Shown: positions 1-64,000 of the stretch, in pieces | Layout: every line of letters starts with the position of its first letter | Position numbering within the stretch: position 1 is the stretch's first letter | Origin: Flavobacterium sp. SUN052 | GTDB taxonomy: Bacteria > Bacteroidota > Bacteroidia > Flavobacteriales > Flavobacteriaceae | DNA length: 64,000 nt | Direction of reading: 5' to 3' | Assembly: GCF_028867935.1 (NCBI RefSeq) | Contig: NZ_JAPQNS010000014.1 | Span: 139,304-203,303, forward strand | The notes under the pieces: model-generated | Told to the model about the DNA's origin: nothing | Databases searched by the model: none | What the model saw: the letters and a program-made list of their open reading frames with translations, nothing else | Program-made: the position numbers and the translations under genes

Positions 1-2255
1 AACCGGCTTGACCCGTCGCGCCGGATGGATGCGTTGAACAGGTATTTGCCCGCCAGCGTGTAATTGACCCGCCCGATATACGACAGCAACCGGCTCTCTG
101 AGAAGTTTTCGGCTCCGGTGAAGTTGCCCGTTCCGCTGCGGTCGGTATTACCAAAATCGGGCAGGCGGAAGTTCTCATCGATGATGCGCTGGGCGTTGAT
201 AAACGACGATTCATTGGTTTGGTTCTGCACCGAAAAACCAGCCAGCACGTCCAGATTGTGTACGCCTTTCTCGATCTGATACCGCGACGTATTGTCTAAA
301 ATCAGGTTATTAAAGGTGTTGTTGCCGAGGCTGGCCCGCGCTCCGTTGATGTTGGGTGAGATGGGCGTGAGCGAATTGTCGACCAGTTCCGAGGGCGAGA
401 ATGTGCGGCTGCGGGTCTGCGTATACCCATACGACAGGTTCGATTTCAGCACGAAGCCTTTGATGGGTTCAAACTCCAAGTAGCTGCCCATCAGCAGTTG
501 ATTGCTCCGACGGTTGTCGTCGGTCTGCGTCACCCGGTACAGCGGGTTGGCCGTCCAGTTAGTCGTAATGCTGCCCTGCGTGGTGGGCTTCAGAAAACCC
601 GGCGACGCATAAATGGGCGAACTGGGGTCGGCCCAATACGTGCTGGTGATGGCCCCGTAAGCGCTGAAGCCGCTGTTGCTGGGGTCGTCGGCCGAGCGGG
701 TCTGGTCGGTGCGCGAGGGGTTCAGGTTCATGCCGAAGCGGAGTTTCGGGCTGATGGTAACGTCCACGTTGGCCCGCAGTGAAAACCGTTTCAGGCCATT
801 GTTGATAATTACGCCCTGCTGATCGAGGTAGTTACCGCTCACGAAATACTTCACTACCGCCGTACCCCCGTTGACGCTCAGGTTATAATTCTGCACGGTG
901 GCTTTTTGGGTGATGGCATCGAACCAGTTGGTTCCCACGCCGTACTGCGACGGGTTGCGGTATTGTGCCGGAATCAAATCGTCGGGAACGGGCGTTTCGG
1001 GGCTGGCATAGGCGGGATTGGAGGCCCGAATACGGTCGATGTTGACTTCCTTATAAAACTGCGCCAGTTCGGTGGCGTTCAGCACGTCGGGCCGCTCGAA
1101 GGGCAGGATAGAAGCCTGGCCCACGCTGCCGTTGAAGCTGATTTTTGGCTTGCCTTCCTTGCCCCGTTTGGTGGTTACGATGATGACCCCCGCCGTGGCC
1201 CGCGACCCGTAAATGGCTTTGGTGGCGGCATCTTTCAGGATGGTTACACTCTCAATGTCTTCGGGGTTGATGAGCGCTAACGGATTGTTATTCTGGTCGT
1301 TGCCATTCTCGAAAATTACATTGTCGATCACGATTAGTGGCTTGTTGTTGCCGAAGGTGTTGATCCCCCGAATCAGGATTTCGGGTCCGCTGCCGGGTGC
1401 GCCGGTGCCTTCTCGCAGGGTCACGCCGGGGGTTAGACCGGCCAAGCCCTGGTCGATGGACGTAATGGGCTGCTTCGTAATCAGTTCAGCATCGACCTGC
1501 GTCACGGCTCCGCTCACGTCCTCGCGTTTGCGGGTGCCGTAGCCCACGACCACCACTTCGCTGAGTGATTTGGTATCGGTCTTGAGCGTTATATCAACGC
1601 TGCTACGACTGCCCACCGTTACCGACTGCGAGAGGTAGCCGACGAACGAAAAAACCAGGACACTGGCATTATCCGTTACTTCAATCTGATACCGGCCATC
1701 GACATTGGTCGTTACGCCCTTCTGAGTGCCCTTGAGCAGTACGTTTACGCCGGGCAGCGTCTCGCCTTTGTCATCGTTCACGATGCCGCTCACGATTTGC
1801 CCCTGACTGATTGTAGGGCTGACTGCCGCGCTGCCGGGGTCAGCAGCCTGGGCCGGCCTGGGTTGGTCCGGTCCATCCAGGCCGGGCTTAGCCTGACTCA
1901 GTACAATCTGGTTGTCGGCCACGCGGTAGTTAATGCCCATGGGCGGCAGAAGCTGACCGAGTACGCTTTGGAGGGTTTCGTCGGTCGCGTCGATACCCGT
2001 CAGCCGGTCGGCCTGAATGACCTGACGGCTGTACAGAAACCGCACACCCGTTTGTTTCTCAATAGTTTCCAGAATTTTCCGCAGCGGTTTGTCTTTGATG
2101 CGCAGCGAAATTTTCTGGTCCAGCACTTCTTGGGCTTTCACTTCGCGGGCCGTGCATATACCGGCCATGAACAGGCCCGTCAGGAGGTATGTCAGTGTCA
2201 GAAGCCGCCAGCGAAAGAAGGCTTTGCACGAGGTTTTAGTGAAAAAATGGGTCAT
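1..2255 (-). CDS. SusC/RagA-type TonB-dependent outer-membrane receptor (partial; C-terminus beyond window)
   Basis: The reading frame starts at the ATG at 2255 and stays open to the left edge, giving about 751 N-terminal residues of a family that usually has about 1,000-1,150. Translation shows a signal-anchor start, an STN secretin/TonB short domain (LRIKDKPLRKILETIEKQTG), a carboxypeptidase-like regulatory domain, then the plug with the family signature (IVTTKRGKEGKPKISF, encoded near 1,130-1,180) and barrel strands at the left end. The presence of an STN domain indicates a transducing receptor that signals through FecR to an ECF sigma factor, and exactly such a pair lies directly upstream. 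It should import a glycan or similar ligand across the outer membrane in a TonB-dependent way; the substrate cannot be read. No SusD partner is visible because the downstream side is outside the window. Confidence 0.93.
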   Translation of the reverse strand, partial: MTHFFTKTSCKAFFRWRLLTLTYLLTGLFMAGICTAREVKAQEVLDQKISLRIKDKPLRKILETIEKQTGVRFLYSRQVIQADRLTGIDATDETLQSVLGQLLPPMGINYRVADNQIVLSQAKPGLDGPDQPRPAQAADPGSAAVSPTISQGQIVSGIVNDDKGETLPGVNVLLKGTQKGVTTNVDGRYQIEVTDNASVLVFSFVGYLSQSVTVGSRSSVDITLKTDTKSLSEVVVVGYGTRKREDVSGAVTQVDAELITKQPITSIDQGLAGLTPGVTLREGTGAPGSGPEILIRGINTFGNNKPLIVIDNVIFENGNDQNNNPLALINPEDIESVTILKDAATKAIYGSRATAGVIIVTTKRGKEGKPKISFNGSVGQASILPFERPDVLNATELAQFYKEVNIDRIRASNPAYASPETPVPDDLIPAQYRNPSQYGVGTNWFDAITQKATVQNYNLSVNGGTAVVKYFVSGNYLDQQGVIINNGLKRFSLRANVDVTISPKLRFGMNLNPSRTDQTRSADDPSNSGFSAYGAITSTYWADPSSPIYASPGFLKPTTQGSITTNWTANPLYRVTQTDDNRRSNQLLMGSYLEFEPIKGFVLKSNLSYGYTQTRSRTFSPSELVDNSLTPISPNINGARASLGNNTFNNLILDNTSRYQIEKGVHNLDVLAGFSVQNQTNESSFINAQRIIDENFRLPDFGNTDRSGTGNFTGAENFSESRLLSYIGRVNYTLAGKYLFNASIRRDGSSR

Positions 2256-2287
2256 ACTGGTCTGATTTACGTGTTTTTGAGTAATTT

Positions 2288-3379
2288 TTACTGACATCCT
2301 TTGCTGGTGATGACGATTTGCCCGTCAACGATTTCGTAGGTCGCCCCGATGGCTTCGCAGATGAGGTCTAATTTCTGATACAGGGTTTCGATTTTGAAGC
2401 GGGCATTGAGCGTACAGGCCCGAAGCAGGTCGGTATCCAGAATGAACCGAACGCCGTAGGCCGTTTCGAGTCGCTCGAAAACGGCCGTGGCGGGCAGGTC
2501 GTCAAAGGTCACGACGTTCACCTGCCGGGCGTCGGCCACCAGCACTGGCGTTTCGACCAACGTTTTGACGAGCCGTTCCTGCGCCTTTACAAATACCGCT
2601 TTTTGGTTGGGAACCAGTACCACACCGTCGGCCAGCGCAGCGTCAGCGTTGGCTTTGGCGAACACCGATACTCTACCGCTCAACACCGATACGCTGGCGT
2701 TCGCGTCGGTTTCGCGGGCATTGACCCGAAACTGCGTACCCAGCACTTTGGTCGTAAAGGCTTTGGTTTGTACCAGAAAGGGCATCTCCGGATTTTTGGC
2801 TACATCAAAGAACGCTTCGCCGGTCAGGAACACCTCCCGGGTCGGCCCGTCGAAGGCGGTCGGGTAGCGGAGTTCACTGCTGGGTTCGAGCGTGACCACG
2901 CTGCCGTCGTTCAGGCTAACACGGGTGGGTTTGGTGCCGTTGTTATTCACCGTAACCAGCCAACTGTCGGGCTGATTGACCCCGAAAATGGAGGATACTG
3001 GCCGGGTGCCGCCCCGCTGTTGAACGTACCAATAGCCGCCAACGGTTACCAGCAGCAACACACTGGCCGCCGCCCCCCAAAACCAGGCTCGGCTATACAT
3101 TGGCCGCTGATGGAGGGGAATAACGCGGGTGACCTGGGGCAAATCGGCCAAAATTCGTTCTACTTCACTCCGCAGGTCGGCTTCACTGAGCGTTTCGTGG
3201 TGCATAGCGAGACTCTGCACAATGCGCCGGGCCAGATCGATGTCCTCCATCTTGTGCCAGTGCCGGATTTGAAACTCTTGCCAGGACGTATCGGTATCGG
3301 GCAGTTCGCCATTGACCCACTGGCGGAAATACCGGTCCATAACAAAATTTTCTACCGTAAACGTTAGGTAGTGTTCCAT
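2288..3379 (-). CDS. FecR family anti-sigma factor
   Basis: This 363-residue protein has the usual three-part FecR layout: an N-terminal cytoplasmic sigma-binding part (residues 1-95), one membrane segment (about 98-119, AWFWGAAASVLLLVTVGGYW), a periplasmic FecR domain (about 140-255), and a C-terminal DUF4974 domain (about 290-360) that contacts the STN domain of the receptor. It lies between the sigma gene (79 bp upstream) and the receptor gene (32 bp downstream), the canonical order sigma-FecR-SusC in Bacteroidota. By family knowledge it relays ligand occupancy of the receptor to the sigma factor. Length and domains are complete, so it looks functional. Confidence 0.95.
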   Translation of the reverse strand: MEHYLTFTVENFVMDRYFRQWVNGELPDTDTSWQEFQIRHWHKMEDIDLARRIVQSLAMHHETLSEADLRSEVERILADLPQVTRVIPLHQRPMYSRAWFWGAAASVLLLVTVGGYWYVQQRGGTRPVSSIFGVNQPDSWLVTVNNNGTKPTRVSLNDGSVVTLEPSSELRYPTAFDGPTREVFLTGEAFFDVAKNPEMPFLVQTKAFTTKVLGTQFRVNARETDANASVSVLSGRVSVFAKANADAALADGVVLVPNQKAVFVKAQERLVKTLVETPVLVADARQVNVVTFDDLPATAVFERLETAYGVRFILDTDLLRACTLNARFKIETLYQKLDLICEAIGATYEIVDGQIVITSKGCQ

Positions 3380-3458
3380 GGCCTTATTCGGGTGTATTCA
3401 CAAACAAGTGCCAGGAAATAGAAAAAAGTCCTGAATTTTTTTTGCTTTTTTTGATTGG

Positions 3459-4037
3459 TTACAAAAAGGCCGTCAGTATTGCCACTGTAAACACCCATCC
3501 CCGGCGTAGTTGCCGGACGGCTTCGTAAATCAGATTGACGACCGAGTGGTAATTGATACCCATCAGCTGGGCAATTTCGTCGTAATTCAGATCCTGATAA
3601 AAGCGTAGATAAATGGCTTCGCGCTGCCGTTTGGAAAGCTGCGTCAGCAGTTGTTCGATACGGTGGTTGTTTTCTTCGGTGGCTTCGTCAGTAATAATTT
3701 TGTGTTCGATGGTAAACTCGGCCTCAAACGCGTAATCGTCTTTGAGTTCGTGGCTCTCGCGCCCGGCGCGTCTCTGCGCTTTCAGCAGTTTGTACCGTAA
3801 TGCTTTAAGCAGATAAAACTTAGGCGAAACAACGTGTCCGAGTTGTTCATGCTGTTGCCACAGGTCGAGGTACAAGTCGTGGATGCTGTCTTTAACGAGT
3901 TCGTGGTCGGAGGTCAGTTTGGTGCCATAATTGAACAGTGCCTGATAGTAAATTTCCAAAATCTGCGTAAATGCCATCTGTTCACCCCGCAAAAAGGCTT
4001 GCCAAAGCAAGACGATGTGATCCGTATCCTGTTGCAT
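3459..4037 (-). CDS. ECF-type RNA polymerase sigma factor
   Basis: The 192-residue product has sigma-70 region 2 (about residues 20-90, including VKDSIHDLYLDLWQ, the core-binding helix) and region 4 with a helix-turn-helix (about 127-180, LSKRQREAIYLRFYQDLNYD followed by EIAQLMGINYHSVVN). Length and architecture fit the FecI-like Bacteroidetes ECF group. It is first in an apparent operon with the FecR anti-sigma gene and the SusC-type receptor, and should direct transcription of the receptor operon when the receptor binds its ligand. The extreme C-terminus (VFTVAILTAFL) is hydrophobic, a common trait of this group. No promoter is proposed. Confidence 0.94.
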   Translation of the reverse strand: MQQDTDHIVLLWQAFLRGEQMAFTQILEIYYQALFNYGTKLTSDHELVKDSIHDLYLDLWQQHEQLGHVVSPKFYLLKALRYKLLKAQRRAGRESHELKDDYAFEAEFTIEHKIITDEATEENNHRIEQLLTQLSKRQREAIYLRFYQDLNYDEIAQLMGINYHSVVNLIYEAVRQLRRGWVFTVAILTAFL

Positions 4038-4193
4038 TCTATCCGTTTAGCGACTGTTTCTGAACCGATAAACTTACAAACCGGCCCTTAGTTTTTTCGC
4101 TTCGATGCCTAATACACGCGAACGGTTGGTCATCAGCGATGGGCCTTCAGTGCTATTTTGATCGCTTAGAAATTGTCTACAACCCCGAAAAAT

Positions 4194-4505
4194 TCACTTC
4201 GTCTTCATCCAGCGAAACGGTGCGGGGTCGGCTTCGAGGTCAAGGCCGTAGGTTGGGCTGGGGTAGGCATCGTGAAAAAAGTGCATCATAATGGCCGGCA
4301 ACCCGTCGTGCTCGTGGAACATGTACATGCAGTTCAGGCTATGCAATTGCAGTGCCGATGCCTCTCGGGTCAGGAACTGCGTCGACACCGTACACCACAC
4401 CGTCAGCCGTGAGTCCGTATACCGGTTCTTCGGGGCGTTGGGGTCCATAAACTTGTCATCTTCCATGTTGGCTTTGTTGAGATAATGGATATAAGGCAGA
4501 CCGCA
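4194..4505 (-). pseudogene. Unrecognised C-terminal ORF remnant fused to an IS982 fragment
   Basis: An open frame of about 100 codons (GLPYIHYLNKANMEDDKFMD to PFRWMKTK, minus strand) has a plausible protein composition but no good start of its own. Its upstream end runs into a shifted frame that encodes the IS982 transposase fragment. I read it as the 3' end of a gene whose 5' part was lost when the IS982 copy inserted or recombined. I do not recognise the family. It is not the C-terminal part of an IS982 transposase. Confidence 0.45.
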
Positions 4506-4731
4506 TCCAGGAAGTCGCGCCAAAGGTCAGCTAAGACGTGGCGGGTGTAATCCTGCTTGAAAGTCTTGTAGGGGCTAAGATGATAGTAGATTGCAATCGT
4601 CATCACTTAGGAAAGGGTGAGTTGACTCGAATGCAGCTTTTGTAAAGCCCCGTCAGGCGAAGTAGTTTGGCGATGAACTCGCGATGGGTTTTGCAAAAGT
4701 CATCGACGTCGCAGTAAATTTCCGTCAACAT
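4503..4731 (-). mobile_element. IS982-family transposase remnant (N-terminal part only)
   Basis: From the ATG at 4731 the minus strand encodes MLTEIYCDVDDFCKTHREF, the typical N-terminus of IS982 transposases. It stops at 4603, and an overlapping frame from 4606 then encodes MMTIAIYYHLSPYKTFK and YTRHVLADLWRDFLDAV, the next conserved IS982 block. The two blocks therefore need a frame change plus a small deletion between them, and everything after DFLDAV, including the catalytic core, is missing. No terminal inverted repeats were identified. It is a dead fragment. Confidence 0.7.
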
Positions 4732-4987
4732 GAGCGTCAGACAAGTTAGTTTTGATTGGTTAGCACCTCAAAATTACTTGTTTGCTCTCATGGGTTCACC
4801 TAAAGGGTTCGTTTTACCCCGCTATCTCATAGTTCGCGTGAATAAAATACTAACTCAAAACTTGCGACTCACGACAGCCGCAGGTTAATAAGTCGTGTTG
4901 TTTACAAATGGCAGGTAGTACTGAGTTTTGCAACCCAAAAATACGACCCTTATCAAAGTATTATTAGTTTTTGAAGACTCCCCGGTT

Positions 4988-6133
4988 ATGAAACAGATTA
5001 TTGTAATTTTTGTAGGAATGGTTGGTATTGGTTTAGGGGCCTGCCAGTCAAAAAAGTCGGAAAGCAGTACCGAAGTGGTTCAAGCCGCTTCTTCGACAAC
5101 TGACTCGATAACTGCCTGCCATGTCAAGCCGCCCAGCCGCTTTGCCGCCGTTAGCCGCACGACCAGAACTACCCCGATCACGGCTGTAGATACAAAAGGC
5201 ATGGTTGAGGTTCCGGGCGGATCATTTCAGATGGGCGCTGATAGCAAAGAGTCGCGTCCTGATGAACTTCCTAGGCATCCGGTGCGGGTGGATGCCTTCT
5301 GGATTGATGCCACTGAAGTGACTAACGCGCAGTTTCGGGCATTCATCCAGGCGACCGGCTACTTGACGACGGCCGAGCGCAGACCCGACTGGGAGGAGAT
5401 GAAGAAACAGTTGCCGCCTGGCACCCCCAAACCCGATGACAAGATGCTGGTCGCTAGTTCGTTGGTATTTGTTCAGCCCAGTCGTGAGGTTCCGTTGGCC
5501 GACTACAGCCAGTGGTGGCAGTGGGTACCGGGTGCCGACTGGCAGCATCCTGAGGGGCCAGGTAGTTCCATTGTTGGTAAGGATAATTACCCCGTCGTGC
5601 AGGTCTCCTGGGATGATGCCGTCGCCTACGCTAAATGGGCGGGTAAGCGCCTGCCTACCGAAGCCGAATGGGAGTGGGCTGCTCGCGGGGGGCAATCCAA
5701 CGCTATGTATCCGTGGGGCAGTGAACCTGTCGATGCTGGAAAGCCGAAAGCCAATTCGTGGCAGGGTACGTTTCCGACCACAAACACGCTCCGCGATAGA
5801 TTCGCCCGGACGGCCCCGGTGAAGTCGTTCGCCCCTAATCCCTACGGCTTATATGATATGGCTGGCAATGTGTGGGAATGGTGCAGTGATAATTATCGTC
5901 CTGATTACTATTCTCAATTGGCCGACCAGGGTGAAGTGCATAACCCAGCAGGTCCTACCCAGAGTTATGACCCCGAAGAACCAACCGTGCCGAAACGAGT
6001 AATGCGGGGCGGTTCGTTTCTGTGCAATGATTCGTATTGTAGCAGTTACCGGTCGGCGGCTCGGATGAAATCCAGTCCAGATACGGGTCTGTCACACACG
6101 GGTTTCCGCTGTGTCACATCGGTAAATCAGTAA
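4988..6133 (+). CDS. Formylglycine-generating-enzyme-like (SUMF1/FGE-sulfatase domain) lipoprotein
   Basis: I chose the ATG at 4988 (381 residues) because it gives a clean lipoprotein signal (MKQIIVIFVGMVGIGLGAC, lipobox GLGAC, Cys19). The FGE-sulfatase domain spans about residues 70-378 with GGSFQMGAD, WIDATEVTNAQFRAF, VQVSWDDAVAYAKWAGKRLP, TEAEWEWAARGG, YDMAGNVWEWCSD and GFRCV. Unlike many family members that keep only the fold, it has both cysteines five apart (C346 and C351 in SFLCNDSYC), matching the two copper-binding catalytic cysteines of true FGE, which converts a sulfatase active-site cysteine to formylglycine. No sulfatase gene is in the window, so any substrate is distant or outside. 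It sits alone among decayed genes but is intact. A non-catalytic SUMF1-fold protein is the alternative. Confidence 0.85.
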   Translation: MKQIIVIFVGMVGIGLGACQSKKSESSTEVVQAASSTTDSITACHVKPPSRFAAVSRTTRTTPITAVDTKGMVEVPGGSFQMGADSKESRPDELPRHPVRVDAFWIDATEVTNAQFRAFIQATGYLTTAERRPDWEEMKKQLPPGTPKPDDKMLVASSLVFVQPSREVPLADYSQWWQWVPGADWQHPEGPGSSIVGKDNYPVVQVSWDDAVAYAKWAGKRLPTEAEWEWAARGGQSNAMYPWGSEPVDAGKPKANSWQGTFPTTNTLRDRFARTAPVKSFAPNPYGLYDMAGNVWEWCSDNYRPDYYSQLADQGEVHNPAGPTQSYDPEEPTVPKRVMRGGSFLCNDSYCSSYRSAARMKSSPDTGLSHTGFRCVTSVNQ

Positions 6134-6289
6134 ACGAAATCGGCCTGTTTTCAATGTGACCTCCCCCCATTAAGCGTACTAACAACTTGTGGGCTTCATT
6201 AATGTGACAATGCTGTCACACATAACAGCCCAATTCCTGCAAATAAAGGCTGCTTCGAAAATCCTGCCACCCGCTGGGAGTCAGGCAGT

Positions 6290-6952
6290 GGTTAGCAAAT
6301 ACGCTTTGTGGCCCAAAGTGGGCATAACCAAAGAAATTGATCGCAGTACGCTGCTGGTAACGGCGTATTACCAAGGCGTTCAGAACATCATCAACCGGGT
6401 AAACCGGGTGGCTTCCGATACGATTCTGAGCCGCATTTTCACCAATGCAGGGCTGGCCCAGCGGGTTGGGCTGGAAGTAGCCGCTGATATAACTGGAAGC
6501 TCTACCTCAGTGGAACGGGCTATCGTTACACGCTAGAGGGGCAGTTGTTTCAGAACACCGTCACGTTTGAGCGGGCAGCCTGGGTGTATTCACTCAACAT
6601 GAACACCACCGTGCAGGCAACATCCTCGCTCTCTCTGCAGGCCAGTGTCAATTATTTATCGCGCCGGATTACGGCCTAAGGCGAAGACTCGCGGTTTTTG
6701 ACCCCTAACCTATCGCTGAAAAAAAGTCTGATGAACAACCGATTGACCCTCATGGTGCAGTGGCAGAACATCGGTCTGGGGCTGTTGCCTACTAACGAAC
6801 AGCGAATCACAACCCAGGGCCGGGACTTTTTTACGACTACTAACTATATTCAGGAAACCGACATTTTTCTTGTCAACATCAGCTATGGCCTTCGCCAGTT
6901 GAGCAAACAGTCAAAACTGCCCGGCAATGAATTCGGCGACAAGGAATTTTGA
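6290..6952 (+). pseudogene. Broken C-terminal piece of a TonB-dependent outer-membrane receptor
   Basis: Two successive frames encode barrel-type sequence of the outer-membrane beta-barrel receptor family. Frame one (6290-about 6500) reads ALWPKVGITKEIDRSTLLVT and NAGLAQRVGLEVAADI. A frame change near 6,500 continues as WKLYLSGTGYRYTLEGQLFQ and SLSLQASVNYLSRRITA. An in-frame TAA follows at about 6,677, and the sequence then reads on as FLTPNLSLKKSLMNNRLTLM to the end at 6952. There are thus at least one frameshift and one nonsense change, and the N-terminal plug half is absent. It is a degenerate remnant, not the receptor at 1-2255. Confidence 0.75.
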
Positions 6953-7231
6953 CAATTGTTGTTTAGGGATCGTTCGTATGAAAACCATCCTTTGAGGAAC
7001 GCCCAAAGGAAAAGTCCGGGTCAGCAATCGACCATCGCTATCCTGAGATATTTCCAACTTGAGCGTTGGTAAACACTTTGTCAAGGGCTATGCCCTGCTG
7101 GTATGACTATCAACCCATTTCCAGTAGCCGAACGGATGGATGTTTATCAGACCGAGTCAAAAATTCGTAGCGTAATTCTTTGTCCACTTACTAACTGATG
7201 TTACGCCAACTTTTGAGCGGCAGGTTTAATT

Positions 7232-8147
7232 TTGAACATGCAGACAAGCCTCGACCTCTATCCCAACTACTTATTTAGTAGTTTTGGCCAGACCACCTCC
7301 ACCGGTTTGTCACGACTAACTGACGGGGCGGTAGGCCATGATGTGTTGACCGATCTACTCAACCGACTTCAAGGCGATAACAGAACTCTGTGGCAACACG
7401 TCAAGCCCCTAATTCGCCAAATTCAGCAACCCCACGACGTATTACTCACCGATGATAGCATCGCCCATAAGTCCCTCAGCGATGAAAATGGGCTGATCAC
7501 CTACCACTATGACCACACCAGCGGCCAGTATGTGCGGGGTATCAATTTTGTTAGTTTACTCTATCAAACTAGCAAAGGTCAGTGTCCATTTAGTTTTGAG
7601 CCAGTCATTAAAGTCCAGCAGTGCGAGCTGACGACGCGCAAAGTAGTCTGGCGATCAGAGCCAAGCACCAGATGTTTCAGGAGATGGTGCGCCAAGTTCA
7701 TCAAAATGCCGTTCCCTTCCGCTACGTGTTGGCCGACTCTTGGTACACCAATTCGGATAACATCAACCTAGTCTTAGGTTTGAAACACCACTACTTAGGC
7801 GCGGTCAAGTCGAACCTGGAAGTGGCCCTTTCCAAACACGACCGGGGTACTGGAAAATTCGTTAAAATCAGTAGCCTACAGCTACAGCCAGGCACCGTAT
7901 TGACTGTTTACCTTCGCTCGGTGCAGGCACCGGTGGCGATTTGTGGCGACATCCTTCCCAACCAGGATGGGTCAGTGGGTGAACTGCTCTTGTTGACTAC
8001 CGATGTAACGATGACCTACCAGCAATTCCTTACTACTTACCAAAAACGGTGGGGTATCGAACCGGGCCGCCAAGCAGAATATCATAAGTCACTCAAACAG
8101 AACGCGTCACTGGAAAAATTACCCACTCGCACCCACCGCACTCAGAA
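7232..8147 (+). pseudogene. IS4-superfamily (IS701-like) transposase, frameshifted and truncated
   Basis: The first frame (7232-about 7660) carries the first DDE aspartate block (LLTDDSIAHKSLSDENGLI, then YHYDHTSGQYVRG). A second frame, shifted near 7,655, carries RYVLADSWYTNSDN with the second aspartate and YQKRWGIEPGRQAEYHKSLK with the glutamate region. This order is that of IS701/IS4-type DDE transposases, but one frameshift separates the two halves. The 3' end is cut at about 8147 where the IS5-like element begins, so about 40 C-terminal residues are lost. Terminal repeats of this older element were not found. Confidence 0.7.
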
Positions 8148-9022
8148 GTTGTTTAGGATTTTGTTTCACGGATTTTTCTGGACATTAGCCGAATCATTAC
8201 CCAGTAGATAATAGCATCATCATGAGACTTTTTAACTTCGTAATCCTTGGCGAGCCGGCGCTGAAAGGCCCACCACCCAAAGGTTCGCTCAACGGTCCAT
8301 CGCTTGGGCAACACCTGGAAACCCTTCACCCCCAATACTCCGCAGACCACCTCCACACTTAGTTGATAAGTCGCTTTGACGGTGGCCAGAAAATTGACGC
8401 CATCAAAGCCCTGATCGGCTAGAATAGTTTTTAGGCGAGGAAAACGCTGGCCCAACCTGGCAAAGAGTAACAAGGAACCAGCCCGTTCCCCTACATTGGC
8501 CGATGTTAAGCGCAGGGCCAGCACTAGACCCAACACATCGACCAGAATGAAGCGTTTGCCACCAGTCAGGTGTTTGTTTCCGTCATAGCCTTTCAGCGTG
8601 GTCACTGACACGGTTTTAATCGATTAACTATCAACAAGTCCCAGGCTGGGCGAGGCTTCCCGGCCTACTTTCAAGCGTACTTTAGTAACCAACTGATCAT
8701 GGAGTTGCTGGACCAGACCCTCCTTGGCCCACTGGCGAAAGTAGTAATACACCAGTCGCCAATCGGGTAAATCCTTAGGCATCATTCGCCAGGAAATACC
8801 GCCTTTAACTACATATAGAATGGCATTGATAATGGCTCTAATAGACTGCTTGCGTTTGCGTCGCCAAAGTCGTGGGGGCAGCAAAAGTTTAATAACTTGC
8901 CATTGGGAGTCGGTCAGATCGGTCGGATAGATCATCAAGGTAGTTTCTAAGTTCGCACGGCACAGGCTGCCCTGCTCAAAACTACCCGACCGGCTCTTAC
9001 TTATCCTGAAACTTTAAACAAC
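8148..9022 (-). mobile_element. IS5-family (IS427-group-like) insertion sequence
   Basis: The element is bounded by imperfect terminal inverted repeats: GTTGTTTAGGATTTTG at 8148 and GTTGTTTAAAGTTTC (reverse complement of 9008-9022). It is about 875 bp, usual for IS427-group IS5 elements, and holds a single minus-strand transposase reading frame. It interrupts the IS701-like transposase at its 3' end, so this is a nested insertion. I could not confirm a target-site duplication, so the exact outer bases may be off by a few. Confidence 0.7.
8153..8938 (-). pseudogene. IS5-family DDE transposase with an in-frame stop codon
   Basis: The start at 8938 (MMIYPTDLTDSQWQVIKLLL) opens a typical IS5/IS427 transposase. 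The catalytic triad is readable: Asp in SLGLVDS, Asp in ILADQGFDG, Glu in WTVERTFGW. At 8624-8626 a TAA stop follows VDS. The sequence on both sides is in the same frame, and the family has a Gln there (DSQSIKT), so one C-to-T change (CAA to TAA) explains the break. No frameshift is needed. Unless readthrough occurs, the protein ends after 104 residues without the second and third catalytic residues, so this copy is probably inactive. Confidence 0.8.
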
Positions 9023-9209
9023 CTATCAGGCTAACCACCGCACGGATTTCCATAGTGCGTTTGAGTTGTGTTGCAATAAGAACTCAAAATGGCAGTACTT
9101 AGTCTGCTAATTGAGCGACCTATGTAGGGAAATCCGAGATTTCTATAGCCAACCCTGTGAATCATGTTCCGATCTACACGGGTGATTTCTCCAGTAGACT
9201 TTATAGCAC

Positions 9210-9248
9210 AAAAAAGCCGCGCACAGACTGAACTGGGGCGGCTTTTTT
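9210..9248. terminator. Strong bidirectional intrinsic terminator
   Basis: An 11-bp perfect stem (AAAAAAGCCGC at 9210-9220 with GCGGCTTTTTT at 9238-9248) has A-tract and T-tract flanks, so it works on either strand. It lies between the IS5-like element and the accessory gene block that ends at 9352 on the minus strand. The rest of 9023-9351 holds no gene I can support. Confidence 0.85.
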
Positions 9249-9351
9249 TGCAATGTGATTATTTCAGCACAAGTTAATTGCCAGATGCGTACCTTTTTCT
9301 TAAACTAGGCAAGTATTAGCTCCTCCTAATTTGATCCCACTTATAGGTGCG

Positions 9352-9975
9352 TCACCATCGTTTTTGTGAAAAATCTGTTGCCAAATCTGAACTAAGAATA
9401 TGCATATTCCAGGAATCAGGAGCAATAGATTTCACAAATGCCAGTGTGTCATGATGTAGCCAAGCCGAAGGACTAAGCGTATCCATACAGGTTCCCAGAA
9501 AATTCATCCGATCCCGAATAGGCATATGCCGCACAAAGGCTGTTTCGATCATCAGCAATAAACCTTCGATATATTCCCCTTGGTAAAGCGGTATACCGGA
9601 ATCCACATAATGGCTGATTGGCATCCGACACTTCACCTGCCATTCATGAAGTTCTTCTCGTGACCGCTGACAGAGAATGGTTAGAGCCTGTTTTTCCACC
9701 GATAAATCAGGAAGTGGCGGAGTGATTTTTTGAAGTATATGCAGTAAGTAAAGCAGGCGTGGCCAACTTATTCGGACACTATGGCTGGGCTTTACGGGAC
9801 TGCCATAACGAAATTGCTTTAAGCTATAGCCAAAATCGGCGATGATTTGACCGACGGCCTCAATCGAATGACTATAGGCGACTTGGATAAACCCATCGCC
9901 CAAAGTGTTTAGTTGCTGCGCGTTACCTGACAAGCGAACGCCCATACCAAGTGGTGTTGACTGAAACTTTAGCAT
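9352..9975 (-). CDS. Hypothetical protein, weak resemblance to DUF6904
   Basis: A 207-residue cytoplasmic protein with no signal peptide or membrane segment. The N-terminal part (FQSTPLGMGVRLSGNAQQLN, then the block with GYSLKQFRYG and VRISWPRLLYLLHILQK) resembles from memory the DUF6904 layout (short strand-turn start, an internal ISWP-type block, helical end), but I cannot confirm this without a profile search. It is the last gene of a minus-strand run of small accessory genes (11414 down to 9352), ten bases after the next gene upstream, and ends before a strong terminator. Function unknown; DUF6904 itself has no assigned role. Confidence 0.6.
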   Translation of the reverse strand: MLKFQSTPLGMGVRLSGNAQQLNTLGDGFIQVAYSHSIEAVGQIIADFGYSLKQFRYGSPVKPSHSVRISWPRLLYLLHILQKITPPLPDLSVEKQALTILCQRSREELHEWQVKCRMPISHYVDSGIPLYQGEYIEGLLLMIETAFVRHMPIRDRMNFLGTCMDTLSPSAWLHHDTLAFVKSIAPDSWNMHILSSDLATDFSQKRW

Positions 9976-9984
9976 AAACTTTTC

Positions 9985-10329
9985 TTATAACCGCCCTGAC
10001 TTCATCATTTTATGCATCATGTATGCACTCTCTAACGCCTGTTGTTTTTCCGTGCCATACCGCTTCAGGGCATAATCTACAATGCCGTTCTTAGTGGCCA
10101 CGTTGAACTTAGTCATCCAGCACTCCCAAAGCGCGTTGAAGGCATCTTGACCACTTAGGTGAGCGATGTAGTGTTCCCAGACATAGGTGAAATCACGGTG
10201 CTGTTCCTTTAGTAACTGGATGTCTTCGCGGGTGTAGTTCCAGAAGAGGGCGTTGACACATTCGATGGCCAGCAATTCAAAACCGTGTTGCATAAAAGAA
10301 ATAGGGTCAGAATAATTCAAGGTAGGCAA
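9985..10329 (-). CDS. Hypothetical protein, helical, 102-114 residues
   Basis: An open frame begins with TTG at 10329 (MPTLNYSDPISFMQHGFELL); an ATG at 10293 gives a 102-residue alternative that is equally plausible. The product is rich in aromatic residues and predicted helices (LFWNYTREDIQLLKEQHRDF, YVWEHYIAHLSGQDAFNALW) and ends KSGRL. It has no signal peptide or membrane segment and no motif I recognise. It sits ten bases upstream of the next minus-strand gene, so the two are probably co-transcribed. Confidence 0.6.
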   Translation of the reverse strand: MPTLNYSDPISFMQHGFELLAIECVNALFWNYTREDIQLLKEQHRDFTYVWEHYIAHLSGQDAFNALWECWMTKFNVATKNGIVDYALKRYGTEKQQALESAYMMHKMMKSGRL

Positions 10330-10350
10330 TAAATCATAATTATCTAGCTC

Positions 10351-10633
10351 TTAGGACTCGACCAAATGCAGTAGCCGGTTCATAGCCCCTTGTTGATCAG
10401 CTTCGCCAAGTGCGTAAAAACAAACCGTATTATTAACCAGTCGAACCCCGTCCCATACTATCCCGGTAAATGACCGAATAGCCAGCCAGGTCGCCCAGTT
10501 CGGTGCAAATGTCTTCGAGAACGTTATCTATATCATTGGTGACACTTTTATTACCCAAGTCAAGGTCTATAATGGCGATCACATTGTCTTCGACCGTGTA
10601 GGTATAATCGGCACGAATTGGTTTTCGTATCAT
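10351..10633 (-). pseudogene. Small accessory gene, apparently frameshifted
   Basis: From the ATG at 10633 the frame encodes MIRKPIRADYTYTVEDNVIA, IIDLDLGNKSVTNDIDN and ending VIYRDSMGRGSTG (stop near 10433). The neighbouring frame then continues with convincing protein sequence, VWDGVRLVNNTVCFYALGEA and DQQGAMNRLLHLVES, to a stop at 10351-10353. A single indel around 10,445-10,460 would join the two into a protein of about 95 residues. Either this is a recent frameshift (or sequencing error) or the short 66-residue form is real. The N-terminal half with its acidic strand-helix pattern is not a family I know. Confidence 0.5.
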
Positions 10634-10643
10634 GATTGGTAGG

Positions 10644-11414
10644 CTATTTACAGTTAATCTTCACGTTGTAGAAATTCAATTGATTACGAAACTGCTCGCA
10701 ATTCAGCTTGCGCTGCCGGAGAATCGCTTGCCGTAGGTGCTGACGAGAGTAACTCCCGCCTGGTGTCAAGCCGTTTGCCTCACAAAAGGCTATCAACTGT
10801 GGCTCGGTAAAACGGCTCGCGGTGCCAAGGCTCAACGTAATTTCGGCCTGCTCAACCGTGATCCGGGATTTGAGTTTGTCCCTTAACTCGGCAACGGCTT
10901 TCTCAATGGATGGGCCAAACCCCACATCCCTCCGAAAACTGATGCAATAGTCCCAGGTATGATCCACCAGGATGCGCCGGTAGAGTACTGCTCCGCCAAT
11001 TCTGTGAGCGGCCTGAACGGTCAGGTAGCCATTCCGCTGAATCGAAGCGATTGCCTTGTCTTCAGCCAACTGGTAGTCTATTCGGAAGAAGCGTCCGACA
11101 GCCCGAATGAGCCAATCCCCTGACCATTTTTCGACAGTCGTGGACCCGGCTAATTTACCCCAGTCTTCCTCTCCTTTATAGAAGTGTACAGCAGCCTGTG
11201 CATAATCGACCATAACACGATAACCGCCCACAAGCGCATAGGCGTCAGCCGCTTGGTTCGTTTGTAAGTCGTAAAGTGAAACCTCCCGTTGCATATAGTG
11301 GTGCTTTAGCCTCAATATGGCCCGACCAAATATACGCCTTTTACTAAAAGTCAGAACAGGTGTTGTGACCTCTACCTTGCCAGTAAGCGGCCGATTTAAC
11401 GTCGTTGTCAGCAT
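10644..11414 (-). CDS. Hypothetical protein, 256 residues
   Basis: The ATG at 11414 opens a complete frame. The product has a basic N-terminus (LTFSKRRIFGRAILRLKHHY), a central region with aromatic-rich strands (VDYAQAAVHFYKGEEDWGKL, WSGDWLIRAVGRFFRIDYQL), and a C-terminal helix-rich part (SRFTEPQLIAFCEANGLTPG, then YSRQHLRQAILRQRKLN) that looks like a small DNA- or protein-binding helical module. No catalytic motif is visible. It is ten bases upstream of the frameshifted small gene, so it probably shares its transcript. Function unknown; typical plasmid or conjugative-element cargo. Confidence 0.65.
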   Translation of the reverse strand: MLTTTLNRPLTGKVEVTTPVLTFSKRRIFGRAILRLKHHYMQREVSLYDLQTNQAADAYALVGGYRVMVDYAQAAVHFYKGEEDWGKLAGSTTVEKWSGDWLIRAVGRFFRIDYQLAEDKAIASIQRNGYLTVQAAHRIGGAVLYRRILVDHTWDYCISFRRDVGFGPSIEKAVAELRDKLKSRITVEQAEITLSLGTASRFTEPQLIAFCEANGLTPGGSYSRQHLRQAILRQRKLNCEQFRNQLNFYNVKINCK

Positions 11415-11462
11415 AGTTTACGCCTGGAGTAACTGGCAGCGGACATCCGAACCGAAGCCGGA

Positions 11463-11651
11463 CTACAGCTTTGCTTTTTGCCCAACCCGGCACAGTATGG
11501 CCACTAAAAGAATCATAAATAGCAGATACGATAACAGGTAAGTTGGGGTTAACCAAACCGCTACCTCATCAAGACGCTCCTGTATGTCGGATAACTGGTT
11601 GTCAGCCATATAGTAAGGTCGACTGAACAATTGATTTCGTAGGTTGCTCAT
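11463..11651 (-). CDS. Small single-pass membrane protein, 62 residues
   Basis: The frame starts at ATG 11651. An N-terminal soluble part (MSNLRNQLFSRPYYMADNQL, helix SDIQERLDEVAVW) is followed by one membrane segment at about residues 37-55 (TYLLSYLLFMILLVAILCRV) and a short basic tail (GQKAKL). This gives a predicted N-out/C-in topology. No family recognised. It lies in the minus-strand accessory run, 9 bp downstream of the stop of the next gene upstream. Confidence 0.6.
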   Translation of the reverse strand: MSNLRNQLFSRPYYMADNQLSDIQERLDEVAVWLTPTYLLSYLLFMILLVAILCRVGQKAKL

Positions 11652-11660
11652 CCGATTCTA

Positions 11661-12020
11661 TTAATTTTCAACATCAGCTACGTCCGCATTTTCCACGATT
11701 AACTGAGCTTCAGCAAACGCCTGTTCAAAGTAGCCATCCCGGTAATCAGCCATAAGCTGGTTCGGGCTGCTGTAGGTGTAATCTAACCCGGCATGACCAA
11801 TCCAGGTCAGGCTTTCTACCTGCTCTTGGGCATTAAAACTGCCAATGTCGTGTCCATTTGTCAGCAAGACACTGACCACATTAAAAGCCTGTGCATCGTG
11901 ATCCGGGTACAGTTCATAGATAATACCTACGCTACCAGCCGGGTTAGGGCCAAACGATTCCATTGTGCGAATAATGTCGCCAACTGCGTAAGCCTGGGCT
12001 GAATTTTCCTGTGCTGTCAT
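11661..12020 (-). CDS. Hypothetical protein, 119 residues
   Basis: The ATG at 12020 opens MTAQENSAQAYAVGDIIRTM. The N-terminal half looks like a small beta-barrel or SH3/KOW-like fold (YAVGDIIRTMESFGPNPAGS, VGIIYELYPDHDAQAFNVVS), and the C-terminal half is acidic and helical (YFEQAFAEAQLIVENADVAD). No catalytic motif is visible. Upstream (12021-12111) is AT-rich and contains TATTTTTG on the minus strand, a match to the Bacteroidetes -7 consensus TAnnTTTG, so the accessory run 12020-9352 may be transcribed from there. Function unknown. Confidence 0.6.
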   Translation of the reverse strand: MTAQENSAQAYAVGDIIRTMESFGPNPAGSVGIIYELYPDHDAQAFNVVSVLLTNGHDIGSFNAQEQVESLTWIGHAGLDYTYSSPNQLMADYRDGYFEQAFAEAQLIVENADVADVEN

Positions 12021-12145
12021 ATTTTTCGAGTTGGAAAAGTACTCCTCAATTCTTTTTCAAAAATATGTATTTCACATTAAAATAAATATTTTTAATATAA
12101 AATACATTTAATTGAAAAGCTGCTACCTGTCAAGGTTTGCCGTAC

Positions 12146-12580
12146 TCAATCACAATCTGGCTCGTCTAAAGGCACGTTCTCGTCGTCCGGCATCATTAAT
12201 TGTGTGCTGGCTAAGGGGCGAAAGCCCAGGAATTCAATCTGAGGTGTTAACTCTGGCAGCGACCAGGCCGACGGTTCTAACTCCCCTCTTTCTGACACCC
12301 GATGCCACAATGCACAACCATAAATAATATGGCCCGTTGATCGTAATCGAAAGGCCGGTGGTAACGGCTCTCGGTGGATAGCTTCCTCATCACAATAAGC
12401 CGCATCCGGGGCGAAGGTGAATTGGGTTGCTTCCGGGTTGTCAGGTTGCTGACCAGCTATCGTGAGCCGACGCGCACCAATCTGCCGACAGATGTCAGTT
12501 AGTGAGTCAGACACATCAATCGGATAAACCGATTCTAAATACGGGTCAATTTTTAGTAGTTCAGGCATAATTTGGAGCAT
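12146..12580 (-). CDS. Hypothetical acidic protein, 144 residues
   Basis: A complete frame from ATG 12580 (alternative ATG five codons later, MPELLKIDPYL). The protein is acidic with many prolines (ATQFTFAPDAAYCDEEAIHR, PDDENVPLDEPDCD at the end) and no membrane segment or signal peptide. I do not recognise the family. It lies between the IS-flanked accessory run and the gene at 12638-13291 on the same strand, from which it is separated by a hairpin at 12602-12630. Confidence 0.6.
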   Translation of the reverse strand: MLQIMPELLKIDPYLESVYPIDVSDSLTDICRQIGARRLTIAGQQPDNPEATQFTFAPDAAYCDEEAIHREPLPPAFRLRSTGHIIYGCALWHRVSERGELEPSAWSLPELTPQIEFLGFRPLASTQLMMPDDENVPLDEPDCD

Positions 12581-12601
12581 TTAGATCTTACAGAAATAAA
12601 T

Positions 12602-12630
12602 AATGCGCCAGGCATGAACGGCCCGGCGCA
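12602..12630. terminator. Hairpin after the 12638-13291 gene
   Basis: Stem ATGCGCC (12602-12608 region) with GGCGCAT near 12624-12630 plus inner GC pairs, directly after the minus-strand gene ending at 12638. It lacks a long T-tract, so termination is likely but not certain. Confidence 0.5.
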
Positions 12631-12637
12631 TCACCGA

Positions 12638-13291
12638 TTAGGCAGCTACATCTTCGCCAACCCACTCACCCGCGAAAACAGGTTGCTCTGGTTCGGCAAG
12701 CAGGTCAACAAACGGGTTGAAAACGTACTTCGTTACCTGCGTTTGGGCCACCTCGGTCTGCGTACCACGCCGGTAGAGATTGAGCGTCTCTAAGTAATCG
12801 GCCAACTCCTGAGTCTGGGCTTTGTCGGCGAGGGCGTAAGTAAACGACGCGATGTAATAAACCCCTTTGGGCTGTACCTTGTTGTTTTCCTTTTTGTCTG
12901 CGTTCACCGTCAGCACCACCTCATTCAGTTTGACCCGGTTGTACACTAACGGCGTAATGAGCCGTTCGAGGTTGGCGACGCTGTAGCCATGAAACAGGAT
13001 GCCCGACACGCAATCTGCTTCATCAATGAAAAACAGTTCTGCCCACTTTTTATGGCCCTGCCCCAAAATGTCGTCGAAAAAAATGCGCCAGGCAATCGGT
13101 TGAAACGATAGCGATGCTCCCAATCGTTCGATGTTGTTTTCGTCGTAATGAATCGAAAATTTGCCCTCTTTAGCATCAAACCGGTATTGCTTGGGGTTCC
13201 CGTCGATGTAGAGGTACTTGTCCACGATTTCGCCCGAATCGGTATCGAGCGTCTGGAAACGGCCTACTGATGAACTAACTAACTCCTGCAT
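12638..13291 (-). CDS. Conjugative-element accessory protein of unknown function (leader-regulated)
   Basis: A longer frame from 13378 exists, but I place the start at ATG 13291 (217 residues, MQELVSSSVGRFQTLDTDSG). The upstream codons are a promoter and leader repeat found before other genes here, and the start sits 7 nt after the leader as in the ArdC gene. The protein is cytoplasmic, mixed alpha/beta (EIVDKYLYIDGNPKQYRFDA, LSFQPIAWRIFFDDILGQGH, RVKLNEVVLTVNADKKENN) and ends with acidic EWVGEDVAA. I recognise no family. Sharing the module with the ArdC-like and DarB-like genes suggests co-regulation and perhaps a related establishment or anti-restriction role (inference). Confidence 0.65.
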   Translation of the reverse strand: MQELVSSSVGRFQTLDTDSGEIVDKYLYIDGNPKQYRFDAKEGKFSIHYDENNIERLGASLSFQPIAWRIFFDDILGQGHKKWAELFFIDEADCVSGILFHGYSVANLERLITPLVYNRVKLNEVVLTVNADKKENNKVQPKGVYYIASFTYALADKAQTQELADYLETLNLYRRGTQTEVAQTQVTKYVFNPFVDLLAEPEQPVFAGEWVGEDVAA

Positions 13292-13298
13292 TGTCTTT

Positions 13299-13420
13299 GC
13301 CCGAAGTAACACGTCGGAGCCGCGCTTAGAGTACATAACAAAGATACGAACAAACAGACAGAAAACAAAGCTATTCAACTGATAAACAGATTAATAGCCC
13401 GAACCTCCGCCCCCTTTCGT
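13299..13420 (-). promoter_or_regulatory. Promoter plus conserved leader, copy A
   Basis: Minus strand: upstream box ACGAAAGGGGGCGGAG (13405-13420), 36 bp, -33 TTG (13366-13368), 19 bp, -7 TATCTTTG (from 13346), then the leader containing GCGCGGCTCCGACGTGTTA and CTTCGGGC down to 13299, 7 nt before the ATG at 13291. The -33/-7 pair matches the Bacteroidetes consensus TTG-N19/20-TAnnTTTG. The 48 bp from 13346 to 13299 are nearly identical in copies B, D and E. Confidence 0.85.
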
Positions 13421-13426
13421 TTCTCC

Positions 13427-13642
13427 TTACGTCAATGTTGAATCAGGTATTGCACCTGTGTTTGATTGTATAATTGAGGCCATGACTTTGAGACTACAAA
13501 TGAGCTTGAGCTTGTCTTCGGGGAATAACCGCACTTCCTCTTGTGGCACATTGATCCGTTCGATGAGGTCATTTAGCTGTAAATCCTTACCTTCTTCCTC
13601 AAGGAACGTCCGGTAATCGTCCATTAATTGGTTAGCGTTCAT
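13427..13642 (-). CDS. Small acidic helical protein, 71 residues
   Basis: The frame opens at ATG 13642 (MNANQLMDDYRTFLEEEGKD) and encodes an all-helical acidic protein (LNDLIERINVPQEEVRLFPE, DKLKLICSLKVMASIIQS). It has no signal peptide or membrane segment. It lies 59 bp downstream of the primase-like gene on the same strand and just upstream of promoter copy A, whose upstream box (13405-13420) adjoins its 3' end. Possibly the last gene of the 18425-13427 operon. Family not recognised. Confidence 0.55.
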   Translation of the reverse strand: MNANQLMDDYRTFLEEEGKDLQLNDLIERINVPQEEVRLFPEDKLKLICSLKVMASIIQSNTGAIPDSTLT

Positions 13643-13701
13643 GTGTTGTTAACTAAGCGTAATCGTTGAGTTGGTAGAGCCACTCAAGCACACTATGCAG
13701 G

Positions 13702-15072
13702 TTAGTATGATACTTTTTGCTTTGGGGCTTTTACCGTAGCGTTTTTTTGGGCTGGCTTCGTGACATCGTTTTTGTTCATTTGTGCCTGTAACTCGTCATT
13801 CCAATCTTTGTTAAACGGTCGTTTAATAACCAGTTTGTCTGTCAACCCTCGCCATTCAATAGCCAGTTTTTCAATTCGGGTCAGCATCGGGCGGTGATTG
13901 GGCAGGTGAATCGTCAGCAAACTATGATTCCCCTCGTGAACGGTGGCCGCTGCCGTTGCCCGGTTCATATCGGGTGTGTAGCCCCGGTTCAACGCGGTAA
14001 GTACCTGCTCTTGAAGGGCTTCAAGCCGGTTATTTCGCTGAACTTCGTTGCCCGGTGGCACGTACACATCAATGGACAGGGTGTTACTGTGTTTATGGTG
14101 GTTGATGCTGAACCGCTGATCGGCCTGGTCGATGGTTTGCCCCGGCAATTGAAGCCGACCCGCCCAGCCAATGTTGAACCGAATCCCGCTGTTATCATTA
14201 TCGTGGGCCAGAATTACCTGTTCCGGTTTTACGCGGTCAATGAGCCGCTGCACGGTTAAGGGTTGCAGGGATGAGGGCTGTCCTCCGGTGGCCACATATA
14301 GCCGATCATACGGTTCCTTTGGTGGGTGAAGCTGATGGTACGATAGCGCATCAATCGGACTCTCGCAAATCAGCATCTCTTTTGGTTGGTGGCCTTTGGG
14401 TAGGTTCGATACCCAAATACTTTCTAAGCGTTCGCCCCACGTATGGCCGTTTACCAAACCAGTTGGACTGTCGTTCTTGAGCAAAATCGCCGTCGTTCCC
14501 TGCTCGCTTTCCATCGGAAAAACTGTGTTTATGACCATCTCGCCGGTTTTGTTGCTCACAAACGTCTTATTAAAGATTTTCCCAATGAAAGCCCGGTTGC
14601 CAATCGTATCGACGGTTAGGCCGCGCTTTTCCATCAGGTAGTCGGTATTAGTGAGCGGATCAAGCCGGAAAAAGTGCGACATGGCCTTGCTCCGGGTGGC
14701 CTCCTTAGCCGGTTGACTTTCCACTGCATTGACGGACTGGGTGTTTACAACGTGCGACAGGTCGCCAGTGTAGCGGCCAATGTATTCGTGTAGCTGCTGC
14801 CAGCCTTCTTTTGATGACGTGTCCGCGTTCAATTTGCCAACGACGTAATCAACGATAGTGCCCTTATCGCGGCTGTCTTCGGGGTTGAAGTAAAAGTACT
14901 CGCGGGTATTCTGATTATGCCCGATGATAAGTTTACGTCCCTCCGCGTTTTCAAGTACCGGCCAACGTCGGGTCGATCTGCGTCGGTCTTTGGCAAATCC
15001 CTCCGACTCCAAAAACTGCACGAGGTCGATTTGCTGTTTATAGTCAGCTAATTGCGGTTTATTGGTAAGCAT
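13702..15072 (-). CDS. Primase-like protein with TOPRIM domain (DUF3991/TOPRIM family)
   Basis: The 456-residue product begins with a DUF3991-like N-terminal region (residues 1-110, including LVQFLESEGF and REYFYFNPEDSRDKGTIVDY), then a TOPRIM domain at about 232-310: LICESPIDALSYHQL supplies the glutamate (E237) and ILAHDNDNSG the DxD pair (D291, D293). There is no obvious zinc finger or helicase part, so it is the short mobile-element type of primase-like protein. By family knowledge such proteins prime or process ssDNA transferred during conjugation. It is the third gene of a minus-strand run with two DUF3945 proteins. The C-terminus is basic (KPAQKNATVKAPKQKVSY). Confidence 0.8.
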   Translation of the reverse strand: MLTNKPQLADYKQQIDLVQFLESEGFAKDRRRSTRRWPVLENAEGRKLIIGHNQNTREYFYFNPEDSRDKGTIVDYVVGKLNADTSSKEGWQQLHEYIGRYTGDLSHVVNTQSVNAVESQPAKEATRSKAMSHFFRLDPLTNTDYLMEKRGLTVDTIGNRAFIGKIFNKTFVSNKTGEMVINTVFPMESEQGTTAILLKNDSPTGLVNGHTWGERLESIWVSNLPKGHQPKEMLICESPIDALSYHQLHPPKEPYDRLYVATGGQPSSLQPLTVQRLIDRVKPEQVILAHDNDNSGIRFNIGWAGRLQLPGQTIDQADQRFSINHHKHSNTLSIDVYVPPGNEVQRNNRLEALQEQVLTALNRGYTPDMNRATAAATVHEGNHSLLTIHLPNHRPMLTRIEKLAIEWRGLTDKLVIKRPFNKDWNDELQAQMNKNDVTKPAQKNATVKAPKQKVSY

Positions 15073-15114
15073 AAAGGGAGTAGATTTAAGTAGTACGTTG
15101 AGTTTTCAATTTGC

Positions 15115-16551
15115 TTAGGGCTTAGGCTTGGTGGCCCGCTTCGGTTTGGCTTGTTTGCCGCCGACTACCGATGTTGCATCTTGGACATTTGATTGAGCCG
15201 GAACCGCTTTCCGTGATTGGCCTGTCGGGATATGGTCGAAGCGAAGGTTTCGTCCGGCTGCCGACACACGCACGTAGGCCGAAAAAGAGGTGCCGGCCTT
15301 ACTGGTCATGTTATCCAACCGAATGGCCTTGCCTTCTATCAGTCGCTGCTTTTGCAGGCCGTTGAGGGGAATGCCTTTCAGGTGAGACATTCGCTCAATC
15401 TTCGGTCGGATTTGGTCAGCCCGAAGCACAGTGAGCGTTTTCGTGTCTTTGTCCACCCCGACGAAGCCGGTAAATTTCTGGCCGCTATGTTTGTCGATTA
15501 GGTCAACTGCGCGGCCCATCTCCCCGTACTTCGCCAGGTTTTGCTTATCCTTATCAGTGAAAACATGACCGAGATAACTGTCTTTGAGCGTGAGTTCTCG
15601 CCGAATATCTTGTAACACCAATTGCGGCCCCGAATCGGGGGTATTGAGGACGTATAGCTTACCCGTGCTTCCGTCGCCGGTGATGACAATGTCTGTTTTC
15701 TGGCCGTTCAGTAGCCGTTTCGCGTTGTCGCCCGTTAACTGAACGGCAAAGTGGTTGGCCACCTGGTTAAGTAATGAAGCCGGGTAACGGGTCGTTTCTG
15801 GCTCGACGTGGGTGAAAACGAGTGACTCCCCCTTTAATGCCAGCGAGTTGGTGCAGACCGGTTCGCGGAGATTAACAAGTTGGCCCCTCCCCTCCCCTAT
15901 CTGTGGAATAGACACGATAGCTGGCTGCTGACTATGGTTGAAAACGGTGAGATGATAGCATCCTTCCGCAAAGCCATAGCCTACCAAAGGCATAGCCGGA
16001 TCATAGTGCCGGTAGATGGTTGTATCCGTTGAGCGGGATGTTTCCTGGTAGCCAAGCCGAAATAAATTCATTTCGGTTGGCCGCTGGTCGTCCCCAACCA
16101 ACAAGAGGGGCTGCTTCCAGCTAATAGCCCGCAGCGTTGGCAGGAAAAGCGCGTCATTTTTTCGGTGATGCCCCAACGTCAGTTCAACCGCCGACTGGTC
16201 ACCAAATACATAAACCTGTACATTCTGCTCAGTGGTCAAATAGACTGGCTCCGCTCGGTGGAGCGTATTCCGGGCGGCTGAACAAACCGCCTTAAACACC
16301 TCAAACTGCTCGTCGCCGGATAGACTCTCGTAAGCCCCGTGCATTTCCGCCGTTCTCTCAAACCGCAATTCAACGGAGGCTGGCAGCGTGCTGTCGTCCA
16401 GGTCGGTCAGTACCCGTAACGGATCATCCACCAACTCGCAATTGGGCAATACCTGCCGAATTCGGGCAAGCAGGGCCTCCCCTGCCTGTTGCAAAGCCTG
16501 TTTAGCCACTGACATTGGGGCTTGTGAATCGGCTACATGATTAATCGCCAT
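15115..16551 (-). CDS. DUF3945 domain protein (shorter paralogue)
   Basis: A 478-residue protein. The N-terminal about 250 residues are unique (EALLARIRQVLPNCELVDDP and a strand-rich region with VYLTTEQNVQVYVFGDQSAV). The C-terminal about 270-440 holds a DUF3945-type region with GKLYVLNTPDSGPQLVL, LTLKDSYLGHVFTDKDKQNL, GEMGRAVDLIDKHSGQKFTG and FVGVDKDTKTLTVLRADQI. That region is clearly paralogous to the next gene upstream (VDKETRSLTVLRAE in the same place). The tail is basic (KQAKPKRATKPKP). DUF3945 proteins are common on Bacteroidetes conjugative elements; their role is not established. It is co-directional with, and 17 bp from, its paralogue. Confidence 0.75.
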   Translation of the reverse strand: MAINHVADSQAPMSVAKQALQQAGEALLARIRQVLPNCELVDDPLRVLTDLDDSTLPASVELRFERTAEMHGAYESLSGDEQFEVFKAVCSAARNTLHRAEPVYLTTEQNVQVYVFGDQSAVELTLGHHRKNDALFLPTLRAISWKQPLLLVGDDQRPTEMNLFRLGYQETSRSTDTTIYRHYDPAMPLVGYGFAEGCYHLTVFNHSQQPAIVSIPQIGEGRGQLVNLREPVCTNSLALKGESLVFTHVEPETTRYPASLLNQVANHFAVQLTGDNAKRLLNGQKTDIVITGDGSTGKLYVLNTPDSGPQLVLQDIRRELTLKDSYLGHVFTDKDKQNLAKYGEMGRAVDLIDKHSGQKFTGFVGVDKDTKTLTVLRADQIRPKIERMSHLKGIPLNGLQKQRLIEGKAIRLDNMTSKAGTSFSAYVRVSAAGRNLRFDHIPTGQSRKAVPAQSNVQDATSVVGGKQAKPKRATKPKP

Positions 16552-16568
16552 ATAACTAAAAAAATAGT

Positions 16569-18425
16569 TTATCCCAGACGTTGCCCTTTTTGCTTCTTAG
16601 GCTTTTTAGCCTTCGCTTCTTCCAGCACTGGTTTTGGTGTGGCCATCTTTTGCTGTTTAGCTGGTTTGGGGGTTTCTACCCGTTGAGCGGCAGCTTGCCT
16701 GACCTCGTCCTTTGGCTGTATGGTTTTCTTACCCCCTGCCCCGTCTCCTTTGAGTTGGTGAACGGGCTTGGCCAAGTCCTGGGCGGTCTTCTGATCGACG
16801 GTTTGCTTGATGACGTTGTCAGGAATTTTTGCGAACGTCAACGACCGTTTGGCGGCTGACACCTGCACGTATGCGTTAAAAGTCTGACCATTGTTGCTGG
16901 TCATGCCTTCAAGTTTGATGGCGCGCCCCTGTTCCAGATTCTTCTGCTGTGGCTTGGTAAGCGTGACTCCTTTGATGGTTTGTGGGATGTGTAATCGCTC
17001 GGCCCGAAGCACGGTCAGGCTCCGGGTTTCCTTGTCGACACCGACATAGCCAGCGAACTGTTTACCCGTCATTTTATCGGTGAGTTCGACCCGTTTTCCC
17101 ATCTCACCAGCCTTCTCCAGATTCTGTTTATCTCGGGTGGTCAGTTCATACCCCAAAAATTCTTTTGGTAGCAACAGTTGCTTCCGCTCCGGCTGAATGC
17201 CGATGATCGGCCCTTTGTCGGGGGTGTTGACAATGTACAACTTGCCCGATATCTGAAAGGGTTTGCCTTCCTCACCCGTCTGAGTAAGTTTCATGAGTCC
17301 CGTCTTTCGGCCATTCAGCAGGTCGTCCAACTGTCCGGCTTTTTCTAAATCGGGACGGGTAATACCAATCTTCTCGAATTGGTCGGATACATCGGACCAC
17401 TGGTAGCGTGTTGGCCGACTACTGGCAACGGGCGACTCTACGCCCGGCGTGATCGTTTCTTTCATGGTTACTGCCTGGGTTTGTTGATTGGTGATTGATT
17501 GAGAAGGATAGGATAGATTAGGTTCGTTGGCTAATTGGCTCGGATTTGACTGAACCTGCCTGCCCGATTGTTTATCTGGTGGCTCTTCCTTCCTACGGGC
17601 GATGTCGTAAGGTTCCGGGTTTGTCTGTGCTTGTCCTGCTGTTTGCGGCTGGTTCGGAGTTAGCGGGGCAATCCAGTCGCTAACGGTCTGGCGCACCCGT
17701 TGCCAGCGCGTTGGGGAAGGGCCGGACTCCTGAAGCAGTTGATAGGATTTTTCGGAAGCGACGTTTGCGGCTGGCGTGGTGTCCGGTGTTTGTTTTTGCT
17801 GTTCGCCCCGAGCAACCTGTATGGTTAATTCTTTGTGCTGACGCTCCAGATCACTAATGAATCGGTTCATTTGCTCATGGTTGAGCCGGGCGTTGTGCAG
17901 GAAGTTGGCCAGAAACCCGCCGTTGATGTCTAAATGCAGCGTTACAGGACTTATCTCGCTTCTTGGTGCTGAGCGATCAGATGGGGAGGGTAGCGTCCCA
18001 TGTGTTGGCGGTGTTTCTGCTGAACGGGTACCGATACCAGGCGTATTAACTACATCAATTCGGTACGTCTGTTTAGGGTCAACGAAGGCAAGCGGCAGCC
18101 CTTTTACGTTCTCATGCACGTCCCACAGGTATTCCGTCAGCTTCTTCTGATCGGACTCATTGGCTAAGGGCGTTTTTACTTCAATCAGTTTAGCCAGGTC
18201 TTTCTGGCGTAATGACTCATCGTAGAGACACTTGGTAATTTCCTCGTCGGATAGTATCCCGTCGTTTTCAAGATAACCCCGCAACTCCTCGTATTCGGCT
18301 GGTAGAACGAGTTGGTATTGTTGAGTCTCCAACTGCTCGAACACCTGCTGACGAAGCGACTCGTCAGGCTGATTCTGTCCGTTCATGGTTTGAGCTATGG
18401 TTTCGTCGGGTTTGGGAGAATCCAT
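16569..18425 (-). CDS. DUF3945/DUF4099-type protein (longer paralogue)
   Basis: The 618-residue product has an acidic N-terminal part with helical segments (residues 1-110), a long low-complexity linker rich in Q, P, S and T (about 130-330), a DUF3945 region (about 345-530) with LLNGRKTGLMKLTQ, GKLYIVNTPDKGPIIGI, EFLGYELTTRDKQNLEKAGE and YVGVDKETRSLTVLRAER, and a lysine-rich C-terminus (EAKAKKPKKQKGQRLG). It is the first gene of the run 18425-13427. A -7-like TAATTTTG lies at 18448-18455 on the minus strand, 23 bp before the start. Two adjacent paralogues sharing the same domain suggest duplication followed by divergence of the N-terminal parts. Function unknown. Confidence 0.75.
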   Translation of the reverse strand: MDSPKPDETIAQTMNGQNQPDESLRQQVFEQLETQQYQLVLPAEYEELRGYLENDGILSDEEITKCLYDESLRQKDLAKLIEVKTPLANESDQKKLTEYLWDVHENVKGLPLAFVDPKQTYRIDVVNTPGIGTRSAETPPTHGTLPSPSDRSAPRSEISPVTLHLDINGGFLANFLHNARLNHEQMNRFISDLERQHKELTIQVARGEQQKQTPDTTPAANVASEKSYQLLQESGPSPTRWQRVRQTVSDWIAPLTPNQPQTAGQAQTNPEPYDIARRKEEPPDKQSGRQVQSNPSQLANEPNLSYPSQSITNQQTQAVTMKETITPGVESPVASSRPTRYQWSDVSDQFEKIGITRPDLEKAGQLDDLLNGRKTGLMKLTQTGEEGKPFQISGKLYIVNTPDKGPIIGIQPERKQLLLPKEFLGYELTTRDKQNLEKAGEMGKRVELTDKMTGKQFAGYVGVDKETRSLTVLRAERLHIPQTIKGVTLTKPQQKNLEQGRAIKLEGMTSNNGQTFNAYVQVSAAKRSLTFAKIPDNVIKQTVDQKTAQDLAKPVHQLKGDGAGGKKTIQPKDEVRQAAAQRVETPKPAKQQKMATPKPVLEEAKAKKPKKQKGQRLG

Positions 18426-18508
18426 ATATAATTCGTGTTGTTTCAGGCAAAATTATTGTTTTCATCTAATTTGTATCTAATATTATAAAAAATTATTTAT
18501 TATACATA
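18426..18508. promoter_or_regulatory. AT-rich divergent promoter region
   Basis: This 83-bp gap separates the minus-strand DUF3945 operon from the plus-strand M23 peptidase gene. On the minus strand TAATTTTG (18448-18455) matches the -7 consensus, but no clear -33 TTG is at the right spacing. On the plus strand no perfect match is seen. Confidence 0.4.
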
Positions 18509-19330
18509 TTGAAAGGTTTTTTCAAACCCCTCTTCGCTCTGTGGATTAGTGCGACGATTAGTAGCAATCCGCTTGTTGCACAGGTAATATTCTCCGATTC
18601 CGGCAAACCGGCTTCGCAAGCCGACACGGTGACGAGCATGAACAGGCCAAATCAGCCAGCGTTCACCGTCTCCTGCTTCGACTCAACAGCAAAACCCACT
18701 TACCGGGAATCAATAAGAAGCCAGCGCGCGTACAGTCGGATAGACTCTCTGTTGGGACAAGCAGCCGACTCATTATTTAGGGAGATTGAACAGCGCGAGC
18801 GGGCTGCTCAGGGTTCAACGTCGGGCCGGCCCGCCGAGCGGTTACAGTTCGTACCAGCTATACCGCCGATACGCTTCGTTTCCTGGCAGGACTACCAGAT
18901 TAGCAGTCGGTTTGGCTGGCGATTGCATCCAATTGGCGGTGATATGCGACTGCATAACGGATTGGATTTGCCGCAACCGGCGGGTACACCCGTTTATGCC
19001 ACGGCCAACGGCGTGGTTAAATGGACGAATTGGCAACCCGATGGTTTGGGATTGAGCCTCTGTATCGAACACCCGACCGGTTATCAGACCATTTACGGCC
19101 ATCTGTCAACGACTTCAGTACGGCAGGGAGAGAAAGTGCGCCGGGGTGCGCTCATTGGGCGGGTAGGCAGTACGGGCCGGTCGACCGGGCCGCATCTGCA
19201 CTATACGATATTTTACCGAGGCAAACCTGTTGACCCGGCACAGTATTGTTTCTTGTGGGTAAAGCTGGCCCGGACCGGGTGGCTACGGTTGGCCGGGCCA
19301 GAAACACTACCTATCCGAAGGGCAGAGTAG
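18509..19330 (+). CDS. Secreted M23-family peptidoglycan endopeptidase
   Basis: The frame uses a TTG start at 18509, chosen because it gives a proper signal peptide (KGFFKPLFALWISATISSNP, cleavage near VAQ); the next ATG would lose it. The M23 (LytM) domain covers about residues 130-250 of 273: SSRFGWRLHPIGGDMRLHNG with HNGLDLP (zinc ligands His and Asp), then GRSTGPHLHYTIFYRGKPVD with the HLH ligand motif. All three zinc-ligand positions are present, so it should cleave peptide cross-links. Its place in the mobilisation block suggests a role in opening the cell wall for the transfer apparatus, as lytic enzymes do in other T4SS loci (inference). Confidence 0.85.
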   Translation: MKGFFKPLFALWISATISSNPLVAQVIFSDSGKPASQADTVTSMNRPNQPAFTVSCFDSTAKPTYRESIRSQRAYSRIDSLLGQAADSLFREIEQRERAAQGSTSGRPAERLQFVPAIPPIRFVSWQDYQISSRFGWRLHPIGGDMRLHNGLDLPQPAGTPVYATANGVVKWTNWQPDGLGLSLCIEHPTGYQTIYGHLSTTSVRQGEKVRRGALIGRVGSTGRSTGPHLHYTIFYRGKPVDPAQYCFLWVKLARTGWLRLAGPETLPIRRAE

Positions 19331-19357
19331 CGCAAAGATGGTGAGCGGTAGCGATAG

Positions 19358-19735
19358 CTATTTTGCCTCTATCTTCTGTAAATCATCGTACAACTGATGA
19401 ATCAACGCCAACCGCTCCGCTTCCCGCTGGTCGTGGATTTTCTGGCGTTTCGCCTGCTCATTCGTAAACATCGGTACGTTAGCATCTTCCTCCGCGTCGG
19501 GATTGTACAGCCATTCGTAGTTCACTTTGTGCCGCCTGATAAAATAGAGCGCGATGAGCGTAAACATCTCCCGCGAGACCTTCAGGCCATTCTCTAAGCG
19601 GTAAATCAAGTTCTGAGTTGTGTTGAACTCATTCGCCAAATCCTGCTGACTCATGTTCAAATGGTCGCGAATCTTAGCCAAACGCCGGGCTATAAGTGCT
19701 GCATAGGCATCGTTCTCTTTCTCAAACTGTTCCAT
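19358..19735 (-). CDS. XRE-family helix-turn-helix regulator
   Basis: The 125-residue protein has an N-terminal helix and an HTH_XRE domain at about residues 13-70 (RLAKIRDHLNMSQQDLANEF, then NTTQNLIYRLENGLKVSREM). Its C-terminal half is helical and charged (NVPMFTNEQAKRQKIHDQRE, AERLALIHQLYDDLQ), probably a dimerisation coil. It is 21 bp upstream of the coupling-protein stop on the same strand, i.e. it is transcribed after the coupling-protein gene. A palindrome at 21896-21918 ahead of that gene is a candidate operator. It may control the mobilisation genes (inference). Confidence 0.85.
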   Translation of the reverse strand: MEQFEKENDAYAALIARRLAKIRDHLNMSQQDLANEFNTTQNLIYRLENGLKVSREMFTLIALYFIRRHKVNYEWLYNPDAEEDANVPMFTNEQAKRQKIHDQREAERLALIHQLYDDLQKIEAK

Positions 19736-19756
19736 TATTTGTATTCAATAGGTTGG

Positions 19757-21829
19757 TTAATCATCACGGTCCGCCGATGCGGATGGTTGTAGGTTTTCAA
19801 CTAAGTGTTTGAGGGCCGGGTCATTACTGATCCGCTCAATCTCGGTTTGAATTAACAGAGAAATATCCTTTTTTACCGTGTTAAAGTTAGCTTCCAGCAT
19901 ATAACTTAGCTGTTGGTCAGTAATTTGCGAAAATTCCGCGCCGGGTGGAATTGGTTTTATAGTCGCCAACTCAGCAACCATTGTCGGCTCTACAACCAAC
20001 CGGGCATGAAAAATCTTCTGCTTAATGGTCTCGTCAAAATTGTCTGCAACGGCCCCGACAAAATGCCCTTGCGACAGGTTTGAGATCTTGGATTCTGGAA
20101 TGACCGAATCCATATTCTCCGAAATCGACAGATTTGTATCCCGTTCTGTAAAGGAAAGCGAATGCCGAATCTGCTTGTTTTTCCCAAATCGGCTCGCCAT
20201 GGTTTTGGCGGTTTCGCCCAGGACCTGCCCGGAGAACACGTTGCCGATGGTATTGAAAATCGTAGTAGCCTCTTTATCGCCGTAATCCCGTTTAAGCTGG
20301 CTCAAGTCCTGTAGCCCCAGGCAAGTGGACACTTTATTGCTACGCGCCGTGGCAATCAGATTGTCCAATCCCCGGAAATAAATAGTCGGCAACTCATCAA
20401 TGATAATAGAGGATTTCAGCCGCCCTTTCTTATTGACCAGCTTGATGAGCCGGGCGTTGAACAACCCCAACGCGGCTCCATATACCTCCTGCCGTTCTGG
20501 GTTATTGCCGACGCACAGCACTTTCGGATCATCGGGATTATTGATGTCTAAGCTAAAATCGTTTCCAGTCATTACCCAGTAGAGGGCGGGGCTGGAAAGC
20601 CGGGCTAACGGAATCCGGGCCGATGCAATTTGCCCCTCCAACTGGTCATACGCTTCATTGCGGAGTGCGCTGGAAAATGGTTTGAGCAGATTTTCAATCT
20701 CCGGCTCCGATTGCAGGATCGGAAACAGTTCGCGGTACTCGGCCCCGGCAAACTCAATAACGTGTGGGAATGTGCAGTATCGTTGGCCATCGTCTGCCTT
20801 GCCTTGCTGACTCAGGCTCCGCAACCGACGCTCATCGTACTTTTTCAAATACCAGATGACCGCCGACAAAAAGTTCATCGGCGACTCGACGAAGAAATCG
20901 CCCTGCTTCTGAATCCAGGATTTATTGAGGTTCAGTAAAATCGTCCGGGCCGCTTCCTGAGCATCAATAATGTCGGTCATTAGTTCGGGCATCAACGGGT
21001 TACAGCGGTTCGAGCGTCGTGGGTCATCGAAATTTATGACATAGAACGTTGGCATCCGTTTAAACGCCTTTCGGTTTTTTTGCAGGTAGTGGTAGGCGAT
21101 GTTCGAGAGATCGGGGAATTTGTAGTCGTAGATGTACATCGTGAACCCCTTTTCCAAGTGCTGCCGGATAAAGTTGTTGACCACCGCAAACGACTTACCG
21201 GAGCCGGGTGTACCCATGACGAGCGTAGCCCGGAATGGATTGACGACATTTACCCAGCCCCGGCGCGATTTCTTTTTGACCTGGTACTCGGTCGGGATGT
21301 TGATGGAGTATTCGTTCTCCATCAGTTGTGCTTCCTGCTCAAACGATTCGTTTTCGTCATTGAAGGCATCCCCACCAATATGTACGCTGAGTATCTGGTT
21401 GGCGTAGCTACCCGCCCGAATCAGCAGAAGATACCCCAAAATCGTTGTCAGGAAATACGCTCCGTTACGTATCTCAGCCGACAGCCAGGCAAGCCGTAAC
21501 AGTTGACCGTTCAACAGTAGCAGCATGGCCCCACCAATGCCGACCCACCCCACGTTTGACCAGGTTACGTCTAATTTCTTCCGGGTTTTGTTGCCAAATG
21601 TCCAGATGCCTAACAACAGCAAGGCCGCCAACTTGGAATAAAGCGGGTGGGAAAATAAGTGGGTCGCTCGGTCTATGCTCAGAATGAACCTGTCGAGCAA
21701 GCCGAAACTAAAGCCGATACGGGCCAGTGTGTCATAGCAGAAAAAATAGAGATGAAACCCGATGAGGGCTAATGACATAAACAGGAGCATATTCAATATC
21801 CCCCGGTATTCTTTGTCCTGAGCATCCAT
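19757..21829 (-). CDS. VirD4/TraG-like conjugative coupling ATPase
   Basis: The 690-residue protein has four N-terminal membrane segments (about 12-38, 62-78, 92-115, 122-142), then a RecA-like ATPase with Walker A GTPGSGKS (206-213) and Walker B SSIIIDEL (473-480, D478/E479). Motifs typical of type IV coupling proteins follow, including LIATARSNKVSTCLGLQDLS. It links the relaxase-DNA complex to the secretion channel at the inner membrane and fuels DNA transfer. In Bacteroidetes elements this gene usually sits next to the relaxase and MobC genes, as here (relaxase start 1.5 kb upstream on the same strand). Length and motifs are complete. Confidence 0.92.
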   Translation of the reverse strand: MDAQDKEYRGILNMLLFMSLALIGFHLYFFCYDTLARIGFSFGLLDRFILSIDRATHLFSHPLYSKLAALLLLGIWTFGNKTRKKLDVTWSNVGWVGIGGAMLLLLNGQLLRLAWLSAEIRNGAYFLTTILGYLLLIRAGSYANQILSVHIGGDAFNDENESFEQEAQLMENEYSINIPTEYQVKKKSRRGWVNVVNPFRATLVMGTPGSGKSFAVVNNFIRQHLEKGFTMYIYDYKFPDLSNIAYHYLQKNRKAFKRMPTFYVINFDDPRRSNRCNPLMPELMTDIIDAQEAARTILLNLNKSWIQKQGDFFVESPMNFLSAVIWYLKKYDERRLRSLSQQGKADDGQRYCTFPHVIEFAGAEYRELFPILQSEPEIENLLKPFSSALRNEAYDQLEGQIASARIPLARLSSPALYWVMTGNDFSLDINNPDDPKVLCVGNNPERQEVYGAALGLFNARLIKLVNKKGRLKSSIIIDELPTIYFRGLDNLIATARSNKVSTCLGLQDLSQLKRDYGDKEATTIFNTIGNVFSGQVLGETAKTMASRFGKNKQIRHSLSFTERDTNLSISENMDSVIPESKISNLSQGHFVGAVADNFDETIKQKIFHARLVVEPTMVAELATIKPIPPGAEFSQITDQQLSYMLEANFNTVKKDISLLIQTEIERISNDPALKHLVENLQPSASADRDD

Positions 21830-21895
21830 GAAACGTCAGCTTATCGATTAATTAGGCCGCCAGCACCTTTTCGACGTGCCCGTGCCTTTCCAATC

Positions 21896-21918
21896 GCTAA
21901 TATATGAGATATATTAGC
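21896..21918. promoter_or_regulatory. 10-bp palindrome upstream of the coupling-protein gene
   Basis: GCTAATATAT (21896-21905), loop GAG, ATATATTAGC (21909-21918): a perfect 10-bp inverted repeat in the 175-bp gap between relaxase and coupling-protein genes. The half-site ATATATTAGC recurs at 26481-26490 ahead of the first DUF4134 gene. It could be an operator for the nearby XRE protein. The rest of the gap (21830-22004) is AT-rich with no gene. Confidence 0.5.
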
Positions 21919-22004
21919 CCGTTTTACTTTATGCCCTATTTACGTTTTTGAACAATGTTTGGATTATCCCTCAAAGTAATTCATATAAATAATATATTAA
22001 TTAC

Positions 22005-23351
22005 TCAAAGACGTGGCCCTTTTATACGAAGATTTTTTTTCGGCTTCTTCGGTTTTTTTATCAGCGATACTTTCTGTTCATCCTCTCCCCTACCCTCTTT
22101 AAGCGGGTGTGGGGTTAAGGAGCTAACTTCTTCGGGCTTTGTTTTAATAGCAACCTCTTGTGGTGTAGTAGAAAGAAGCAGTGTCTGGGGCAACTGCGGC
22201 TGACGCTGTTTCTGAGCGGTCAATGTTCTGGCCAGGTCTGAATCGGCAGGTGATGTTGAACGGAATGTTTGCCCTTCGATCCGGTTTATTTGTTGCTGGC
22301 TGGCGGTCTCCCTTTCCTGAACTGGTTTACGGACGATATTTTCGACAAAACGAGTTAGCAGAGTCTGACGACAGAATGGTGTTCCCAACTCGTTTTCCTG
22401 GGCAACCAACCCCGCCCGTTCCTGCACGTAGAGGTAAACACCTCCCCTATCGCTAACCTGAATACCTGCCTGCTGTAAGGTTATTTTGTACTCTGATTCT
22501 GTCAGGCACTCATACCGGCTCAGTCGTTGCCCAATGACGGTTGCCATAGTTTCGCATCCTTTCCTATGCCGTTTTGCCTGAGTCCCGAATAATTCGGCAA
22601 GCCGCTTATTGGTCGGCTTACCTATCAGACTGCTGGCCCTTACCGGCCGGGTCAAGGTTTCCGACTTTTCTCTTGCCTGAAATGTCACTCCCGTTTTACC
22701 CCGTCCTGCCATTTCTTTCATCACCACATTTTGCAGAAGCATGTATTGGCGAAAACTCTCGACCGAACCGAACGTAAATGTTTCTAAGGCTTGCTGTATC
22801 ACCTTACCAATGCTGGGTGGGTTGGTTTCTCGCCGGACTTCTTCACCTTCCGTAGCCTTCTCTACTAGCTGTTGGTGAAGCCCCTGTTCAGCCCGAAGCA
22901 AGTCGTGTTTTTGCTCAATGTCCTTACGAATGTTATTCAGCCGATTTTTGATAAATCTATCGCAGATCTTGTGGCCGTTGGCATCAACGGCCACCGATAC
23001 AATATGAATGTGTGGATGTTCGGTATCATCATGCCGGTACATCAGGTAGGGCTGCCGACCATAACCGGCTCCGGTCATTACCTCGCTTCCGATCTGGCGC
23101 AACTTGTCGATCGAGATTGATTCCGTCGGGTGAAACGCGATAGCCAGATGCAGCGATGGCTTGGCAACCATCGGGTTCAACCGGGTCATTTGCTCCAGCA
23201 GTTGTAGCCGAAACTGAGGGTACTTTTCAGCCTTTAACTGGTCGGGATAATTCTCGATGTGTATGCGTTCGGCCTGTCCCTCTTCCACTTTTTGTTCATT
23301 GTAGCGCACCGCCCCGGCTACCTCTTTGCCCGTCAAGATTCGTATAACCAT
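22005..23351 (-). CDS. Relaxase (MobB/MOBP-like mobilisation nuclease)
   Basis: The 448-residue protein carries an N-terminal relaxase domain (about 1-200). The metal-binding histidine cluster reads RHDDTEHPHIHIVSV (H107, H112, H114, H116), and a tyrosine near the N-terminus (YNEQK, Y17) is a candidate nucleophile. It should nick oriT, stay covalently on the 5' end and lead the strand into the recipient. The C-terminal 200 residues are low in conserved features, with a polybasic end (KKPKKPKKNLRIKGPRL). The start at 23351 overlaps the MobC gene by 19 bp, a normal relaxosome arrangement indicating translational coupling. Confidence 0.9.
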   Translation of the reverse strand: MVIRILTGKEVAGAVRYNEQKVEEGQAERIHIENYPDQLKAEKYPQFRLQLLEQMTRLNPMVAKPSLHLAIAFHPTESISIDKLRQIGSEVMTGAGYGRQPYLMYRHDDTEHPHIHIVSVAVDANGHKICDRFIKNRLNNIRKDIEQKHDLLRAEQGLHQQLVEKATEGEEVRRETNPPSIGKVIQQALETFTFGSVESFRQYMLLQNVVMKEMAGRGKTGVTFQAREKSETLTRPVRASSLIGKPTNKRLAELFGTQAKRHRKGCETMATVIGQRLSRYECLTESEYKITLQQAGIQVSDRGGVYLYVQERAGLVAQENELGTPFCRQTLLTRFVENIVRKPVQERETASQQQINRIEGQTFRSTSPADSDLARTLTAQKQRQPQLPQTLLLSTTPQEVAIKTKPEEVSSLTPHPLKEGRGEDEQKVSLIKKPKKPKKNLRIKGPRL

Positions 23352-23785
23352 TGCGAAATCCTGGTTAGTGTTTCCTGAATAGCGGCCAGTTCCATTGCTA
23401 TTGACTTCGTAATTTCAGCCGCTTCTCTCTCGTCTTTTTTTGAAAGTTGCCTCCCTATTTCTTCTAACTGCCGACCTCTATCCTGTAGATTAATTAAAAT
23501 AGTCAGCAGTATCTCGTTCGTTTTTGTGGGCGTGATTGCCCTTCCGTTTAGCAGCTTTTGCTTTAGGTAGCCAGCAAAGGATAACTTCTTGCCAGCCCTT
23601 GCTCGTCCATACTCCGCCTTTAGTTGCTCGCTTTCCCCATCAGTGACCCAACAGTTCAGCTTTATGCTGGCTCTGTCCTGTTCCTCTTTGGGCGGTCGCC
23701 CTCCTCTGTTTATTGTTGATTTTTGTCTTTCCACCCCGCGTGTGTGCGCTCTGGCGCAATTTGATTCACAACGTTCTTTCATCCG
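23333..23785 (-). CDS. MobC-like relaxosome accessory protein
   Basis: I prefer the internal ATG at 23785 (150 residues, MKERCESNCARAHTRGVERQ); an upstream ATG at 23836 is open and would add 17 residues. The core has a ribbon-helix-helix-like segment (RASIKLNCWVTDGESEQLKA, then ARAGKKLSFAGYLKQKLLNG) and a C-terminal helical region (ILINLQDRGRQLEEIGRQLS), typical of MobC/MbeC proteins that bind oriT and help the relaxase melt it. The 3' end overlaps the relaxase start by 19 bp. Confidence 0.82.
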   Translation of the reverse strand, partial: RMKERCESNCARAHTRGVERQKSTINRGGRPPKEEQDRASIKLNCWVTDGESEQLKAEYGRARAGKKLSFAGYLKQKLLNGRAITPTKTNEILLTILINLQDRGRQLEEIGRQLSKKDEREAAEITKSIAMELAAIQETLTRISQWLYES

Positions 23786-23836
23786 CTTGTGCAAAAGTGA
23801 GATGAAAGCAGGGGTTTTGCGGGTAGCAAAACACAT

Positions 23837-24494
23837 CTTGCCTATCTTTAAAACGTGATTGTTTCCTTAGGCAAGTGACCGTTGCAAAGTTGAGTCCTCA
23901 AATTTGATTTACCAAATCTTGTAGCTCCACGTTCACACAGCCTTGTTTGTAACAAGTTATGTATATTCTCGTTCTAGTTTAATCCATACATAATCACCTT
24001 ATCTAAGTAGAGTAATTCCCAATCGTACACTTCTCACCTCTTTCTTAAATACTTGTCTATCAGATTATTAAGTTTATTATTTTACCATAAAATCATAGTA
24101 AAATAAAGCCATAGTGCTAAATAAGATTTTCCAGGCAAGCCCTAAACGTTTATCATAAAGCGATAATACGATAACCTATTATTGCAGCATTGCTATGTTG
24201 CAAATTTATAACTTTAAAAATTTATATTATTACAATACGATTATAATTAAATAATATAATTTTATTGCAATATGTTTTTATTTTTTTAAGTAAGTAAAGT
24301 ATTTATATATTAAATTAAATAATTACTTATTTAATTTTTGTTTTAATAAGTATAGTAGTAAGTGTTTTATTACTGTATTTATTTATTATTTTTCTTAGTG
24401 TATATTGTATTTATTAAAGAAGATAGTTAGTATCTAACTGACTTATTGCTTATTTCCCATAAAATTGTACTAGCGAAACAAACTCCAGTGAATA
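23837..24494. other. AT-rich intergenic region, candidate oriT/origin or tra promoter zone
   Basis: This 658-bp stretch separates the minus-strand mob genes from the plus-strand transfer operon and holds no gene I can support. From about 24180 to 24440 it is almost entirely A and T. Small dyads are visible: CTTGTT-TGT-AACAAG (about 23942-23956), TATTTTAC/GTAAAATA (about 24077-24106) and AGTTAG-TAT-CTAACT (about 24425-24439). The position next to MobC and relaxase suits an oriT, and the composition suits a melting region or long leader of the tra operon. No iterons were seen. Confidence 0.5.
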
Positions 24495-25205
24495 ATGGCA
24501 AAACTGATATCCGTATGTACGCAGAAGGGGGGGGTGGGAAAAACGACCCTCACGATGCTGCTGGCTACCTATTACCACACAACAATGGGTAAGCCCGTCA
24601 CAGTCATTGACGCAGACTTTCCTCAGCACTCCTTCGATGCAACACGCCGGTCAGAACTGGCCAGCGTTCAGAATGACGAAGAATTACAAAGCTTGTACGT
24701 CACTCTATACCCGGAGGTGAATCGGGAGATGTACAAGGTGTACCGGGGGTCATTGGAAGAACTCGCGATGTTTCTGGCGGGGTTGAAAGAGAAGGGAGAC
24801 GATGAGTTAGTCTTCATTGATATGCCGGGTTCAATGAACGTGAAAGGCTTCGACCGGGTCGCATCTCAGTTGGACTATATCATTCTTCCAATGGAAGCCG
24901 ACAAGATGACGTTTACGGCAGGCTTGCAGACGCTTGACTTGTTCGACAAGTTCCGGGAAGCCAAAGGAGCCGACTACAAGCTGTTTATGCTTTGGAACAA
25001 ATACAAAAAGTCGGAAAACCCAAGCTTGATGGACGGCATCGAAACAATTGTTCGGGAGCGTGGGAATGTCCAAATCCTGAAATGTCGAATTACCGACTCC
25101 GTTTCCTGGAAACGCGAACGCTCCACCTTGTTTCCTAGCGACAAAATCAAAGCATTAGCTGATGAGTTGACAAAAGAACTTACGATCAACCAATCTGTAG
25201 CCTAA
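24495..25205 (+). CDS. ParA-family ATPase of conjugation operon (TraA-like)
   Basis: The 236-residue product has a deviant Walker A motif (QKGGVGKTT, residues 11-19), the ParA switch aspartate region (VIDADFPQHS) and Walker B-like LVFIDMPGS. In Bacteroidetes conjugative elements such as CTnDOT the first tra gene is a ParA-like TraA, and this gene heads the operon. It may position the transfer machinery or the element DNA; a plasmid-partition role is the alternative, but no ParB follows. The next gene starts 4 bp after its stop. Confidence 0.85.
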   Translation: MAKLISVCTQKGGVGKTTLTMLLATYYHTTMGKPVTVIDADFPQHSFDATRRSELASVQNDEELQSLYVTLYPEVNREMYKVYRGSLEELAMFLAGLKEKGDDELVFIDMPGSMNVKGFDRVASQLDYIILPMEADKMTFTAGLQTLDLFDKFREAKGADYKLFMLWNKYKKSENPSLMDGIETIVRERGNVQILKCRITDSVSWKRERSTLFPSDKIKALADELTKELTINQSVA

Positions 25206-25209
25206 CAAC

Positions 25210-25749
25210 ATGGCAAAAACTACTAAAAAATTAGACGAGTCGTCACTCCGGGCTATGGCCACGTTGGCCACGTCGTCATCAGACCTGAGCAAATTACAGG
25301 AAAACTTCGGGTGGAATACCGCCGAAATAAAAGAGGAGCCGCCAGCCGTGGCAACGGCAGTGGAAGAAGCGCCTGAACCAACTCCGGTTGTTGATACGGT
25401 AGAGTCAGTTTCGGAAGAAATAGTGGCTCCCACAGTCGATGTACCCGTTAAAGCATCAAAGGAGTCGGTTATTGGTGGGGCATCCGAAAAGAAGATTGAG
25501 AAATATACCAACAGCTACCTCCAACCGATCAAGGGGTTTGAGCGGCCGACGAAAGTGGCCTACATATCAAAGCGGTCGCATTCGCATATCACGTTTTTAC
25601 AACGGTACGCTGAATTGACAGGGAGTAAAGTTTCGTTACAGGAAATCATGGAAAACATATTTCGGCAGCACTTCACTGAACACCGGGCCGAAATGGACAC
25701 CATGCGAACCACGTTAGAACAAAAAGAAGCACAACTACGCGAATGGTAA
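25210..25749 (+). CDS. DUF3408-type conjugation protein (TraB-like)
   Basis: The 179-residue protein has an acidic, disordered N-terminal half rich in V, E, P and T (residues 30-95), then a compact DUF3408 domain (about 98-165: TNSYLQPIKGFERPTKVAYI, SKRSHSHITFLQRYAELTGS, KVSLQEIMENIFRQHF) that looks like a ribbon-helix-helix DNA-binding fold. In CTn-type operons this family follows TraA. It overlaps the next gene by 7 bp. Its exact role in transfer is not established. Confidence 0.75.
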   Translation: MAKTTKKLDESSLRAMATLATSSSDLSKLQENFGWNTAEIKEEPPAVATAVEEAPEPTPVVDTVESVSEEIVAPTVDVPVKASKESVIGGASEKKIEKYTNSYLQPIKGFERPTKVAYISKRSHSHITFLQRYAELTGSKVSLQEIMENIFRQHFTEHRAEMDTMRTTLEQKEAQLREW

Positions 25750-26453
25750 TGATCTGGATAAGTATATCCCTGCTGGGTCTGACGGGCTGGCAGGGATACC
25801 GTTTAGGCCGGGAGTACGGCTGGTGGGGAAGGGCAACGATGCCGACTTCCAAAAAAAACAAACAGGAAGACTTGGAAACGGAATTGCCAGACTCCCCGAC
25901 TTCCACTGTAGAAAGATTGGGGCGTTCTAAAACCAATTTTGATCGGCTCCTGACGGGGTATGCGCCTGCCGATGTACTTCATGGCAATGCCCCCAATGAC
26001 AGGAGTTCACCGATTCAAGGAGATACGTCTCCTGACCAGGATGAGGACTTGCCAATCACGGAGCCGACAACGACGCTGAACGGTTTCACGAACACCGAGC
26101 CTATGGATGACTACCCGGAAGAAACGGATCAGGTGCCGACTGGTTGTAGCTGGATGGACGATGAGGCTATCTCACTCGTTGACGGAACTGCCCCGGAAGA
26201 AACAGCCGAAACAGGTGAGGTTGCCCTGACCGAGTACGTGAAGCGGGTACGGACAGTTCAGCGGAAAATGAATCAATTGACACAACGCCGACAAGCCGAC
26301 TCCTCATTTATGAAGCAGGAGCTGGGACTACTGATTCAGACCTATCAACTTGAAAATGACCAATCGTTAGATTGGCTGTTCCAACAAAAGGGTGAGACAG
26401 TCAGTGCTGACTACGGTTCGTTGTTTGACCGCATCGAGCGTTTAGCTGCCTAA
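25743..26453 (+). CDS. Conjugation-operon protein, membrane-anchored, unknown (TraC/TraD position)
   Basis: The 236-residue protein opens with a short hydrophobic segment (VMIWISISLLGLTGWQGYRL, residues 2-21) that could be a membrane anchor, then a long acidic, probably disordered middle (about 45-150). A helical C-terminus follows (VKRVRTVQRKMNQLTQRRQA, MKQELGLLIQTYQLENDQSL). It sits between the DUF3408 and DUF4134 genes, where CTnDOT-type operons have TraC/TraD. I recognise no domain. It ends 62 bp before the first DUF4134 gene, and that gap contains a half-site of the 21.9-kb palindrome. Confidence 0.6.
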   Translation: MVMIWISISLLGLTGWQGYRLGREYGWWGRATMPTSKKNKQEDLETELPDSPTSTVERLGRSKTNFDRLLTGYAPADVLHGNAPNDRSSPIQGDTSPDQDEDLPITEPTTTLNGFTNTEPMDDYPEETDQVPTGCSWMDDEAISLVDGTAPEETAETGEVALTEYVKRVRTVQRKMNQLTQRRQADSSFMKQELGLLIQTYQLENDQSLDWLFQQKGETVSADYGSLFDRIERLAA

Positions 26454-26515
26454 AAAATTTTGCCCCAATTAAAATGTATTATATATTAGCGGCATAATTT
26501 TAATATGTTTTACAA

Positions 26516-26815
26516 ATGAAACAGTTATTTTTGGGTGTTTTAGCAGCCGTCGCGCTCATTTTATGCAGTCATGAGCTTATCGCGCAAGACGAGTTGAAAC
26601 AGGCTGTAGAAGGAGCAACGACGCAAATCACGAATGCGAAAGCGGGAGCGATTCGACTGGGAAAAGGCGTAGCTGCCGTAGTGGGTGTGGTTGGGGCCAT
26701 TGCTGTCTATAGCAAATGGTCGAACGGGGAGAGTGATGTACGGAAGGCCAGTGCTTCCTGGTTAGGCGGGCTGTTATTTATTGCCATTGCCTTCGTAATT
26801 CTGGAATCAATTTGA
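26516..26815 (+). CDS. DUF4134 small membrane protein (TraE-like, first copy)
   Basis: The 99-residue product has a signal sequence (MKQLFLGVLAAVALILCSHE), a lysine/alanine-rich segment, and two membrane helices with the family motif VYSKWSNGESDVRKASASWL between them. This is the VirB2-pilin-sized DUF4134 family (TraE of CTn-type systems). A second member follows directly, so there are two candidate pilin-like subunits. The TATATTAGC half-site lies 27 bp before the start. Confidence 0.85.
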   Translation: MKQLFLGVLAAVALILCSHELIAQDELKQAVEGATTQITNAKAGAIRLGKGVAAVVGVVGAIAVYSKWSNGESDVRKASASWLGGLLFIAIAFVILESI

Positions 26816-26858
26816 ACGGACCGCCCTCGCGGTACACAGAGACAACCAATTTAGTACA

Positions 26859-27194
26859 ATGCAAAACCGTTTTAATCAATCGAAGGGAGGTAGCGCGGCC
26901 CAATTCATCGCGCTGATCGTTGCCGGGGTACTCGTGGCAAACATGGCCCCGGCCCAGGGACTGAGTACACAGGGCCTGACTACGGCTGCCACCGAAGTAA
27001 AGGGAGCCTTCACGGTCGTCACGAACTTAATGTATGCCGTGTGTGCCATCATCGGAATTGTCGGTGCCATTCAGGTTTATTCAAAATGGTCGAACGGCGA
27101 CCCCGATACGCGAAAAGCAGCGGCATCGTGGTTTGGTGCACTCATCTTCGCCGGGCTGGTGGTCGTGACGTTAACCGCCGTGTTCGGAGCCTAA
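26859..27194 (+). CDS. DUF4134 small membrane protein (TraE-like, second copy)
   Basis: The 111-residue paralogue of the preceding gene has a signal segment (FIALIVAGVLVANMAPAQGL), two membrane helices (LMYAVCAIIGIVGAIQVY and GALIFAGLVVVTLTAVFG) and the same linker motif (VYSKWSNGDPDTRKAAASWF). By analogy to VirB2 it may form the conjugative channel or pilus. The following DUF4133 gene begins 2 bp after its stop. Confidence 0.87.
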   Translation: MQNRFNQSKGGSAAQFIALIVAGVLVANMAPAQGLSTQGLTTAATEVKGAFTVVTNLMYAVCAIIGIVGAIQVYSKWSNGDPDTRKAAASWFGALIFAGLVVVTLTAVFGA

Positions 27195-27195
27195 G

Positions 27196-27522
27196 ATGTT
27201 TCGCGTCAACAAAGGGGTTGATCGGCCCCCACAGGTACTTGGCATCCGAGGAATGAATTTCCTGATGGTTCTGGCCGGGGCAGCGGTGGGCTTACTGATG
27301 GTAAGCACCATTATCATGATCGTTACGGGCTGGTCGGGTCTGTGGTGTTACGGAGCCTATCTGATCGCCCTGATTTTTCTGTATGGTCAGTTGGTTCGCA
27401 TCTCGAGGGTTCATGGCGAACGGGGTATGGCCCGGACACAGGGCCGCGCCCGTCAACCGAAGTTAGTACTGGTTCGGAGTTCAAGGGTGTTTAAACAGCT
27501 ACGGCATGAAGGTGCAAAGTAA
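27196..27522 (+). CDS. DUF4133 inner-membrane protein (TraF-like, VirB3 position)
   Basis: The 108-residue protein has two membrane helices (MNFLMVLAGAAVGLLMVSTI and LWCYGAYLIALIFLYGQLV) separated by a short loop, and a basic C-terminal tail (RGMARTQGRARQPKLVLVRS). This matches DUF4133, the VirB3-like component next to the VirB4-type ATPase in Bacteroidetes systems. Its 3' end overlaps the TraG start by 17 bp, suggesting coupled translation. Confidence 0.85.
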   Translation: MFRVNKGVDRPPQVLGIRGMNFLMVLAGAAVGLLMVSTIIMIVTGWSGLWCYGAYLIALIFLYGQLVRISRVHGERGMARTQGRARQPKLVLVRSSRVFKQLRHEGAK

Positions 27523-30061
27523 GGGAACTACCCAGGGCAGGGTCTCCGGGCGAGCCATACACGAGGTCTTTCCGCTACGGGCTATCGAACAGGATTGTCT
27601 CATTTCGATTCACGGCGATTTAACCGTCTGTTTCGCTGTTAGTCTGCCCGAAATTTTTACGCTCAACGCCAGCTTCGAGGGGGTAGGGGAGGGGCGCGTC
27701 GAGCAGGGCGACTACATTGCGCTTTGCAACGTATGGACCAAAGCGTTAGGCGTACTGCCCAGTTATACCATTCTGCACAAACAGGATTGGTTTGTGGAGG
27801 AAACCTACTACGGATCAACCGCCGAAACCGCTACCCGTCAGGCTACTTTTTTGGATAAAGCCAGCGAACGGCATTTCAACGAGCGGCCCTATTTGCATCA
27901 CGAATGCTACCTGTATCTGACCAAAACGCACCCCGAACGGCGGGACGTAGGAGCGATAAAAACGTCGCTGACGAGGGGTCGGTTAGTGCCAAAAGAAGTC
28001 GGGGACAAACACAAAGCCGAGGAGTTTTTTAATAGCGTCGAACAGTTCGTATCAATTCTGGAGAGTAGCCGACTGATTGGTTTACGGCGGCTCAAAGCGG
28101 CTGAACTGGCTGGTACGGAAGCACAGGCCGGACTTCTGGAACGCTACATGAGTTTGTCGCTCCGCGATGAAGTGGTGACGCTGGCCGATCTGGAAATGGA
28201 TGAGGAATTACGGGTAGGAGCCAAATACGCCAAGTTTTACACCATCTCGGATATTGACGACTTGCCGGAATGGGTGCATACCAACAATCGGGTCGAGGCT
28301 CTGTCAACGGAGCGGTCGAACGTATCGGTAAGCTACGCGGCTCCAGTGTCGCTCATGCTGAACTGCAACCACATTTACAATCAGTACATTTTCATCGAAG
28401 ACAAGCAGGCTGCATTTCCGAAATTAGAGCAGCGGGCCACGCAAATGCGGTCGCTGGCCAACTTCGGGAAAGACAACGAGGTGAACGCCATGCTCCTCAA
28501 CCAATACTTAACCTATGCGGCCGAGACTGGATTTGCACCGGTGCGGTCGCACTTCAACATTCAGGTATGGACGGAAGATAAGAGCCGGTTGCCTATACTT
28601 CGAAATCTGGTTTCGTCGGCCATCGCCAAGTTGGGCGTTCGTCCCCGCGAGAACACAAAGGATGCGTTGGGGCTGTTTTGGGCGGGTATTCCTGGCAATG
28701 CCGCCGATCTGCCGGGCGAGGACAAGTATTGGTCGTTTATCCCGCAATCGGTCTGCCTGCTGAATCAGGAAACTAATTATTACGATTCGGTTTCGCATTA
28801 CGGGGTGAAATTGGTTGAGCGCATGAGTGGCAAACCACTATTGGTTGATTTGTCGGATTATCCGATGAAAAAAGGGTGGGTGACGAACCGGAACAAGTTT
28901 ATTCTGGGGCCAACGGGGAGCGGGAAGTCATTTTTTACGAACCACGCCCTTCGGAGTTTCCATGTGCAGGGGAGTCACGCCGTTATTGTCGATGTGGGCC
29001 ACTCGTACCGGGGATTGTGCGATATGCTGGGCGGTATGTATCTGACCTATTCGGAAGACGAGCCGATCAACTTCAACCCGTTCTTCATCGAACACCGGGC
29101 CCTGCCCGATGTCGAGAAAAAGGAAGCGATTAAAGTGTTACTTCAAACACTCTGGAAACGAAGCGACGAACGGCAAACGATGTCGGAATACACCGCGCTA
29201 TCGGATGCCGTGACGCAATATTTCGAGGTCTATTTACCCAATAACCCGGATGTCTTTCCCTGTTTTAACTCGTTCTACGAGTTTATGCAAACTGACTTCC
29301 CCCGGTATCTAGCCGAACACAAGGTACAGATTGGCTATTTCGATTACGACAATTTCATTTATGTGTTGCGGCCCTTCTACCTGGGGGGCGAGTACGAAGA
29401 GTTGCTGAACAGCCAGGTCAATATTGACCTGCTGAACGTTCCCTTCATCGTTTTCGAGCTTGACAATATCAAGGATCACCCGATTTTGTTTCCGGTCGTG
29501 ACAATCATCATTATGGACACCTTCATTTCCAAGATGCGGAAATTGAACGGGGTACGGAAAATCATCCTGATCGAGGAAGCGTGGAAAGCCATCATGAAGG
29601 ATGGTATGGCGGAGTACATCAAGTACCTCTACAAAACGGTGCGAAAGTTTTTCGGCGAAGCCTGGATCGTGACGCAGGAAGTGGACGATATCATCGGCAA
29701 CAAGATTGTCAAGGATTCGATCATCAATAACGCCGATACCAAAATCCTGCTCGATCAGCGGAAGTACCGGAACAAGTTTTCGCACGTGAAAGATCTGTTG
29801 GCCCTGACCGACAAGGAAAAGGATTTATGCCTGTCGCTCAACCGCGACCTCGATCCCAAACGGAGTTACAAGGAAGTGTTTATCTCGTGGGGCGGGCAGG
29901 AATCGAAAGTATATGGCGTCGAGGTATCGACCGAGGAGTATCTGGCCTACTCAACCGAGCAAACTGAAAAATTGCGACTGGAAGAGAAGGTAGCGGCTCA
30001 CGGCGGGAACTACGATTTAGCCCTGCGCGACTACGCCGAAGAATTCAAGGGCGGTCGCTAA
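27506..30061 (+). CDS. traG: TraG, VirB4-like conjugation ATPase
   Basis: The 851-residue protein has an N-terminal domain (1-460) and a C-terminal RecA-like ATPase with Walker A GPTGSGKS (468-475) and Walker B with tandem glutamates IILIEEAWK (E690/E691). After it come ARG/Q-type motifs (EAWIVTQEVDDIIG, then KILLDQRKYRNKF). This is the TraG family of CTn-type systems, the VirB4 homologue that powers assembly of the secretion channel. It is distinct from the coupling ATPase at 19.8-21.8 kb, which has four membrane helices and lies on the other strand. Length is normal for the family. Confidence 0.93.
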   Translation: MKVQSKGTTQGRVSGRAIHEVFPLRAIEQDCLISIHGDLTVCFAVSLPEIFTLNASFEGVGEGRVEQGDYIALCNVWTKALGVLPSYTILHKQDWFVEETYYGSTAETATRQATFLDKASERHFNERPYLHHECYLYLTKTHPERRDVGAIKTSLTRGRLVPKEVGDKHKAEEFFNSVEQFVSILESSRLIGLRRLKAAELAGTEAQAGLLERYMSLSLRDEVVTLADLEMDEELRVGAKYAKFYTISDIDDLPEWVHTNNRVEALSTERSNVSVSYAAPVSLMLNCNHIYNQYIFIEDKQAAFPKLEQRATQMRSLANFGKDNEVNAMLLNQYLTYAAETGFAPVRSHFNIQVWTEDKSRLPILRNLVSSAIAKLGVRPRENTKDALGLFWAGIPGNAADLPGEDKYWSFIPQSVCLLNQETNYYDSVSHYGVKLVERMSGKPLLVDLSDYPMKKGWVTNRNKFILGPTGSGKSFFTNHALRSFHVQGSHAVIVDVGHSYRGLCDMLGGMYLTYSEDEPINFNPFFIEHRALPDVEKKEAIKVLLQTLWKRSDERQTMSEYTALSDAVTQYFEVYLPNNPDVFPCFNSFYEFMQTDFPRYLAEHKVQIGYFDYDNFIYVLRPFYLGGEYEELLNSQVNIDLLNVPFIVFELDNIKDHPILFPVVTIIIMDTFISKMRKLNGVRKIILIEEAWKAIMKDGMAEYIKYLYKTVRKFFGEAWIVTQEVDDIIGNKIVKDSIINNADTKILLDQRKYRNKFSHVKDLLALTDKEKDLCLSLNRDLDPKRSYKEVFISWGGQESKVYGVEVSTEEYLAYSTEQTEKLRLEEKVAAHGGNYDLALRDYAEEFKGGR

Positions 30062-30089
30062 ATCCGATGACTTTATTGAACATGTACCC

Positions 30090-30959
30090 ATGCAGCCTAA
30101 AACCCGACTGCTCTTGACCGGATTATGCCTTTTTGGGATGTCAAGCCCCGGTTGGGCTGACGTTAAGGCCGTACCAACTGACTTACATTCCCGGACTATC
30201 CTGACAATTGCCGATACAACGAATCCAGCACCAAATTACCCCCAAGGTCCGCCCAGAGGGTTAGCGGGTGGACTGGCCGACGACCTGACAAGCGAGATTG
30301 AGAATATCATTGGCGAAACAGAAAACACCATCATGCAGGGGATTCAGGACGAACTCAATGATCTTTTGGGCAGTGCGCTTGGTCAATTGTTTGATGTCTC
30401 GCCGATCTCGGCGGTTAAGTCGCTCCAAACGATGGTGAAAGATGGACTATCGAAGCAACAGAAAATCGAGTACCAGAATTACAAGGTGGACTACGCCTGG
30501 AAGAAAGCGCACACGGATTTATCGCCTGCCTTTGCCACGTACTACAAGGAGTTAAACCTCAACCAGCTTACCGACGCGATTCAGGCCAGCAAAAAAGCGG
30601 CTGAGAAATTCCTGAACACCCCGGCCTTTACCGGCAAAGAAGCTGGTGCGATGCGGGATGCACTCAGCGAGGTTGCCGATACAGGCGATCTGGAAGCCGA
30701 GGTAAAAACGGTTGTTAACCTCGGCGGCAAATCCGTCTGGATGTCGGAAGGGGAACGGCTGTCGGCGTTGAACTCAGTCCGAACCGACCTCTACGACCGG
30801 ATCAAGCGGATGAACCAGACGTTGAGCGTGATCCGGGCGACGTATCAGTTCCGCTCACGGGAAATCGCTAAAAATGCTTATCGGCAGGGATTGTTCGAGC
30901 GCGACTCGAACCTTAACCGCACGGTCGGCACCCGTGCCACAACCTATCAAACCCGATGA
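30090..30959 (+). CDS. Periplasmic conjugation protein, TraI/DUF4141-like (first of two)
   Basis: The 289-residue product has a signal peptide (LLLTGLCLFGMSSPGWAD), then a long helical protein (LQTMVKDGLSKQQKIEYQNY, YAWKKAHTDLSPAFATYYKE, DLYDRIKRMNQTLSVIRATY). A partly similar gene follows with a 4-bp ATGA overlap. Both share the KIEYQNYKVDYAW / KIRYQGFKVKYAY core. In CTn operons the gene between TraG and TraJ is TraI (DUF4141, VirB5-like), and here the position is duplicated. The exact family assignment is inferred from position and architecture. Confidence 0.65.
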   Translation: MQPKTRLLLTGLCLFGMSSPGWADVKAVPTDLHSRTILTIADTTNPAPNYPQGPPRGLAGGLADDLTSEIENIIGETENTIMQGIQDELNDLLGSALGQLFDVSPISAVKSLQTMVKDGLSKQQKIEYQNYKVDYAWKKAHTDLSPAFATYYKELNLNQLTDAIQASKKAAEKFLNTPAFTGKEAGAMRDALSEVADTGDLEAEVKTVVNLGGKSVWMSEGERLSALNSVRTDLYDRIKRMNQTLSVIRATYQFRSREIAKNAYRQGLFERDSNLNRTVGTRATTYQTR

Positions 30960-31843
30960 AAACACAACCCTTTTTCGCGCCGGGCCACGCCTGGCTGTGG
31001 CTGTGCTTGCTGGCTGGAAACGCGCAGGCACAAATGCCCTCCGCCAATCAGGTTCCTGTCGGCAACCGGGGTAGCGAAGTAATTCAATCCGAAATTGACC
31101 AGTTGCTATCCGTATCGGAACAGGATATCATGGCCGGGCTGAAGGATGCCGGTGTTGACTACGGCGAATTGATGAAGGAGAAAGTCATGGACGAATTGAT
31201 GAAGGGCATCGCCAACATGAGCGTTCTGGCACCGGCGGCAACTAAAATTATGGATGTTTACCAGAAGCAAAAGAACAAGGATTTGGCCAAGTCCATTGAG
31301 AAGTTGAAGGAAACCTGGAAAGACGGTCAGGAACGGATCAACAAAATTCGGTATCAGGGTTTCAAGGTCAAATATGCTTATCAGCAAGCCATGAATAAGG
31401 CCCCGGTCGATGTGTTGCGCGGGCAACGGCGAAAGGCGGTGAATGAATCCATCGATGCTTTGTGGACTGATGGCTTACCCGTCGCGATAACGATCACCGA
31501 CCCAGTGAACGCCCGGCTGATGAAAGAGGAGATTGATGCGCGGTATCCACCCGACTATGACATTGGTTGGACGGTCCTGGCCTCAGCCCGCTCCACGTTG
31601 CTCGCCGATGACAAAATCCTACAAGCCAAAATGAAGCTCGTCGAAAAGCAAGGGCAGACGGCGTATCTGTCACCTGCCGACCGGCTCCGGCTGCTTCGGG
31701 AAGTGGATAAAGAGAGCAAAGCCCGTCGAACTACACTACTGGCGATGGATAAAATCACGTCTCAGGGACTTGATTTTTACAAGTATAAACGAAACCGGAA
31801 GGCGTACCAGTCGAAGAACCTACGAACGCAATCGTACCGCTAA
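30956..31843 (+). CDS. Periplasmic conjugation protein, TraI/DUF4141-like (second of two)
   Basis: The 295-residue paralogue of the preceding protein has a signal peptide (HAWLWLCLLAGNAQAQ, cleavage after AQAQ) and coiled helices (YQKQKNKDLAKSIEKLKETW, KDGQERINKIRYQGFKVKYA). Its C-terminal block (LSPADRLRLLREVDKESKAR) parallels MSEGERLSALNSVRTDLYDR of the first copy. VirB5-type proteins sit at the tip or base of the pilus, and two versions may form a heteromeric complex (inference). It is 12 bp upstream of TraJ. Confidence 0.68.
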   Translation: MKTQPFFAPGHAWLWLCLLAGNAQAQMPSANQVPVGNRGSEVIQSEIDQLLSVSEQDIMAGLKDAGVDYGELMKEKVMDELMKGIANMSVLAPAATKIMDVYQKQKNKDLAKSIEKLKETWKDGQERINKIRYQGFKVKYAYQQAMNKAPVDVLRGQRRKAVNESIDALWTDGLPVAITITDPVNARLMKEEIDARYPPDYDIGWTVLASARSTLLADDKILQAKMKLVEKQGQTAYLSPADRLRLLREVDKESKARRTTLLAMDKITSQGLDFYKYKRNRKAYQSKNLRTQSYR

Positions 31844-31855
31844 CTCTCGAATCCT

Positions 31856-32911
31856 ATGCAAGCTATACTATTGGTTGCCCCTGTATTGGAAACAGCCATT
31901 GACGAGGTGTTCACCCGCTTCGCCGATGCGTTTGGGGCGTTGGTTGCATTTGGTCAGGCTATTGGTTTTTGTGGTGCACTCTGTTACGTGTTTTACCGTA
32001 TCTGGGGGCATATGTCCCGCGCCGAACCAATTGACGTGTATCCACTGCTTCGGCCCTTCGCGCTGGCTCTTTGTCTGCTTAGTTATCCGATGTTGGTAAA
32101 AGGCATGGTCGGCATTGGGCGGCTATTGGACAAGGGTACCAGCACGATGGTGGCCAGCCAGAAAGCCGAAGTCGAGCGGTTGAACCAGGTCAAAAAAGAT
32201 AAAGTACGCGAAAACTGGGACAAGATTCTCATTCCGCCCGGCGAGGATGGCGAGATCGGCACCTGGGATGTGATGCGAACGATTTTCGGGCCAACGGGTA
32301 GCGGCAATAGCCTGGTGGGGAACGCCGTCAGCGGGGTCATGCAGTACTACTTCGACCAGTTTCTGAGCTGGCTCGGCGAAATCTTCTATGATCTGGCCGC
32401 TATTTATATCAAGCTCATCAGTACGTTCTTCCTGATCGTGCTGGCCCTAACCGGGCCAATTACGTTCGGGCTGGCCACCTTCGAGTGGTTCTATTCGGGA
32501 TTAGCGGCCTGGTTCTCGCGCCTAATTCACATCCTGCTGTATATCCCCTTGGTCAACATCCTGGGTGCCATTCTGGAAACGATTCACATCTCGATGCTGA
32601 CTCAGGATTTGGCGGTTTTTGACGAACAGATTCGCTCGGGCAATACGGGCATGGGTTCGTCGGACTGGGGGCTGATTATTTTCTATTTCATCGGAGCCGG
32701 GGCCTACCTCTCCATTCCCAAAATCGCTTCCTACGTCATTGAATCAACGGGCGTGGGCGATGCCATCAGTTCGGCAACGCAACCCACGGCGATGGTGGCG
32801 GGTGCCACAACCGGACAAGGAGCGGGGGCTGGAGCCGCTTCACTCGGACGGGCTGTGGCCAGTGCGTTCTCCGGTTCCGGTAAATCTCAACCAACGACAA
32901 ACAGTATCTGA
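31856..32911 (+). CDS. traJ: TraJ, VirB6-like polytopic inner-membrane protein
   Basis: The 351-residue protein has multiple membrane segments (for example ALVAFGQAIGFCGALCYVFY, RPFALALCLLSYPMLVKGMV, LISTFFLIVLALTGPITFGL, FSRLIHILLYIPLVNILGAI, LIIFYFIGAGAYLSIPKIAS) and a Gly/Ala-rich C-terminus. This is the TraJ family of Bacteroidetes conjugative transposons, equivalent to VirB6, which forms the inner-membrane channel. It is followed by TraK two bases after its stop. Confidence 0.88.
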   Translation: MQAILLVAPVLETAIDEVFTRFADAFGALVAFGQAIGFCGALCYVFYRIWGHMSRAEPIDVYPLLRPFALALCLLSYPMLVKGMVGIGRLLDKGTSTMVASQKAEVERLNQVKKDKVRENWDKILIPPGEDGEIGTWDVMRTIFGPTGSGNSLVGNAVSGVMQYYFDQFLSWLGEIFYDLAAIYIKLISTFFLIVLALTGPITFGLATFEWFYSGLAAWFSRLIHILLYIPLVNILGAILETIHISMLTQDLAVFDEQIRSGNTGMGSSDWGLIIFYFIGAGAYLSIPKIASYVIESTGVGDAISSATQPTAMVAGATTGQGAGAGAASLGRAVASAFSGSGKSQPTTNSI

Positions 32912-32913
32912 TT

Positions 32914-33564
32914 ATGAACGGACAATTTCGCTACCTGACCAATTTAGAAACCTCGTTTCGGATGGTGCGCTGGGTGGCCATCATCGCCATAGTCGGCAGC
33001 CTTGCCTTCGGGCTGGGCGTTGCCTATTGGGCTTTTTCGGAGGTTTCGGCGAGTCGGCAGAAGGTCTATGTACTCGATAATGGCAAATCCATTATGGTCG
33101 CGCTGGCGCAGGAACAAAACATAAACCGCCCGGCTGAAGCCAAAGACCACGTGAAGACATTCCACCGACTATTTTTCACCCTCGAACCCGACGAAAAGCA
33201 GGTCGAGGGAAACATCAGGGAAGCCACCTATTTGGGCGACCGTTCCATTGTTCGGCTTTATCAGGATTTGCAGGAGGCCGGTTACTACGGCCAGTTGATT
33301 CAGGGCAACGTGCATCAGAAGGTCGAAATCGACAAAGTGGAGGTTGATTTCAGCCAGTCGCCGTACCGGGTGATCACGAGCGGTCGGCAGTTGTTGATCC
33401 GGGCCAACAACATCACGATTCGCAAACTTGTCACGGAATGCTTCCTCATCGACGTGGCCCGCACGGACAACAATCCGCACGGCTTCATGATCGAGCGGTT
33501 CAAAGTCGTTCAGAATCAGGATTTGGAAACTGTTGCGCGAACGAGTCAACACGCACACTTATGA
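32914..33564 (+). CDS. traK: TraK, VirB8-like protein
   Basis: The 216-residue protein has a short cytoplasmic N-terminus (FRYLTNLETSFRMVRW), one membrane segment at about 20-42 (AIIAIVGSLAFGLGVAYWAF) and a periplasmic domain with the TraK pattern (DHVKTFHRLFFTLEPDEKQV, ATYLGDRSIVRLYQDLQEAG, FMIERFKVVQNQDL). It is the VirB8-like assembly factor. Its stop overlaps the next start in an ATGA. Confidence 0.88.
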   Translation: MNGQFRYLTNLETSFRMVRWVAIIAIVGSLAFGLGVAYWAFSEVSASRQKVYVLDNGKSIMVALAQEQNINRPAEAKDHVKTFHRLFFTLEPDEKQVEGNIREATYLGDRSIVRLYQDLQEAGYYGQLIQGNVHQKVEIDKVEVDFSQSPYRVITSGRQLLIRANNITIRKLVTECFLIDVARTDNNPHGFMIERFKVVQNQDLETVARTSQHAHL

Positions 33565-33881
33565 GTCAGCTATTGCCAGTAATCCTATTTCGACCGGGTT
33601 ATAGACGGCTCAGTCAACGGCGATTGATCCGGCTCATCCGAACGTGGGAGAGCCGCCCGGTCAGGCAACGCAAGCGTGAGGTGCCGGCCGTATTTGTCGG
33701 ACTGCTATTGCTGGGTAGCTGGTCGGTTAGCAGCAACATATCGAGCCAACCACCGGAATTACTGCTCAACTCGTTTCGGCTGTCGACCCAGGAATCCAGC
33801 ATAGCCAATCAACCATCAACCCAACGTAAAACGTATGAACGATACCGACCTGACTCAACCAGACGATCTGGTCAACGATGA
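33561..33881 (+). CDS. Small membrane protein, TraL-like (DUF3989 position)
   Basis: The 106-residue frame begins at ATG 33561, overlapping the TraK stop (ATGA), and runs 47 bp into the TraM gene. It has a basic N-terminal half (RRLSQRRLIRLIRTWESRPV, RQRKREV) and one membrane segment (PAVFVGLLLLGSWSVSSN). In CTn operons the gene between TraK and TraM is TraL (DUF3989), a small single-pass protein, which fits. The long overlap with TraM is unusual but both frames have good starts. Confidence 0.7.
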   Translation: MSQLLPVILFRPGYRRLSQRRLIRLIRTWESRPVRQRKREVPAVFVGLLLLGSWSVSSNISSQPPELLLNSFRLSTQESSIANQPSTQRKTYERYRPDSTRRSGQR

Positions 33882-35226
33882 GCAACCAGATTATACCGAA
33901 CTCCCGTACCCGGTAGAAACGCCAGTTTCAGCACCGGTACGTGCCGAAAGGTCAACCCAAGCGACCGGTACGCCGTGGTCCGGCATCCCGGAGCGGGATC
34001 GCCCTAAATCGATTAACGAAGTGCTGAAGGATAAGCGGTTTTGGATCGTCGCCCCGGTACTGCTGATCGCGCTGGGATCAACTGTCTATTTCTTGAAAGC
34101 ACGGTCTGATGAGCCGCAGAAGCCACTCATCAACAACGTTAATTCGACCATTCCGAACGCCCAGACGGATAGTGTTCCCAAATCGAAATTAGAACTCCAG
34201 GCCGCCGAGCAGCGCATGGACAAGAGTCGGCAATCCAGCGTGAACGGTATGCAAACCGGCGTTTCGGGTCAGCAATTACCCGAAACAGCATCGGCTGGAC
34301 TTCCCTCGACACTTGACCCATACCTGTACAAACAGCAACGACAGCCCGAAGCCTCCGACCCGGAATTGGCGGCAATGGATTCATTGTACAATCCCACACC
34401 GACTGTGCGGCCTCGTGCGGGTAGCCGTGTTCAATCACGAAGCCGGTCGCGCTTGATGCCCGCCGACATTGAAGCTTCACTACCGGATGAGTTTGACGAG
34501 GAGTTACGCCCGCGCAATGACCAGAAACAGACGGATGATCGTCAGCGTTTGCTGGCCCTATTGACCGAATACAAACGCGATAAGGAAGCCAAAGCTGCTG
34601 CCGCCCGCGAAGGTGAACGGCCCCGAAAAGCGGAGTCGGGTGCGGTTGTCTCGACGCTGGGCGAACCGACTAATCGACGATGGAATGGTTTCTATGGGTT
34701 GTATTCGTCCGATCAGAAAGGCCAGCAGGAAGCAGCACTGACCGAAGACCTCGGCACTATCCGGGCCGTAATTCACCACGACCAACAGATTATGGACGGG
34801 GGGCGGGTGCAGCTTCGCTTGCTGGAGCCGGTCAGGGTGCGGGGTATGAAAATTCCGGCGAATACGATCATTTACGGGGTAGGTAGTTTCGGAGCCGAGC
34901 GGGTGAGCATCGGCATCACCAACCTACAATATGAGGGGCGTATTTTCCCAATCAAGCTGACGGTTCATGACATGGACGGTATGCCGGGCGTATTTGTCCC
35001 GAACGTACTGGCCGCTCAGGAGGGCAAGCAGCTATTGGGACAGGCTGTCGGCGGAGTCAACTATAACTTGAATGGCACGTCGGCAACGAATGCCCGAACA
35101 GCCGCAACGATGGCGGGTATCTCGGTCGCGCAGTCAGGGCTATCGGGGGCGCAGGGCGTATTGCAACGAAAAATCACCCAACAGAAAGCGACGCTGAAAG
35201 GCAACTATTATGTGCTGCTCAAATGA
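33835..35226 (+). CDS. traM: TraM, VirB10-like conjugation protein
   Basis: The 463-residue protein has an N-terminal cytoplasmic region, one membrane helix at about 66-88 (FWIVAPVLLIALGSTVYFLK), a long proline- and glutamine-rich periplasmic linker (90-260), and a C-terminal TraM domain (about 270-460) with RWNGFYGLYSSDQKGQQEAA, IRAVIHHDQQIMDGGRVQLR, GRIFPIKLTVHDMDGMPG and a Gly/Ala-rich end. It bridges inner and outer membranes of the transfer channel, like VirB10. Confidence 0.9.
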   Translation: MNDTDLTQPDDLVNDEQPDYTELPYPVETPVSAPVRAERSTQATGTPWSGIPERDRPKSINEVLKDKRFWIVAPVLLIALGSTVYFLKARSDEPQKPLINNVNSTIPNAQTDSVPKSKLELQAAEQRMDKSRQSSVNGMQTGVSGQQLPETASAGLPSTLDPYLYKQQRQPEASDPELAAMDSLYNPTPTVRPRAGSRVQSRSRSRLMPADIEASLPDEFDEELRPRNDQKQTDDRQRLLALLTEYKRDKEAKAAAAREGERPRKAESGAVVSTLGEPTNRRWNGFYGLYSSDQKGQQEAALTEDLGTIRAVIHHDQQIMDGGRVQLRLLEPVRVRGMKIPANTIIYGVGSFGAERVSIGITNLQYEGRIFPIKLTVHDMDGMPGVFVPNVLAAQEGKQLLGQAVGGVNYNLNGTSATNARTAATMAGISVAQSGLSGAQGVLQRKITQQKATLKGNYYVLLK

Positions 35227-35251
35227 GTCGCCTAACTAAAAACGTACTCGA

Positions 35252-36385
35252 ATGAAACGACTTATTTTTTCGGTCAGTGCGCTACTGACGCTGATGACCC
35301 CGGTTCTGGCCCAACGCCAACCCAATCTCATCAAACAAACACCTACAAAATTTCTGGCCAAACGGGATGCGAAACCGCTGCCACCTGCCCGATCACCCGT
35401 CCCGACTGATGTTGCTCAGCCCGCACTACCTGAACAAACCCGACCGATTCGACCTGATAGCGTTCGTCTGGTGTCGCCCTCGTCGCAACCGGCTTTGGCA
35501 GATAATATAGTGCCGGCATCGCTGGCCATTCGTACTTCGCCGGAGGTGCCGATTCATCAACAGAATGTAATCCGGTCGTATTACGTGGATCTGGCCTACA
35601 ACAAAACCATCTCGATCATCTTCCCGGCGGCTGTACGGTCGGTGGATTTGGGTAGCCGCAGCATCATGGCTGACAAAGGGGCCGATGTCGAGAATGTGCT
35701 GAAAGTGAAGGCATCACAGATTGGCTTTAACGAAACCAATTTCGCCGTGATGACCGCCGACGGTAAGTTTTACAGTTTCGTGGTCAACTACAACGAGACT
35801 CCGGCAGTGCTGGCACTCAACCTTACTGGGCCAACCAGTGCGCCGGAACGGGATCGCCCAGAGCAGGTAAGCTTGGATAATCGAACTCAATACATGAATG
35901 GAACCAACACCCAGGATGGAAGCATTCAGTTTGCCGGGGTCAAGGCCACGCAGTCCGACATCGTTTATAATTGTAACCGCATCGTCCGGCACCGGAAACG
36001 AGGCAAACGCGGAGCCGAAGCTAACAAGATGGAAGCCCGGTTGCGCGGCCTGTTCGTGAAGGAAAACGTGCTGTATTACCGACTTGCCATCGAAAACAAA
36101 TCGAACCTCAATTACGACATTGATTACGTCCGCTACTTTGTGGTGGACAGCAAAACGGCCAAACTGACTTCCCGGCAGGAAATCGAGTTGCGGCCGATCT
36201 ACGTCTACAACGATGCCATTACGACCGTGCGGGGACACCGGAAAGTTGAGCGGGTTTATGCTTTCCAGCGGTTCACCATCCCCAACAACAAGCAATTGCT
36301 CATCGTGATCGGCGAGCAGGGTGGTGGGCGCGAACTTGCTTTCTCAGTGCAAAACAAAGACATCATGAAAGCCCGAACTCTATAG
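35252..36385 (+). CDS. traN: TraN (DUF4138), VirB9-like outer-membrane-associated protein
   Basis: The 377-residue product has a signal peptide (RLIFSVSALLTLMTPVLAQ), a proline-rich linker, and a DUF4138 domain (about 105-370) with YYVDLAYNKTISIIFPAAVR, SVDLGSRSIMADKGADVENV, LKVKASQIGFNETNFAVMTA and YDIDYVRYFVVDSKTAKLTS. It is the TraN subunit of the outer-membrane core complex. It is the last gene of the operon, followed 16 bp later by a strong terminator; TraO, TraP and TraQ homologues are not visible after it. Confidence 0.9.
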   Translation: MKRLIFSVSALLTLMTPVLAQRQPNLIKQTPTKFLAKRDAKPLPPARSPVPTDVAQPALPEQTRPIRPDSVRLVSPSSQPALADNIVPASLAIRTSPEVPIHQQNVIRSYYVDLAYNKTISIIFPAAVRSVDLGSRSIMADKGADVENVLKVKASQIGFNETNFAVMTADGKFYSFVVNYNETPAVLALNLTGPTSAPERDRPEQVSLDNRTQYMNGTNTQDGSIQFAGVKATQSDIVYNCNRIVRHRKRGKRGAEANKMEARLRGLFVKENVLYYRLAIENKSNLNYDIDYVRYFVVDSKTAKLTSRQEIELRPIYVYNDAITTVRGHRKVERVYAFQRFTIPNNKQLLIVIGEQGGGRELAFSVQNKDIMKARTL

Positions 36386-36401
36386 CCAGGCTGCACCCCC
36401 A

Positions 36402-36441
36402 AAATGCCGAATGCCCCGCTCACACGGGGCATTCGGCATTT
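36402..36441. terminator. 17-bp bidirectional terminator closing the tra operon
   Basis: AAATGCCGAATGCCCCG (36402-36418), loop CTCACA, CGGGGCATTCGGCATTT (36425-36441): a perfect 17-bp stem with an A run on the left and T on the right. It sits between the convergent traN (+) and a 48-residue membrane-protein gene (-) and should terminate both. Confidence 0.9.
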
Positions 36442-36466
36442 ACGTACTTTTGTCTTATTGGCGGGT

Positions 36467-36613
36467 CTACTGCTGGCGCAATTGCCGACGGGCTGCGTCC
36501 AGCTTCATTTCGTCAATATCCCGTTGCAGTTTGTTGATACGCTGCCGCTGGCGTTCCTGCATAAAGCCCCTTACGAAGAAAAACAGGAAGAAAACCACAA
36601 ATCCGATTACCAT
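36467..36613 (-). CDS. Small membrane protein, 48 residues
   Basis: The minus strand from ATG 36613 encodes MVIGFVVFFLFFFVRGFMQE, then QRQRINKLQRDIDEMKLDAA and RRQLRQQ, stop TAG at 36467. One N-terminal membrane helix (residues 1-17) is followed by an amphipathic, charged coiled-coil helix. A clear Shine-Dalgarno sequence (AAAGGAG) lies 9 nt before the ATG, unusual in this region and strong support that it is translated. The plus-strand frame over the same bases starts inside the terminator hairpin and is not credible. Such small anchored coiled coils often modify larger membrane complexes, here possibly the adjacent transfer channel (inference). Confidence 0.65.
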   Translation of the reverse strand: MVIGFVVFFLFFFVRGFMQERQRQRINKLQRDIDEMKLDAARRQLRQQ

Positions 36614-36739
36614 CTCGCACACTCCTTTCTATCCAATGAACGGATTTAAGTTTATTTGACCGAAAGTTATGGGAAAGTGGAAAAATAGTCAAGTGGAAGG
36701 CTCACTACCGGACGATTAGAGAATAAGCCTTCGAACGTG

Positions 36740-36807
36740 TAATGATTCCCAGAGTTCGAGCCCCCTCCTAAGCCTCAAAGTGGTGGCTCGAACTCTGGGA
36801 ATCATTA
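36740..36807. repeat. 23-bp perfect inverted repeat
   Basis: TAATGATTCCCAGAGTTCGA plus GCC (36740-36762) pairs perfectly with 36785-36807, with a 22-nt loop. It lies 22 bp after the ABC permease stop (36829, minus strand), so it may be a terminator, though no T-tract follows. It could also be a small palindromic mobile element. The flanks 36614-36739 show no gene. Confidence 0.7.
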
Positions 36808-36828
36808 TACCTCAACAAAAACAATGTT

Positions 36829-37563
36829 TTACCCCTGGTTTTTATAGACCCGCATTGCAAAGACATAAGCCACAAGCATAATACCGATGCACCAGGCCAA
36901 AGCAACCCATATCTCATCACCTACCGGCTGGTTTGAGAGTAGCGCACGAATCGTTTCCAATATCGAGGTAACCGGCTGATTTTCGGCAAAAGCCCGGACA
37001 GGCCCCGGCATAGACGTAGTAGGTACAAACGCTGAACTGAGAAAAGGCAAGAAGTGAATCGCAAAGGCAATTCCACTGACACCATCCACCGATTTCGCGG
37101 ATAAGCCAACAATTACCGCAACCCATGTCAGGGTCAGCGTGAACAAGGCGAATATGCTAAACACAGCAAACCACGACAATACGCCTGCGGGCGAACGGAA
37201 GCCCATCACTAATGCTACAAGAATGACGACAACAACCGAAATCAAATTGGATACCAACGAGGTCAGCACATGCCCCCACAGAGGAGCTGAGCGGGCAATC
37301 GGCATGGAGTGGAACCGCTCGAAGATACCCCGCTGCTTGTCTAATAACAGGCGGTAGGACACGTAGCCGATACCGTTGGCAATGGTAATCAGCAGTATGC
37401 CGGGCAACAGGTAATTCACATAGTTATCTGTGCCGGCTTGGATGGCACCGCCTAACACATAAACGAACAGCAGCATAATCGCAATCGGCGAGAGGCAGAC
37501 CGTCATGATGGTATCCACGCTCCGAAAAATATGGCGCAGGCTACGGCCAAGCATAACGCCCAT
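36829..37563 (-). CDS. ABC-2 type transporter permease (drug-exporter DrrB-like)
   Basis: The 244-residue protein has about six membrane segments (for example IMTVCLSPIAIMLLFVYVLG, YLLPGILLITIANGIGYVSY, NLISVVVVILVALVMGFRSP, FAVFSIFALFTLTLTWVAVI, the last near VALAWCIGIMLVAYVFAM), typical of ABC-2 permeases of the daunorubicin type. The start at ATG 37563 is the first in frame after an upstream stop. It is 33 bp after the ATPase gene and pairs with it to make an exporter; the substrate is unknown. Confidence 0.87.
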   Translation of the reverse strand: MGVMLGRSLRHIFRSVDTIMTVCLSPIAIMLLFVYVLGGAIQAGTDNYVNYLLPGILLITIANGIGYVSYRLLLDKQRGIFERFHSMPIARSAPLWGHVLTSLVSNLISVVVVILVALVMGFRSPAGVLSWFAVFSIFALFTLTLTWVAVIVGLSAKSVDGVSGIAFAIHFLPFLSSAFVPTTSMPGPVRAFAENQPVTSILETIRALLSNQPVGDEIWVALAWCIGIMLVAYVFAMRVYKNQG

Positions 37564-37596
37564 ATCCGTGAAAAAATAGCTCTTTGTCGTTTACAT

Positions 37597-38367
37597 TTAG
37601 TTTATCTCCTTTTTGCCAACGATTGCGAGGAATATCTCCTCCAGTGTCGGCTGTTTTTCAATATATTCCACTTTTTCGGGCGGGAAAAACTTTTTCAGTT
37701 CCTCAAACGAACCGCTCACGATAATCCTGCCCTCGTGAAGAATGACAATTCGGTCGGCGAGTTGTTCAGCCTCGTCCAAATACTGTGTGGTCAAGAATAT
37801 CGTCGTGCCGCCGTCGGAAAGTTCCCTGATAATCTGCCAAAACTCGATACGAACTTCGGGGTCAAGCCCGGTAGTTGGCTCGTCGAGGAAAATAATGTGC
37901 GGTTTTCCCACAAGGCTCATAGCGATGTCGAGCCTACGGCGCATACCGCCTGAGTACGTGGAAACCCTACGGTCGGCGGCATCGGTCAGGCCGAAGCGGT
38001 TCAGTAGATCGTCCGCCATCTGATGCGGATTTTTGAGATGCCGCAGTCTGGCAATCATAATCAAGTTTTCGCGCCCGGTCAATATCTCGTCCACAGCGAC
38101 AAACTGCCCGGTTAGGCTGATCGACTGCCGCACGCTGTCGGGCTTTGACGCAACATCGAATCCGTTTATGATAGCAGTTCCGCTATACTGTCTAAGCAGC
38201 GTAGTCAGGATTTTGACAATAGTTGTCTTGCCCGCACCGTTCGAGCCGAGCAGGGCGAAAATAGTGCCCGGCTCCACGTCAAAATCGACTCCTTTCAGCA
38301 CGTAAAGCTGCTTGTAGTACTTTTTCAGCCCGTTCACCGAGATGGCCTTTTCATTTTGCCTATCCAT
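37597..38367 (-). CDS. ABC transporter ATP-binding protein (DrrA-like)
   Basis: The 256-residue ATPase has Walker A GSNGAGKT (41-48), signature TYSGGMRRRLDIAMSL, Walker B IIFLDEPTTGLD and a switch histidine region (FLTTQYLDEAEQLADRIVIL). It belongs to the daunorubicin-resistance type with a partner permease directly downstream. Upstream, 12 bp away, is the XRE-pentapeptide gene, so the three form one operon. The pair likely exports an amphipathic drug or peptide; regulated export by the XRE protein is an inference. Confidence 0.9.
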   Translation of the reverse strand: MDRQNEKAISVNGLKKYYKQLYVLKGVDFDVEPGTIFALLGSNGAGKTTIVKILTTLLRQYSGTAIINGFDVASKPDSVRQSISLTGQFVAVDEILTGRENLIMIARLRHLKNPHQMADDLLNRFGLTDAADRRVSTYSGGMRRRLDIAMSLVGKPHIIFLDEPTTGLDPEVRIEFWQIIRELSDGGTTIFLTTQYLDEAEQLADRIVILHEGRIIVSGSFEELKKFFPPEKVEYIEKQPTLEEIFLAIVGKKEIN

Positions 38368-38379
38368 TTTCCCTTAGAT

Positions 38380-39300
38380 TTAAATAACGGTAACCTTCGA
38401 CAAATCGGCTCCCATGCCTTTGAGCACGGCACAGGTCAGCTTATCCATTGTCGCGCCGTCAAAGCACATAGGTTTTTTCTTAGACATATGCGCTGAACGG
38501 AACGATACATTTTTGAGTGTTGCGCCTTTAAACGTAACTTCGTTGAGGGTCGTCTCGTCAAACTTGACACCAATAAAGGTTTGCCCGTCCAGACATAGCC
38601 CCCGCAAATCGGAATGCCGAAAGTCCACGCCGTTAAAGGTGCAATCTTCAAAAATTACTTTTCTGAGGTCGGTAGCGGTCAGCTTAACATCGGTCAGTGC
38701 TACATCTTTAAATTTTACTCCGTCCAGCCCTGACGCGCTGAAGTTAGTACGCACCAGGATGGATTCGTTAAAACGCGCATCCCTAAGGTCAGTACCAGAT
38801 ATGTTGCAGTCGGTCAGGTTAGCACCATCAAAATCGGCTTCACGCACGTCGCTGCCCGCAAACGAACTGCCCGTCAAGTCCGCACCCGCAAAGCTGGAGG
38901 CACGCAATGCGCTTCCTTCAAATTTTCCTTTATGCGTGATAACGCCCGCGAAATCGCTCTTTGGCAGGTTGCTACCGCTAAAATTAGTTAGTAACTCACT
39001 CGCCGGAGTGGGAGAGGGATTATCAACCTCCCATACCGTTTGCTTAGGGCTGTCATTGGTCATTTTAGAGGTTGTTTCGGTGGCGGCAGATTGAAAGCCC
39101 TCTGAAAAATAGTTGAGGTCAACGCCCAGAATTTCTGCAAGACGGTTGAACGTAGTAATATCCGGCATTGATTCGCCCCGCTCCCACTTTCCTACTGCCT
39201 GTGGGCTAATGAACAGACGTTGAGCGAGTTCGGCTTGAGAAATAGTTATTCTCTTCCGTGCTTCAGAAATTTTATCGCCAATTGTTTTGGTGTTTACCAT
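38380..39300 (-). CDS. XRE regulator fused to pentapeptide repeats
   Basis: The 306-residue protein has an HTH_XRE domain at about residues 8-62 (KISEARKRITISQAELAQRL, FISPQAVGKWERGESMPD), a short linker, and a pentapeptide-repeat domain from about 115 to 290 with many A(D/N)LxX-type repeats (SFAGADLTGSSFAGSDVREA, DFDGANLTDCNISGTDLRDA, VDFRHSDLRGLCLDGQTFIG). The tail (KLTCAVLKGMGADLSKVTVI) is unlike the repeats. Pentapeptide domains mimic DNA or bind proteins, so this is a DNA-binding head with a rigid beta-helix body. It is first in an operon with an ABC exporter, and its own promoter is preceded by three copies of a 12-bp site. Confidence 0.87.
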   Translation of the reverse strand: MVNTKTIGDKISEARKRITISQAELAQRLFISPQAVGKWERGESMPDITTFNRLAEILGVDLNYFSEGFQSAATETTSKMTNDSPKQTVWEVDNPSPTPASELLTNFSGSNLPKSDFAGVITHKGKFEGSALRASSFAGADLTGSSFAGSDVREADFDGANLTDCNISGTDLRDARFNESILVRTNFSASGLDGVKFKDVALTDVKLTATDLRKVIFEDCTFNGVDFRHSDLRGLCLDGQTFIGVKFDETTLNEVTFKGATLKNVSFRSAHMSKKKPMCFDGATMDKLTCAVLKGMGADLSKVTVI

Positions 39301-39329
39301 CAGTGATTTTCATTTTGTTTTCGATGCTG

Positions 39330-39428
39330 CAAAGGTATTCTGACCCATTTCCAGCGTCAATAAAAATGCAAACACTTATAGTTGTAATCACGCTACTTAT
39401 AGTTGTTATTCAACAACTATAAGTAGCG
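39330..39428 (-). promoter_or_regulatory. Promoter and triple operator of the XRE-pentapeptide operon
   Basis: On the minus strand TTGACG (39355-39360) and TACCTTTG (39330-39337) form a near-perfect Bacteroidetes promoter with a 20-bp spacer after TTG. Upstream lie three copies of ACTTATAGTTGT: one direct at about 39374-39385 and two as a perfect 17-bp inverted repeat (39391-39407 and 39412-39428, loop ATTC). Sites upstream of -33 suggest activation rather than occlusion. Confidence 0.75.
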
Positions 39429-39501
39429 TATGCCGGGATTTGAGGGTTAATGGTTTGGGGAGAGCAGAAAACTACTTGCTGCAATCATAAATTGCGCAAA
39501 A

Positions 39502-40536
39502 TCACTGTATAGTAATTTTGTATTTTAACGTGGCCGGGTTTTCACTCAGCCACGCTCGTGTTAAGGCCGAAACCGCTTCTGGCTCCACCTCCTCAGCTAT
39601 GCCTTTCAGCATATAATCAACGGCTTTTTGTGCCTGGCCCGATGCCCGGAAAATCAGCGTTTTGTCGCCTTTGAGAGCGTTGAGCCAGTTTTGCAGGTAA
39701 GCGGCTGCATTGGTCAGTAGCGGAATGCCGCCCAGCCGGGGGTCGGTTAGGTCAAGGCCGCAACTGCTGGCTAAGTAACAGGCTCCGATTTCGGCGGTTA
39801 ATTCTTCTTTGGCGTACCGCTCCCCGCCGAATCCATCAGATTGTACCAACTCCTCCCGGTTCAGCCGGTCGCGGTGGCCGGTCGAGTGAACGAGTTCATG
39901 GAACAGGACGCTGTAATACGCTTCCGGGCAGTCGAACGCTGAGGGGCGGGGCATATTCACGTAATCGAACAGGGGGCTGTAAAACGCGCGGGCCGGGTCG
40001 CGGTGGACAATATCCGGGGCGTTTTGGTAGCTGGCATAAACCGCGTCGCAAGCCTCAATCCGGTACGCTTCAGTAATGGCTTCGGGGGGCAAGAGCTTCG
40101 GTAACTCAATCGTTACGCCCTCTATGTCGGCCACGTTGAAAACGAAATAATGCTTAAGAAGGGGAACGCCGACCTTTTTCGTTTTGGTCTCGCCCTTTCG
40201 GTTCGTCACCTCTTTTTCTTTTTCCAGTACGTTCCAGAAAACAACCAGATTTCCCCTTGCTCCTTTTCGGATATTGCCCCCCAACTCGGTCGCTTGTTTG
40301 AAGGTTAGGAAGTAGGGACGTTCGTAATTAGCGCATCCCAGCAATACGCTGTTGATACCGGTATAATTTCGTTTGCTCACGAAATTTTGGGCTACCTCAA
40401 CCCGGCCATCTTCGAGAATCCCCCACCGTTTGCGCCAGGGGATGCGGCCTTTTTCCAGTTCGGCCACAATCAGCTCAGTCACGCGGGCATACAGGTCTGT
40501 ACCTCCCCGCTGTGCGGAAGTTTTGGCATTTTGCAT
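39502..40536 (-). CDS. ArdC-like anti-restriction protein (ssDNA-binding plus zincin domain)
   Basis: I set the start at ATG 40536 (344 residues, MQNAKTSAQRGGTDLYARVT) because the upstream in-frame codons belong to the shared leader. Residues about 10-140 match the ArdC N-terminal ssDNA-binding domain (VTELIVAELEKGRIPWRKRW, NFVSKRNYTGINSVLL, KGARGNLVVFWNVLEKEKEV). The rest is a zincin-like metallopeptidase domain with HELVHSTGH (HExxH followed by a third histidine) and the downstream glutamate region KEELTAEIGACYLASSCGLD. ArdC proteins of conjugative plasmids protect incoming DNA from host restriction. It sits in a block with a DarB-like protein under the same leader type. Confidence 0.92.
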   Translation of the reverse strand: MQNAKTSAQRGGTDLYARVTELIVAELEKGRIPWRKRWGILEDGRVEVAQNFVSKRNYTGINSVLLGCANYERPYFLTFKQATELGGNIRKGARGNLVVFWNVLEKEKEVTNRKGETKTKKVGVPLLKHYFVFNVADIEGVTIELPKLLPPEAITEAYRIEACDAVYASYQNAPDIVHRDPARAFYSPLFDYVNMPRPSAFDCPEAYYSVLFHELVHSTGHRDRLNREELVQSDGFGGERYAKEELTAEIGACYLASSCGLDLTDPRLGGIPLLTNAAAYLQNWLNALKGDKTLIFRASGQAQKAVDYMLKGIAEEVEPEAVSALTRAWLSENPATLKYKITIQ

Positions 40537-40543
40537 TGAAGTT

Positions 40544-40666
40544 GCCCGAAGTAACACGTCGGAGCCGCGCTTGAAGAACACTATAAAGATAGGGCACTAT
40601 GGCCATCTATCCAACATATATAGCTGACCAACAGAAGTTTACCCCAAATCCTCTGCCCCCTTTCGT
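40544..40666 (-). promoter_or_regulatory. Promoter plus conserved leader, copy B (ardC-like gene)
   Basis: Minus strand: upstream box ACGAAAGGGGGCAGAG (40651-40666), 36 bp, TTG (40612-40614), 20 bp, TATCTTTA (from 40591), then the leader with GCGCGGCTCCGACGTGTTA and CTTCGGGC to 40544, 7 nt before ATG 40536. The stretch between leader and box is also similar to copy D (shared ATATATAGCTGA), as if the whole 120 bp had been duplicated. Confidence 0.88.
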
Positions 40667-40744
40667 CCATTAATTGATGGTGTTTTTTGTGATTAGGTAT
40701 AGCCTATATTGTGGTGTCAGTGTCTCCGTAGTTGAGTGGGCTGA

Positions 40745-40833
40745 GGGCCGCACTTAGGCGGCTGTCAGCAACTTTATTAGGCCACACGTTTCCGCTGCCC
40801 GACGATAGGAGGAAAGCCAGGAATGGTGTGGCC
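40745..40833. ncRNA. Candidate structured RNA or DNA hairpin pair, copy 1
   Basis: The non-coding region 40667-40915 holds a hairpin GCCGC-ACTTAG-GCGGC (40747-40762) and a long-range stem GGCCACAC (40780-40787) with GTGTGGCC (40826-40833), enclosing CCGACGATAGGA. The same arrangement occurs at 42199-42286 with two compensatory pair changes in the second stem. Strand and function are unknown. Confidence 0.4.
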
Positions 40834-40874
40834 AGTGTAAGCCGAGTGTACGGGCTAGAACGAAAGTTAGAATT

Positions 40875-40903
40875 GTGCAGGCTGGGTCAAACCCAGCCCG
40901 CAC
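40875..40903. terminator. Hairpin after the 40916-41329 gene
   Basis: GTGC-A-GGCTGGG (40875-40886), loop TCAAA, CCCAGCC-C-GCAC (40892-40903): a strong GC stem with one A/C mismatch, 13 bp after the minus-strand gene's stop. No T-tract, so termination is probable but not proven. Confidence 0.6.
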
Positions 40904-40915
40904 AGAATCAAGTCA

Positions 40916-41329
40916 CTAAATTTTAAGTAAAAATTCGGTACTTACTTTGGCTTCGCGGTGTTCATTGTCAATGCTGACCAACACATCAAACTGGTTGTAG
41001 CCCGTCACGGTGCCAGTGGCTCCGGTGCTGGTTAGCTTCACCCGGTCGCCGATGGCGGGTTTGGGTGGCAGGGGTTTGTAAAACCGTTTGAAGTGCTTGC
41101 AGTAGGTCAGGCCAAGCTGCCGGGCGCGGGCGAATAAGTAACCCCAAGCCTGACGGTAAGTGTTGCCGACAAACTTCCAATCATATGCTCTTGCCAGGTC
41201 TTTCCCGGCAACGGTTAGTTGGTAGTCTTCGGTCATGCCAGTAACTCGGATTCTGAAATCTTCCAGCGTCCCCACGGGCGGGGTAGGAGGGGAGTACGCC
41301 GGGCGTTGGGCGTTTTGAGCATTTTGCAT
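40916..41329 (-). CDS. Conjugative-element protein with KOW/SH3-like C-terminus
   Basis: I place the start at ATG 41329 (137 residues, MQNAQNAQRPAYSPPTPPVG). The same ATGCAAAATGC start context follows the leader in the ArdC gene. A proline-rich N-terminus precedes helices (YDWKFVGNTYRQAWGYLFAR), and the C-terminal part looks like a KOW/SH3 barrel (AIGDRVKLTSTGATGTVTGY, NQFDVLVSIDN). No family assigned. It is the last of three minus-strand genes (41994 to 40916). Its own leader (41336-41378) is degenerate and lacks a good promoter, so it probably depends on copy D. Confidence 0.65.
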   Translation of the reverse strand: MQNAQNAQRPAYSPPTPPVGTLEDFRIRVTGMTEDYQLTVAGKDLARAYDWKFVGNTYRQAWGYLFARARQLGLTYCKHFKRFYKPLPPKPAIGDRVKLTSTGATGTVTGYNQFDVLVSIDNEHREAKVSTEFLLKI

Positions 41330-41335
41330 TGAAGT

Positions 41336-41378
41336 TCCCCGAAATGACACCTAGGAGCGGGGCGTTAGTAATCATTTT
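41336..41378 (-). repeat. Degenerate copy C of the leader module
   Basis: On the minus strand CGCTCCTAGGTGTCATTTCG corresponds to the GGCTCCGACGTGTTATTTCG core of copies D and E but has several changes, and the -7 box is lost (TTTCGTAA). It sits in the usual place, just ahead of ATG 41329, suggesting decay of a once-active copy after the gene joined the upstream operon. Confidence 0.6.
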
Positions 41379-41719
41379 ACGAAAACGGGGGATAAATTCG
41401 ATGATAAGCGTAAACCAGTCATGCGTTCAATCGTACTGGTCAATTCCCCGGCATTTACCCTCTCAATGACGATTTCGGTAAACTGCTCGTGGTTGATGAT
41501 GAAAAAGCTAACCTGATAGCTCTTCCCGTCCGGCTGGCATTCTACCCGAATAGATGTGAATCGGCTACCCTTCATTTTCCACTGCAACGCATTCTTTCGA
41601 TTGTCTAAGCTAAATCTGCTGGCCCTCATTTGGGCAAAGGCCAGCGGGCCGATTTGGTTGTAAACACCCTGAACGCGGGTGTTTGTCGCTCGACTCAACG
41701 GGTTGTTTGCGCGGGTCAT
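41372..41719 (-). CDS. Hypothetical protein, 115 residues
   Basis: The frame begins at ATG 41719, overlapping the stop of the upstream gene by 4 bp (ATGA). It encodes a mixed alpha/beta protein (RASRFSLDNRKNALQWKMKG, SRFTSIRVECQPDGKSYQVS, FFIINHEQFTEIVIERVNAG) with no membrane segment and no catalytic motif. It is the middle gene of the three-gene operon under promoter copy D. Family not recognised. Confidence 0.6.
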   Translation of the reverse strand: MTRANNPLSRATNTRVQGVYNQIGPLAFAQMRASRFSLDNRKNALQWKMKGSRFTSIRVECQPDGKSYQVSFFIINHEQFTEIVIERVNAGELTSTIERMTGLRLSSNLSPVFVK

Positions 41720-41994
41720 ACCTGGGCGGGTTGGCCGACAAATCGGCGGGTTTGTTGATAGCAGAAAAACAAAGTCGCTTCGATGGCTTTACCAAATAGC
41801 CAATCTGACTCATCGGGGTCGCATCGTTTGGCGGGATTTTCTAAATCGGTGGTTTCTAACCCGCGCCACATATCAGTATCTGCAAAGGGGTCGGAGAATA
41901 CAAAACCCTGCTGGCGAGCCTGGGCAATCAGGTCACGATTCAGGCGGTTGTCAATAGCCTGACGTACCGGGCAAATTGCAACAGCGTAACTCAT
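41716..41994 (-). CDS. Hypothetical protein, 92 residues
   Basis: ATG 41994 lies 6 nt after leader copy D. The product (MSYAVAICPVRQAIDNRLNR, DPFADTDMWRGLETTDLENP, LFGKAIEATLFFCYQQTRRF) is a small cytoplasmic helical protein. In this copy the frame of the leader runs to a TGA that overlaps the ATG, so the leader cannot be an N-terminal extension. First gene of the operon 41994-40916. Role unknown; the shared control with anti-restriction genes suggests an establishment role (inference). Confidence 0.6.
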   Translation of the reverse strand: MSYAVAICPVRQAIDNRLNRDLIAQARQQGFVFSDPFADTDMWRGLETTDLENPAKRCDPDESDWLFGKAIEATLFFCYQQTRRFVGQPAQV

Positions 41995-42000
41995 ATAGTT

Positions 42001-42123
42001 ACCCGAAATAACACGTCGGTGCCGCGCTTGGAGAACAGTATAAAGATAGAGCTAAAACGCCGAGTATGCAAGATATATAGCTGACTAACAGAATTTTACA
42101 CCAAACCCTACGCTCCCTTTTGT
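42001..42123 (-). promoter_or_regulatory. Promoter plus conserved leader, copy D
   Basis: Minus strand: box ACAAAAGGGAGCGTAG (42108-42123), 36 bp, TTG (42069-42071), 20 bp, TATCTTTA (from 42048), then the leader with GCGCGGCACCGACGTGTTA and TTTCGGGT to 42001, 6 nt before ATG 41994. Confidence 0.88.
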
Positions 42124-42198
42124 CAGCTTAATTCTCCTGATAAAGTGTGACGTGATTTGGACGTGTGAGTGAAGTATTTAATGAATGTGAGCGTGAAA

Positions 42199-42286
42199 GC
42201 GGGTTGTCGCCCTTCAGCGACTTCCCGCAAAAATAGGTCGCACGGCTCCGACGTCCGACGATAGGAAGGCTAGGGGTGGTGCGAAC
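42199..42286. ncRNA. Candidate structured RNA or DNA hairpin pair, copy 2
   Basis: First hairpin: GCGGG-TT-GTCGC (42199-42210), loop, GCGAC-TT-CCCGC (42217-42228), a 10-bp stem with a symmetric internal loop. Second stem: GGTCGCAC (42236-42243) with GTGCGAAC (42279-42286) enclosing CCGACGATAGGA. Compared with copy 1, stem 2 shows C-G to T-A and A-T to G-C exchanges that keep pairing, plus one mismatch. It also contains CGGCTCCGACGT, identical to the leader core but on the opposite strand. Confidence 0.42.
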
Positions 42287-42326
42287 GGTGTGCGGCCATT
42301 TCATTCAAGACCTACACTAATAAGAT

Positions 42327-42356
42327 CGTGAGAGCCGGTTTATTCCGGCTCTCACG
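42327..42356. terminator. 12-bp hairpin after the DarB-like gene
   Basis: CGTGAGAGCCGG (42327-42338), loop TTTATT, CCGGCTCTCACG (42345-42356), perfect 12-bp stem, six bases after the stop of the 1693-residue gene. Probable terminator; only a weak T-rich stretch follows on the minus strand. Confidence 0.8.
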
Positions 42357-42362
42357 ACTTGT

Positions 42363-45300
42363 CTATGCGACTTCAACTGTTTCCGGCTCCGACTCCCGTA
42401 ACATCGCGGCTTGCAGGTCAGCAATCTCGGATTCCAGTTCGGTTATCTTCAGGCTGTGGCGGAATGGCTCATTTACCTTTTGCAGAAAAGCCGCTTCGTC
42501 GGCACGGGCGCGGTTAATGCGTTGCTGACATTGAGCGGGTAAGTGGGGGGCATGGGCCACCGACTGCCGCAACGACTTGAACAGGCCAGGGCCGCTCAAT
42601 ACTTCGCCCTGCAAACTGCTTCCCCATTGATAGGTAAATACGTACTCGTTTCGTAATGTAAATACATCCTGCCGAACCTCTCCGGTCAATGTCAGCGGTA
42701 GTCCGTTGACTGTAATAACTGACTGGGGCGTTAATCTACGCTTCAACTGACCACGCATCCGGTCTAACAAATGCTGTACTGGCCCTCCAAATTTCTCGGT
42801 GTAGGTAACGCCCTCAACGACAACTTGGCTCAAATTGTATGGTAGTTCGTCTGTTGCAAAACGGGTTTTCAATATGGCTATCTCCGATTCAAGGGTCGGC
42901 AAAAGCGGCACCTGTAGCGACAAGGTACGCCGGGCGCGTTCAACCTGCATTTGAGCGTCTAAAACGCCCCGTTGCCAATTCTTACGGGCGGTCAGCAAAC
43001 GCGATAAATCGAGTTGTTTGGCGGCATATGCTAAGGCATACTGACTGCCGGATAGGGTTGCCATCATCTGCTCAAACGACATAGCCGCAAAATCATCGTC
43101 GGCTGAAATATCATTCATTCCCTCGTCGGTCAAGTGGCCTTTTAATACCTGATTGATAAACTTCTGCTTAATCGCCAACCGTCCGTAGGCAGTCGCGTCG
43201 AGCGTCCGGTCAACGCCGTAGGTCAGAATTTCAATTGGAATACACCAAACGGCGTGTAGATTACCTTGGCGGATAATACGGCCATTCCGTTGCTCAAAAT
43301 CAGTTGGGCGGTTGGGCGCGTCAAGGTGGTGAAGGGCAGCTAACCGTTCCTGCACATTTACGCCAATTCCCATGCGCTCCGACGTACCCAGCATTACCCG
43401 GATTTCACCCGTCCGCACTTTGGCAAAAACCGCTTCCCGTTTATCGGCTTCGGCGGGGCAAACCGCTACTTCATTAGCCGGAATACCTGCTACAACTAAT
43501 TTTAATTTCAGGTCGTCAAACAGGTTAAAGCGGGTGGTGCGGCATTCCGCCCCTACCGATAAACCATCGTCCTCGTCAACAAACAGGTCTAGAGGGGATT
43601 GATACACATCAGCAAAAACCAACTGAGTGCCTTTGTAGGAATCCGACTGTTGATAAAGCCGTACAATTTCCGTTGCGGCCCGGTTTAGTTTTGAACCTGG
43701 CTCGTCTTCGTTTCGGGCCGATAATAATCGAATATCAAGCGTCGCTTTCCGTGCCTGTCCGAATAGCACTAACGGTAAATGGCTGTTCTCCCGCTTCTGG
43801 CTTCCCGTCAGTTCTTCAAACCAGCGTAGCCGTTCCCGAATAGTATCTAACTCAATCTGAACGCCTTCCGTCTGCGGCAACACAATCTTGGTAAATCCAC
43901 CGTCTTTGAGAACAGGCAAAGTTTGGTCGCGCTGAAACTCGACTACATCATCATTCAGCACTACGTCAACGTGGGCGCGGTACAACTCCGATAGTTGCCG
44001 GACATTCACAAACCGGGCGAACCGCGAAACGGCTTTAAACTGGCCGGTTGCCGTCAACTCAAACGACGCGATCAGTTGCCCGAACGCTCCGGCGAACTGG
44101 TCAAACGTTGAAATCCGGGCTTCGTCTAAGCGGTCGGGGGCAATAAAGCGTAACATCGTCCACGCTTCGGCCATTGTGTTTGAGATCGGGGTTCCGGTGG
44201 CCAGCACAACCCGCCCTTGCCGGGCCTGCACCGACCGACATTTAAACATCGCGCTCAACGCATCCTCTGACCCTGCCGGGTCAATACCTTTGATGCCGCG
44301 CCGGGACGTAAAAAAGCCCAACCGTTTGTACTTGTGGCATTCGTCCAAAAACAGCGCGTCAATGCCCAATTCATCGAACGACAAGATATTATCCTTCTTT
44401 CGGTCGGCCTGCCGAAGTCGGCGGGCTTCTAATCGTAGGCGCAATTCGTTGAGCCGTTTTACCAACGATTTTTTAGACTTGTCTTGCCGGGCGGCTGCGG
44501 CAACGGCGGCTTCTACCCGGTCTATTTCCTCCTGCAAAAACGCCTGTTCGCTGGCCGGGTCGTCAGGTATCAGTTTGAGAAAACTCTGCGGAATGATAAT
44601 CCCATCGAAATGATTAGTAGCGATACGTTGCAGGAATCGTTTACGCCCGGCTGCTTCTAAATCAGACCGTTGCGGCACGTAAACGACTGCCGACGGGTAC
44701 AACAACCGCCAACTACGGGCCACGTCCTCAACCGTTGAGTTTTGCACCACAAGCAGCGGCTTACGGGCAATACCCAACCGCTTTAATTCCATCGCGCCGG
44801 TAATCATCGTATAAGTTTTGCCACTGCCTACGGCGTGGGCCAACATGGTATCCTGAATCTTGATACGTTCGACCGCCCGAAACTGGTGGTCACGCAAGGT
44901 AATCGCCGGGTTTGCATTGGGGTAATGCGGATAAGTCGGACGGGCAAAACGGCGGGGTACGTGGGTATTATAAAACCGGTTAAACGTTTCCTCAATGACC
45001 GATTCGTATTGCTCACGGGCAAAATCAACGAACAGTTCTCCTAACCGCTCCTGCGCGGCAATAGCTTGGCTCGTCGCTTCCACGTCCCGAACCGTAGCGA
45101 CGGACTGACTTCCTTCCTTCCCGTCCTGAGTAATCGTTTTGGTAATAATGACGCTCCGGCTGTTGAGGGCCGCGTCAATCAGTTGGAGGGCTGTCCGGTG
45201 CGACGTACCCAACGACTGATTCAATGACGAATAAAAGTGCGTTGGGGTATCTATTTCGTACTGTCGGCTCCGGTTGTTATAGCTGGCCGATACCTCGGGT

Positions 45301-47444
45301 AGTTGTAGCGTTGCCTGGATAAAGTTTGTTACCAATTCATCTGGCAACCAGACAGACCCCAACCCAAACGAAATTAGCGCGGGCGGAATGGTCGGCGGGA
45401 CAACCTGTTGCAAGGCATACACATTGGCCTGATAACGGGGTTCGCTGCGGGCCTTGTCCTCGGCAGTGGTCAGTTTCTGCCGAACGTTACCCGATAAATA
45501 CGCATCGCGTTCTATCAAACAGCCCGTTATTGGGTCAAGAAACGCCAAACCTGCGGATAGTAACTGTTCGGTAACGACGGCTACTGGCTGGCTCAACCAG
45601 TTTTTAATAGCGCTAAGTTGAAGCCCACCATGAAACCACATCGATAGATTTACCGCGTCGGCTACAGATTCCGCCGAAGTAGGGTAGGGGAGAGCCACGT
45701 TTACCCGCTCCCGAAAAATAGCCGCCTTTTTTAAGATAGTCTTTCGGAACGCCGAACCGCCCTTCTCTTTCTGAGGAATTTCTAACGCCTGTACCTGGGC
45801 AAAACGGGAGTCATACGATTCCAGAAACGACAATTGCCGGTTACTGGTTAGCGGGCCGAAAAATGCCGTAAACTCGTCGTATAAGGTGTTGAGATGCATT
45901 CTCAAAACGTCAACTTCCCAATCCTCCTTACCCTCGCGCTCGGCGGCTAACAGGGCGGTCAATGTCTCTTTTAGGGTTCTGTATTGCCGAATAATTGTAA
46001 GCTGGCTGTATGTCCGGCCTTTGATTCGTAGCGAACCGGGAAAACGAGCAGCTATCTGGTCTGTCGTCTTTTCTGGCTGTTGCTGCCTCTCCATATTGGC
46101 TATCAAAAAGGCTTTAGGTAGTTGGCAAATGGCCTCGGTTAATCGCGGGCTTAATTCTTCCGGGTTTTCCAGAAACAGCGTTGGCCGGTCGGCTCGGTGC
46201 AAACCACCCTTGCCCACCTCATCCGCCCAAACCATTTCCCCTAATAGTTGCCCCGGTCGCCCGGCAAAGTATTCGTTTATGTACAGGCTATTCGTTATTT
46301 CCTCTCCGTCTTGCTCTACGCGGTCCGACGTTTCGGTCCGGCTCCGAATACTGACCGTCCGCTCAAACGAATGTCCGGCAAACTGACGATTCACCCCGTC
46401 CCGCCGTTGCAGAAACAAAACATCAGTCGTTACGCTGGTATTGGTATGAGACTCAAACGCACACGATGGCAACCGGATGGCTCCAACTAATTCCGTCTCT
46501 GCCTCTCGGCTTAACCACTGCCGGAACTCCCCTCCGCTTTGGTCAAGGGTTCCCGATGACGTTATCAGGGCCACTACCCCGCCCGGCTTCACCAACCGCG
46601 CCGACCGACCAATGAAATAGTTATGAATCGGGTAAGACGACAAATCGGGGTTCTGTCGGTCATAGACACTGTATGCGCCAAACGGTACATTGCCGATAAC
46701 CAAATCAAACGAACTGTTGGCTAACTCGGCCTGCTCAAAACCGCCCACTTCGACCGTAACATCAGGATATAACAAACCCAGAATTAGCCCGGCAATAGGG
46801 TCTTTCTCAACAGCTACCCACTCACTACGGACGTTTACAGAAGGGGGCGAATAGCCCAGAAAATGACCGATACCTGCGCCCGGCTCCAACACTCGACCAC
46901 CCCTAAAACCAAATCCCTCGACGGCTTGCCAAACGGCGGTAACGATGGCCGGGGGCGTATAAAAAGCGGTCAGACACGAAGCGGCTGCGGCCTGTCGCTC
47001 ATCGGTAGTCAGCACCTCGTCCAATAAGGTAAGGTAGCGGCCACCTTCCTCAAAAGCCGATGCCAGACCACCCCAGCCGGAAAATTGCACCAATATATTT
47101 TTCTCGTCGTCGGTCCCTTCCCGGTTTTCCCCGACAAGTTGCTTGGCTAATTGAATGGCCCTAACGTTGGCCTTTATACGTTCACCTACAGGTTTAGGGT
47201 TGAACGAGTCAGCAGTTAACTGGAAGTTGCGCCCGTTTAAAGCTGGCTGTTCCTGAATAAGCGGCAAAACCACGTCTGGCCTATCGGTAAGGCTTTCGCC
47301 GATTAACGGGCGAACCGGCACAGGTTCAGGGCGGGACAGGGGCAACGTGGTATTCCCCGAAAGAAACCCAAACAGACTTAGCTGGATACTGTTGGGCGGG
47401 CTGACCTGCATACGGTCAACCGGGATATGTCGGCGTTGACGCAT
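42363..47444 (-). CDS. DarB-like methyltransferase-helicase fusion (anti-restriction / mobile-element helicase)
   Basis: A 1693-residue protein. Residues about 150-340 hold an N6-adenine methyltransferase fold (FYTPPAIVTA, motif I EPGAGIG at 187-193, motif IV NVPF at 252-255). From about 850 a SNF2/DEAD-type helicase follows with Walker A GSGKT (873-877), DECH box (1034-1037) and C-terminal motifs with GTSERMGIGVNVQERL and QRNGRIIRQGN (near 1385-1395). The C-terminal 250 residues form a coiled region. This layout is that of large plasmid and ICE proteins related to phage P1 DarB, which protects DNA from type I restriction. Whether the methyltransferase is active is uncertain: motif IV is NVPF rather than NPPF. 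ATG 47444 sits 9 nt after leader copy E. Confidence 0.85.
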   Translation of the reverse strand: MRQRRHIPVDRMQVSPPNSIQLSLFGFLSGNTTLPLSRPEPVPVRPLIGESLTDRPDVVLPLIQEQPALNGRNFQLTADSFNPKPVGERIKANVRAIQLAKQLVGENREGTDDEKNILVQFSGWGGLASAFEEGGRYLTLLDEVLTTDERQAAAASCLTAFYTPPAIVTAVWQAVEGFGFRGGRVLEPGAGIGHFLGYSPPSVNVRSEWVAVEKDPIAGLILGLLYPDVTVEVGGFEQAELANSSFDLVIGNVPFGAYSVYDRQNPDLSSYPIHNYFIGRSARLVKPGGVVALITSSGTLDQSGGEFRQWLSREAETELVGAIRLPSCAFESHTNTSVTTDVLFLQRRDGVNRQFAGHSFERTVSIRSRTETSDRVEQDGEEITNSLYINEYFAGRPGQLLGEMVWADEVGKGGLHRADRPTLFLENPEELSPRLTEAICQLPKAFLIANMERQQQPEKTTDQIAARFPGSLRIKGRTYSQLTIIRQYRTLKETLTALLAAEREGKEDWEVDVLRMHLNTLYDEFTAFFGPLTSNRQLSFLESYDSRFAQVQALEIPQKEKGGSAFRKTILKKAAIFRERVNVALPYPTSAESVADAVNLSMWFHGGLQLSAIKNWLSQPVAVVTEQLLSAGLAFLDPITGCLIERDAYLSGNVRQKLTTAEDKARSEPRYQANVYALQQVVPPTIPPALISFGLGSVWLPDELVTNFIQATLQLPEVSASYNNRSRQYEIDTPTHFYSSLNQSLGTSHRTALQLIDAALNSRSVIITKTITQDGKEGSQSVATVRDVEATSQAIAAQERLGELFVDFAREQYESVIEETFNRFYNTHVPRRFARPTYPHYPNANPAITLRDHQFRAVERIKIQDTMLAHAVGSGKTYTMITGAMELKRLGIARKPLLVVQNSTVEDVARSWRLLYPSAVVYVPQRSDLEAAGRKRFLQRIATNHFDGIIIPQSFLKLIPDDPASEQAFLQEEIDRVEAAVAAAARQDKSKKSLVKRLNELRLRLEARRLRQADRKKDNILSFDELGIDALFLDECHKYKRLGFFTSRRGIKGIDPAGSEDALSAMFKCRSVQARQGRVVLATGTPISNTMAEAWTMLRFIAPDRLDEARISTFDQFAGAFGQLIASFELTATGQFKAVSRFARFVNVRQLSELYRAHVDVVLNDDVVEFQRDQTLPVLKDGGFTKIVLPQTEGVQIELDTIRERLRWFEELTGSQKRENSHLPLVLFGQARKATLDIRLLSARNEDEPGSKLNRAATEIVRLYQQSDSYKGTQLVFADVYQSPLDLFVDEDDGLSVGAECRTTRFNLFDDLKLKLVVAGIPANEVAVCPAEADKREAVFAKVRTGEIRVMLGTSERMGIGVNVQERLAALHHLDAPNRPTDFEQRNGRIIRQGNLHAVWCIPIEILTYGVDRTLDATAYGRLAIKQKFINQVLKGHLTDEGMNDISADDDFAAMSFEQMMATLSGSQYALAYAAKQLDLSRLLTARKNWQRGVLDAQMQVERARRTLSLQVPLLPTLESEIAILKTRFATDELPYNLSQVVVEGVTYTEKFGGPVQHLLDRMRGQLKRRLTPQSVITVNGLPLTLTGEVRQDVFTLRNEYVFTYQWGSSLQGEVLSGPGLFKSLRQSVAHAPHLPAQCQQRINRARADEAAFLQKVNEPFRHSLKITELESEIADLQAAMLRESEPETVEVA

Positions 47445-47453
47445 CCTGATTTT

Positions 47454-47565
47454 GCCCGAAATAACACGTCGGAGCCGCGCAGAAGTAACACTATAAAAAT
47501 ACCGCTTTTTAGGCGGTAGGGCAAGGTTTCAGGAAGATACAGCCGGAGCCTTCGCTCCCTTTTGT
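47454..47565 (-). promoter_or_regulatory. Promoter plus conserved leader, copy E (DarB-like gene)
   Basis: Minus strand: box ACAAAAGGGAGCGAAG (47550-47565), only 25 bp, TTG (47522-47524), 20 bp, TATTTTTA (from 47501), leader with GCGCGGCTCCGACGTGTTA and TTTCGGGC to 47454. The box is 11 bp nearer than in A, B and D, one helical turn, so it keeps the same DNA face. CCGC-CTAAAAA-GCGG forms a small hairpin between -33 and -7. Confidence 0.85.
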
Positions 47566-47605
47566 CGTTGCCTTTTGTAATTAAAATTTAATCTACAGTA
47601 CAGAT

Positions 47606-48325
47606 TTACCTTACCCTCTCTCCCAAAATCACCTCAACCAACCGAAAGACAGTTGTCGAGGATTCCTCAGTTGCAGGGCTGCTGTGGTCGTATTGTTTAT
47701 AGAGACGTTCAGCCCGTTCGATGGCCTGGCGGATGCGCGGCTTATCGGTTTTTGGGTCAATGGATAGTAACAGGTCGAAGAAATCACTGTCAATCAGTTT
47801 GCTATCCTGACCGTCGTACCGAACGCCAAATGGCTGTAGGCACTCGTTCAGCCGGGCGTCATACTGCCGACGGTGCATGGCTCCGCCCTGGTGATCCAGA
47901 AAGTGCAGCAATAGCCAGTACTCGAACGCCTGATTAGAATAGGCTACCCAACCTGGCCCAAACAATTGCTCGGCCAGTCGGACGGCCTCGTTGAAATCCT
48001 GTGCTGGAAAGTCGTCCCGGTCAAAGACGCACCAAACCTGATCGTAGTGGCGACCTTTGGCAGCTTCTTCAGCCCGAATCTGTTCGGCCCGGCGTACTAA
48101 AGAAAGGGTATTGAAGCCGGTTCCGACCGCTTTTAGACGAATCGTAGGCTGCTCAAACTGTCGAAAATAGCTAACTTCCGTATTTACCCCCTCCGAGATA
48201 ATCAGTAAACGCAATGAGACAGCGGTTGGCAAATCGGTGCGCGTCAGCGAAAACGGTTTACGCTTTGCCAGTCGGCGTTGTTCCCGTTGTTCGGCTTCAA
48301 GAGCTGCTTTGTCCAATCGTCTCAT
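47606..48325 (-). CDS. RloB-family TOPRIM-like nuclease (AbiLii-like)
   Basis: The 239-residue protein matches RloB: EGVNTE at 45-50 (TOPRIM glutamate), VWCVFDRDDF at 97-106 with D102 and D104, and the family block YSNQAFEYWLLLHF. The C-terminus is helical. It overlaps the upstream ATPase gene by 4 bp (ATGA), so the two are co-translated. RloB with an AAA15-type ATPase forms the AbiL-like abortive-infection arrangement, in which the ATPase senses infection and the TOPRIM protein acts as the nuclease effector (family knowledge; activity here inferred). Confidence 0.85.
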   Translation of the reverse strand: MRRLDKAALEAEQREQRRLAKRKPFSLTRTDLPTAVSLRLLIISEGVNTEVSYFRQFEQPTIRLKAVGTGFNTLSLVRRAEQIRAEEAAKGRHYDQVWCVFDRDDFPAQDFNEAVRLAEQLFGPGWVAYSNQAFEYWLLLHFLDHQGGAMHRRQYDARLNECLQPFGVRYDGQDSKLIDSDFFDLLLSIDPKTDKPRIRQAIERAERLYKQYDHSSPATEESSTTVFRLVEVILGERVR

Positions 48326-49716
48326 AAAACTCCGACCGGCTCCGCTGACTGATCCTGCGTTGATTGTACCAACTGGCCAATGCCTTCTTCGTATTCGTTG
48401 AGGTAGGGTACGGCACCGTACCGGCCTTGCAGGTATTTTTCCCGGAAATCGTCGGTTTTACGTACCTGGTCGGTTTTGAAACCAGCTAATGAATACAGCG
48501 AGGAAGCACCATAGCGGTCTTTTTTGACAAACCAAATCTGATCGCGCCGGAGCAGGGGAGTGGCAGAACCCGCACCGGAAGGGCCTTCGGCGGTCATCAG
48601 GTTACTGTCGTGGGTGTTGAAAATAAGCTGGGCATGATGGGGGTTGGTGACCGGCGAATGAAACAGGCCCACGATCTTCTGTACCAGATTCGGGTGCAGC
48701 TTCGATTCCAGTTCATCAATCACTAGCACGTCGCCCTGTTGCAGCGTCTCTAAGATCGGCCCTGACAAGGCAAAGTATTTCTGGGTTCCCGACGATTCAT
48801 CTTCCATGTCAAGCTCCAGCACACCCCTCCGGTTGCCTAACGAATCATAAACCCGATGCACCGCTTTGGCCCCGCCAAAAATCAGGCCGTCTTTTTCGGT
48901 CAGGGCGGCTGTGAGTCGTTCCCGCAGGTCAGCCGGTAGGTTTCCCGGCAAGTCGCTTTCGTGTTCGATAGCCCGTACCCGAACGTCGGTAATGCCGAGG
49001 TCGGCTTCCCGCAAAAACCCCATGATGGCTCCTTTGCCGGTTGGGTGCATCACTTTACTGACCGTAAACCCTTCGTAACCTTCCTCCTGCAAACCCGAAA
49101 TGATGTTGAAGCGGCTAAGCCAGCCAAACACCCGCTGGGCCAGTACTTCGTTGAACTGAGCCGCTACCGACAGCAGCAGCGCGTCGGGGCGAATCATGCC
49201 CTCTTTGATTAGTCTGGCTCCAATTTTGAACTGACGAGGATGCACGGCATCGAATGTTTGCCCGTCACGATAGAAAATCTCGATCTCTTTCGTTTTAGGG
49301 CGAGCCAGGTCGGGCCGATAAAACAGCCATTCGGCCACTATATGATCGGGGGTAGCTGCAAAACCATACCGAAAAAGGTCGCCTTCGTGCAGAAAAACCA
49401 GTTCAAACTCCGAAGGGGCCTGTTCCGTATCAGGGTTCAGGCGGAACGGCACGACCGGGATTTTCTGCCCCGTACTGGCTGCCGACCGCAGGATAAACAG
49501 TCGCATCACGTGCATAGCCTCCACCAGCTTGCTTTTACCGGCGGCATTAGCTCCGTAAATAGCGGCTGTCCGCAACAAGCGAACCGGGCCGGTTAGGTCT
49601 CCTGCAATCAGGTTGGCTTCGGTAAGCGGGTCTTTATCATAACCTGAAGCGACCAGCGACAGCTTGGCTTCGTCGCGGAACGATTTATAGTTCTGAACGG
49701 AAAATTGTACCAACAT
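48322..49716 (-). CDS. AAA15-family ATPase, RloA/AbiLi-like
   Basis: The 464-residue ABC-like ATPase begins MLVQFSVQNYKSFRDEAKLS (the typical NYKSF start), Walker A GANAAGKS (55-62), a long helical insertion, and Walker B VLVIDELESKLHPNLV (about 328-345), then FNTHDSNLMT with the switch histidine. It is the partner of the RloB gene directly downstream. In AbiL-like systems the ATPase is the sensor/regulator. Upstream of it (49717-49840) is a short AT-rich region that may hold its promoter. Confidence 0.87.
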   Translation of the reverse strand: MLVQFSVQNYKSFRDEAKLSLVASGYDKDPLTEANLIAGDLTGPVRLLRTAAIYGANAAGKSKLVEAMHVMRLFILRSAASTGQKIPVVPFRLNPDTEQAPSEFELVFLHEGDLFRYGFAATPDHIVAEWLFYRPDLARPKTKEIEIFYRDGQTFDAVHPRQFKIGARLIKEGMIRPDALLLSVAAQFNEVLAQRVFGWLSRFNIISGLQEEGYEGFTVSKVMHPTGKGAIMGFLREADLGITDVRVRAIEHESDLPGNLPADLRERLTAALTEKDGLIFGGAKAVHRVYDSLGNRRGVLELDMEDESSGTQKYFALSGPILETLQQGDVLVIDELESKLHPNLVQKIVGLFHSPVTNPHHAQLIFNTHDSNLMTAEGPSGAGSATPLLRRDQIWFVKKDRYGASSLYSLAGFKTDQVRKTDDFREKYLQGRYGAVPYLNEYEEGIGQLVQSTQDQSAEPVGVL

Positions 49717-49840
49717 GATAAAACGTGGTCTTTTTTTGAAAAAATAACGCGATATCTGCCTATATAATTCAGATCACTCTATTTTATATCTCAATTTCTG
49801 CTGGGAGACCTTTGGGCCTAATCTGGTTTTTCGCCTAATC

Positions 49841-50000
49841 TTGAACAAGCGTAGTTTATCCGTCACATCGACGGGCCCTGGGCCGCTATACCTGAGGGCT
49901 GGCCCTGGTTCGGGGAAGACCCGCTTATTGCTGTGGCGTGCCCTCAACCTGATTATGTTTCAGGGCGTAAAACCGGACGTTTTTCTGAACGGTATCCGAG
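49841..50000 (+). pseudogene. N-terminal fragment of a UvrD/Rep-type helicase
   Basis: The plus strand encodes a UvrD-like start: NKRSLSVTSTGPGPLYLRAG with Walker A AGPGSGKT, then RLLLWRALNLIMFQGVKPDV. After about residue 50 the similarity stops and the frame becomes meaningless before ending at 50113. The rest of the helicase is absent, so this is a remnant of a gene, perhaps of an earlier defence module, truncated by the recombinase-containing segment. Confidence 0.6.
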
Positions 50001-50095
50001 TAGGAGGGAAGTGCTCCAAAACTGCCCTTTTCGCGTCCAATAAACCCGTTCAGTTTAATAGTTCACGATTTAGCCATGTTATAGGCTTTTTCTGG

Positions 50096-50197
50096 TCGAA
50101 TGACTCTCAGTAGTTATATTAAGCATAAAAGTAGTAAGTCGCCCCCAGTTAACTTACCAAATTTTTATGCTTAATATAACTACTGAGAGTCATTCGA
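50096..50197. repeat. 35-bp perfect inverted repeat overlapping the recombinase 3' end
   Basis: Left arm 50096-50130 (starts TCGAATGACTCTCAGTAG) pairs with 50163-50197, spacer 32 bp. The right arm is the last coding part of the recombinase (HRMTLSSYIKHK); the left arm is an inverted copy of it outside the gene. It could be a terminator, a recombination site, or the scar of an earlier inversion. Confidence 0.85.
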
Positions 50198-50751
50198 TGA
50201 ACACCCAATATACGGCTGATGCCACAAACCGAAATTCGTTTGTCAAGCAAGCTGCGAATTTCATCTTCCTTCCCGTGAAGTTTCAGATACTTTGATTTAC
50301 GACCCTTAGGACGGCCCAGAATTTTACCCTCAGCCCGACGACGCGCCAAGGCTTCTTTTGTACGTTGAGAGATTAGGTTCCGCTCAATCTCTGCTGACAA
50401 GCCAAAGGCAAAAGCCAGTACTTTGGAGTTTATGTTATTTCCCAACTCATACCGCTCTTTAGCTGTATATATCATCACATCGCGTTCCATACAAAAATGC
50501 AGTATCTGCATGATCTGCATTAAGTTACGGCCCAATCGAGACAACTCCGTAACAATTAGCATATCACCCGCCCGCAGGTAATTAAGTAAAGGAAACAGTT
50601 TCCTACTTTCCAATTTTTCCATTGAACTGACCGTTTCCTCGGTCCACTGATCAATGTTCCATTGTCGTTCATCAGCAAGCCGCTGAAGCTCAAAACGTTG
50701 ATTCTCGGTATTCTGCTTCTCTGTACTAACCCTAATGTACGCAAAAATCAT
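50149..50751 (-). CDS. Serine recombinase (resolvase/invertase family)
   Basis: The 200-residue protein has the catalytic domain (about 2-140) with the nucleophile serine in YIRVSTEKQ (S9), conserved arginines in TELSRLGRNL and EIERNLISQRTKEALARRR, and a C-terminal helix-turn-helix (about 165-195, SVCGISRILGVHRMTLSSYI). Length and domain order match Hin/Gin-type small DNA invertases and resolvases. It lies about 100 bp from the left arm of the 132-bp inverted repeat, so it is the obvious candidate for flipping the specificity segment. Its last codons are copied in inverted orientation just outside the gene. Confidence 0.92.
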   Translation of the reverse strand: MIFAYIRVSTEKQNTENQRFELQRLADERQWNIDQWTEETVSSMEKLESRKLFPLLNYLRAGDMLIVTELSRLGRNLMQIMQILHFCMERDVMIYTAKERYELGNNINSKVLAFAFGLSAEIERNLISQRTKEALARRRAEGKILGRPKGRKSKYLKLHGKEDEIRSLLDKRISVCGISRILGVHRMTLSSYIKHKNLVS

Positions 50752-50786
50752 TGGTGTATAGCTAACTGATATAATTTTAGCAATAT

Positions 50787-51731
50787 ATGTCTATAATAAA
50801 GGGGTATTCCCTTATTTCGACAATTATTGGACTAATTTCTAGAGTTAGCGATTTTGTCAAGCAGTATAGCCAGTCGGTTCCCTTAAGTAACCCCGACGCA
50901 GGCTGGGCAATTCTCTCATCTGCCGAGACGCGCATCCGCCGAAAAATCGAGGAAATGGGTAAGCCGCTCAAAGAATGGGATATTCAAATCAACTACGGCA
51001 TCAAAACTGGATTTAATGATGCCTTTATCGTCGATGGGGCAATTAAAGATGAGTTGATCCGCCGTGATCCGAAATCAGCTGAAATTATACGTCCCATTCT
51101 CAAAGGCCGAGATATTAAACCCTTTTATGCTGAGTTCAGCGACCGATGGGTAATTTTCACAAGAAGGGGAATAGATATAACCACTTATCCAGCAATACAC
51201 GAGTATCTGTTTGCTTTTAAAAAAAGGTTAGAACCTAAACCTGATGAATTTTTAGGTTCATGGACTGGCCGTAAAGGTGGTAAGTACAAATGGTATGAGA
51301 TTCAAGATAGTGTGGATTATTGGAGATCTTTTGACCAAGAAAAGATTGTATGGTTAGAAATATCTGACGTACCAAAGTTTTGTTTTGACGACAAAAAATT
51401 TTTCATCGAAGCCACCGCATTCTTTCTTGTTGGACATCATCTTCACTATCTGCTTTGCATTCTTAACTCAAAGCTTTCCCAATGGTATCTAGACAAAATC
51501 ACTGCTAGTACAGGAGCAGGAACTAATCGGTGGAAGAAGGTTTATCTAGAAAAGATTCCTGTTCCAGAAATATCTTATTCGGAAAATCTACAATTCAAGG
51601 AACTGGCACAACAGATAATCACGACCTCTAGTAGGGGATGTTCTATTACTCATCTTGAGGCAGAAGTGAACCATCTGATCTTCAAGAAGTATGGCATAAC
51701 TGATGAAGAGCAGCGTTACCTACTCAAATGA
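50787..51731 (+). pseudogene. Silent alternative target-recognition cassette of the methyltransferase
   Basis: A 314-codon plus-strand frame begins with 20 codons of unrelated sequence, then 44 codons identical to the methyltransferase (SDFVKQYSQS to GKPLKEW, encoded by the repeat arm at 50847-50978), then an alternative C-terminus (DIQINYGIKTGFNDAFIVDG to YLLK) about 250 residues long. That segment aligns with the expressed C-terminus in length and key blocks (RGIDITTYPAIHEYLFAFKK against RGIDIDQYPAIRRHLQQFYK) but differs in the middle, as expected for a second DNA specificity. It has no methyltransferase core of its own, so it is silent until inversion joins it to residue 861 of the gene on the other strand. 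Confidence 0.85.
50847..50978 (+). repeat. 132-bp inverted repeat, left arm
   Basis: Starts AGCGATTTTGTCAAGCAG, ends GCTCAAAGAATGG. It is the exact reverse complement of 52480-52611 as far as I can compare base by base. The first base is a codon start in both frames, so exchange anywhere within the arms preserves reading frame. Confidence 0.93.
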
Positions 51732-52479
51732 ATCCTGAAGATTTAATAAACACAATCTCAGCTTCAGTTAGATTATACATATTATAAATTTGAGCGTCCA
51801 GTTCACTTTCTAATGTGATTGTGTTAAGACATTTCTGTTTTTTCACTAAAATTTCATCAACTAAAGAACAGATTTCTTGCTCAGTCCTTGCTGTTGGTTT
51901 CTGTATATTAATTTGTTCAAAAAATATCTTTCGTAGCTCACGTCTATCCTCTCCAAGATCAGGAAAATACCCTTTAAAAATCGCTTTAAATAAGCTAGAA
52001 TTTAAAAAAGCTACGAGGTATTTTAAACGTTCACCAACGATGAAGAATGTCTTATTATTGAGGTAGTACCTTGATTCATCATATACGAAAGGTAGAAACT
52101 TGGTGATCTCAGGATAAATGATCTTAGGTTTGTCCAAGTCTTCAAAGTATGCAATATTGTCTTGTATCTCGAACCATTTATATGCACCTGGTTTCCTACC
52201 GGTAATTGCTCCATTCTGCTTTGGCAATAATTCTTTGTAAAACTGTTGTAGATGACGCCTAATAGCAGGGTATTGATCAATATCGATTCCTCTACGCGTG
52301 AAAATCAACCACTTATCAGCAAATTCAGCTTGGTACCGTTTAATGTCTCTCCCTCTAAGAATGGGACGTATAATTTCGGCTGATCCTGCGTCCTGCTGAA
52401 TCAGCTTATCCTTCGTGATTCCATCAATAATAAAGGCATTGTTGTAGCCGGTTAATACTCCCCTGTAAATATTAACATT
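50979..52479. other. Invertible specificity segment (1.5 kb)
   Basis: The DNA between the 132-bp arms carries two convergent alternative C-terminal domains: the expressed one on the minus strand (methyltransferase residues 862-1112) and the silent one on the plus strand. Their stop codons overlap by 8 bp at 51724-51731 (CTCAAATGAATCC region), so the segment is fully used. Inversion swaps one 251-residue tail for one of 250 residues. Confidence 0.85.
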
Positions 52480-55062
52480 CCATTCTTTGAGCGGCTTACC
52501 CATTTCCTCGATTTTTCGGCGGATGCGCGTCTCGGCAGATGAGAGAATTGCCCAGCCTGCGTCGGGGTTACTTAAGGGAACCGACTGGCTATACTGCTTG
52601 ACAAAATCGCTGATATTCCCCATCTGTTTCAACTCTCTTGAAAACACAACACTTTGGGTCTTGCCACCGTATGGAGCTTTTTCGACCAACAGAATATTTG
52701 TATCTACAGTGGCATCGAATACCTGAACGCCACCAAAGTCGAGTAATTGAAGCGGATTGTGCTTATCGGCCAGATATTTTCGTAGCGTTTGGCCATAACC
52801 AGCTTTCATCCACTTGTTGCTAGTGATGAAACACAAATGGCCTCCTGGCACTAAGACGTTTAGTCCTAACTCGTAGAACAACTGGTACAGATCGCCCATC
52901 CGGGTATATGTCTCATACTTCTGGTTTTCAAGAGCGGCTTTAGTATGCTCATCTAACTTCTGAATCTGTACATACGGCGGGTTGCCAACTACAATATCAA
53001 AGCCTACATTCTCGGTGACGTGCGGATTGAGCACTTCGGGGAAGTCGAGCCGCCAGTCAAAGTAGGGCAAGGATTTGGTGGGGTCCTGCCGCAGGGTTTT
53101 TAGTTTGCGAATAGTGTCGTCAACACCCTGTAACTGTTCCTGCAACGTCATGTGTAGCTTCTGCTCTTTGGCCGATACGCCAAACAGACTTGTGGCCGGC
53201 ATTTTAGCCAGCAGCTTGGCGCGGTCGAGGTTAATTTGCGCTAGCAACAGGTCAATTTTCAGGTCGCGAATATCGCGTTGGGCAGTGGCTTTGTCGCCCG
53301 AGGCCGTGAAGAAGGCGCGTTGCTTCTGGCCCAGCCGTTTGGTGAGCGTCACAATCTCCTGCTCGGCTCCAATGTTGCCACGCAACGTCCAGTCGAGGGT
53401 CAGAATCTCGTTGTCGAGCTTGCTTACCAGTGAGTTACCAACCACAATCTTATAGTCGAGGTTGGGAAGCGAGCGGGGGCGTTCTTCGTCTACGACCAGC
53501 GAGAGCCAGAACCGCAGCCGGGCAATATCTACCGCACCGCGCTCAATATCAACACCGTAGATCGAGTTCTGAATGGTATTAAGCTTAATTTCGGCGTGGT
53601 TGGTGTTGCCGGGCAGGGCCAGTTTGCACTGGTAAATCTCCTGGAGAAGCCCCATTGGAAATGCCCCCGAGCCAATGGCCGGGTCACAGATTTTCACCGA
53701 GTCGAGTAGGTTGTTGATAGCGGTGGCGTTGGCCAGTACAAAGGCGTTGGGCAGTTTGGTGTTCACAAAATCAGCGAGGTCGGCGCGGTGCTTTGGTACG
53801 TTCAGAGCTGTGTGCAGGTATTCGATCAGGCTCTCCTGACACATGTAATGCACAATGGCCTTGGGCGTATAGAACGCACCCTTGTCTTTGTTGTCTTCGA
53901 GTAGGTTTTCAAAGATGTTGCCAAGCATTTCGGGGTCAACGGCCACGTAATGGTCGTCGGGACTGTCTTCGTGTACCGTGAAGTTATAACTGTTCAGGAA
54001 GTCAAGAAAGCCACGCAGAGCCGGGTCGTCTGGGTTTTGGTCGTTATGAAACAGGCGGGCGGGCAGCGGAATCGGGTCTTCGTAGTCAGGCGCATCGCGG
54101 TCAAACAGTCCTCCGTTCAAAAACGGCACCTTCACGTGACTTCCGTCGGGCATCGTAAAGTCGTCATTATGCCGGGGGTAGTTTAAGGTCTCAAAAAAGA
54201 GTGTGCTGAGCCAGGTCGGGTAAAAGGCATCGTTGGCTCCTGCCTGGTGAAACAGATCGGTCAGGAAATTCACAGCATAGCGCGTGTTGCCATCCTGATA
54301 GGTAGTGCTACTGGCCCCAAGCCACCCTTTTTTCTGTACGAAATACAGAAACACCACCCGCCCCAGCAGTTTTTTCGACCAGTCGCGAATGGCTTTTTCG
54401 TCGTTATTAAACACTGAAGCCCGAAATGTCGAACTATTCAGGTATGTGTTTACGGCTTCGTAGTGGCGTTTATATTCTTTAAAAAACGTCTTGCTCAGAG
54501 CCTCTACCTCGAAGGTCTGCACCAGGGATGCAAAATCGAGCGTGGTTTGTTCGTATAGCTTGACCAGTCGTTCTGCGGCTGTACGGCAAGCCTGCCCCGG
54601 CCCCAGCAGGTACGTATACCGTTTTGAATGGGTGGGTCGGTCTTTAATTTCACCGTCGATGAGTGCTGTGTCTTTGGCTACAAGCGTTAGCCGCCAGGGT
54701 TGCGCCAAGTCAGGTTGTCCGTTGGCCAGCGTCGCTACAAAATTCACCAGTACCGCCTGCCCGGCTGTGAGCAACTTACGTACGTATTGCTGAATACCCA
54801 CGCGGCTTTGCTCGATACGTACCTGCGGCTGTAACCGAATCTCAAAGCACCGCAGGCTGGAGCCATCGTCGAGCGTCAGGTCAGCATAATGCTCTACCGA
54901 CTGTAGTAACTTCTGTTCGTTGGCGGTGAAGTTGGTTTGGGCCACGGCGGGCGAGTAGGCCGTGAGCCGCCCGTCGAAAATAGAACTCAGCACTTCGCGT
55001 ACGAATGTAACGCGGTCGTAAGGTAGATTCAGTACAGTTTGAAGTTGTAGTTTTCCAGGCAT
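51724..55062 (-). CDS. Class I DNA methyltransferase (Eco57I/type IIG-like) with switchable specificity domain
   Basis: The 1112-residue protein has a large N-terminal region (1-365), then a methyltransferase core: GAFYTPKAIVHYMCQESLIE, motif I CDPAIGSGAFPMGLLQEIY, and motif IV NPPYVQI (from N694), an N6-adenine methyltransferase of the Eco57I type. Residues 818-861 are encoded by the inverted repeat arm, and 862-1112 form the TaqI-like target-recognition domain that can be swapped. No PD-(D/E)XK nuclease motif is evident in the N-terminal part; cleavage may come from the PLD-helicase partner 61 bp upstream. It should methylate host sites for self-protection, with specificity depending on orientation of the segment. 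Confidence 0.88.
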   Translation of the reverse strand: MPGKLQLQTVLNLPYDRVTFVREVLSSIFDGRLTAYSPAVAQTNFTANEQKLLQSVEHYADLTLDDGSSLRCFEIRLQPQVRIEQSRVGIQQYVRKLLTAGQAVLVNFVATLANGQPDLAQPWRLTLVAKDTALIDGEIKDRPTHSKRYTYLLGPGQACRTAAERLVKLYEQTTLDFASLVQTFEVEALSKTFFKEYKRHYEAVNTYLNSSTFRASVFNNDEKAIRDWSKKLLGRVVFLYFVQKKGWLGASSTTYQDGNTRYAVNFLTDLFHQAGANDAFYPTWLSTLFFETLNYPRHNDDFTMPDGSHVKVPFLNGGLFDRDAPDYEDPIPLPARLFHNDQNPDDPALRGFLDFLNSYNFTVHEDSPDDHYVAVDPEMLGNIFENLLEDNKDKGAFYTPKAIVHYMCQESLIEYLHTALNVPKHRADLADFVNTKLPNAFVLANATAINNLLDSVKICDPAIGSGAFPMGLLQEIYQCKLALPGNTNHAEIKLNTIQNSIYGVDIERGAVDIARLRFWLSLVVDEERPRSLPNLDYKIVVGNSLVSKLDNEILTLDWTLRGNIGAEQEIVTLTKRLGQKQRAFFTASGDKATAQRDIRDLKIDLLLAQINLDRAKLLAKMPATSLFGVSAKEQKLHMTLQEQLQGVDDTIRKLKTLRQDPTKSLPYFDWRLDFPEVLNPHVTENVGFDIVVGNPPYVQIQKLDEHTKAALENQKYETYTRMGDLYQLFYELGLNVLVPGGHLCFITSNKWMKAGYGQTLRKYLADKHNPLQLLDFGGVQVFDATVDTNILLVEKAPYGGKTQSVVFSRELKQMGNISDFVKQYSQSVPLSNPDAGWAILSSAETRIRRKIEEMGKPLKEWNVNIYRGVLTGYNNAFIIDGITKDKLIQQDAGSAEIIRPILRGRDIKRYQAEFADKWLIFTRRGIDIDQYPAIRRHLQQFYKELLPKQNGAITGRKPGAYKWFEIQDNIAYFEDLDKPKIIYPEITKFLPFVYDESRYYLNNKTFFIVGERLKYLVAFLNSSLFKAIFKGYFPDLGEDRRELRKIFFEQINIQKPTARTEQEICSLVDEILVKKQKCLNTITLESELDAQIYNMYNLTEAEIVFIKSSGFI
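52480..52611 (-). repeat. 132-bp inverted repeat, right arm (within the methyltransferase gene)
   Basis: Encodes methyltransferase residues 818-861 (SDFVKQYSQSVPLSNPDAGW onward). Outside the arm the flanks differ (GGAATATC before it here, AGAGTT before the left arm), so the repeat ends are sharp. Confidence 0.93.
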
Positions 55063-55123
55063 GGTGTGACGGTAAAGTGCTCATCCATTTGTACTGGAAT
55101 GAGCGAGTATGTAGGAATAGGAA

Positions 55124-58100
55124 TTACGTAAAGCTGATAGTCAGCACAATTTTAGGGTTGATAATCGCCCGTTGATGTAGCACAATTCCGCCTTCGTCGG
55201 GTTGCTCATCGGCCGAGATAGCGTAGCGGTCAAGTACCTGCGCAAACAGTGCGTCAAGATAGACGGGCGGATTGGTGGCCATTTTCTTGTTGGCTTCGTA
55301 GAAATCAACCACTTCTTTGGGCATTCCTTTCGAGGCAAATTTGCCATCCTTAATCGACTTCACAAACCGGTTCAGTGCGTTTCGCTTCTGTTCGGTCGGT
55401 GCGTGTTTGGACATGAAGATCAGGTTGGTAATGGCCTTATTTTCAACGGGGCTCAGTTGTTGCCGGTTAACGGTCTGGCTCTGAATGTCCTGTTGAACTT
55501 TGTCAGTTTTAAAGAACTCCAAGCCAGCCAACGTTTGCTGATGGTGTTCCTGGTGCAGGGCTATGGCCTTTTCAATGTCCGAAGCTTCGAAGAGTTTAGC
55601 GGCCTGCAAAAAAGACAGTTCAATGGGCTGCCCTTGAACGGGTACAAAGCAAAACGTGCCGGGGTGATTGTCGCTTTTCAGGTATGTTAGCGAAGTTTGC
55701 GCCAATGGGTACGTGGCCCGGCTCCTTGGGTTTAGCGCGTCTTCATCGAAAGCGGGACGGTTTAACTCACGTACGTTGGCTTCGCTACGGCCACAGCGCG
55801 CCTTATTTGGAATCTTGGCAATGTCTCTAAACCGCTTCGGGTGTTTCTGCCGGTATTGCCGCAGAAAGGTGAGGTACTTCTCAGTTTCGCTTTCTTCCTG
55901 CTGAATCTTAACACCGTACAGCGCGCCTTCGCCTACCTCTTCAAGTCGAGAGAATACCTTATTATCTTCACCAAAGGCCGTATGAAACGCCTGGAGTTTC
56001 CGCAGGGCCGTGTCTACCAGCTTAATTTCATCGTCGCCATGCGCCGACGGATAAAAGTTATAAACATACACTGCGTCAGCACGGGTGCCAATTCGGTTTA
56101 CCCGGCCAATGCGTTGCATGAGCCGGGTCGAGTTCCAGGGTACATCGTAGTTGATAATCACGTTGGCACGGTGCAAGTTAACACCTTCGGCCAGTACCTC
56201 GGTCGTAATCACGATATCGTAATCGTGCTGCCATTTCTCCTCAGGTACGTTGGCATCAAAATTCATCCGAATAGCCATCTCCGATTCTTTCCGGTTGGTC
56301 GAACTCACACTCAGGATTTTGCCATACCCTTTTTCCTCCATACACCGCTGTACATCGGCTGCCGTTTCTGTCGATTCAGTAAAAATGACTAGTTGGCCAC
56401 TAGGGTTCGTTTTCTTACTGAGAAAGTTGGTCTTCAGTTGGTCGATAAATTCTTCCAGTTTGGGATCTTGATGAACCTGTTTCCACCGATTCAATAAGTT
56501 GGCAACTTTCTCTTTCTCGGTTTTCAGTAAATCAAGAAAGGCTGCGTCAAAATCACCGGCTTTAAACTCGCGATTATTGCTCCCTTTCGACGGGTTAAGA
56601 TTACTTAGCGTGATTCGCTCTTCAATTTCGTCGTAGCTGTAGCCATCTTCTAACAGCTTATTTACATCAAGGTCGGGAGCGACAAACACCCGGTCATTGA
56701 CAAACATGGTCAGCATGTTGTCAATGGCTTTGTTGAGTCGGGTGAGCGAACCGCGGAAAGCGTGGAATGAACTTTCGAGCCGCTTAACCAGTAGGATCCG
56801 CATAATGCCGGCTAGACGTTCGGAAATACTTTCTACGTTGCCGTACTGTTTCCGGTCTTCGTCTCGAGTCAGGTGCTCAATAGCCCGATACCTGTAATAC
56901 TTCAATCCGTCTACGGGCTGCCCGTCGGCATCGAGTCCTGTTATCAACTCAACGGTATCGAAAAACAGGTCGGCCAGGTCGTCATCAAGCCGGTAGTAGA
57001 GCTCTATGGGGTCGCTGACTTTAGGGAACTTGATGTTCTGCCCTTTCAGATCGGCCAGATAATCGGGGTTGCTTTCAATATCACGCCGTGTCCGCCGAAT
57101 GACCAGTGGCTCCACAATATCGTTCCGAAGTTGAGCAAACAGGGTTTTCAGCTTTGGAATATTGAGTTTAGGCTCACTCGCCAGCTTCTTGTATTTGTCT
57201 TTAACGGGCTTGAAGTAATCCTGAAGATTTCTCACCCGTTCCAGCGTCGAGTTACGCCGATCCTGAAATAGGTAAAGCTGGTTCTCAATATCAGCTGGAC
57301 TGTTATTGAGGGGCGTAGCGGAGATGAGCATTACCTTTTTGCGGTCATCGCCATTTTCGGCCCGTCGCACCCGTGGACGCTTACAAATCTCCTGCAATTG
57401 TATGTACATACCGGTGTAATCGTTCCTAAACTTGTGCGACTCATCGACCACAATCAGGTCATATTGATCGGCGTTGTGGTAATCAAAGTTCTCCTCGTCA
57501 AGTACTTTAGCCAAGCTGCCCATGGTAATGAACTGTAAATGGTTTTCAATTTGAAAATCGCGGGCTGTCCGTTTCCAGTTATTAATTAGCGGGGGCGGGC
57601 ATACTACCAGCAGTTTGGTGTGCGTTCCGTTCTCGTAGATGAATTTTTTGATGACCATACAGGCCACAATGGTTTTGCCTAGCCCGACTACATCAGCTAG
57701 AATAAACCCATTGTGCTTCATCATAATGGCATAGCCTTGGTTAGCCGCATCGGTCTGGTATTTGAGCTTGTAATAGGTCAGCGGCAACAGCATTTCGATA
57801 TTGTATGGATCATAATCGACCCGCTTACCGAAATACTCGATCAGCATTTTGATATAGAGTTCAAACGGCGTAAAATCATCCCGCAGATACGTACGCTGCC
57901 GCAGTTTTTCGGCTTCTGCTTTCAGAATAGGCACCGACTCATTCCAGAGCAGTTCAAACTCGTCGGCAGCTGCTTTCACTAACGGATAATCTCTGACACT
58001 GATATTAAACTCGTAATTCGATTTGTCGTTGATGCCTAACCCGGCCGCCGTCAGGTTTGAGGAACCCGTAATAAACTCACATGGCGTATGTTCGTTGAAC

Positions 58101-58528
58101 GGTTCGCCCTTGAAAATGTATACCTTGGCGTGAATCGTTTTTTCCGGGTGTGCCCGCAGTTCAATTTTCTGATCAATCAGATCATCAATAAACTGAATAA
58201 TACCGTCCTCGGTCTGCTTGTCATAGTCGGCATCATGAATATTCTGGGCAATCTGAGCAAGAAATTCTGCGCGGGTTAGGTTTCCATCCTTGAGAAACGT
58301 TTGTCCTCGATCGTGAAAGTCTTTGGTCAGCCGATCAACGTCGATGCCAACTAGAATACGCACTTTAGGAATCCGGTCTAGAAGGGGACGTACCCGAAAA
58401 TAGCCTGATGCCCGAAAGTAACCAACCAGCACATCGAAACAGGCAAGGCCGGGCATATACGTAAAGACGCCTTCAAACTTCTTGATCAGCGTATTACCAT
58501 CCCGGTTCGTAAAGAGTTGGGTGGACAT
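55124..58528 (-). CDS. PLD-nuclease/SNF2-helicase restriction protein
   Basis: The 1134-residue protein starts with a phospholipase-D-type nuclease domain (about 1-200) with HAKVYIFKG (H133, K135) and GSSNLTAAGL (156-165), the HKD half-motif of dimeric PLD nucleases. A SNF2-type helicase follows from about 255: Walker A DVVGLGKT (279-286), DESH box in LIVVDESHKF, LISATPLNN, and motif VI with RLMQRIGRVNRIGTRA. A C-terminal domain of about 250 residues follows. With the methyltransferase immediately downstream it forms a two-gene restriction-modification system in which this subunit translocates and cuts. PLD-helicase fusions occur in NgoAVII/CglI-type and DISARM-related systems, but the DISARM marker genes are absent here. 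Confidence 0.87.
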   Translation of the reverse strand: MSTQLFTNRDGNTLIKKFEGVFTYMPGLACFDVLVGYFRASGYFRVRPLLDRIPKVRILVGIDVDRLTKDFHDRGQTFLKDGNLTRAEFLAQIAQNIHDADYDKQTEDGIIQFIDDLIDQKIELRAHPEKTIHAKVYIFKGEPFNEHTPCEFITGSSNLTAAGLGINDKSNYEFNISVRDYPLVKAAADEFELLWNESVPILKAEAEKLRQRTYLRDDFTPFELYIKMLIEYFGKRVDYDPYNIEMLLPLTYYKLKYQTDAANQGYAIMMKHNGFILADVVGLGKTIVACMVIKKFIYENGTHTKLLVVCPPPLINNWKRTARDFQIENHLQFITMGSLAKVLDEENFDYHNADQYDLIVVDESHKFRNDYTGMYIQLQEICKRPRVRRAENGDDRKKVMLISATPLNNSPADIENQLYLFQDRRNSTLERVRNLQDYFKPVKDKYKKLASEPKLNIPKLKTLFAQLRNDIVEPLVIRRTRRDIESNPDYLADLKGQNIKFPKVSDPIELYYRLDDDLADLFFDTVELITGLDADGQPVDGLKYYRYRAIEHLTRDEDRKQYGNVESISERLAGIMRILLVKRLESSFHAFRGSLTRLNKAIDNMLTMFVNDRVFVAPDLDVNKLLEDGYSYDEIEERITLSNLNPSKGSNNREFKAGDFDAAFLDLLKTEKEKVANLLNRWKQVHQDPKLEEFIDQLKTNFLSKKTNPSGQLVIFTESTETAADVQRCMEEKGYGKILSVSSTNRKESEMAIRMNFDANVPEEKWQHDYDIVITTEVLAEGVNLHRANVIINYDVPWNSTRLMQRIGRVNRIGTRADAVYVYNFYPSAHGDDEIKLVDTALRKLQAFHTAFGEDNKVFSRLEEVGEGALYGVKIQQEESETEKYLTFLRQYRQKHPKRFRDIAKIPNKARCGRSEANVRELNRPAFDEDALNPRSRATYPLAQTSLTYLKSDNHPGTFCFVPVQGQPIELSFLQAAKLFEASDIEKAIALHQEHHQQTLAGLEFFKTDKVQQDIQSQTVNRQQLSPVENKAITNLIFMSKHAPTEQKRNALNRFVKSIKDGKFASKGMPKEVVDFYEANKKMATNPPVYLDALFAQVLDRYAISADEQPDEGGIVLHQRAIINPKIVLTISFT

Positions 58529-58583
58529 GAAATAAATCTTAAGGCCTGGCTTTGTTATACAAGAGAATTGGTAAATATAGCGT

Positions 58584-58644
58584 CTCAGTCTGAATATAGG
58601 TTGTCGCTTTCAAACCGAACTTGACAACCTATATTCAGACTGAG
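58584..58644. repeat. 22-bp perfect inverted repeat in the divergent promoter region
   Basis: CTCAGTCTGAATATAGGTTG plus TC (58584-58605) pairs perfectly with 58623-58644, loop 17 nt. It lies 55 bp before the helicase-gene start (minus) and about 225 bp before the DUF1016 gene (plus). The 341-bp gap 58529-58869 holds no other gene; a large operator or transcription-insulating hairpin is likely. Confidence 0.75.
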
Positions 58645-58869
58645 AGCATTCTTTTACACCTTACGTATGCTCATACTTTAGTTATAACTGTGATTATTCC
58701 AAGTGGGGACGCCCCAGTAGATAATTGACAGCTTTCAGCTACTACAGTCGACTTTACCGTGATCATTTAATGAACGAACCACTTAAACACACTATATGAA
58801 AACTGTGCGCAGTTTTGCGATGTCCTTTGTTGATTCCTGACTATATTGAATACGTTTTACTCACCCTTC

Positions 58870-59964
58870 ATGCAATTCACGGAGTTAATTAGTACGTTAG
58901 ACGGGCTTCATCGACAGCTTAGTCAGCAGGCGGCTCGTCAGGCCGATCAATTATTGACCCTTCGCAACTATCTGTTTGGGTTTTATATTGTTGAGTTCGA
59001 GCAGCATGGCATAGACCGCGCGGCTTACGGCCAACAACTGCATAAACGCTTATCCATTGAACTACAAAAGTACTCCATCAAGGGCGTATCTGACCGCTCG
59101 CTTCGGCAGTATCGCCAGTTCTATCTAACCTATCCTCAAATTTGGCAGACGCTGTCTGCCAAATTCAAACTACCTGATTTTGAACTCATTCGTAAGATAG
59201 ACGTAGCCAGTAATGCCAATACTGATCAAAACTTACCGGCGCTCAATCCATCTCTCTTACTGGATCGACTGACGTACTCCCATTTTGTCGAACTACTGAA
59301 AGTCGATAATCCATTACTTCGTCGTTTTTATGAGGTTGAAGCACTCAAAAATAATTGGAAGGTTCATGAGCTAAACCGGGCTATTACAACGCTTCTGGCT
59401 GAACGCACCAGCCTGTCAACCAATAAAGCCGCCGTGATTGCTCGCATTCAGGAGAATCAGCCGGCTGGTCTAGAAGACCTGATTCGGAATCCGTACCTGC
59501 TGGAGTTTCTGGGCTTACAAGAAAAACCAGAGTACACGGAAAACGATCTCGAAAAAGCTATAATCGACAATTTACAGGATTTCTTGCTAGAATTGGGAAG
59601 AGGATTCTGCTTTGAGGCTCGACAAAAGCGTATCAGTTTCGGCAATCGCCATTATCGAATCGACCTAGTTTTTTATCATCGTATTCTAAAGTGCCATGTC
59701 CTGATCGATCTCAAGATCGGCGAATTCGACCACGCGGATGCTGGCCAGATGACTGTATACTTAAACTACTATAAAGCCAACGAAATGAGCGCGGGTGATA
59801 ATCCGCCCGTAGGTATCATCTTGTGTGCTAGTAAGGATAATTCTTTAGTCGAGTATGCCACCAATGGCATGGCAAATGAAGTGTTTGTCTCACAATATTT
59901 GTCTGAATTACCTGATAAAAAGCAGCTTCTAGAACTGATTGAGCGGGAAAGCCATGGATTGTAG
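58870..59964 (+). CDS. DUF1016 (YhcG-type) PD-(D/E)XK nuclease-like protein
   Basis: I use ATG 58870 (364 residues); an in-frame TTG at 58846 would add 8. The N-terminal DUF1016 domain (about 10-170) reads LRNYLFGFYIVEFEQHGIDR, LQKYSIKGVSDRSLRQYRQF and YSHFVELLKVDNPLLRRFYE. The C-terminal nuclease-like domain (about 215-355) has HYRIDLVFYHRILKCHVLID and LKIGEFDHADAGQMTVYLNY, the D...(D/E)xK pattern. YhcG-family proteins are often found next to restriction systems and mobile elements; their role is not settled. It is transcribed away from the restriction operon and convergent with the CBASS operon. Confidence 0.88.
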   Translation: MQFTELISTLDGLHRQLSQQAARQADQLLTLRNYLFGFYIVEFEQHGIDRAAYGQQLHKRLSIELQKYSIKGVSDRSLRQYRQFYLTYPQIWQTLSAKFKLPDFELIRKIDVASNANTDQNLPALNPSLLLDRLTYSHFVELLKVDNPLLRRFYEVEALKNNWKVHELNRAITTLLAERTSLSTNKAAVIARIQENQPAGLEDLIRNPYLLEFLGLQEKPEYTENDLEKAIIDNLQDFLLELGRGFCFEARQKRISFGNRHYRIDLVFYHRILKCHVLIDLKIGEFDHADAGQMTVYLNYYKANEMSAGDNPPVGIILCASKDNSLVEYATNGMANEVFVSQYLSELPDKKQLLELIERESHGL

Positions 59965-59998
59965 AATACTTGATTTCTAAAGAAAATAAGTGCTTATA

Positions 59999-60922
59999 CT
60001 AATCAGCATGTTCTTTAAATGGTGGGGTCGGAGCATTTTCTTTTGCCATTTCGATTACCCTTTGAAAATTTATAGGATTATCAGGAAAAAACTCAATCAA
60101 AATATTTGGAAACAATCGTTGCATTAGATCAGAATAAGTATATCCATAATCTCTGCCTTCAAGCGGTCCTGTAGCCTTTGATAAAGCATGAATTTCATCT
60201 TTAGTAATGTTACTATCTTGGAAATTTTCCTCAATAATAAATTGGCGCTGGATATCATTAGGTCTAACAAAATCAAAAACCATAGCAGCCCTTCTTTTTA
60301 CCGCAGGATCTATAGAAGATAATCGGTTAGTACACATCACTACTAAGATGGGTAAATGTTCAGTCGAAATGGTGTCAATACCTCTAATCAAAGCATTTAC
60401 GCCCGCTCGGTCTTCATGATGCATTTGTGACAGTTCCCTAGACTGCGCCAAAGCATCTGCCTCATCAATCATGAGTATAAGTGCATTTTCAATCTTTTTG
60501 CCTCTTCGTTCGATTTGTTTGCCAGCTTCCAAAATAGCGCCAAAAGCAGAGGAAATAAGTTTGGTCATTTCGCCAACAGTTCCACTACCTCTAGCTTTCA
60601 AACTTAATCTATATAAAGTGACTCCTATTTTCTCCTGCCTTGCTACGGCATCTCCAAAGCTTTCTGCAAGTGAAGTCTTTCCTGTGCCTACATCACCTGA
60701 AAAAATAAATAAAGGTGGCCTTTTACCAAATTGCTTTAATAAGTTAATTTCTTTTCCATAATGTTTCTTACTCCACTCCATTAAAAGCAGTGGGTTAAAC
60801 AAAAGTCTACTCTGCTTTATCAGGCGCGTCTTAACATCATCAAGACCAACAAGATTACCATAACGCTGTTTAGCGTCTGCGTCAGGAAATTCAATTACAG
60901 TTTCAAAAAGGTCTAAGCTCAT
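59999..60922 (-). CDS. cap6: TRIP13-like AAA+ ATPase of CBASS (Cap6)
   Basis: The 307-residue AAA+ protein has Walker A GDVGTGKT (76-83), Walker B LMIDEAD (150-156), sensor region LVVMCTNRLSSIDPAVKRRA and an arginine-finger area (RRAAMVFDFV). It follows the HORMA gene by 3 bp, which defines type III CBASS. TRIP13-type ATPases remodel the HORMA protein and switch off the nucleotidyltransferase, giving a safety brake. It is the last gene of the operon and converges with the DUF1016 gene (34-bp gap). Confidence 0.92.
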   Translation of the reverse strand: MSLDLFETVIEFPDADAKQRYGNLVGLDDVKTRLIKQSRLLFNPLLLMEWSKKHYGKEINLLKQFGKRPPLFIFSGDVGTGKTSLAESFGDAVARQEKIGVTLYRLSLKARGSGTVGEMTKLISSAFGAILEAGKQIERRGKKIENALILMIDEADALAQSRELSQMHHEDRAGVNALIRGIDTISTEHLPILVVMCTNRLSSIDPAVKRRAAMVFDFVRPNDIQRQFIIEENFQDSNITKDEIHALSKATGPLEGRDYGYTYSDLMQRLFPNILIEFFPDNPINFQRVIEMAKENAPTPPFKEHAD

Positions 60923-60925
60923 AGG

Positions 60926-61420
60926 TTATTTAATGATTCGTCTTGATATGTCGACATTTCCCGAGGAATAGGCTTTATCATATATGCTATTCAAGCCGGC
61001 TTTAGGGTCAGCCCCATCTCCCCGAGCTACTGGCAAAGAAACTATAACGTTACTTTGTTGGGCAGCGGTTAATGCGAAGAATTTATCACTTTTACAGAGG
61101 TAAGACCCCCAAGTTGCTCCTGATATATCAACCCCAATAGGAACGCGACCGGGGCTATTATCTAATCCGTTAAGTTGTGATACTTCATATGAAAGTGCCA
61201 AAATCCATTTTCCATTTTTCTTAAAACCGTATTCGATGGATTTGAAATATCCATCCTTTAATAGAAGTGCTACCTCTTCAATGTATTCGTTAATCTGCGC
61301 ATCGCTTGGTTGACCATAGAAGCGTTGAAGCTGATATAAATCTGCTGCGAATTTTGATGCTAAATATCTAGCATTGGTGATTGTAAACGTGTTTGTTTGG
61401 GAATTTGTAAGGCTTGACAT
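60926..61420 (-). CDS. cap7: Bacterial HORMA-domain protein of CBASS (Cap7)
   Basis: A frame is open from 61537, but that start lies inside the nucleotidyltransferase gene. ATG 61420 (164 residues, MSSLTNSQTNTFTITNARYL) starts 4 bp after its stop and matches the family N-terminus. The HORMA fold features are visible: FAADLYQLQRFYGQPSDAQI, EEVALLLKDGYFKSIEYGFK, KNGKWILALSYEVSQLNGLD, and a C-terminal segment (YSSGNVDISRRIIK) that may act as safety belt or closure peptide. Bacterial HORMA proteins bind phage peptides and activate the CD-NTase. Confidence 0.92.
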   Translation of the reverse strand: MSSLTNSQTNTFTITNARYLASKFAADLYQLQRFYGQPSDAQINEYIEEVALLLKDGYFKSIEYGFKKNGKWILALSYEVSQLNGLDNSPGRVPIGVDISGATWGSYLCKSDKFFALTAAQQSNVIVSLPVARGDGADPKAGLNSIYDKAYSSGNVDISRRIIK

Positions 61421-61424
61421 ATCG

Positions 61425-62393
61425 CTAAATAGTGAAAGAGGGACCAAAAAGTTTTCTCCAGCAGTTGACGGCTCGCTCTTGAGTCGTTGCGTACCTAGCC
61501 TCATGTATGGCATCCAAGGCGTTATGTGCGGCTTCAATTATTTTCATTCGATCCGAATCTGTATAGCTGGCGATAATATTATTCGTCGGATTTACAGGGT
61601 CAAATATTTCTATTACTCCAGTACTAGAAGTAGGTAGTTTAGATTTAGGATAATTATCAGAAAACGAAATCCTGTCGTTAAGTTGAGTTTTAATAATGTA
61701 AGCAAAAAATTCTTCCAACGCATATATATAATCTTTCATTATCAGTCCGTTATCCGCAAGATGCGCACAAATAAGTTCAGCCATAAAAGATTTGAATCGA
61801 AATTCATCGTCTATTCTTTTCATGTTCCTGATCCACCACTTTACTAACCGAATGGTCTGTCTATAGTCGTGAGGTTGCTCTTCCTTTCTAGCTCTAATGA
61901 ATTTTAAATGAAGAGGGATATTGGTCAAAACTCGATCGCCACTATGCTTTTTAATTAAATATCCATAGTCATTATCCTCAACGATGACTGGAGAAACGTC
62001 AACATCTAAGCCGGTTCCTCTAAAGGAAATAGTAACACAATGTGTACTTAAAACAATCTGATCTTCACTAATTCCTTTGCCTTTATAAACTTCTCTTAAG
62101 CGATCCTGCAACCATGTAAGAAGCTCATATTCTGACGGATTATTTGCTGACTTTTTGATGTAAACCGCTACATCCATGTCATTCAGTGTCTTCAAAGCTG
62201 TCCCCTTAGCTACACTACCTGAATGATACATTTTGACCAAATCATAGTCTGGATGTTCATCGATATAGGCTTTCAAATTATCCCGGAGACGATTAACTTG
62301 AGCTCTATAATCGGTAACGTAATCCCGTTTAAGATTAATTTTATCCTCAGCGTATAGATAAATAGTTCTGTGAGTGACATACTGGTCAGCCAT
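61425..62393 (-). CDS. cdnC: CD-NTase of type III CBASS (CdnC-like)
   Basis: I choose ATG 62393 (322 residues, MADQYVTHRTIYLYAEDKIN), matching the family N-terminus; an upstream ATG at 62429 adds 12 residues. The nucleotidyltransferase signature is complete: HSGSVAKGTAL (G59, S60), NDMDVAVYI (D72, D74) and the third acidic site in LDVDVSP (D132). CdnC-type enzymes make cyclic tri-adenylate, the activator of NucC, and the effector gene next to it is indeed NucC. Activation requires the HORMA partner encoded downstream. Confidence 0.93.
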   Translation of the reverse strand: MADQYVTHRTIYLYAEDKINLKRDYVTDYRAQVNRLRDNLKAYIDEHPDYDLVKMYHSGSVAKGTALKTLNDMDVAVYIKKSANNPSEYELLTWLQDRLREVYKGKGISEDQIVLSTHCVTISFRGTGLDVDVSPVIVEDNDYGYLIKKHSGDRVLTNIPLHLKFIRARKEEQPHDYRQTIRLVKWWIRNMKRIDDEFRFKSFMAELICAHLADNGLIMKDYIYALEEFFAYIIKTQLNDRISFSDNYPKSKLPTSSTGVIEIFDPVNPTNNIIASYTDSDRMKIIEAAHNALDAIHEARYATTQERAVNCWRKLFGPSFTI

Positions 62394-62458
62394 AACTAGA
62401 AGTAATTTAATAAGTGAAAAATTGGGCACATCAAGAAGGGCGCCCTTTAAGAATGTAT

Positions 62459-63190
62459 TCAGACATTTAACCAGGCGGCATAGGCACGCACATCAATCAT
62501 TGGAACAGTTGCCTGGGTTTGTAGCCGTGCTATTAACTCGAATAGAAAGGCGGTTGCTGGTTTTCCACCTTGGGTTAAACTACAACTACTTCCATCAATA
62601 GCTGTACAGAATGTACCGTGTGCTGCTACGCAACCCAGATCCAAACGCCTTTGTGAATCAGTAGTCGAAATGGAATTTTCAAGCGATGTTCCTAAGCCAG
62701 GAGTCCAATCGCTTTCAAATGTTAAGAGTCCGGCTAATATATGGGCTAAAGGTTTGGGAGGATAAGTGCCTCCAGCGTGCGGAATTGGAAGACTAGTACG
62801 ATGCAATTGACGTACACTTTCCGCCTTATCCTGGGCATAGCTAATTTGAGCAGCATTTATACTTTGTTTAGCCTCAAAGACAGCATATACACTTTCCGAT
62901 GGAACGACAGTTTGTCCTTGATATTGAAATATAAAAGGAGAATATTGACGATCAGAGATAACGATATCAATCTGATCACTAAAGTTCCCCTGGCTATCGA
63001 CCACAAAGGCTTTGTTTACTGAATAACGTTGTGGAAGGTAAGTTTTCAACATCTCCAGCCAAATACTCTCACTGGCATCGCCTTTCGTACCAGGATGGCC
63101 AAACGTTTTTCTAGCTGTAGCCAGTTTTTGTTCAATATCTGAATGAAGGCCTTCAAGTAGAACATTTAAGGACCAAGTATTATTTGCCAT
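62459..63190 (-). CDS. nucC: NucC, CBASS effector endonuclease
   Basis: The 243-residue protein matches NucC closely along its whole length: LHSDIEQKLATARKTFGHPG, TKGDASESIWLEMLKTYLPQ, SDQIDIVISDRQYSPFIF and VYAVFEAKQ, with the catalytic residues in order (D75 in QIDIV, E106 and K108 in FEAKQ) and the conserved block LHRTSLPIPHAGGTYPPKPL. NucC is a cA3-activated hexameric nuclease that destroys the cell's DNA to stop phage spread. Here it is the first gene of the operon rather than the last as in the best-studied E. coli system, so the effector would be made first. Confidence 0.95.
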   Translation of the reverse strand: MANNTWSLNVLLEGLHSDIEQKLATARKTFGHPGTKGDASESIWLEMLKTYLPQRYSVNKAFVVDSQGNFSDQIDIVISDRQYSPFIFQYQGQTVVPSESVYAVFEAKQSINAAQISYAQDKAESVRQLHRTSLPIPHAGGTYPPKPLAHILAGLLTFESDWTPGLGTSLENSISTTDSQRRLDLGCVAAHGTFCTAIDGSSCSLTQGGKPATAFLFELIARLQTQATVPMIDVRAYAAWLNV

Positions 63191-63235
63191 AGTAAATGCT
63201 TTAAGTGGGGATTAAGATTTAAACACTACCCTCAT

Positions 63236-63267
63236 TACCAGAAAGCGTTAGGTAACGCTTTCTGGTA
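63236..63267. promoter_or_regulatory. 15-bp palindrome between the CBASS operon and a divergent sigma-like gene
   Basis: TACCAGAAAGCGTTA (63236-63250), GG, TAACGCTTTCTGGTA (63253-63267): a perfect 15-bp dyad with a 2-bp centre, 46 bp before the nucC start and 15 bp before the sigma-gene start. It precedes AGGAG (63269-63273), the ribosome site of the sigma gene. Likely an operator; it may also fold in the sigma mRNA and mask its start. Confidence 0.8.
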
Positions 63268-63282
63268 TAGGAGTACCACACC

Positions 63283-63894
63283 ATGACTTGGGAAGATTTA
63301 CAGGAAGAATCAACACTTGATCTGATTGAGTATATCAGGTCGATAGCTGATCCAGGCTACTATGAGTTAGCACAGGCAGCGTACATAGCTTTTACATTCA
63401 AATTTCGAAAGGACGTAATTGACAAATGCGTAGTATTAAGCAGAAAATGGAACCGTTCAGAAGATGATGCAATTGAATTGGCGAACCGTGTTTTCGCCCG
63501 TTTTTTAAAATACCCTAAATTCAATCTATCGAAATGTAGCAGCGGTAAAATTGATGAATGTGTTAGAAGGTATCTCTATGGCATTGCTAACAAAGAAATC
63601 GTTACGCTTCTGCAAGCAATTTATTCACCCTTTGATGGAGCAGAGGTTCTTGTCACCTCATTGATTAACTCACAACAAACCTATGAGCCAGAAAAGCTCA
63701 AAAAGCTTCAAGCCTACGAAGCTTGGTTGGATGAATTATTTTCCAGACTCACTCCCAAACATAAAATTATCTTTCTAACCTATAAGCAGTACGAGATTCA
63801 GAACCGTACATTACCTAGACATTTATTAGCTGACATGCGCAACGTCTTAGGGTTGACACAAAATACAATTAGAGTATATGAGGGGTGGGCGTAA
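63283..63894 (+). CDS. Sigma-70-family factor-like protein
   Basis: The 203-residue protein is organised like an ECF sigma factor: region 2 (about 40-100, RKWNRSEDDAIELANRVFAR, RRYLYGIANKEIVTLLQ) and a C-terminal region 4 with a helix-turn-helix (about 155-203, RLTPKHKIIFLTYKQYEIQN, ADMRNVLGLTQNTIRVYEGW). It ends right after the recognition helix, shorter than usual by a few residues. An AGGAG lies 9 nt before the ATG. It is divergent from the CBASS operon across a perfect palindrome, and another gene starts 62 bp downstream. It may control its own neighbourhood (inference). Confidence 0.75.
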   Translation: MTWEDLQEESTLDLIEYIRSIADPGYYELAQAAYIAFTFKFRKDVIDKCVVLSRKWNRSEDDAIELANRVFARFLKYPKFNLSKCSSGKIDECVRRYLYGIANKEIVTLLQAIYSPFDGAEVLVTSLINSQQTYEPEKLKKLQAYEAWLDELFSRLTPKHKIIFLTYKQYEIQNRTLPRHLLADMRNVLGLTQNTIRVYEGWA

Positions 63895-63907
63895 ATAGGA
63901 ACCAGCG

Positions 63908-63950
63908 TGTGTTAAGGGATTGACGACCAAATCTTTCACCTTACACACGC
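63908..63950. promoter_or_regulatory. Imperfect hairpin before the edge gene
   Basis: CGTGTGTTAAGG (from about 63906) pairs with CCTTACACACG (about 63940-63950) with one bulged T, an 11-bp stem. It separates the sigma-like gene from the next start at 63957, acting perhaps as a terminator or a control hairpin for the downstream gene. Confidence 0.45.
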
Positions 63951-63956
63951 GGCCCC

Positions 63957-64000
63957 ATGGAAGCGAAATTAACCCCTTTGCTTGAGTTTCTAAATGCCGT
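63957..64000 (+). CDS. Start of an unidentified gene (partial, runs off the right edge)
   Basis: ATG 63957 opens MEAKLTPLLEFLNAV without a stop before the window ends. It is co-directional with the sigma-like gene and 62 bp after it, so it may be its partner. Too short to identify. Confidence 0.4.
   Translation, partial: MEAKLTPLLEFLNA

Follow-up and report, generated by a model that had tools for sequence, protein, structure and literature searches.

A genome-wide prediction of gene-altering inversions by Milman, Yelin and Kishony (NAR, 2023) reportedly counted type II systems as a newly recognised target family. In type I systems (pneumoniae cod/SpnIII and the B. fragilis shufflons), inversion has been described as an on/on swap of recognition domains that alters both specificity and methylome (PMC3090145, PMC4948785); there the inversion acts on the gene of a stand-alone S subunit, and these accounts name tyrosine-type recombinases (PMC3090145, PMC7096588). 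The BREX locus of L. rhamnosus, where a full pglX is accompanied by an incomplete second copy next to an integrase, has been linked to phase variation (PMC7513527).

The locus analysed here lies in DNA of Flavobacterium sp. SUN052 (the window, the whole analysed stretch of 64,000 nucleotides). It resembles the type I inversion systems in its putative on/on recognition-domain swap by DNA inversion, but has a target-recognition domain (TRD) fused to a methyltransferase, an Mpi-type serine invertase, and a PLD-helicase partner instead of HsdR. What it has in common with the L. rhamnosus pglX genes is a complete and an incomplete copy of a methyltransferase separated by a recombinase gene; however, no PglZ is linked to the locus in the window, and its methyltransferase falls far under the BREX-1 PglX cut-off (75.1 versus 500 bits). 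The invertase shares its family name (NF009949) with Mpi of Bacteroides fragilis, but here adjoins a coding-sequence switch. A literature search, with subscription papers mostly outside its scope and absence therefore not proven, recognised no description of a serine invertase switching the TRD of a PLD-helicase/methyltransferase system. As read from the DNA, the locus is very probably (at roughly 0.87) a two-gene restriction-modification system whose specificity switches on/on through inversion by the adjacent Mpi-family invertase.

Architecture of the predicted invertible segment and its genes

The two arms of the inverted repeat are identical over 132 of 132 bp (332 bp at 79% when mismatches are allowed; Table 1). 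Since the 8.1-Mb genome contains this sequence only twice, at the arms themselves, chance is no serious alternative. The enclosed recognition domains lie tail to tail, with the methyltransferase gene and the spare ORF both ending in TGA and overlapping by 8 bp (51724-51731), and TaqI_C (PF12950) scores above its cut-off of 26.5 in both products (53.5 and 66.8 bits, respectively). Each arm starts at a codon boundary in a frame common to both; from there TRD A runs for 295 aa and TRD B for 294 aa, leaving 251 and 250 variable residues beyond the 44 encoded by the arm. The segment thus has the layout of a programmed inversion of a specificity domain, with inverted repeats around two alternative domains that stay in frame after inversion. 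The preliminary description had reported this repeat, the tail-to-tail domains with their stop overlap, the correspondence of the right arm to methyltransferase residues 818-861 and the codon-aligned arms with 251 versus 250 variable residues, all of which coordinates and frame analysis bear out; the serine recombinase it placed about 100 bp from the left arm is at the measured distance given in Table 1. An invertible promoter was also considered and was ruled out because two reading frames fill the space between the arms.

Table 1. Features of the predicted specificity switch, in window coordinates
Feature	Position	Strand	Details
Mpi-family serine DNA invertase	50149..50751	-	200 aa; outside the invertible segment; starts 95 bp from left arm
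Spare ORF	50787..51731	+	314 aa; alternative recognition segment (TRD B) spans residues 21-314
Proposed crossover dinucleotide AG, left site	50847..50848	+	First two bases of codon AGC; exact cut position putative
Left inverted-repeat arm	50847..50978	+	Encodes first 44 residues of spare recognition segment
Fused recognition segment (TRD A)	51724..52611	-	Methyltransferase residues 818-1112
Probable N6-adenine methyltransferase	51724..55062	-	1112 aa; Eco57I, N6_Mtase, TaqI_C
Right inverted-repeat arm	52480..52611	-	Methyltransferase residues 818-861
Proposed crossover dinucleotide AG, right site	52610..52611	-	Methyltransferase codon 818; exact cut position putative
PLD-nuclease-like/Snf2-type helicase	55124..58528	-	1134 aa; PLDc_2, SNF2, Helicase_C; probable restriction partner

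The methyltransferase matches Eco57I at 144.2 bits, carries a GNPPY motif at residues 693-697 and has REase_MTase_IIG as its top PADLOC model (543.9 bits), in keeping with Type IIG, an Eco57I-class methyltransferase with a fused TRD. Its Pfam matches include no nuclease family, and its N-terminal half has no family assignment; a nuclease-like domain sits in the adjacent helicase gene. Of 80 related loci, 77 carry a gene for a PLD/Snf2 helicase, and the PLD H, K and GSSN residues are invariant in all 64 of the helicases with an intact N-terminus, suggesting that the helicase may be the restricting component. The canonical HKD aspartate is not conserved in these helicases, which counts against our explanation. 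For the catalytic and recognition part, the best-scoring solved structures are CamA and M.BseCI, and the model of the spare TRD resembles both (Foldseek E-values of 2e-11 to 3e-10, TM scores of 0.62-0.68 by query length). These enzymes are shorter (577-585 residues as PDB chains) and are without the N-terminal half of the 1112-aa methyltransferase. The model of the full-length methyltransferase is weak (pTM 0.40), and no conclusion rests on it alone.

The system had been proposed to be neither type I nor BREX/DISARM, and this holds because the TRD is fused, no HsdS domain occurs in the family assignments of the 16 proteins of the region, the one PglZ match of the genome is on another contig (C1) and MZB/DUF1998 has no match in the genome. 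The neighbouring gene encodes a PLD-Snf2 helicase and not HsdR; membership in BREX is contradicted by the PglX score given above, and in DISARM by a DrmD score of 160.7 bits against a cut-off of 610. Calling it a less-described phase-variable class was fair, although inversion of restriction specificity genes is already a known kind of switch.

The predicted invertase scores 312.9 bits against the curated NCBIfam model of the Mpi master-invertase family, above its threshold of 272, and contains a Resolvase catalytic domain. Relatives of Mpi occur in 17 plasmid records at E<=1e-40, and the surroundings were examined in eight of these (five invertase matches and three reached via methyltransferase searches). 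Within 8-9 kb of the five invertase matches (Aureispira, Pedobacter, Parabacteroides, Desulforapulum, and Campylobacter), no TaqI_C-annotated gene was found in a gene table that is itself incomplete; the invertase family is therefore not confined to such systems. A 20-row invertase tree gave no support for a single origin of the TRD-linked invertases, which form no one supported clade; their 11 rows require three changes, 10 of 17 inner branches are open, and the clustering of the TRD-linkage label was equalled or exceeded in only 2 of 500 shuffles. The 3' end of the invertase gene also carries a 35-bp perfect inverted repeat (50096-50130/50163-50197). This repeat was rejected as a second switch: S. 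profusum keeps only one arm and the other is imperfect, making palindrome correction by template switching the more likely origin.

A common proposed crossover codon in related loci

Among 14 loci examined with a TRD on the opposite strand, spanning four phyla as labelled in the records, 11 have the same AGC codon as the point where arm homology begins. The outer edge of homology falls on the same base in all 10 loci tabulated. With the sequences placed in register on AGC, the active copy matches the spare one in all 10 loci at columns 0 to +12 but in no more than six of 10 at any of the 16 columns outside the edge, and the active and spare frames agree in all 10. The stretch of identity at the edge is 23 bp in L040 and L057, 22 in L149, 21 in L143, 13 in L112, and 11 in L153; such short stretches point to site-specific recombination, being short for homologous recombination. 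In S. profusum the arms are identical to each other at 256 of 256 bp and match those of the window at only 98 of 132 positions, versus 552 of 600 in the methyltransferase sequence directly upstream of the arm. A dyad centred on the proposed AG is only suggestive, averaging 3.95 of 10 matches there and 3.7 at another centre.

Several observations weigh against the preferred reading. Three of the 14 loci do not use the AGC site. The join lies about 80 residues later in L166 and upstream, near the catalytic NPPY, in L151; L144, whose contig breaks off 0.8 kb beyond the methyltransferase, has no invertase in its 10.8 kb. By eye, the relatives P0002 and P0010 diverge from the window upstream of codon 818, so domain exchange occurs elsewhere too. 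Two further irregularities were seen among the relatives: the methyltransferase frame of L040 is interrupted near its start, and the spare copy of L079 is split over two frames.

A search for homologous helicase-methyltransferase-recombinase loci, one of the checks suggested in the preliminary description, returned the helicase at the frequency given above and, among 57 relatives with enough downstream sequence, seven with an opposite-strand TRD. All seven have an adjacent invertase homologue (E<=1e-25; 53-99% identical), whereas among the 50 relatives without such a TRD a homologue is present anywhere in the locus in only one (exact probability 3e-8, if the loci are independent). L105 carries a weak recombinase relative (27%) that lies below the threshold of this count.

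Reciprocal arrangements in other species

The product predicted from inversion in silico (1111 aa) aligns without gaps to protein P0001 of Spirosoma gilvum, also of 1111 aa, with 1064 of 1111 positions identical (constant part 776/817, TRD B 288/294), and the TRD B-like segment is fused at the same residue. A free ORF of S. gilvum, P0121, carries TRD A at 90% identity. The contigs of P0001 and P0121 are equally sized (238533), suggesting that the two genes lie together. Judged by its constant part, S. gilvum is a different species, and its reciprocal arrangement is known from proteins alone. Also against the preferred reading, among the 120 matches listed S. gilvum is the only one with TRD B fused to a methyltransferase, the other 119 being at most 53% identical; a fused TRD-B partner for the spare protein P0122 (contig 256317) was not found among the same 120. 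P0122 and P0131 have a common leader, MSHFLWV, ahead of differing spare TRDs (types A and B), a pattern that fits flipping.

The Lactococcus plasmids pJM1F and pUCCL629A are a partial reciprocal pair. Their helicase and methyltransferase region of 6.3 kb is 92.8% identical. pJM1F contains 496 bp (99.2%) of the TRDs of pUCCL629A, and pUCCL629A 535 bp (85.2%) of those of pJM1F, each time in the opposite position and beginning at the crossover edge; the invertases of the two plasmids have one common protein accession. Both orientations thus exist in nature between species only, by protein in S. gilvum and by DNA in the partial plasmid pair. Together with the common in-frame crossover codon, these two cases support the inversion that the preliminary description had proposed. 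The same two domains reversed in a related species suggest that cells can probably switch specificity without turning the system off. No close relative of the window methyltransferase was found in the plasmid and phage collections, where identity stays under 60% in each of the 304 plasmid and 30 phage records that gave a match.

Competing explanations and implications

In the preferred reading, the Mpi-family invertase would recombine two inverted sites whose outer edge is methyltransferase codon 818 (AGC), and the flip of the segment would exchange the fused TRD A for the spare TRD B in frame, turning a 1112-aa enzyme into one of 1111 aa. Each orientation would methylate a different DNA sequence, and the PLD-nuclease/helicase encoded upstream would attack DNA without the current mark, so that cells of one population would differ in methylation pattern and phage restriction. 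We infer that the adjacent invertase performs the inversion, that flipping takes place within one culture, that TRD A and TRD B read different sequences and that the helicase restricts.

It is unlikely that the arrangement, though real, records an old inversion that no longer flips in this species, with the spare domain kept or decaying. The decayed spare copy in L079 would fit such a history, as would the single orientation in the assembly, which a draft assembly would present anyway; but the arms are perfectly identical even though arms turn over between species, as the comparison with S. profusum illustrates, the reading frames of the spare ORF, invertase and methyltransferase are uninterrupted, and a near relative has the reciprocal arrangement. 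Exchange of TRDs through homologous recombination or gene conversion between long arms, with the invertase incidental or acting elsewhere, appears less probable still. Homologous recombination could act on arms as long as 132 and 256 bp, and just past the arm the spare TRD A of S. gilvum equals TRD B of the window at 39 of 41 residues (25 of 41 for TRD A of the window), a conversion-like mosaic. Against this stand the short identical edges of six loci, the single sharp outer edge on one base, and the near-exclusive presence of the invertase beside opposite-strand TRDs. Conversion alone would yield copies and not a reciprocal arrangement, although it may act in addition to inversion.

The least probable of these alternatives holds that the spare ORF is expressed as a free recognition protein acting in trans, inversion being secondary. 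The spare ORF does have an ATG of its own, 20 codons before the arm, and in L098 an AGGAGG lies just upstream of an ATG directly before AGC, on the same strand downstream of the invertase. However, the in-frame junction seen in all 10 loci is needed only for a fusion, and an ATG directly precedes AGC in only two of the 10 tabulated spare copies (L079 and L098). An on/on switch by inversion remains the reading we prefer for the window. We lean, at only slightly better than even odds, towards the broader view that such loci, from Bacteroidota, Spirochaetota, Bacillota plasmids and a MAG labelled Akkermansia, belong to a class that moves horizontally across phyla, where Mpi-type invertases acting at one conserved crossover codon within the methyltransferase gene would switch restriction and methylation of two-gene PLD-helicase/methyltransferase systems on/on, and the same arms would feed mosaic TRD evolution.

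If this is correct, bacteria far beyond the well-studied type I cases would use a serine invertase to switch which DNA is marked and which is attacked while keeping their protection. The common crossover codon offers a marker by which genome surveys could find further loci. The locus would also provide a simple two-state model for asking how cells withstand an abrupt switch in restriction specificity when their own DNA does not yet carry the new mark, and would allow one to ask whether a population of mixed specificity better restrains phages and whether gene expression shifts with each methylome.

Organization of the predicted invertible locus

The window lies on contig C6 of an 8.1-Mb genome. 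Two inverted arms bracket the C-terminal part of a methyltransferase gene together with a spare open reading frame, both of which contain a TaqI_C specificity domain. The preliminary description had reported a 132-bp inverted repeat with a recombinase gene about 100 bp from its left arm. Both observations hold, as the arms are identical (132/132) and inverted, and the start of the invertase gene was measured at 95 bp. A match against the whole 8.1-Mb genome returned no further copies of the arm sequence besides these two. Over the invertase gene's 3' end lies a perfect 35-bp inverted repeat (32-bp loop), which may fold into a terminal hairpin of the transcript. In Spirosoma profusum the second arm of this repeat is imperfect, a difference that a palindrome-correcting template switch is expected to produce.

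Features of the window in and around the invertible locus.
Feature	Position	Strand	Remark
ArdC-like antirestriction protein (zincin domain) and 1693-aa protein	39502-47444		methyltransferase and helicase matches for the 1693-aa protein
RloB-like protein and AAA ATPase	47606-49716		PADLOC matches AbiLii, AbiLi
35-bp inverted repeat	50096-50130/50163-50197		
Mpi-family invertase gene	50149-50751	minus	outside invertible segment
Spare open reading frame	50787-51731	opposite to methyltransferase	TRD B
Left arm	50847-50978	plus	
Methyltransferase gene	51724-55062	minus	1112 aa; TRD A
Right arm	52480-52611	minus	methyltransferase residues 818-861
PLD/Snf2 helicase gene	55124-58528	minus	
AAA ATPase	59999-60922		
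Bacterial HORMA-domain protein	60926-61537		
SMODS nucleotidyltransferase	61425-62429		
DUF6602 protein	62459-63190		

The locus is set among other putative defense genes. The four genes from the AAA ATPase to the DUF6602 protein form a set that we take to resemble a HORMA-type CBASS anti-phage operon, and an AbiL-type defense pair adjoins the switch. The 1693-aa protein is presumably a DarB-like polyvalent protein, and its presence together with the ArdC-like protein suggests that the island is carried by a mobile element.

Reciprocal orientations and recurrence with an invertase

The alternative orientation is represented in relatives. In Spirosoma gilvum, the same methyltransferase is fused instead to the spare domain of the window (protein P0001), and inversion of the window in silico yields a 1111-aa product of the same size. 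The two align without gaps at 1064/1111 identical positions (776/817 in the constant part and 288/294 in the recognition part), in support of the earlier prediction that inversion keeps the protein intact. A 283-aa free protein of S. gilvum (P0121) carries the active domain of the window at 90% identity. Both S. gilvum sequences are known from proteins alone, and we infer that their genes lie together because both are on 238533-long contigs. A second, partial reciprocal pair is found in the Lactococcus plasmids pJM1F and pUCCL629A, which share 92.8% identity across 6.3 kb of helicase and methyltransferase. The active domain of one plasmid is found over 496 bp (99.2%) in the spare position of the other, its spare domain over 535 bp (85.2%) in the active position, and both exchanged stretches begin at the crossover edge. 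Towards their distal ends these domains are no longer alike, indicating that domains have also been reshuffled.

To place the arrangement among relatives, named genomes were scanned and the best 80 of 544 relatives were retained; 77 of these 80 loci encode a PLD-helicase homologue. Opposite-strand domains were counted on 57 loci, the other 23 having less than 2 kb of sequence downstream. Such a domain is present in seven of the 57: L038 (S. profusum), L040, L047 (Rufibacter), L057, L079 (Porphyromonas), L098 (a MAG labelled Akkermansia), and L112 (the complete genome of Treponema parvum). All seven have an adjacent invertase homologue, 53-99% identical to that of the window and recognized by this match rather than by individual Mpi-family scans. 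Among the 50 loci without an opposite-strand domain, a single one (L097) has an invertase homologue (E<=1e-25), located upstream of the helicase. The probability of this association is 3e-8 assuming independent loci, which these are not fully. Further opposite-strand examples are L143 (Spirosoma), L166, L151 (Prevotella nigrescens), and two loci on Lactococcus plasmids, L149 and L153, where the invertase carries an Mpi-family annotation. In a Bacteroidota sample centred on S. profusum, TaqI_C was detected in 78/296 genomes at E<=1e-8, a threshold that would miss weaker partners, and the match table, read by eye, contained two close convergent pairs, in S. profusum and in genome G545 (L166). 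The latter adjoins an Mpi relative (60.6% identical). The arrangement is thus rare but recurrent. Free TaqI_C-type domains of ~300-380 aa, known from proteins alone, occur in Riemerella anatipestifer (P0150), Treponema denticola (P0180), Streptococcus mutans (P0184), and Capnocytophaga granulosa (P0210), and may represent spare cassettes from comparable switches.

Proposed crossover codon and evolution of the arms

Ten loci (the window, L038, L040, L047, L057, L143, L079, L098, L112, and L149) were compared column by column in register on the edge AGC, the first codon of arm homology (codon 818 in the methyltransferase of the window). Active and spare copies are the same in columns 0 to +12 in 10/10 loci, and in at most 6/10 loci at each of the 16 columns outside the repeat edge. 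The codon frame of the edge AGC is equal on both arms in all ten (chance 1.7e-5 if independent). An eleventh locus, L153, shares this edge with an identity of just 11 bp. In six loci (L153, L112, L143, L149, L040, and L057), the copies are identical at the edge over 11-23 bp, which favours site-specific over homologous recombination, although further short matches occur within some of them. As the fixed flank gives way to the moving segment at the outer edge, we infer a crossover at the AG of AGC, with weak dyad support. Three of the 14 examined loci with opposite-strand domains depart from the shared site: L144, with no invertase in the available sequence, which ends 0.8 kb past the methyltransferase; L166, with a junction ~80 residues later within the RPIL segment; and L151, with a junction upstream near the catalytic NPPY and two partial copies. 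Judged by eye, proteins P0002 and P0010 also depart from the methyltransferase of the window before codon 818 is reached. The exchange point is thus widely shared, not universal. The P. nigrescens replicon (L151:6767-14897) combines one methyltransferase gene with an Mpi invertase gene and two partial methyltransferases on the opposite strand, both of which start close to NPPY. This set may undergo a three-way shuffle, with an exchange point other than the shared one. In L098 (14375-14405, minus), an AGGAGG and an ATG, located downstream of the invertase gene and on its strand, immediately precede the spare domain's crossover AGC; translation may there yield this domain as a free protein.

Both arms within a locus evolve together. 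Those of S. profusum are identical to each other (256/256), and match the window arm at 98/132 positions, compared with 552/600 for the methyltransferase just upstream. The spare TRD A of S. gilvum equals its own active TRD B over 72 residues. Past the arm, its residues 45-85 match TRD B of the window at 39/41 positions and TRD A at 25/41, and beyond residue 85 it matches TRD A (200/210). Gene conversion, or domain acquisition across the arms, probably operates alongside inversion. From the right arm to past the helicase, the window and S. profusum are 93.7% identical over 7.6 kb, compared with 80-83% at rpoB; the system has probably moved between species. At rpoB, the host genome shares 80-85% identity with three genomes retrieved as Spirosoma (S. 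profusum and two from a search of its genus) and 67-76% with two genomes assigned by the genome tool to the host's own genus. We therefore regard the host as Spirosoma-like; the tool's kinship label, which groups this 8.1-Mb genome with genomes of 2-6 Mb, is probably wrong.

Protein functions and proposed mechanism

Against solved structures, the profile of the methyltransferase aligns with CamA over 688-1093 and with M.BseCI over 686-1099, taking in catalytic and recognition parts together. A model of the spare domain, built from 30 aligned sequences (pLDDT 76, pTM 0.74), matches both structures over 281-298 columns (E 2e-11 to 3e-10), suggesting that the predicted unit of exchange is a complete recognition half. 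Among 78 helicase ORFs including that of the window, 64 have an intact N-terminus. All 64 share the PLD histidine and lysine, GSSN, Walker A GxGKT, and DE.H, but conservation does not extend to the aspartate of the canonical HKD motif. These residues fit an ATP-driven PLD-type nuclease. Gene neighbourhood suggests a single system in which the helicase would restrict and the methyltransferase would modify.

Our literature search recognized no description of the PLD-helicase/Mpi-invertase combination; a 2023 genome survey, which reportedly lists type II systems among gene-altering inversions, was outside its reach. Published studies document the well-known recombinase-driven inversion of hsdS genes (PMC3090145, PMC7394358, PMC4948785), and another describes a partial second pglX plus an integrase in L. 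rhamnosus BREX (PMC7513527). The present locus differs from hsdS inversion in combining a PLD helicase with an Mpi invertase.

Taken as a whole, the mechanism is probably as follows. The invertase would flip the segment between the arms, and since its gene lies outside this segment, its expression should be independent of orientation. After a flip, target sites of the new specificity would be unmarked in the genome. Because each state encodes a full-length methyltransferase, protection would never be off, and the target sequence would switch.
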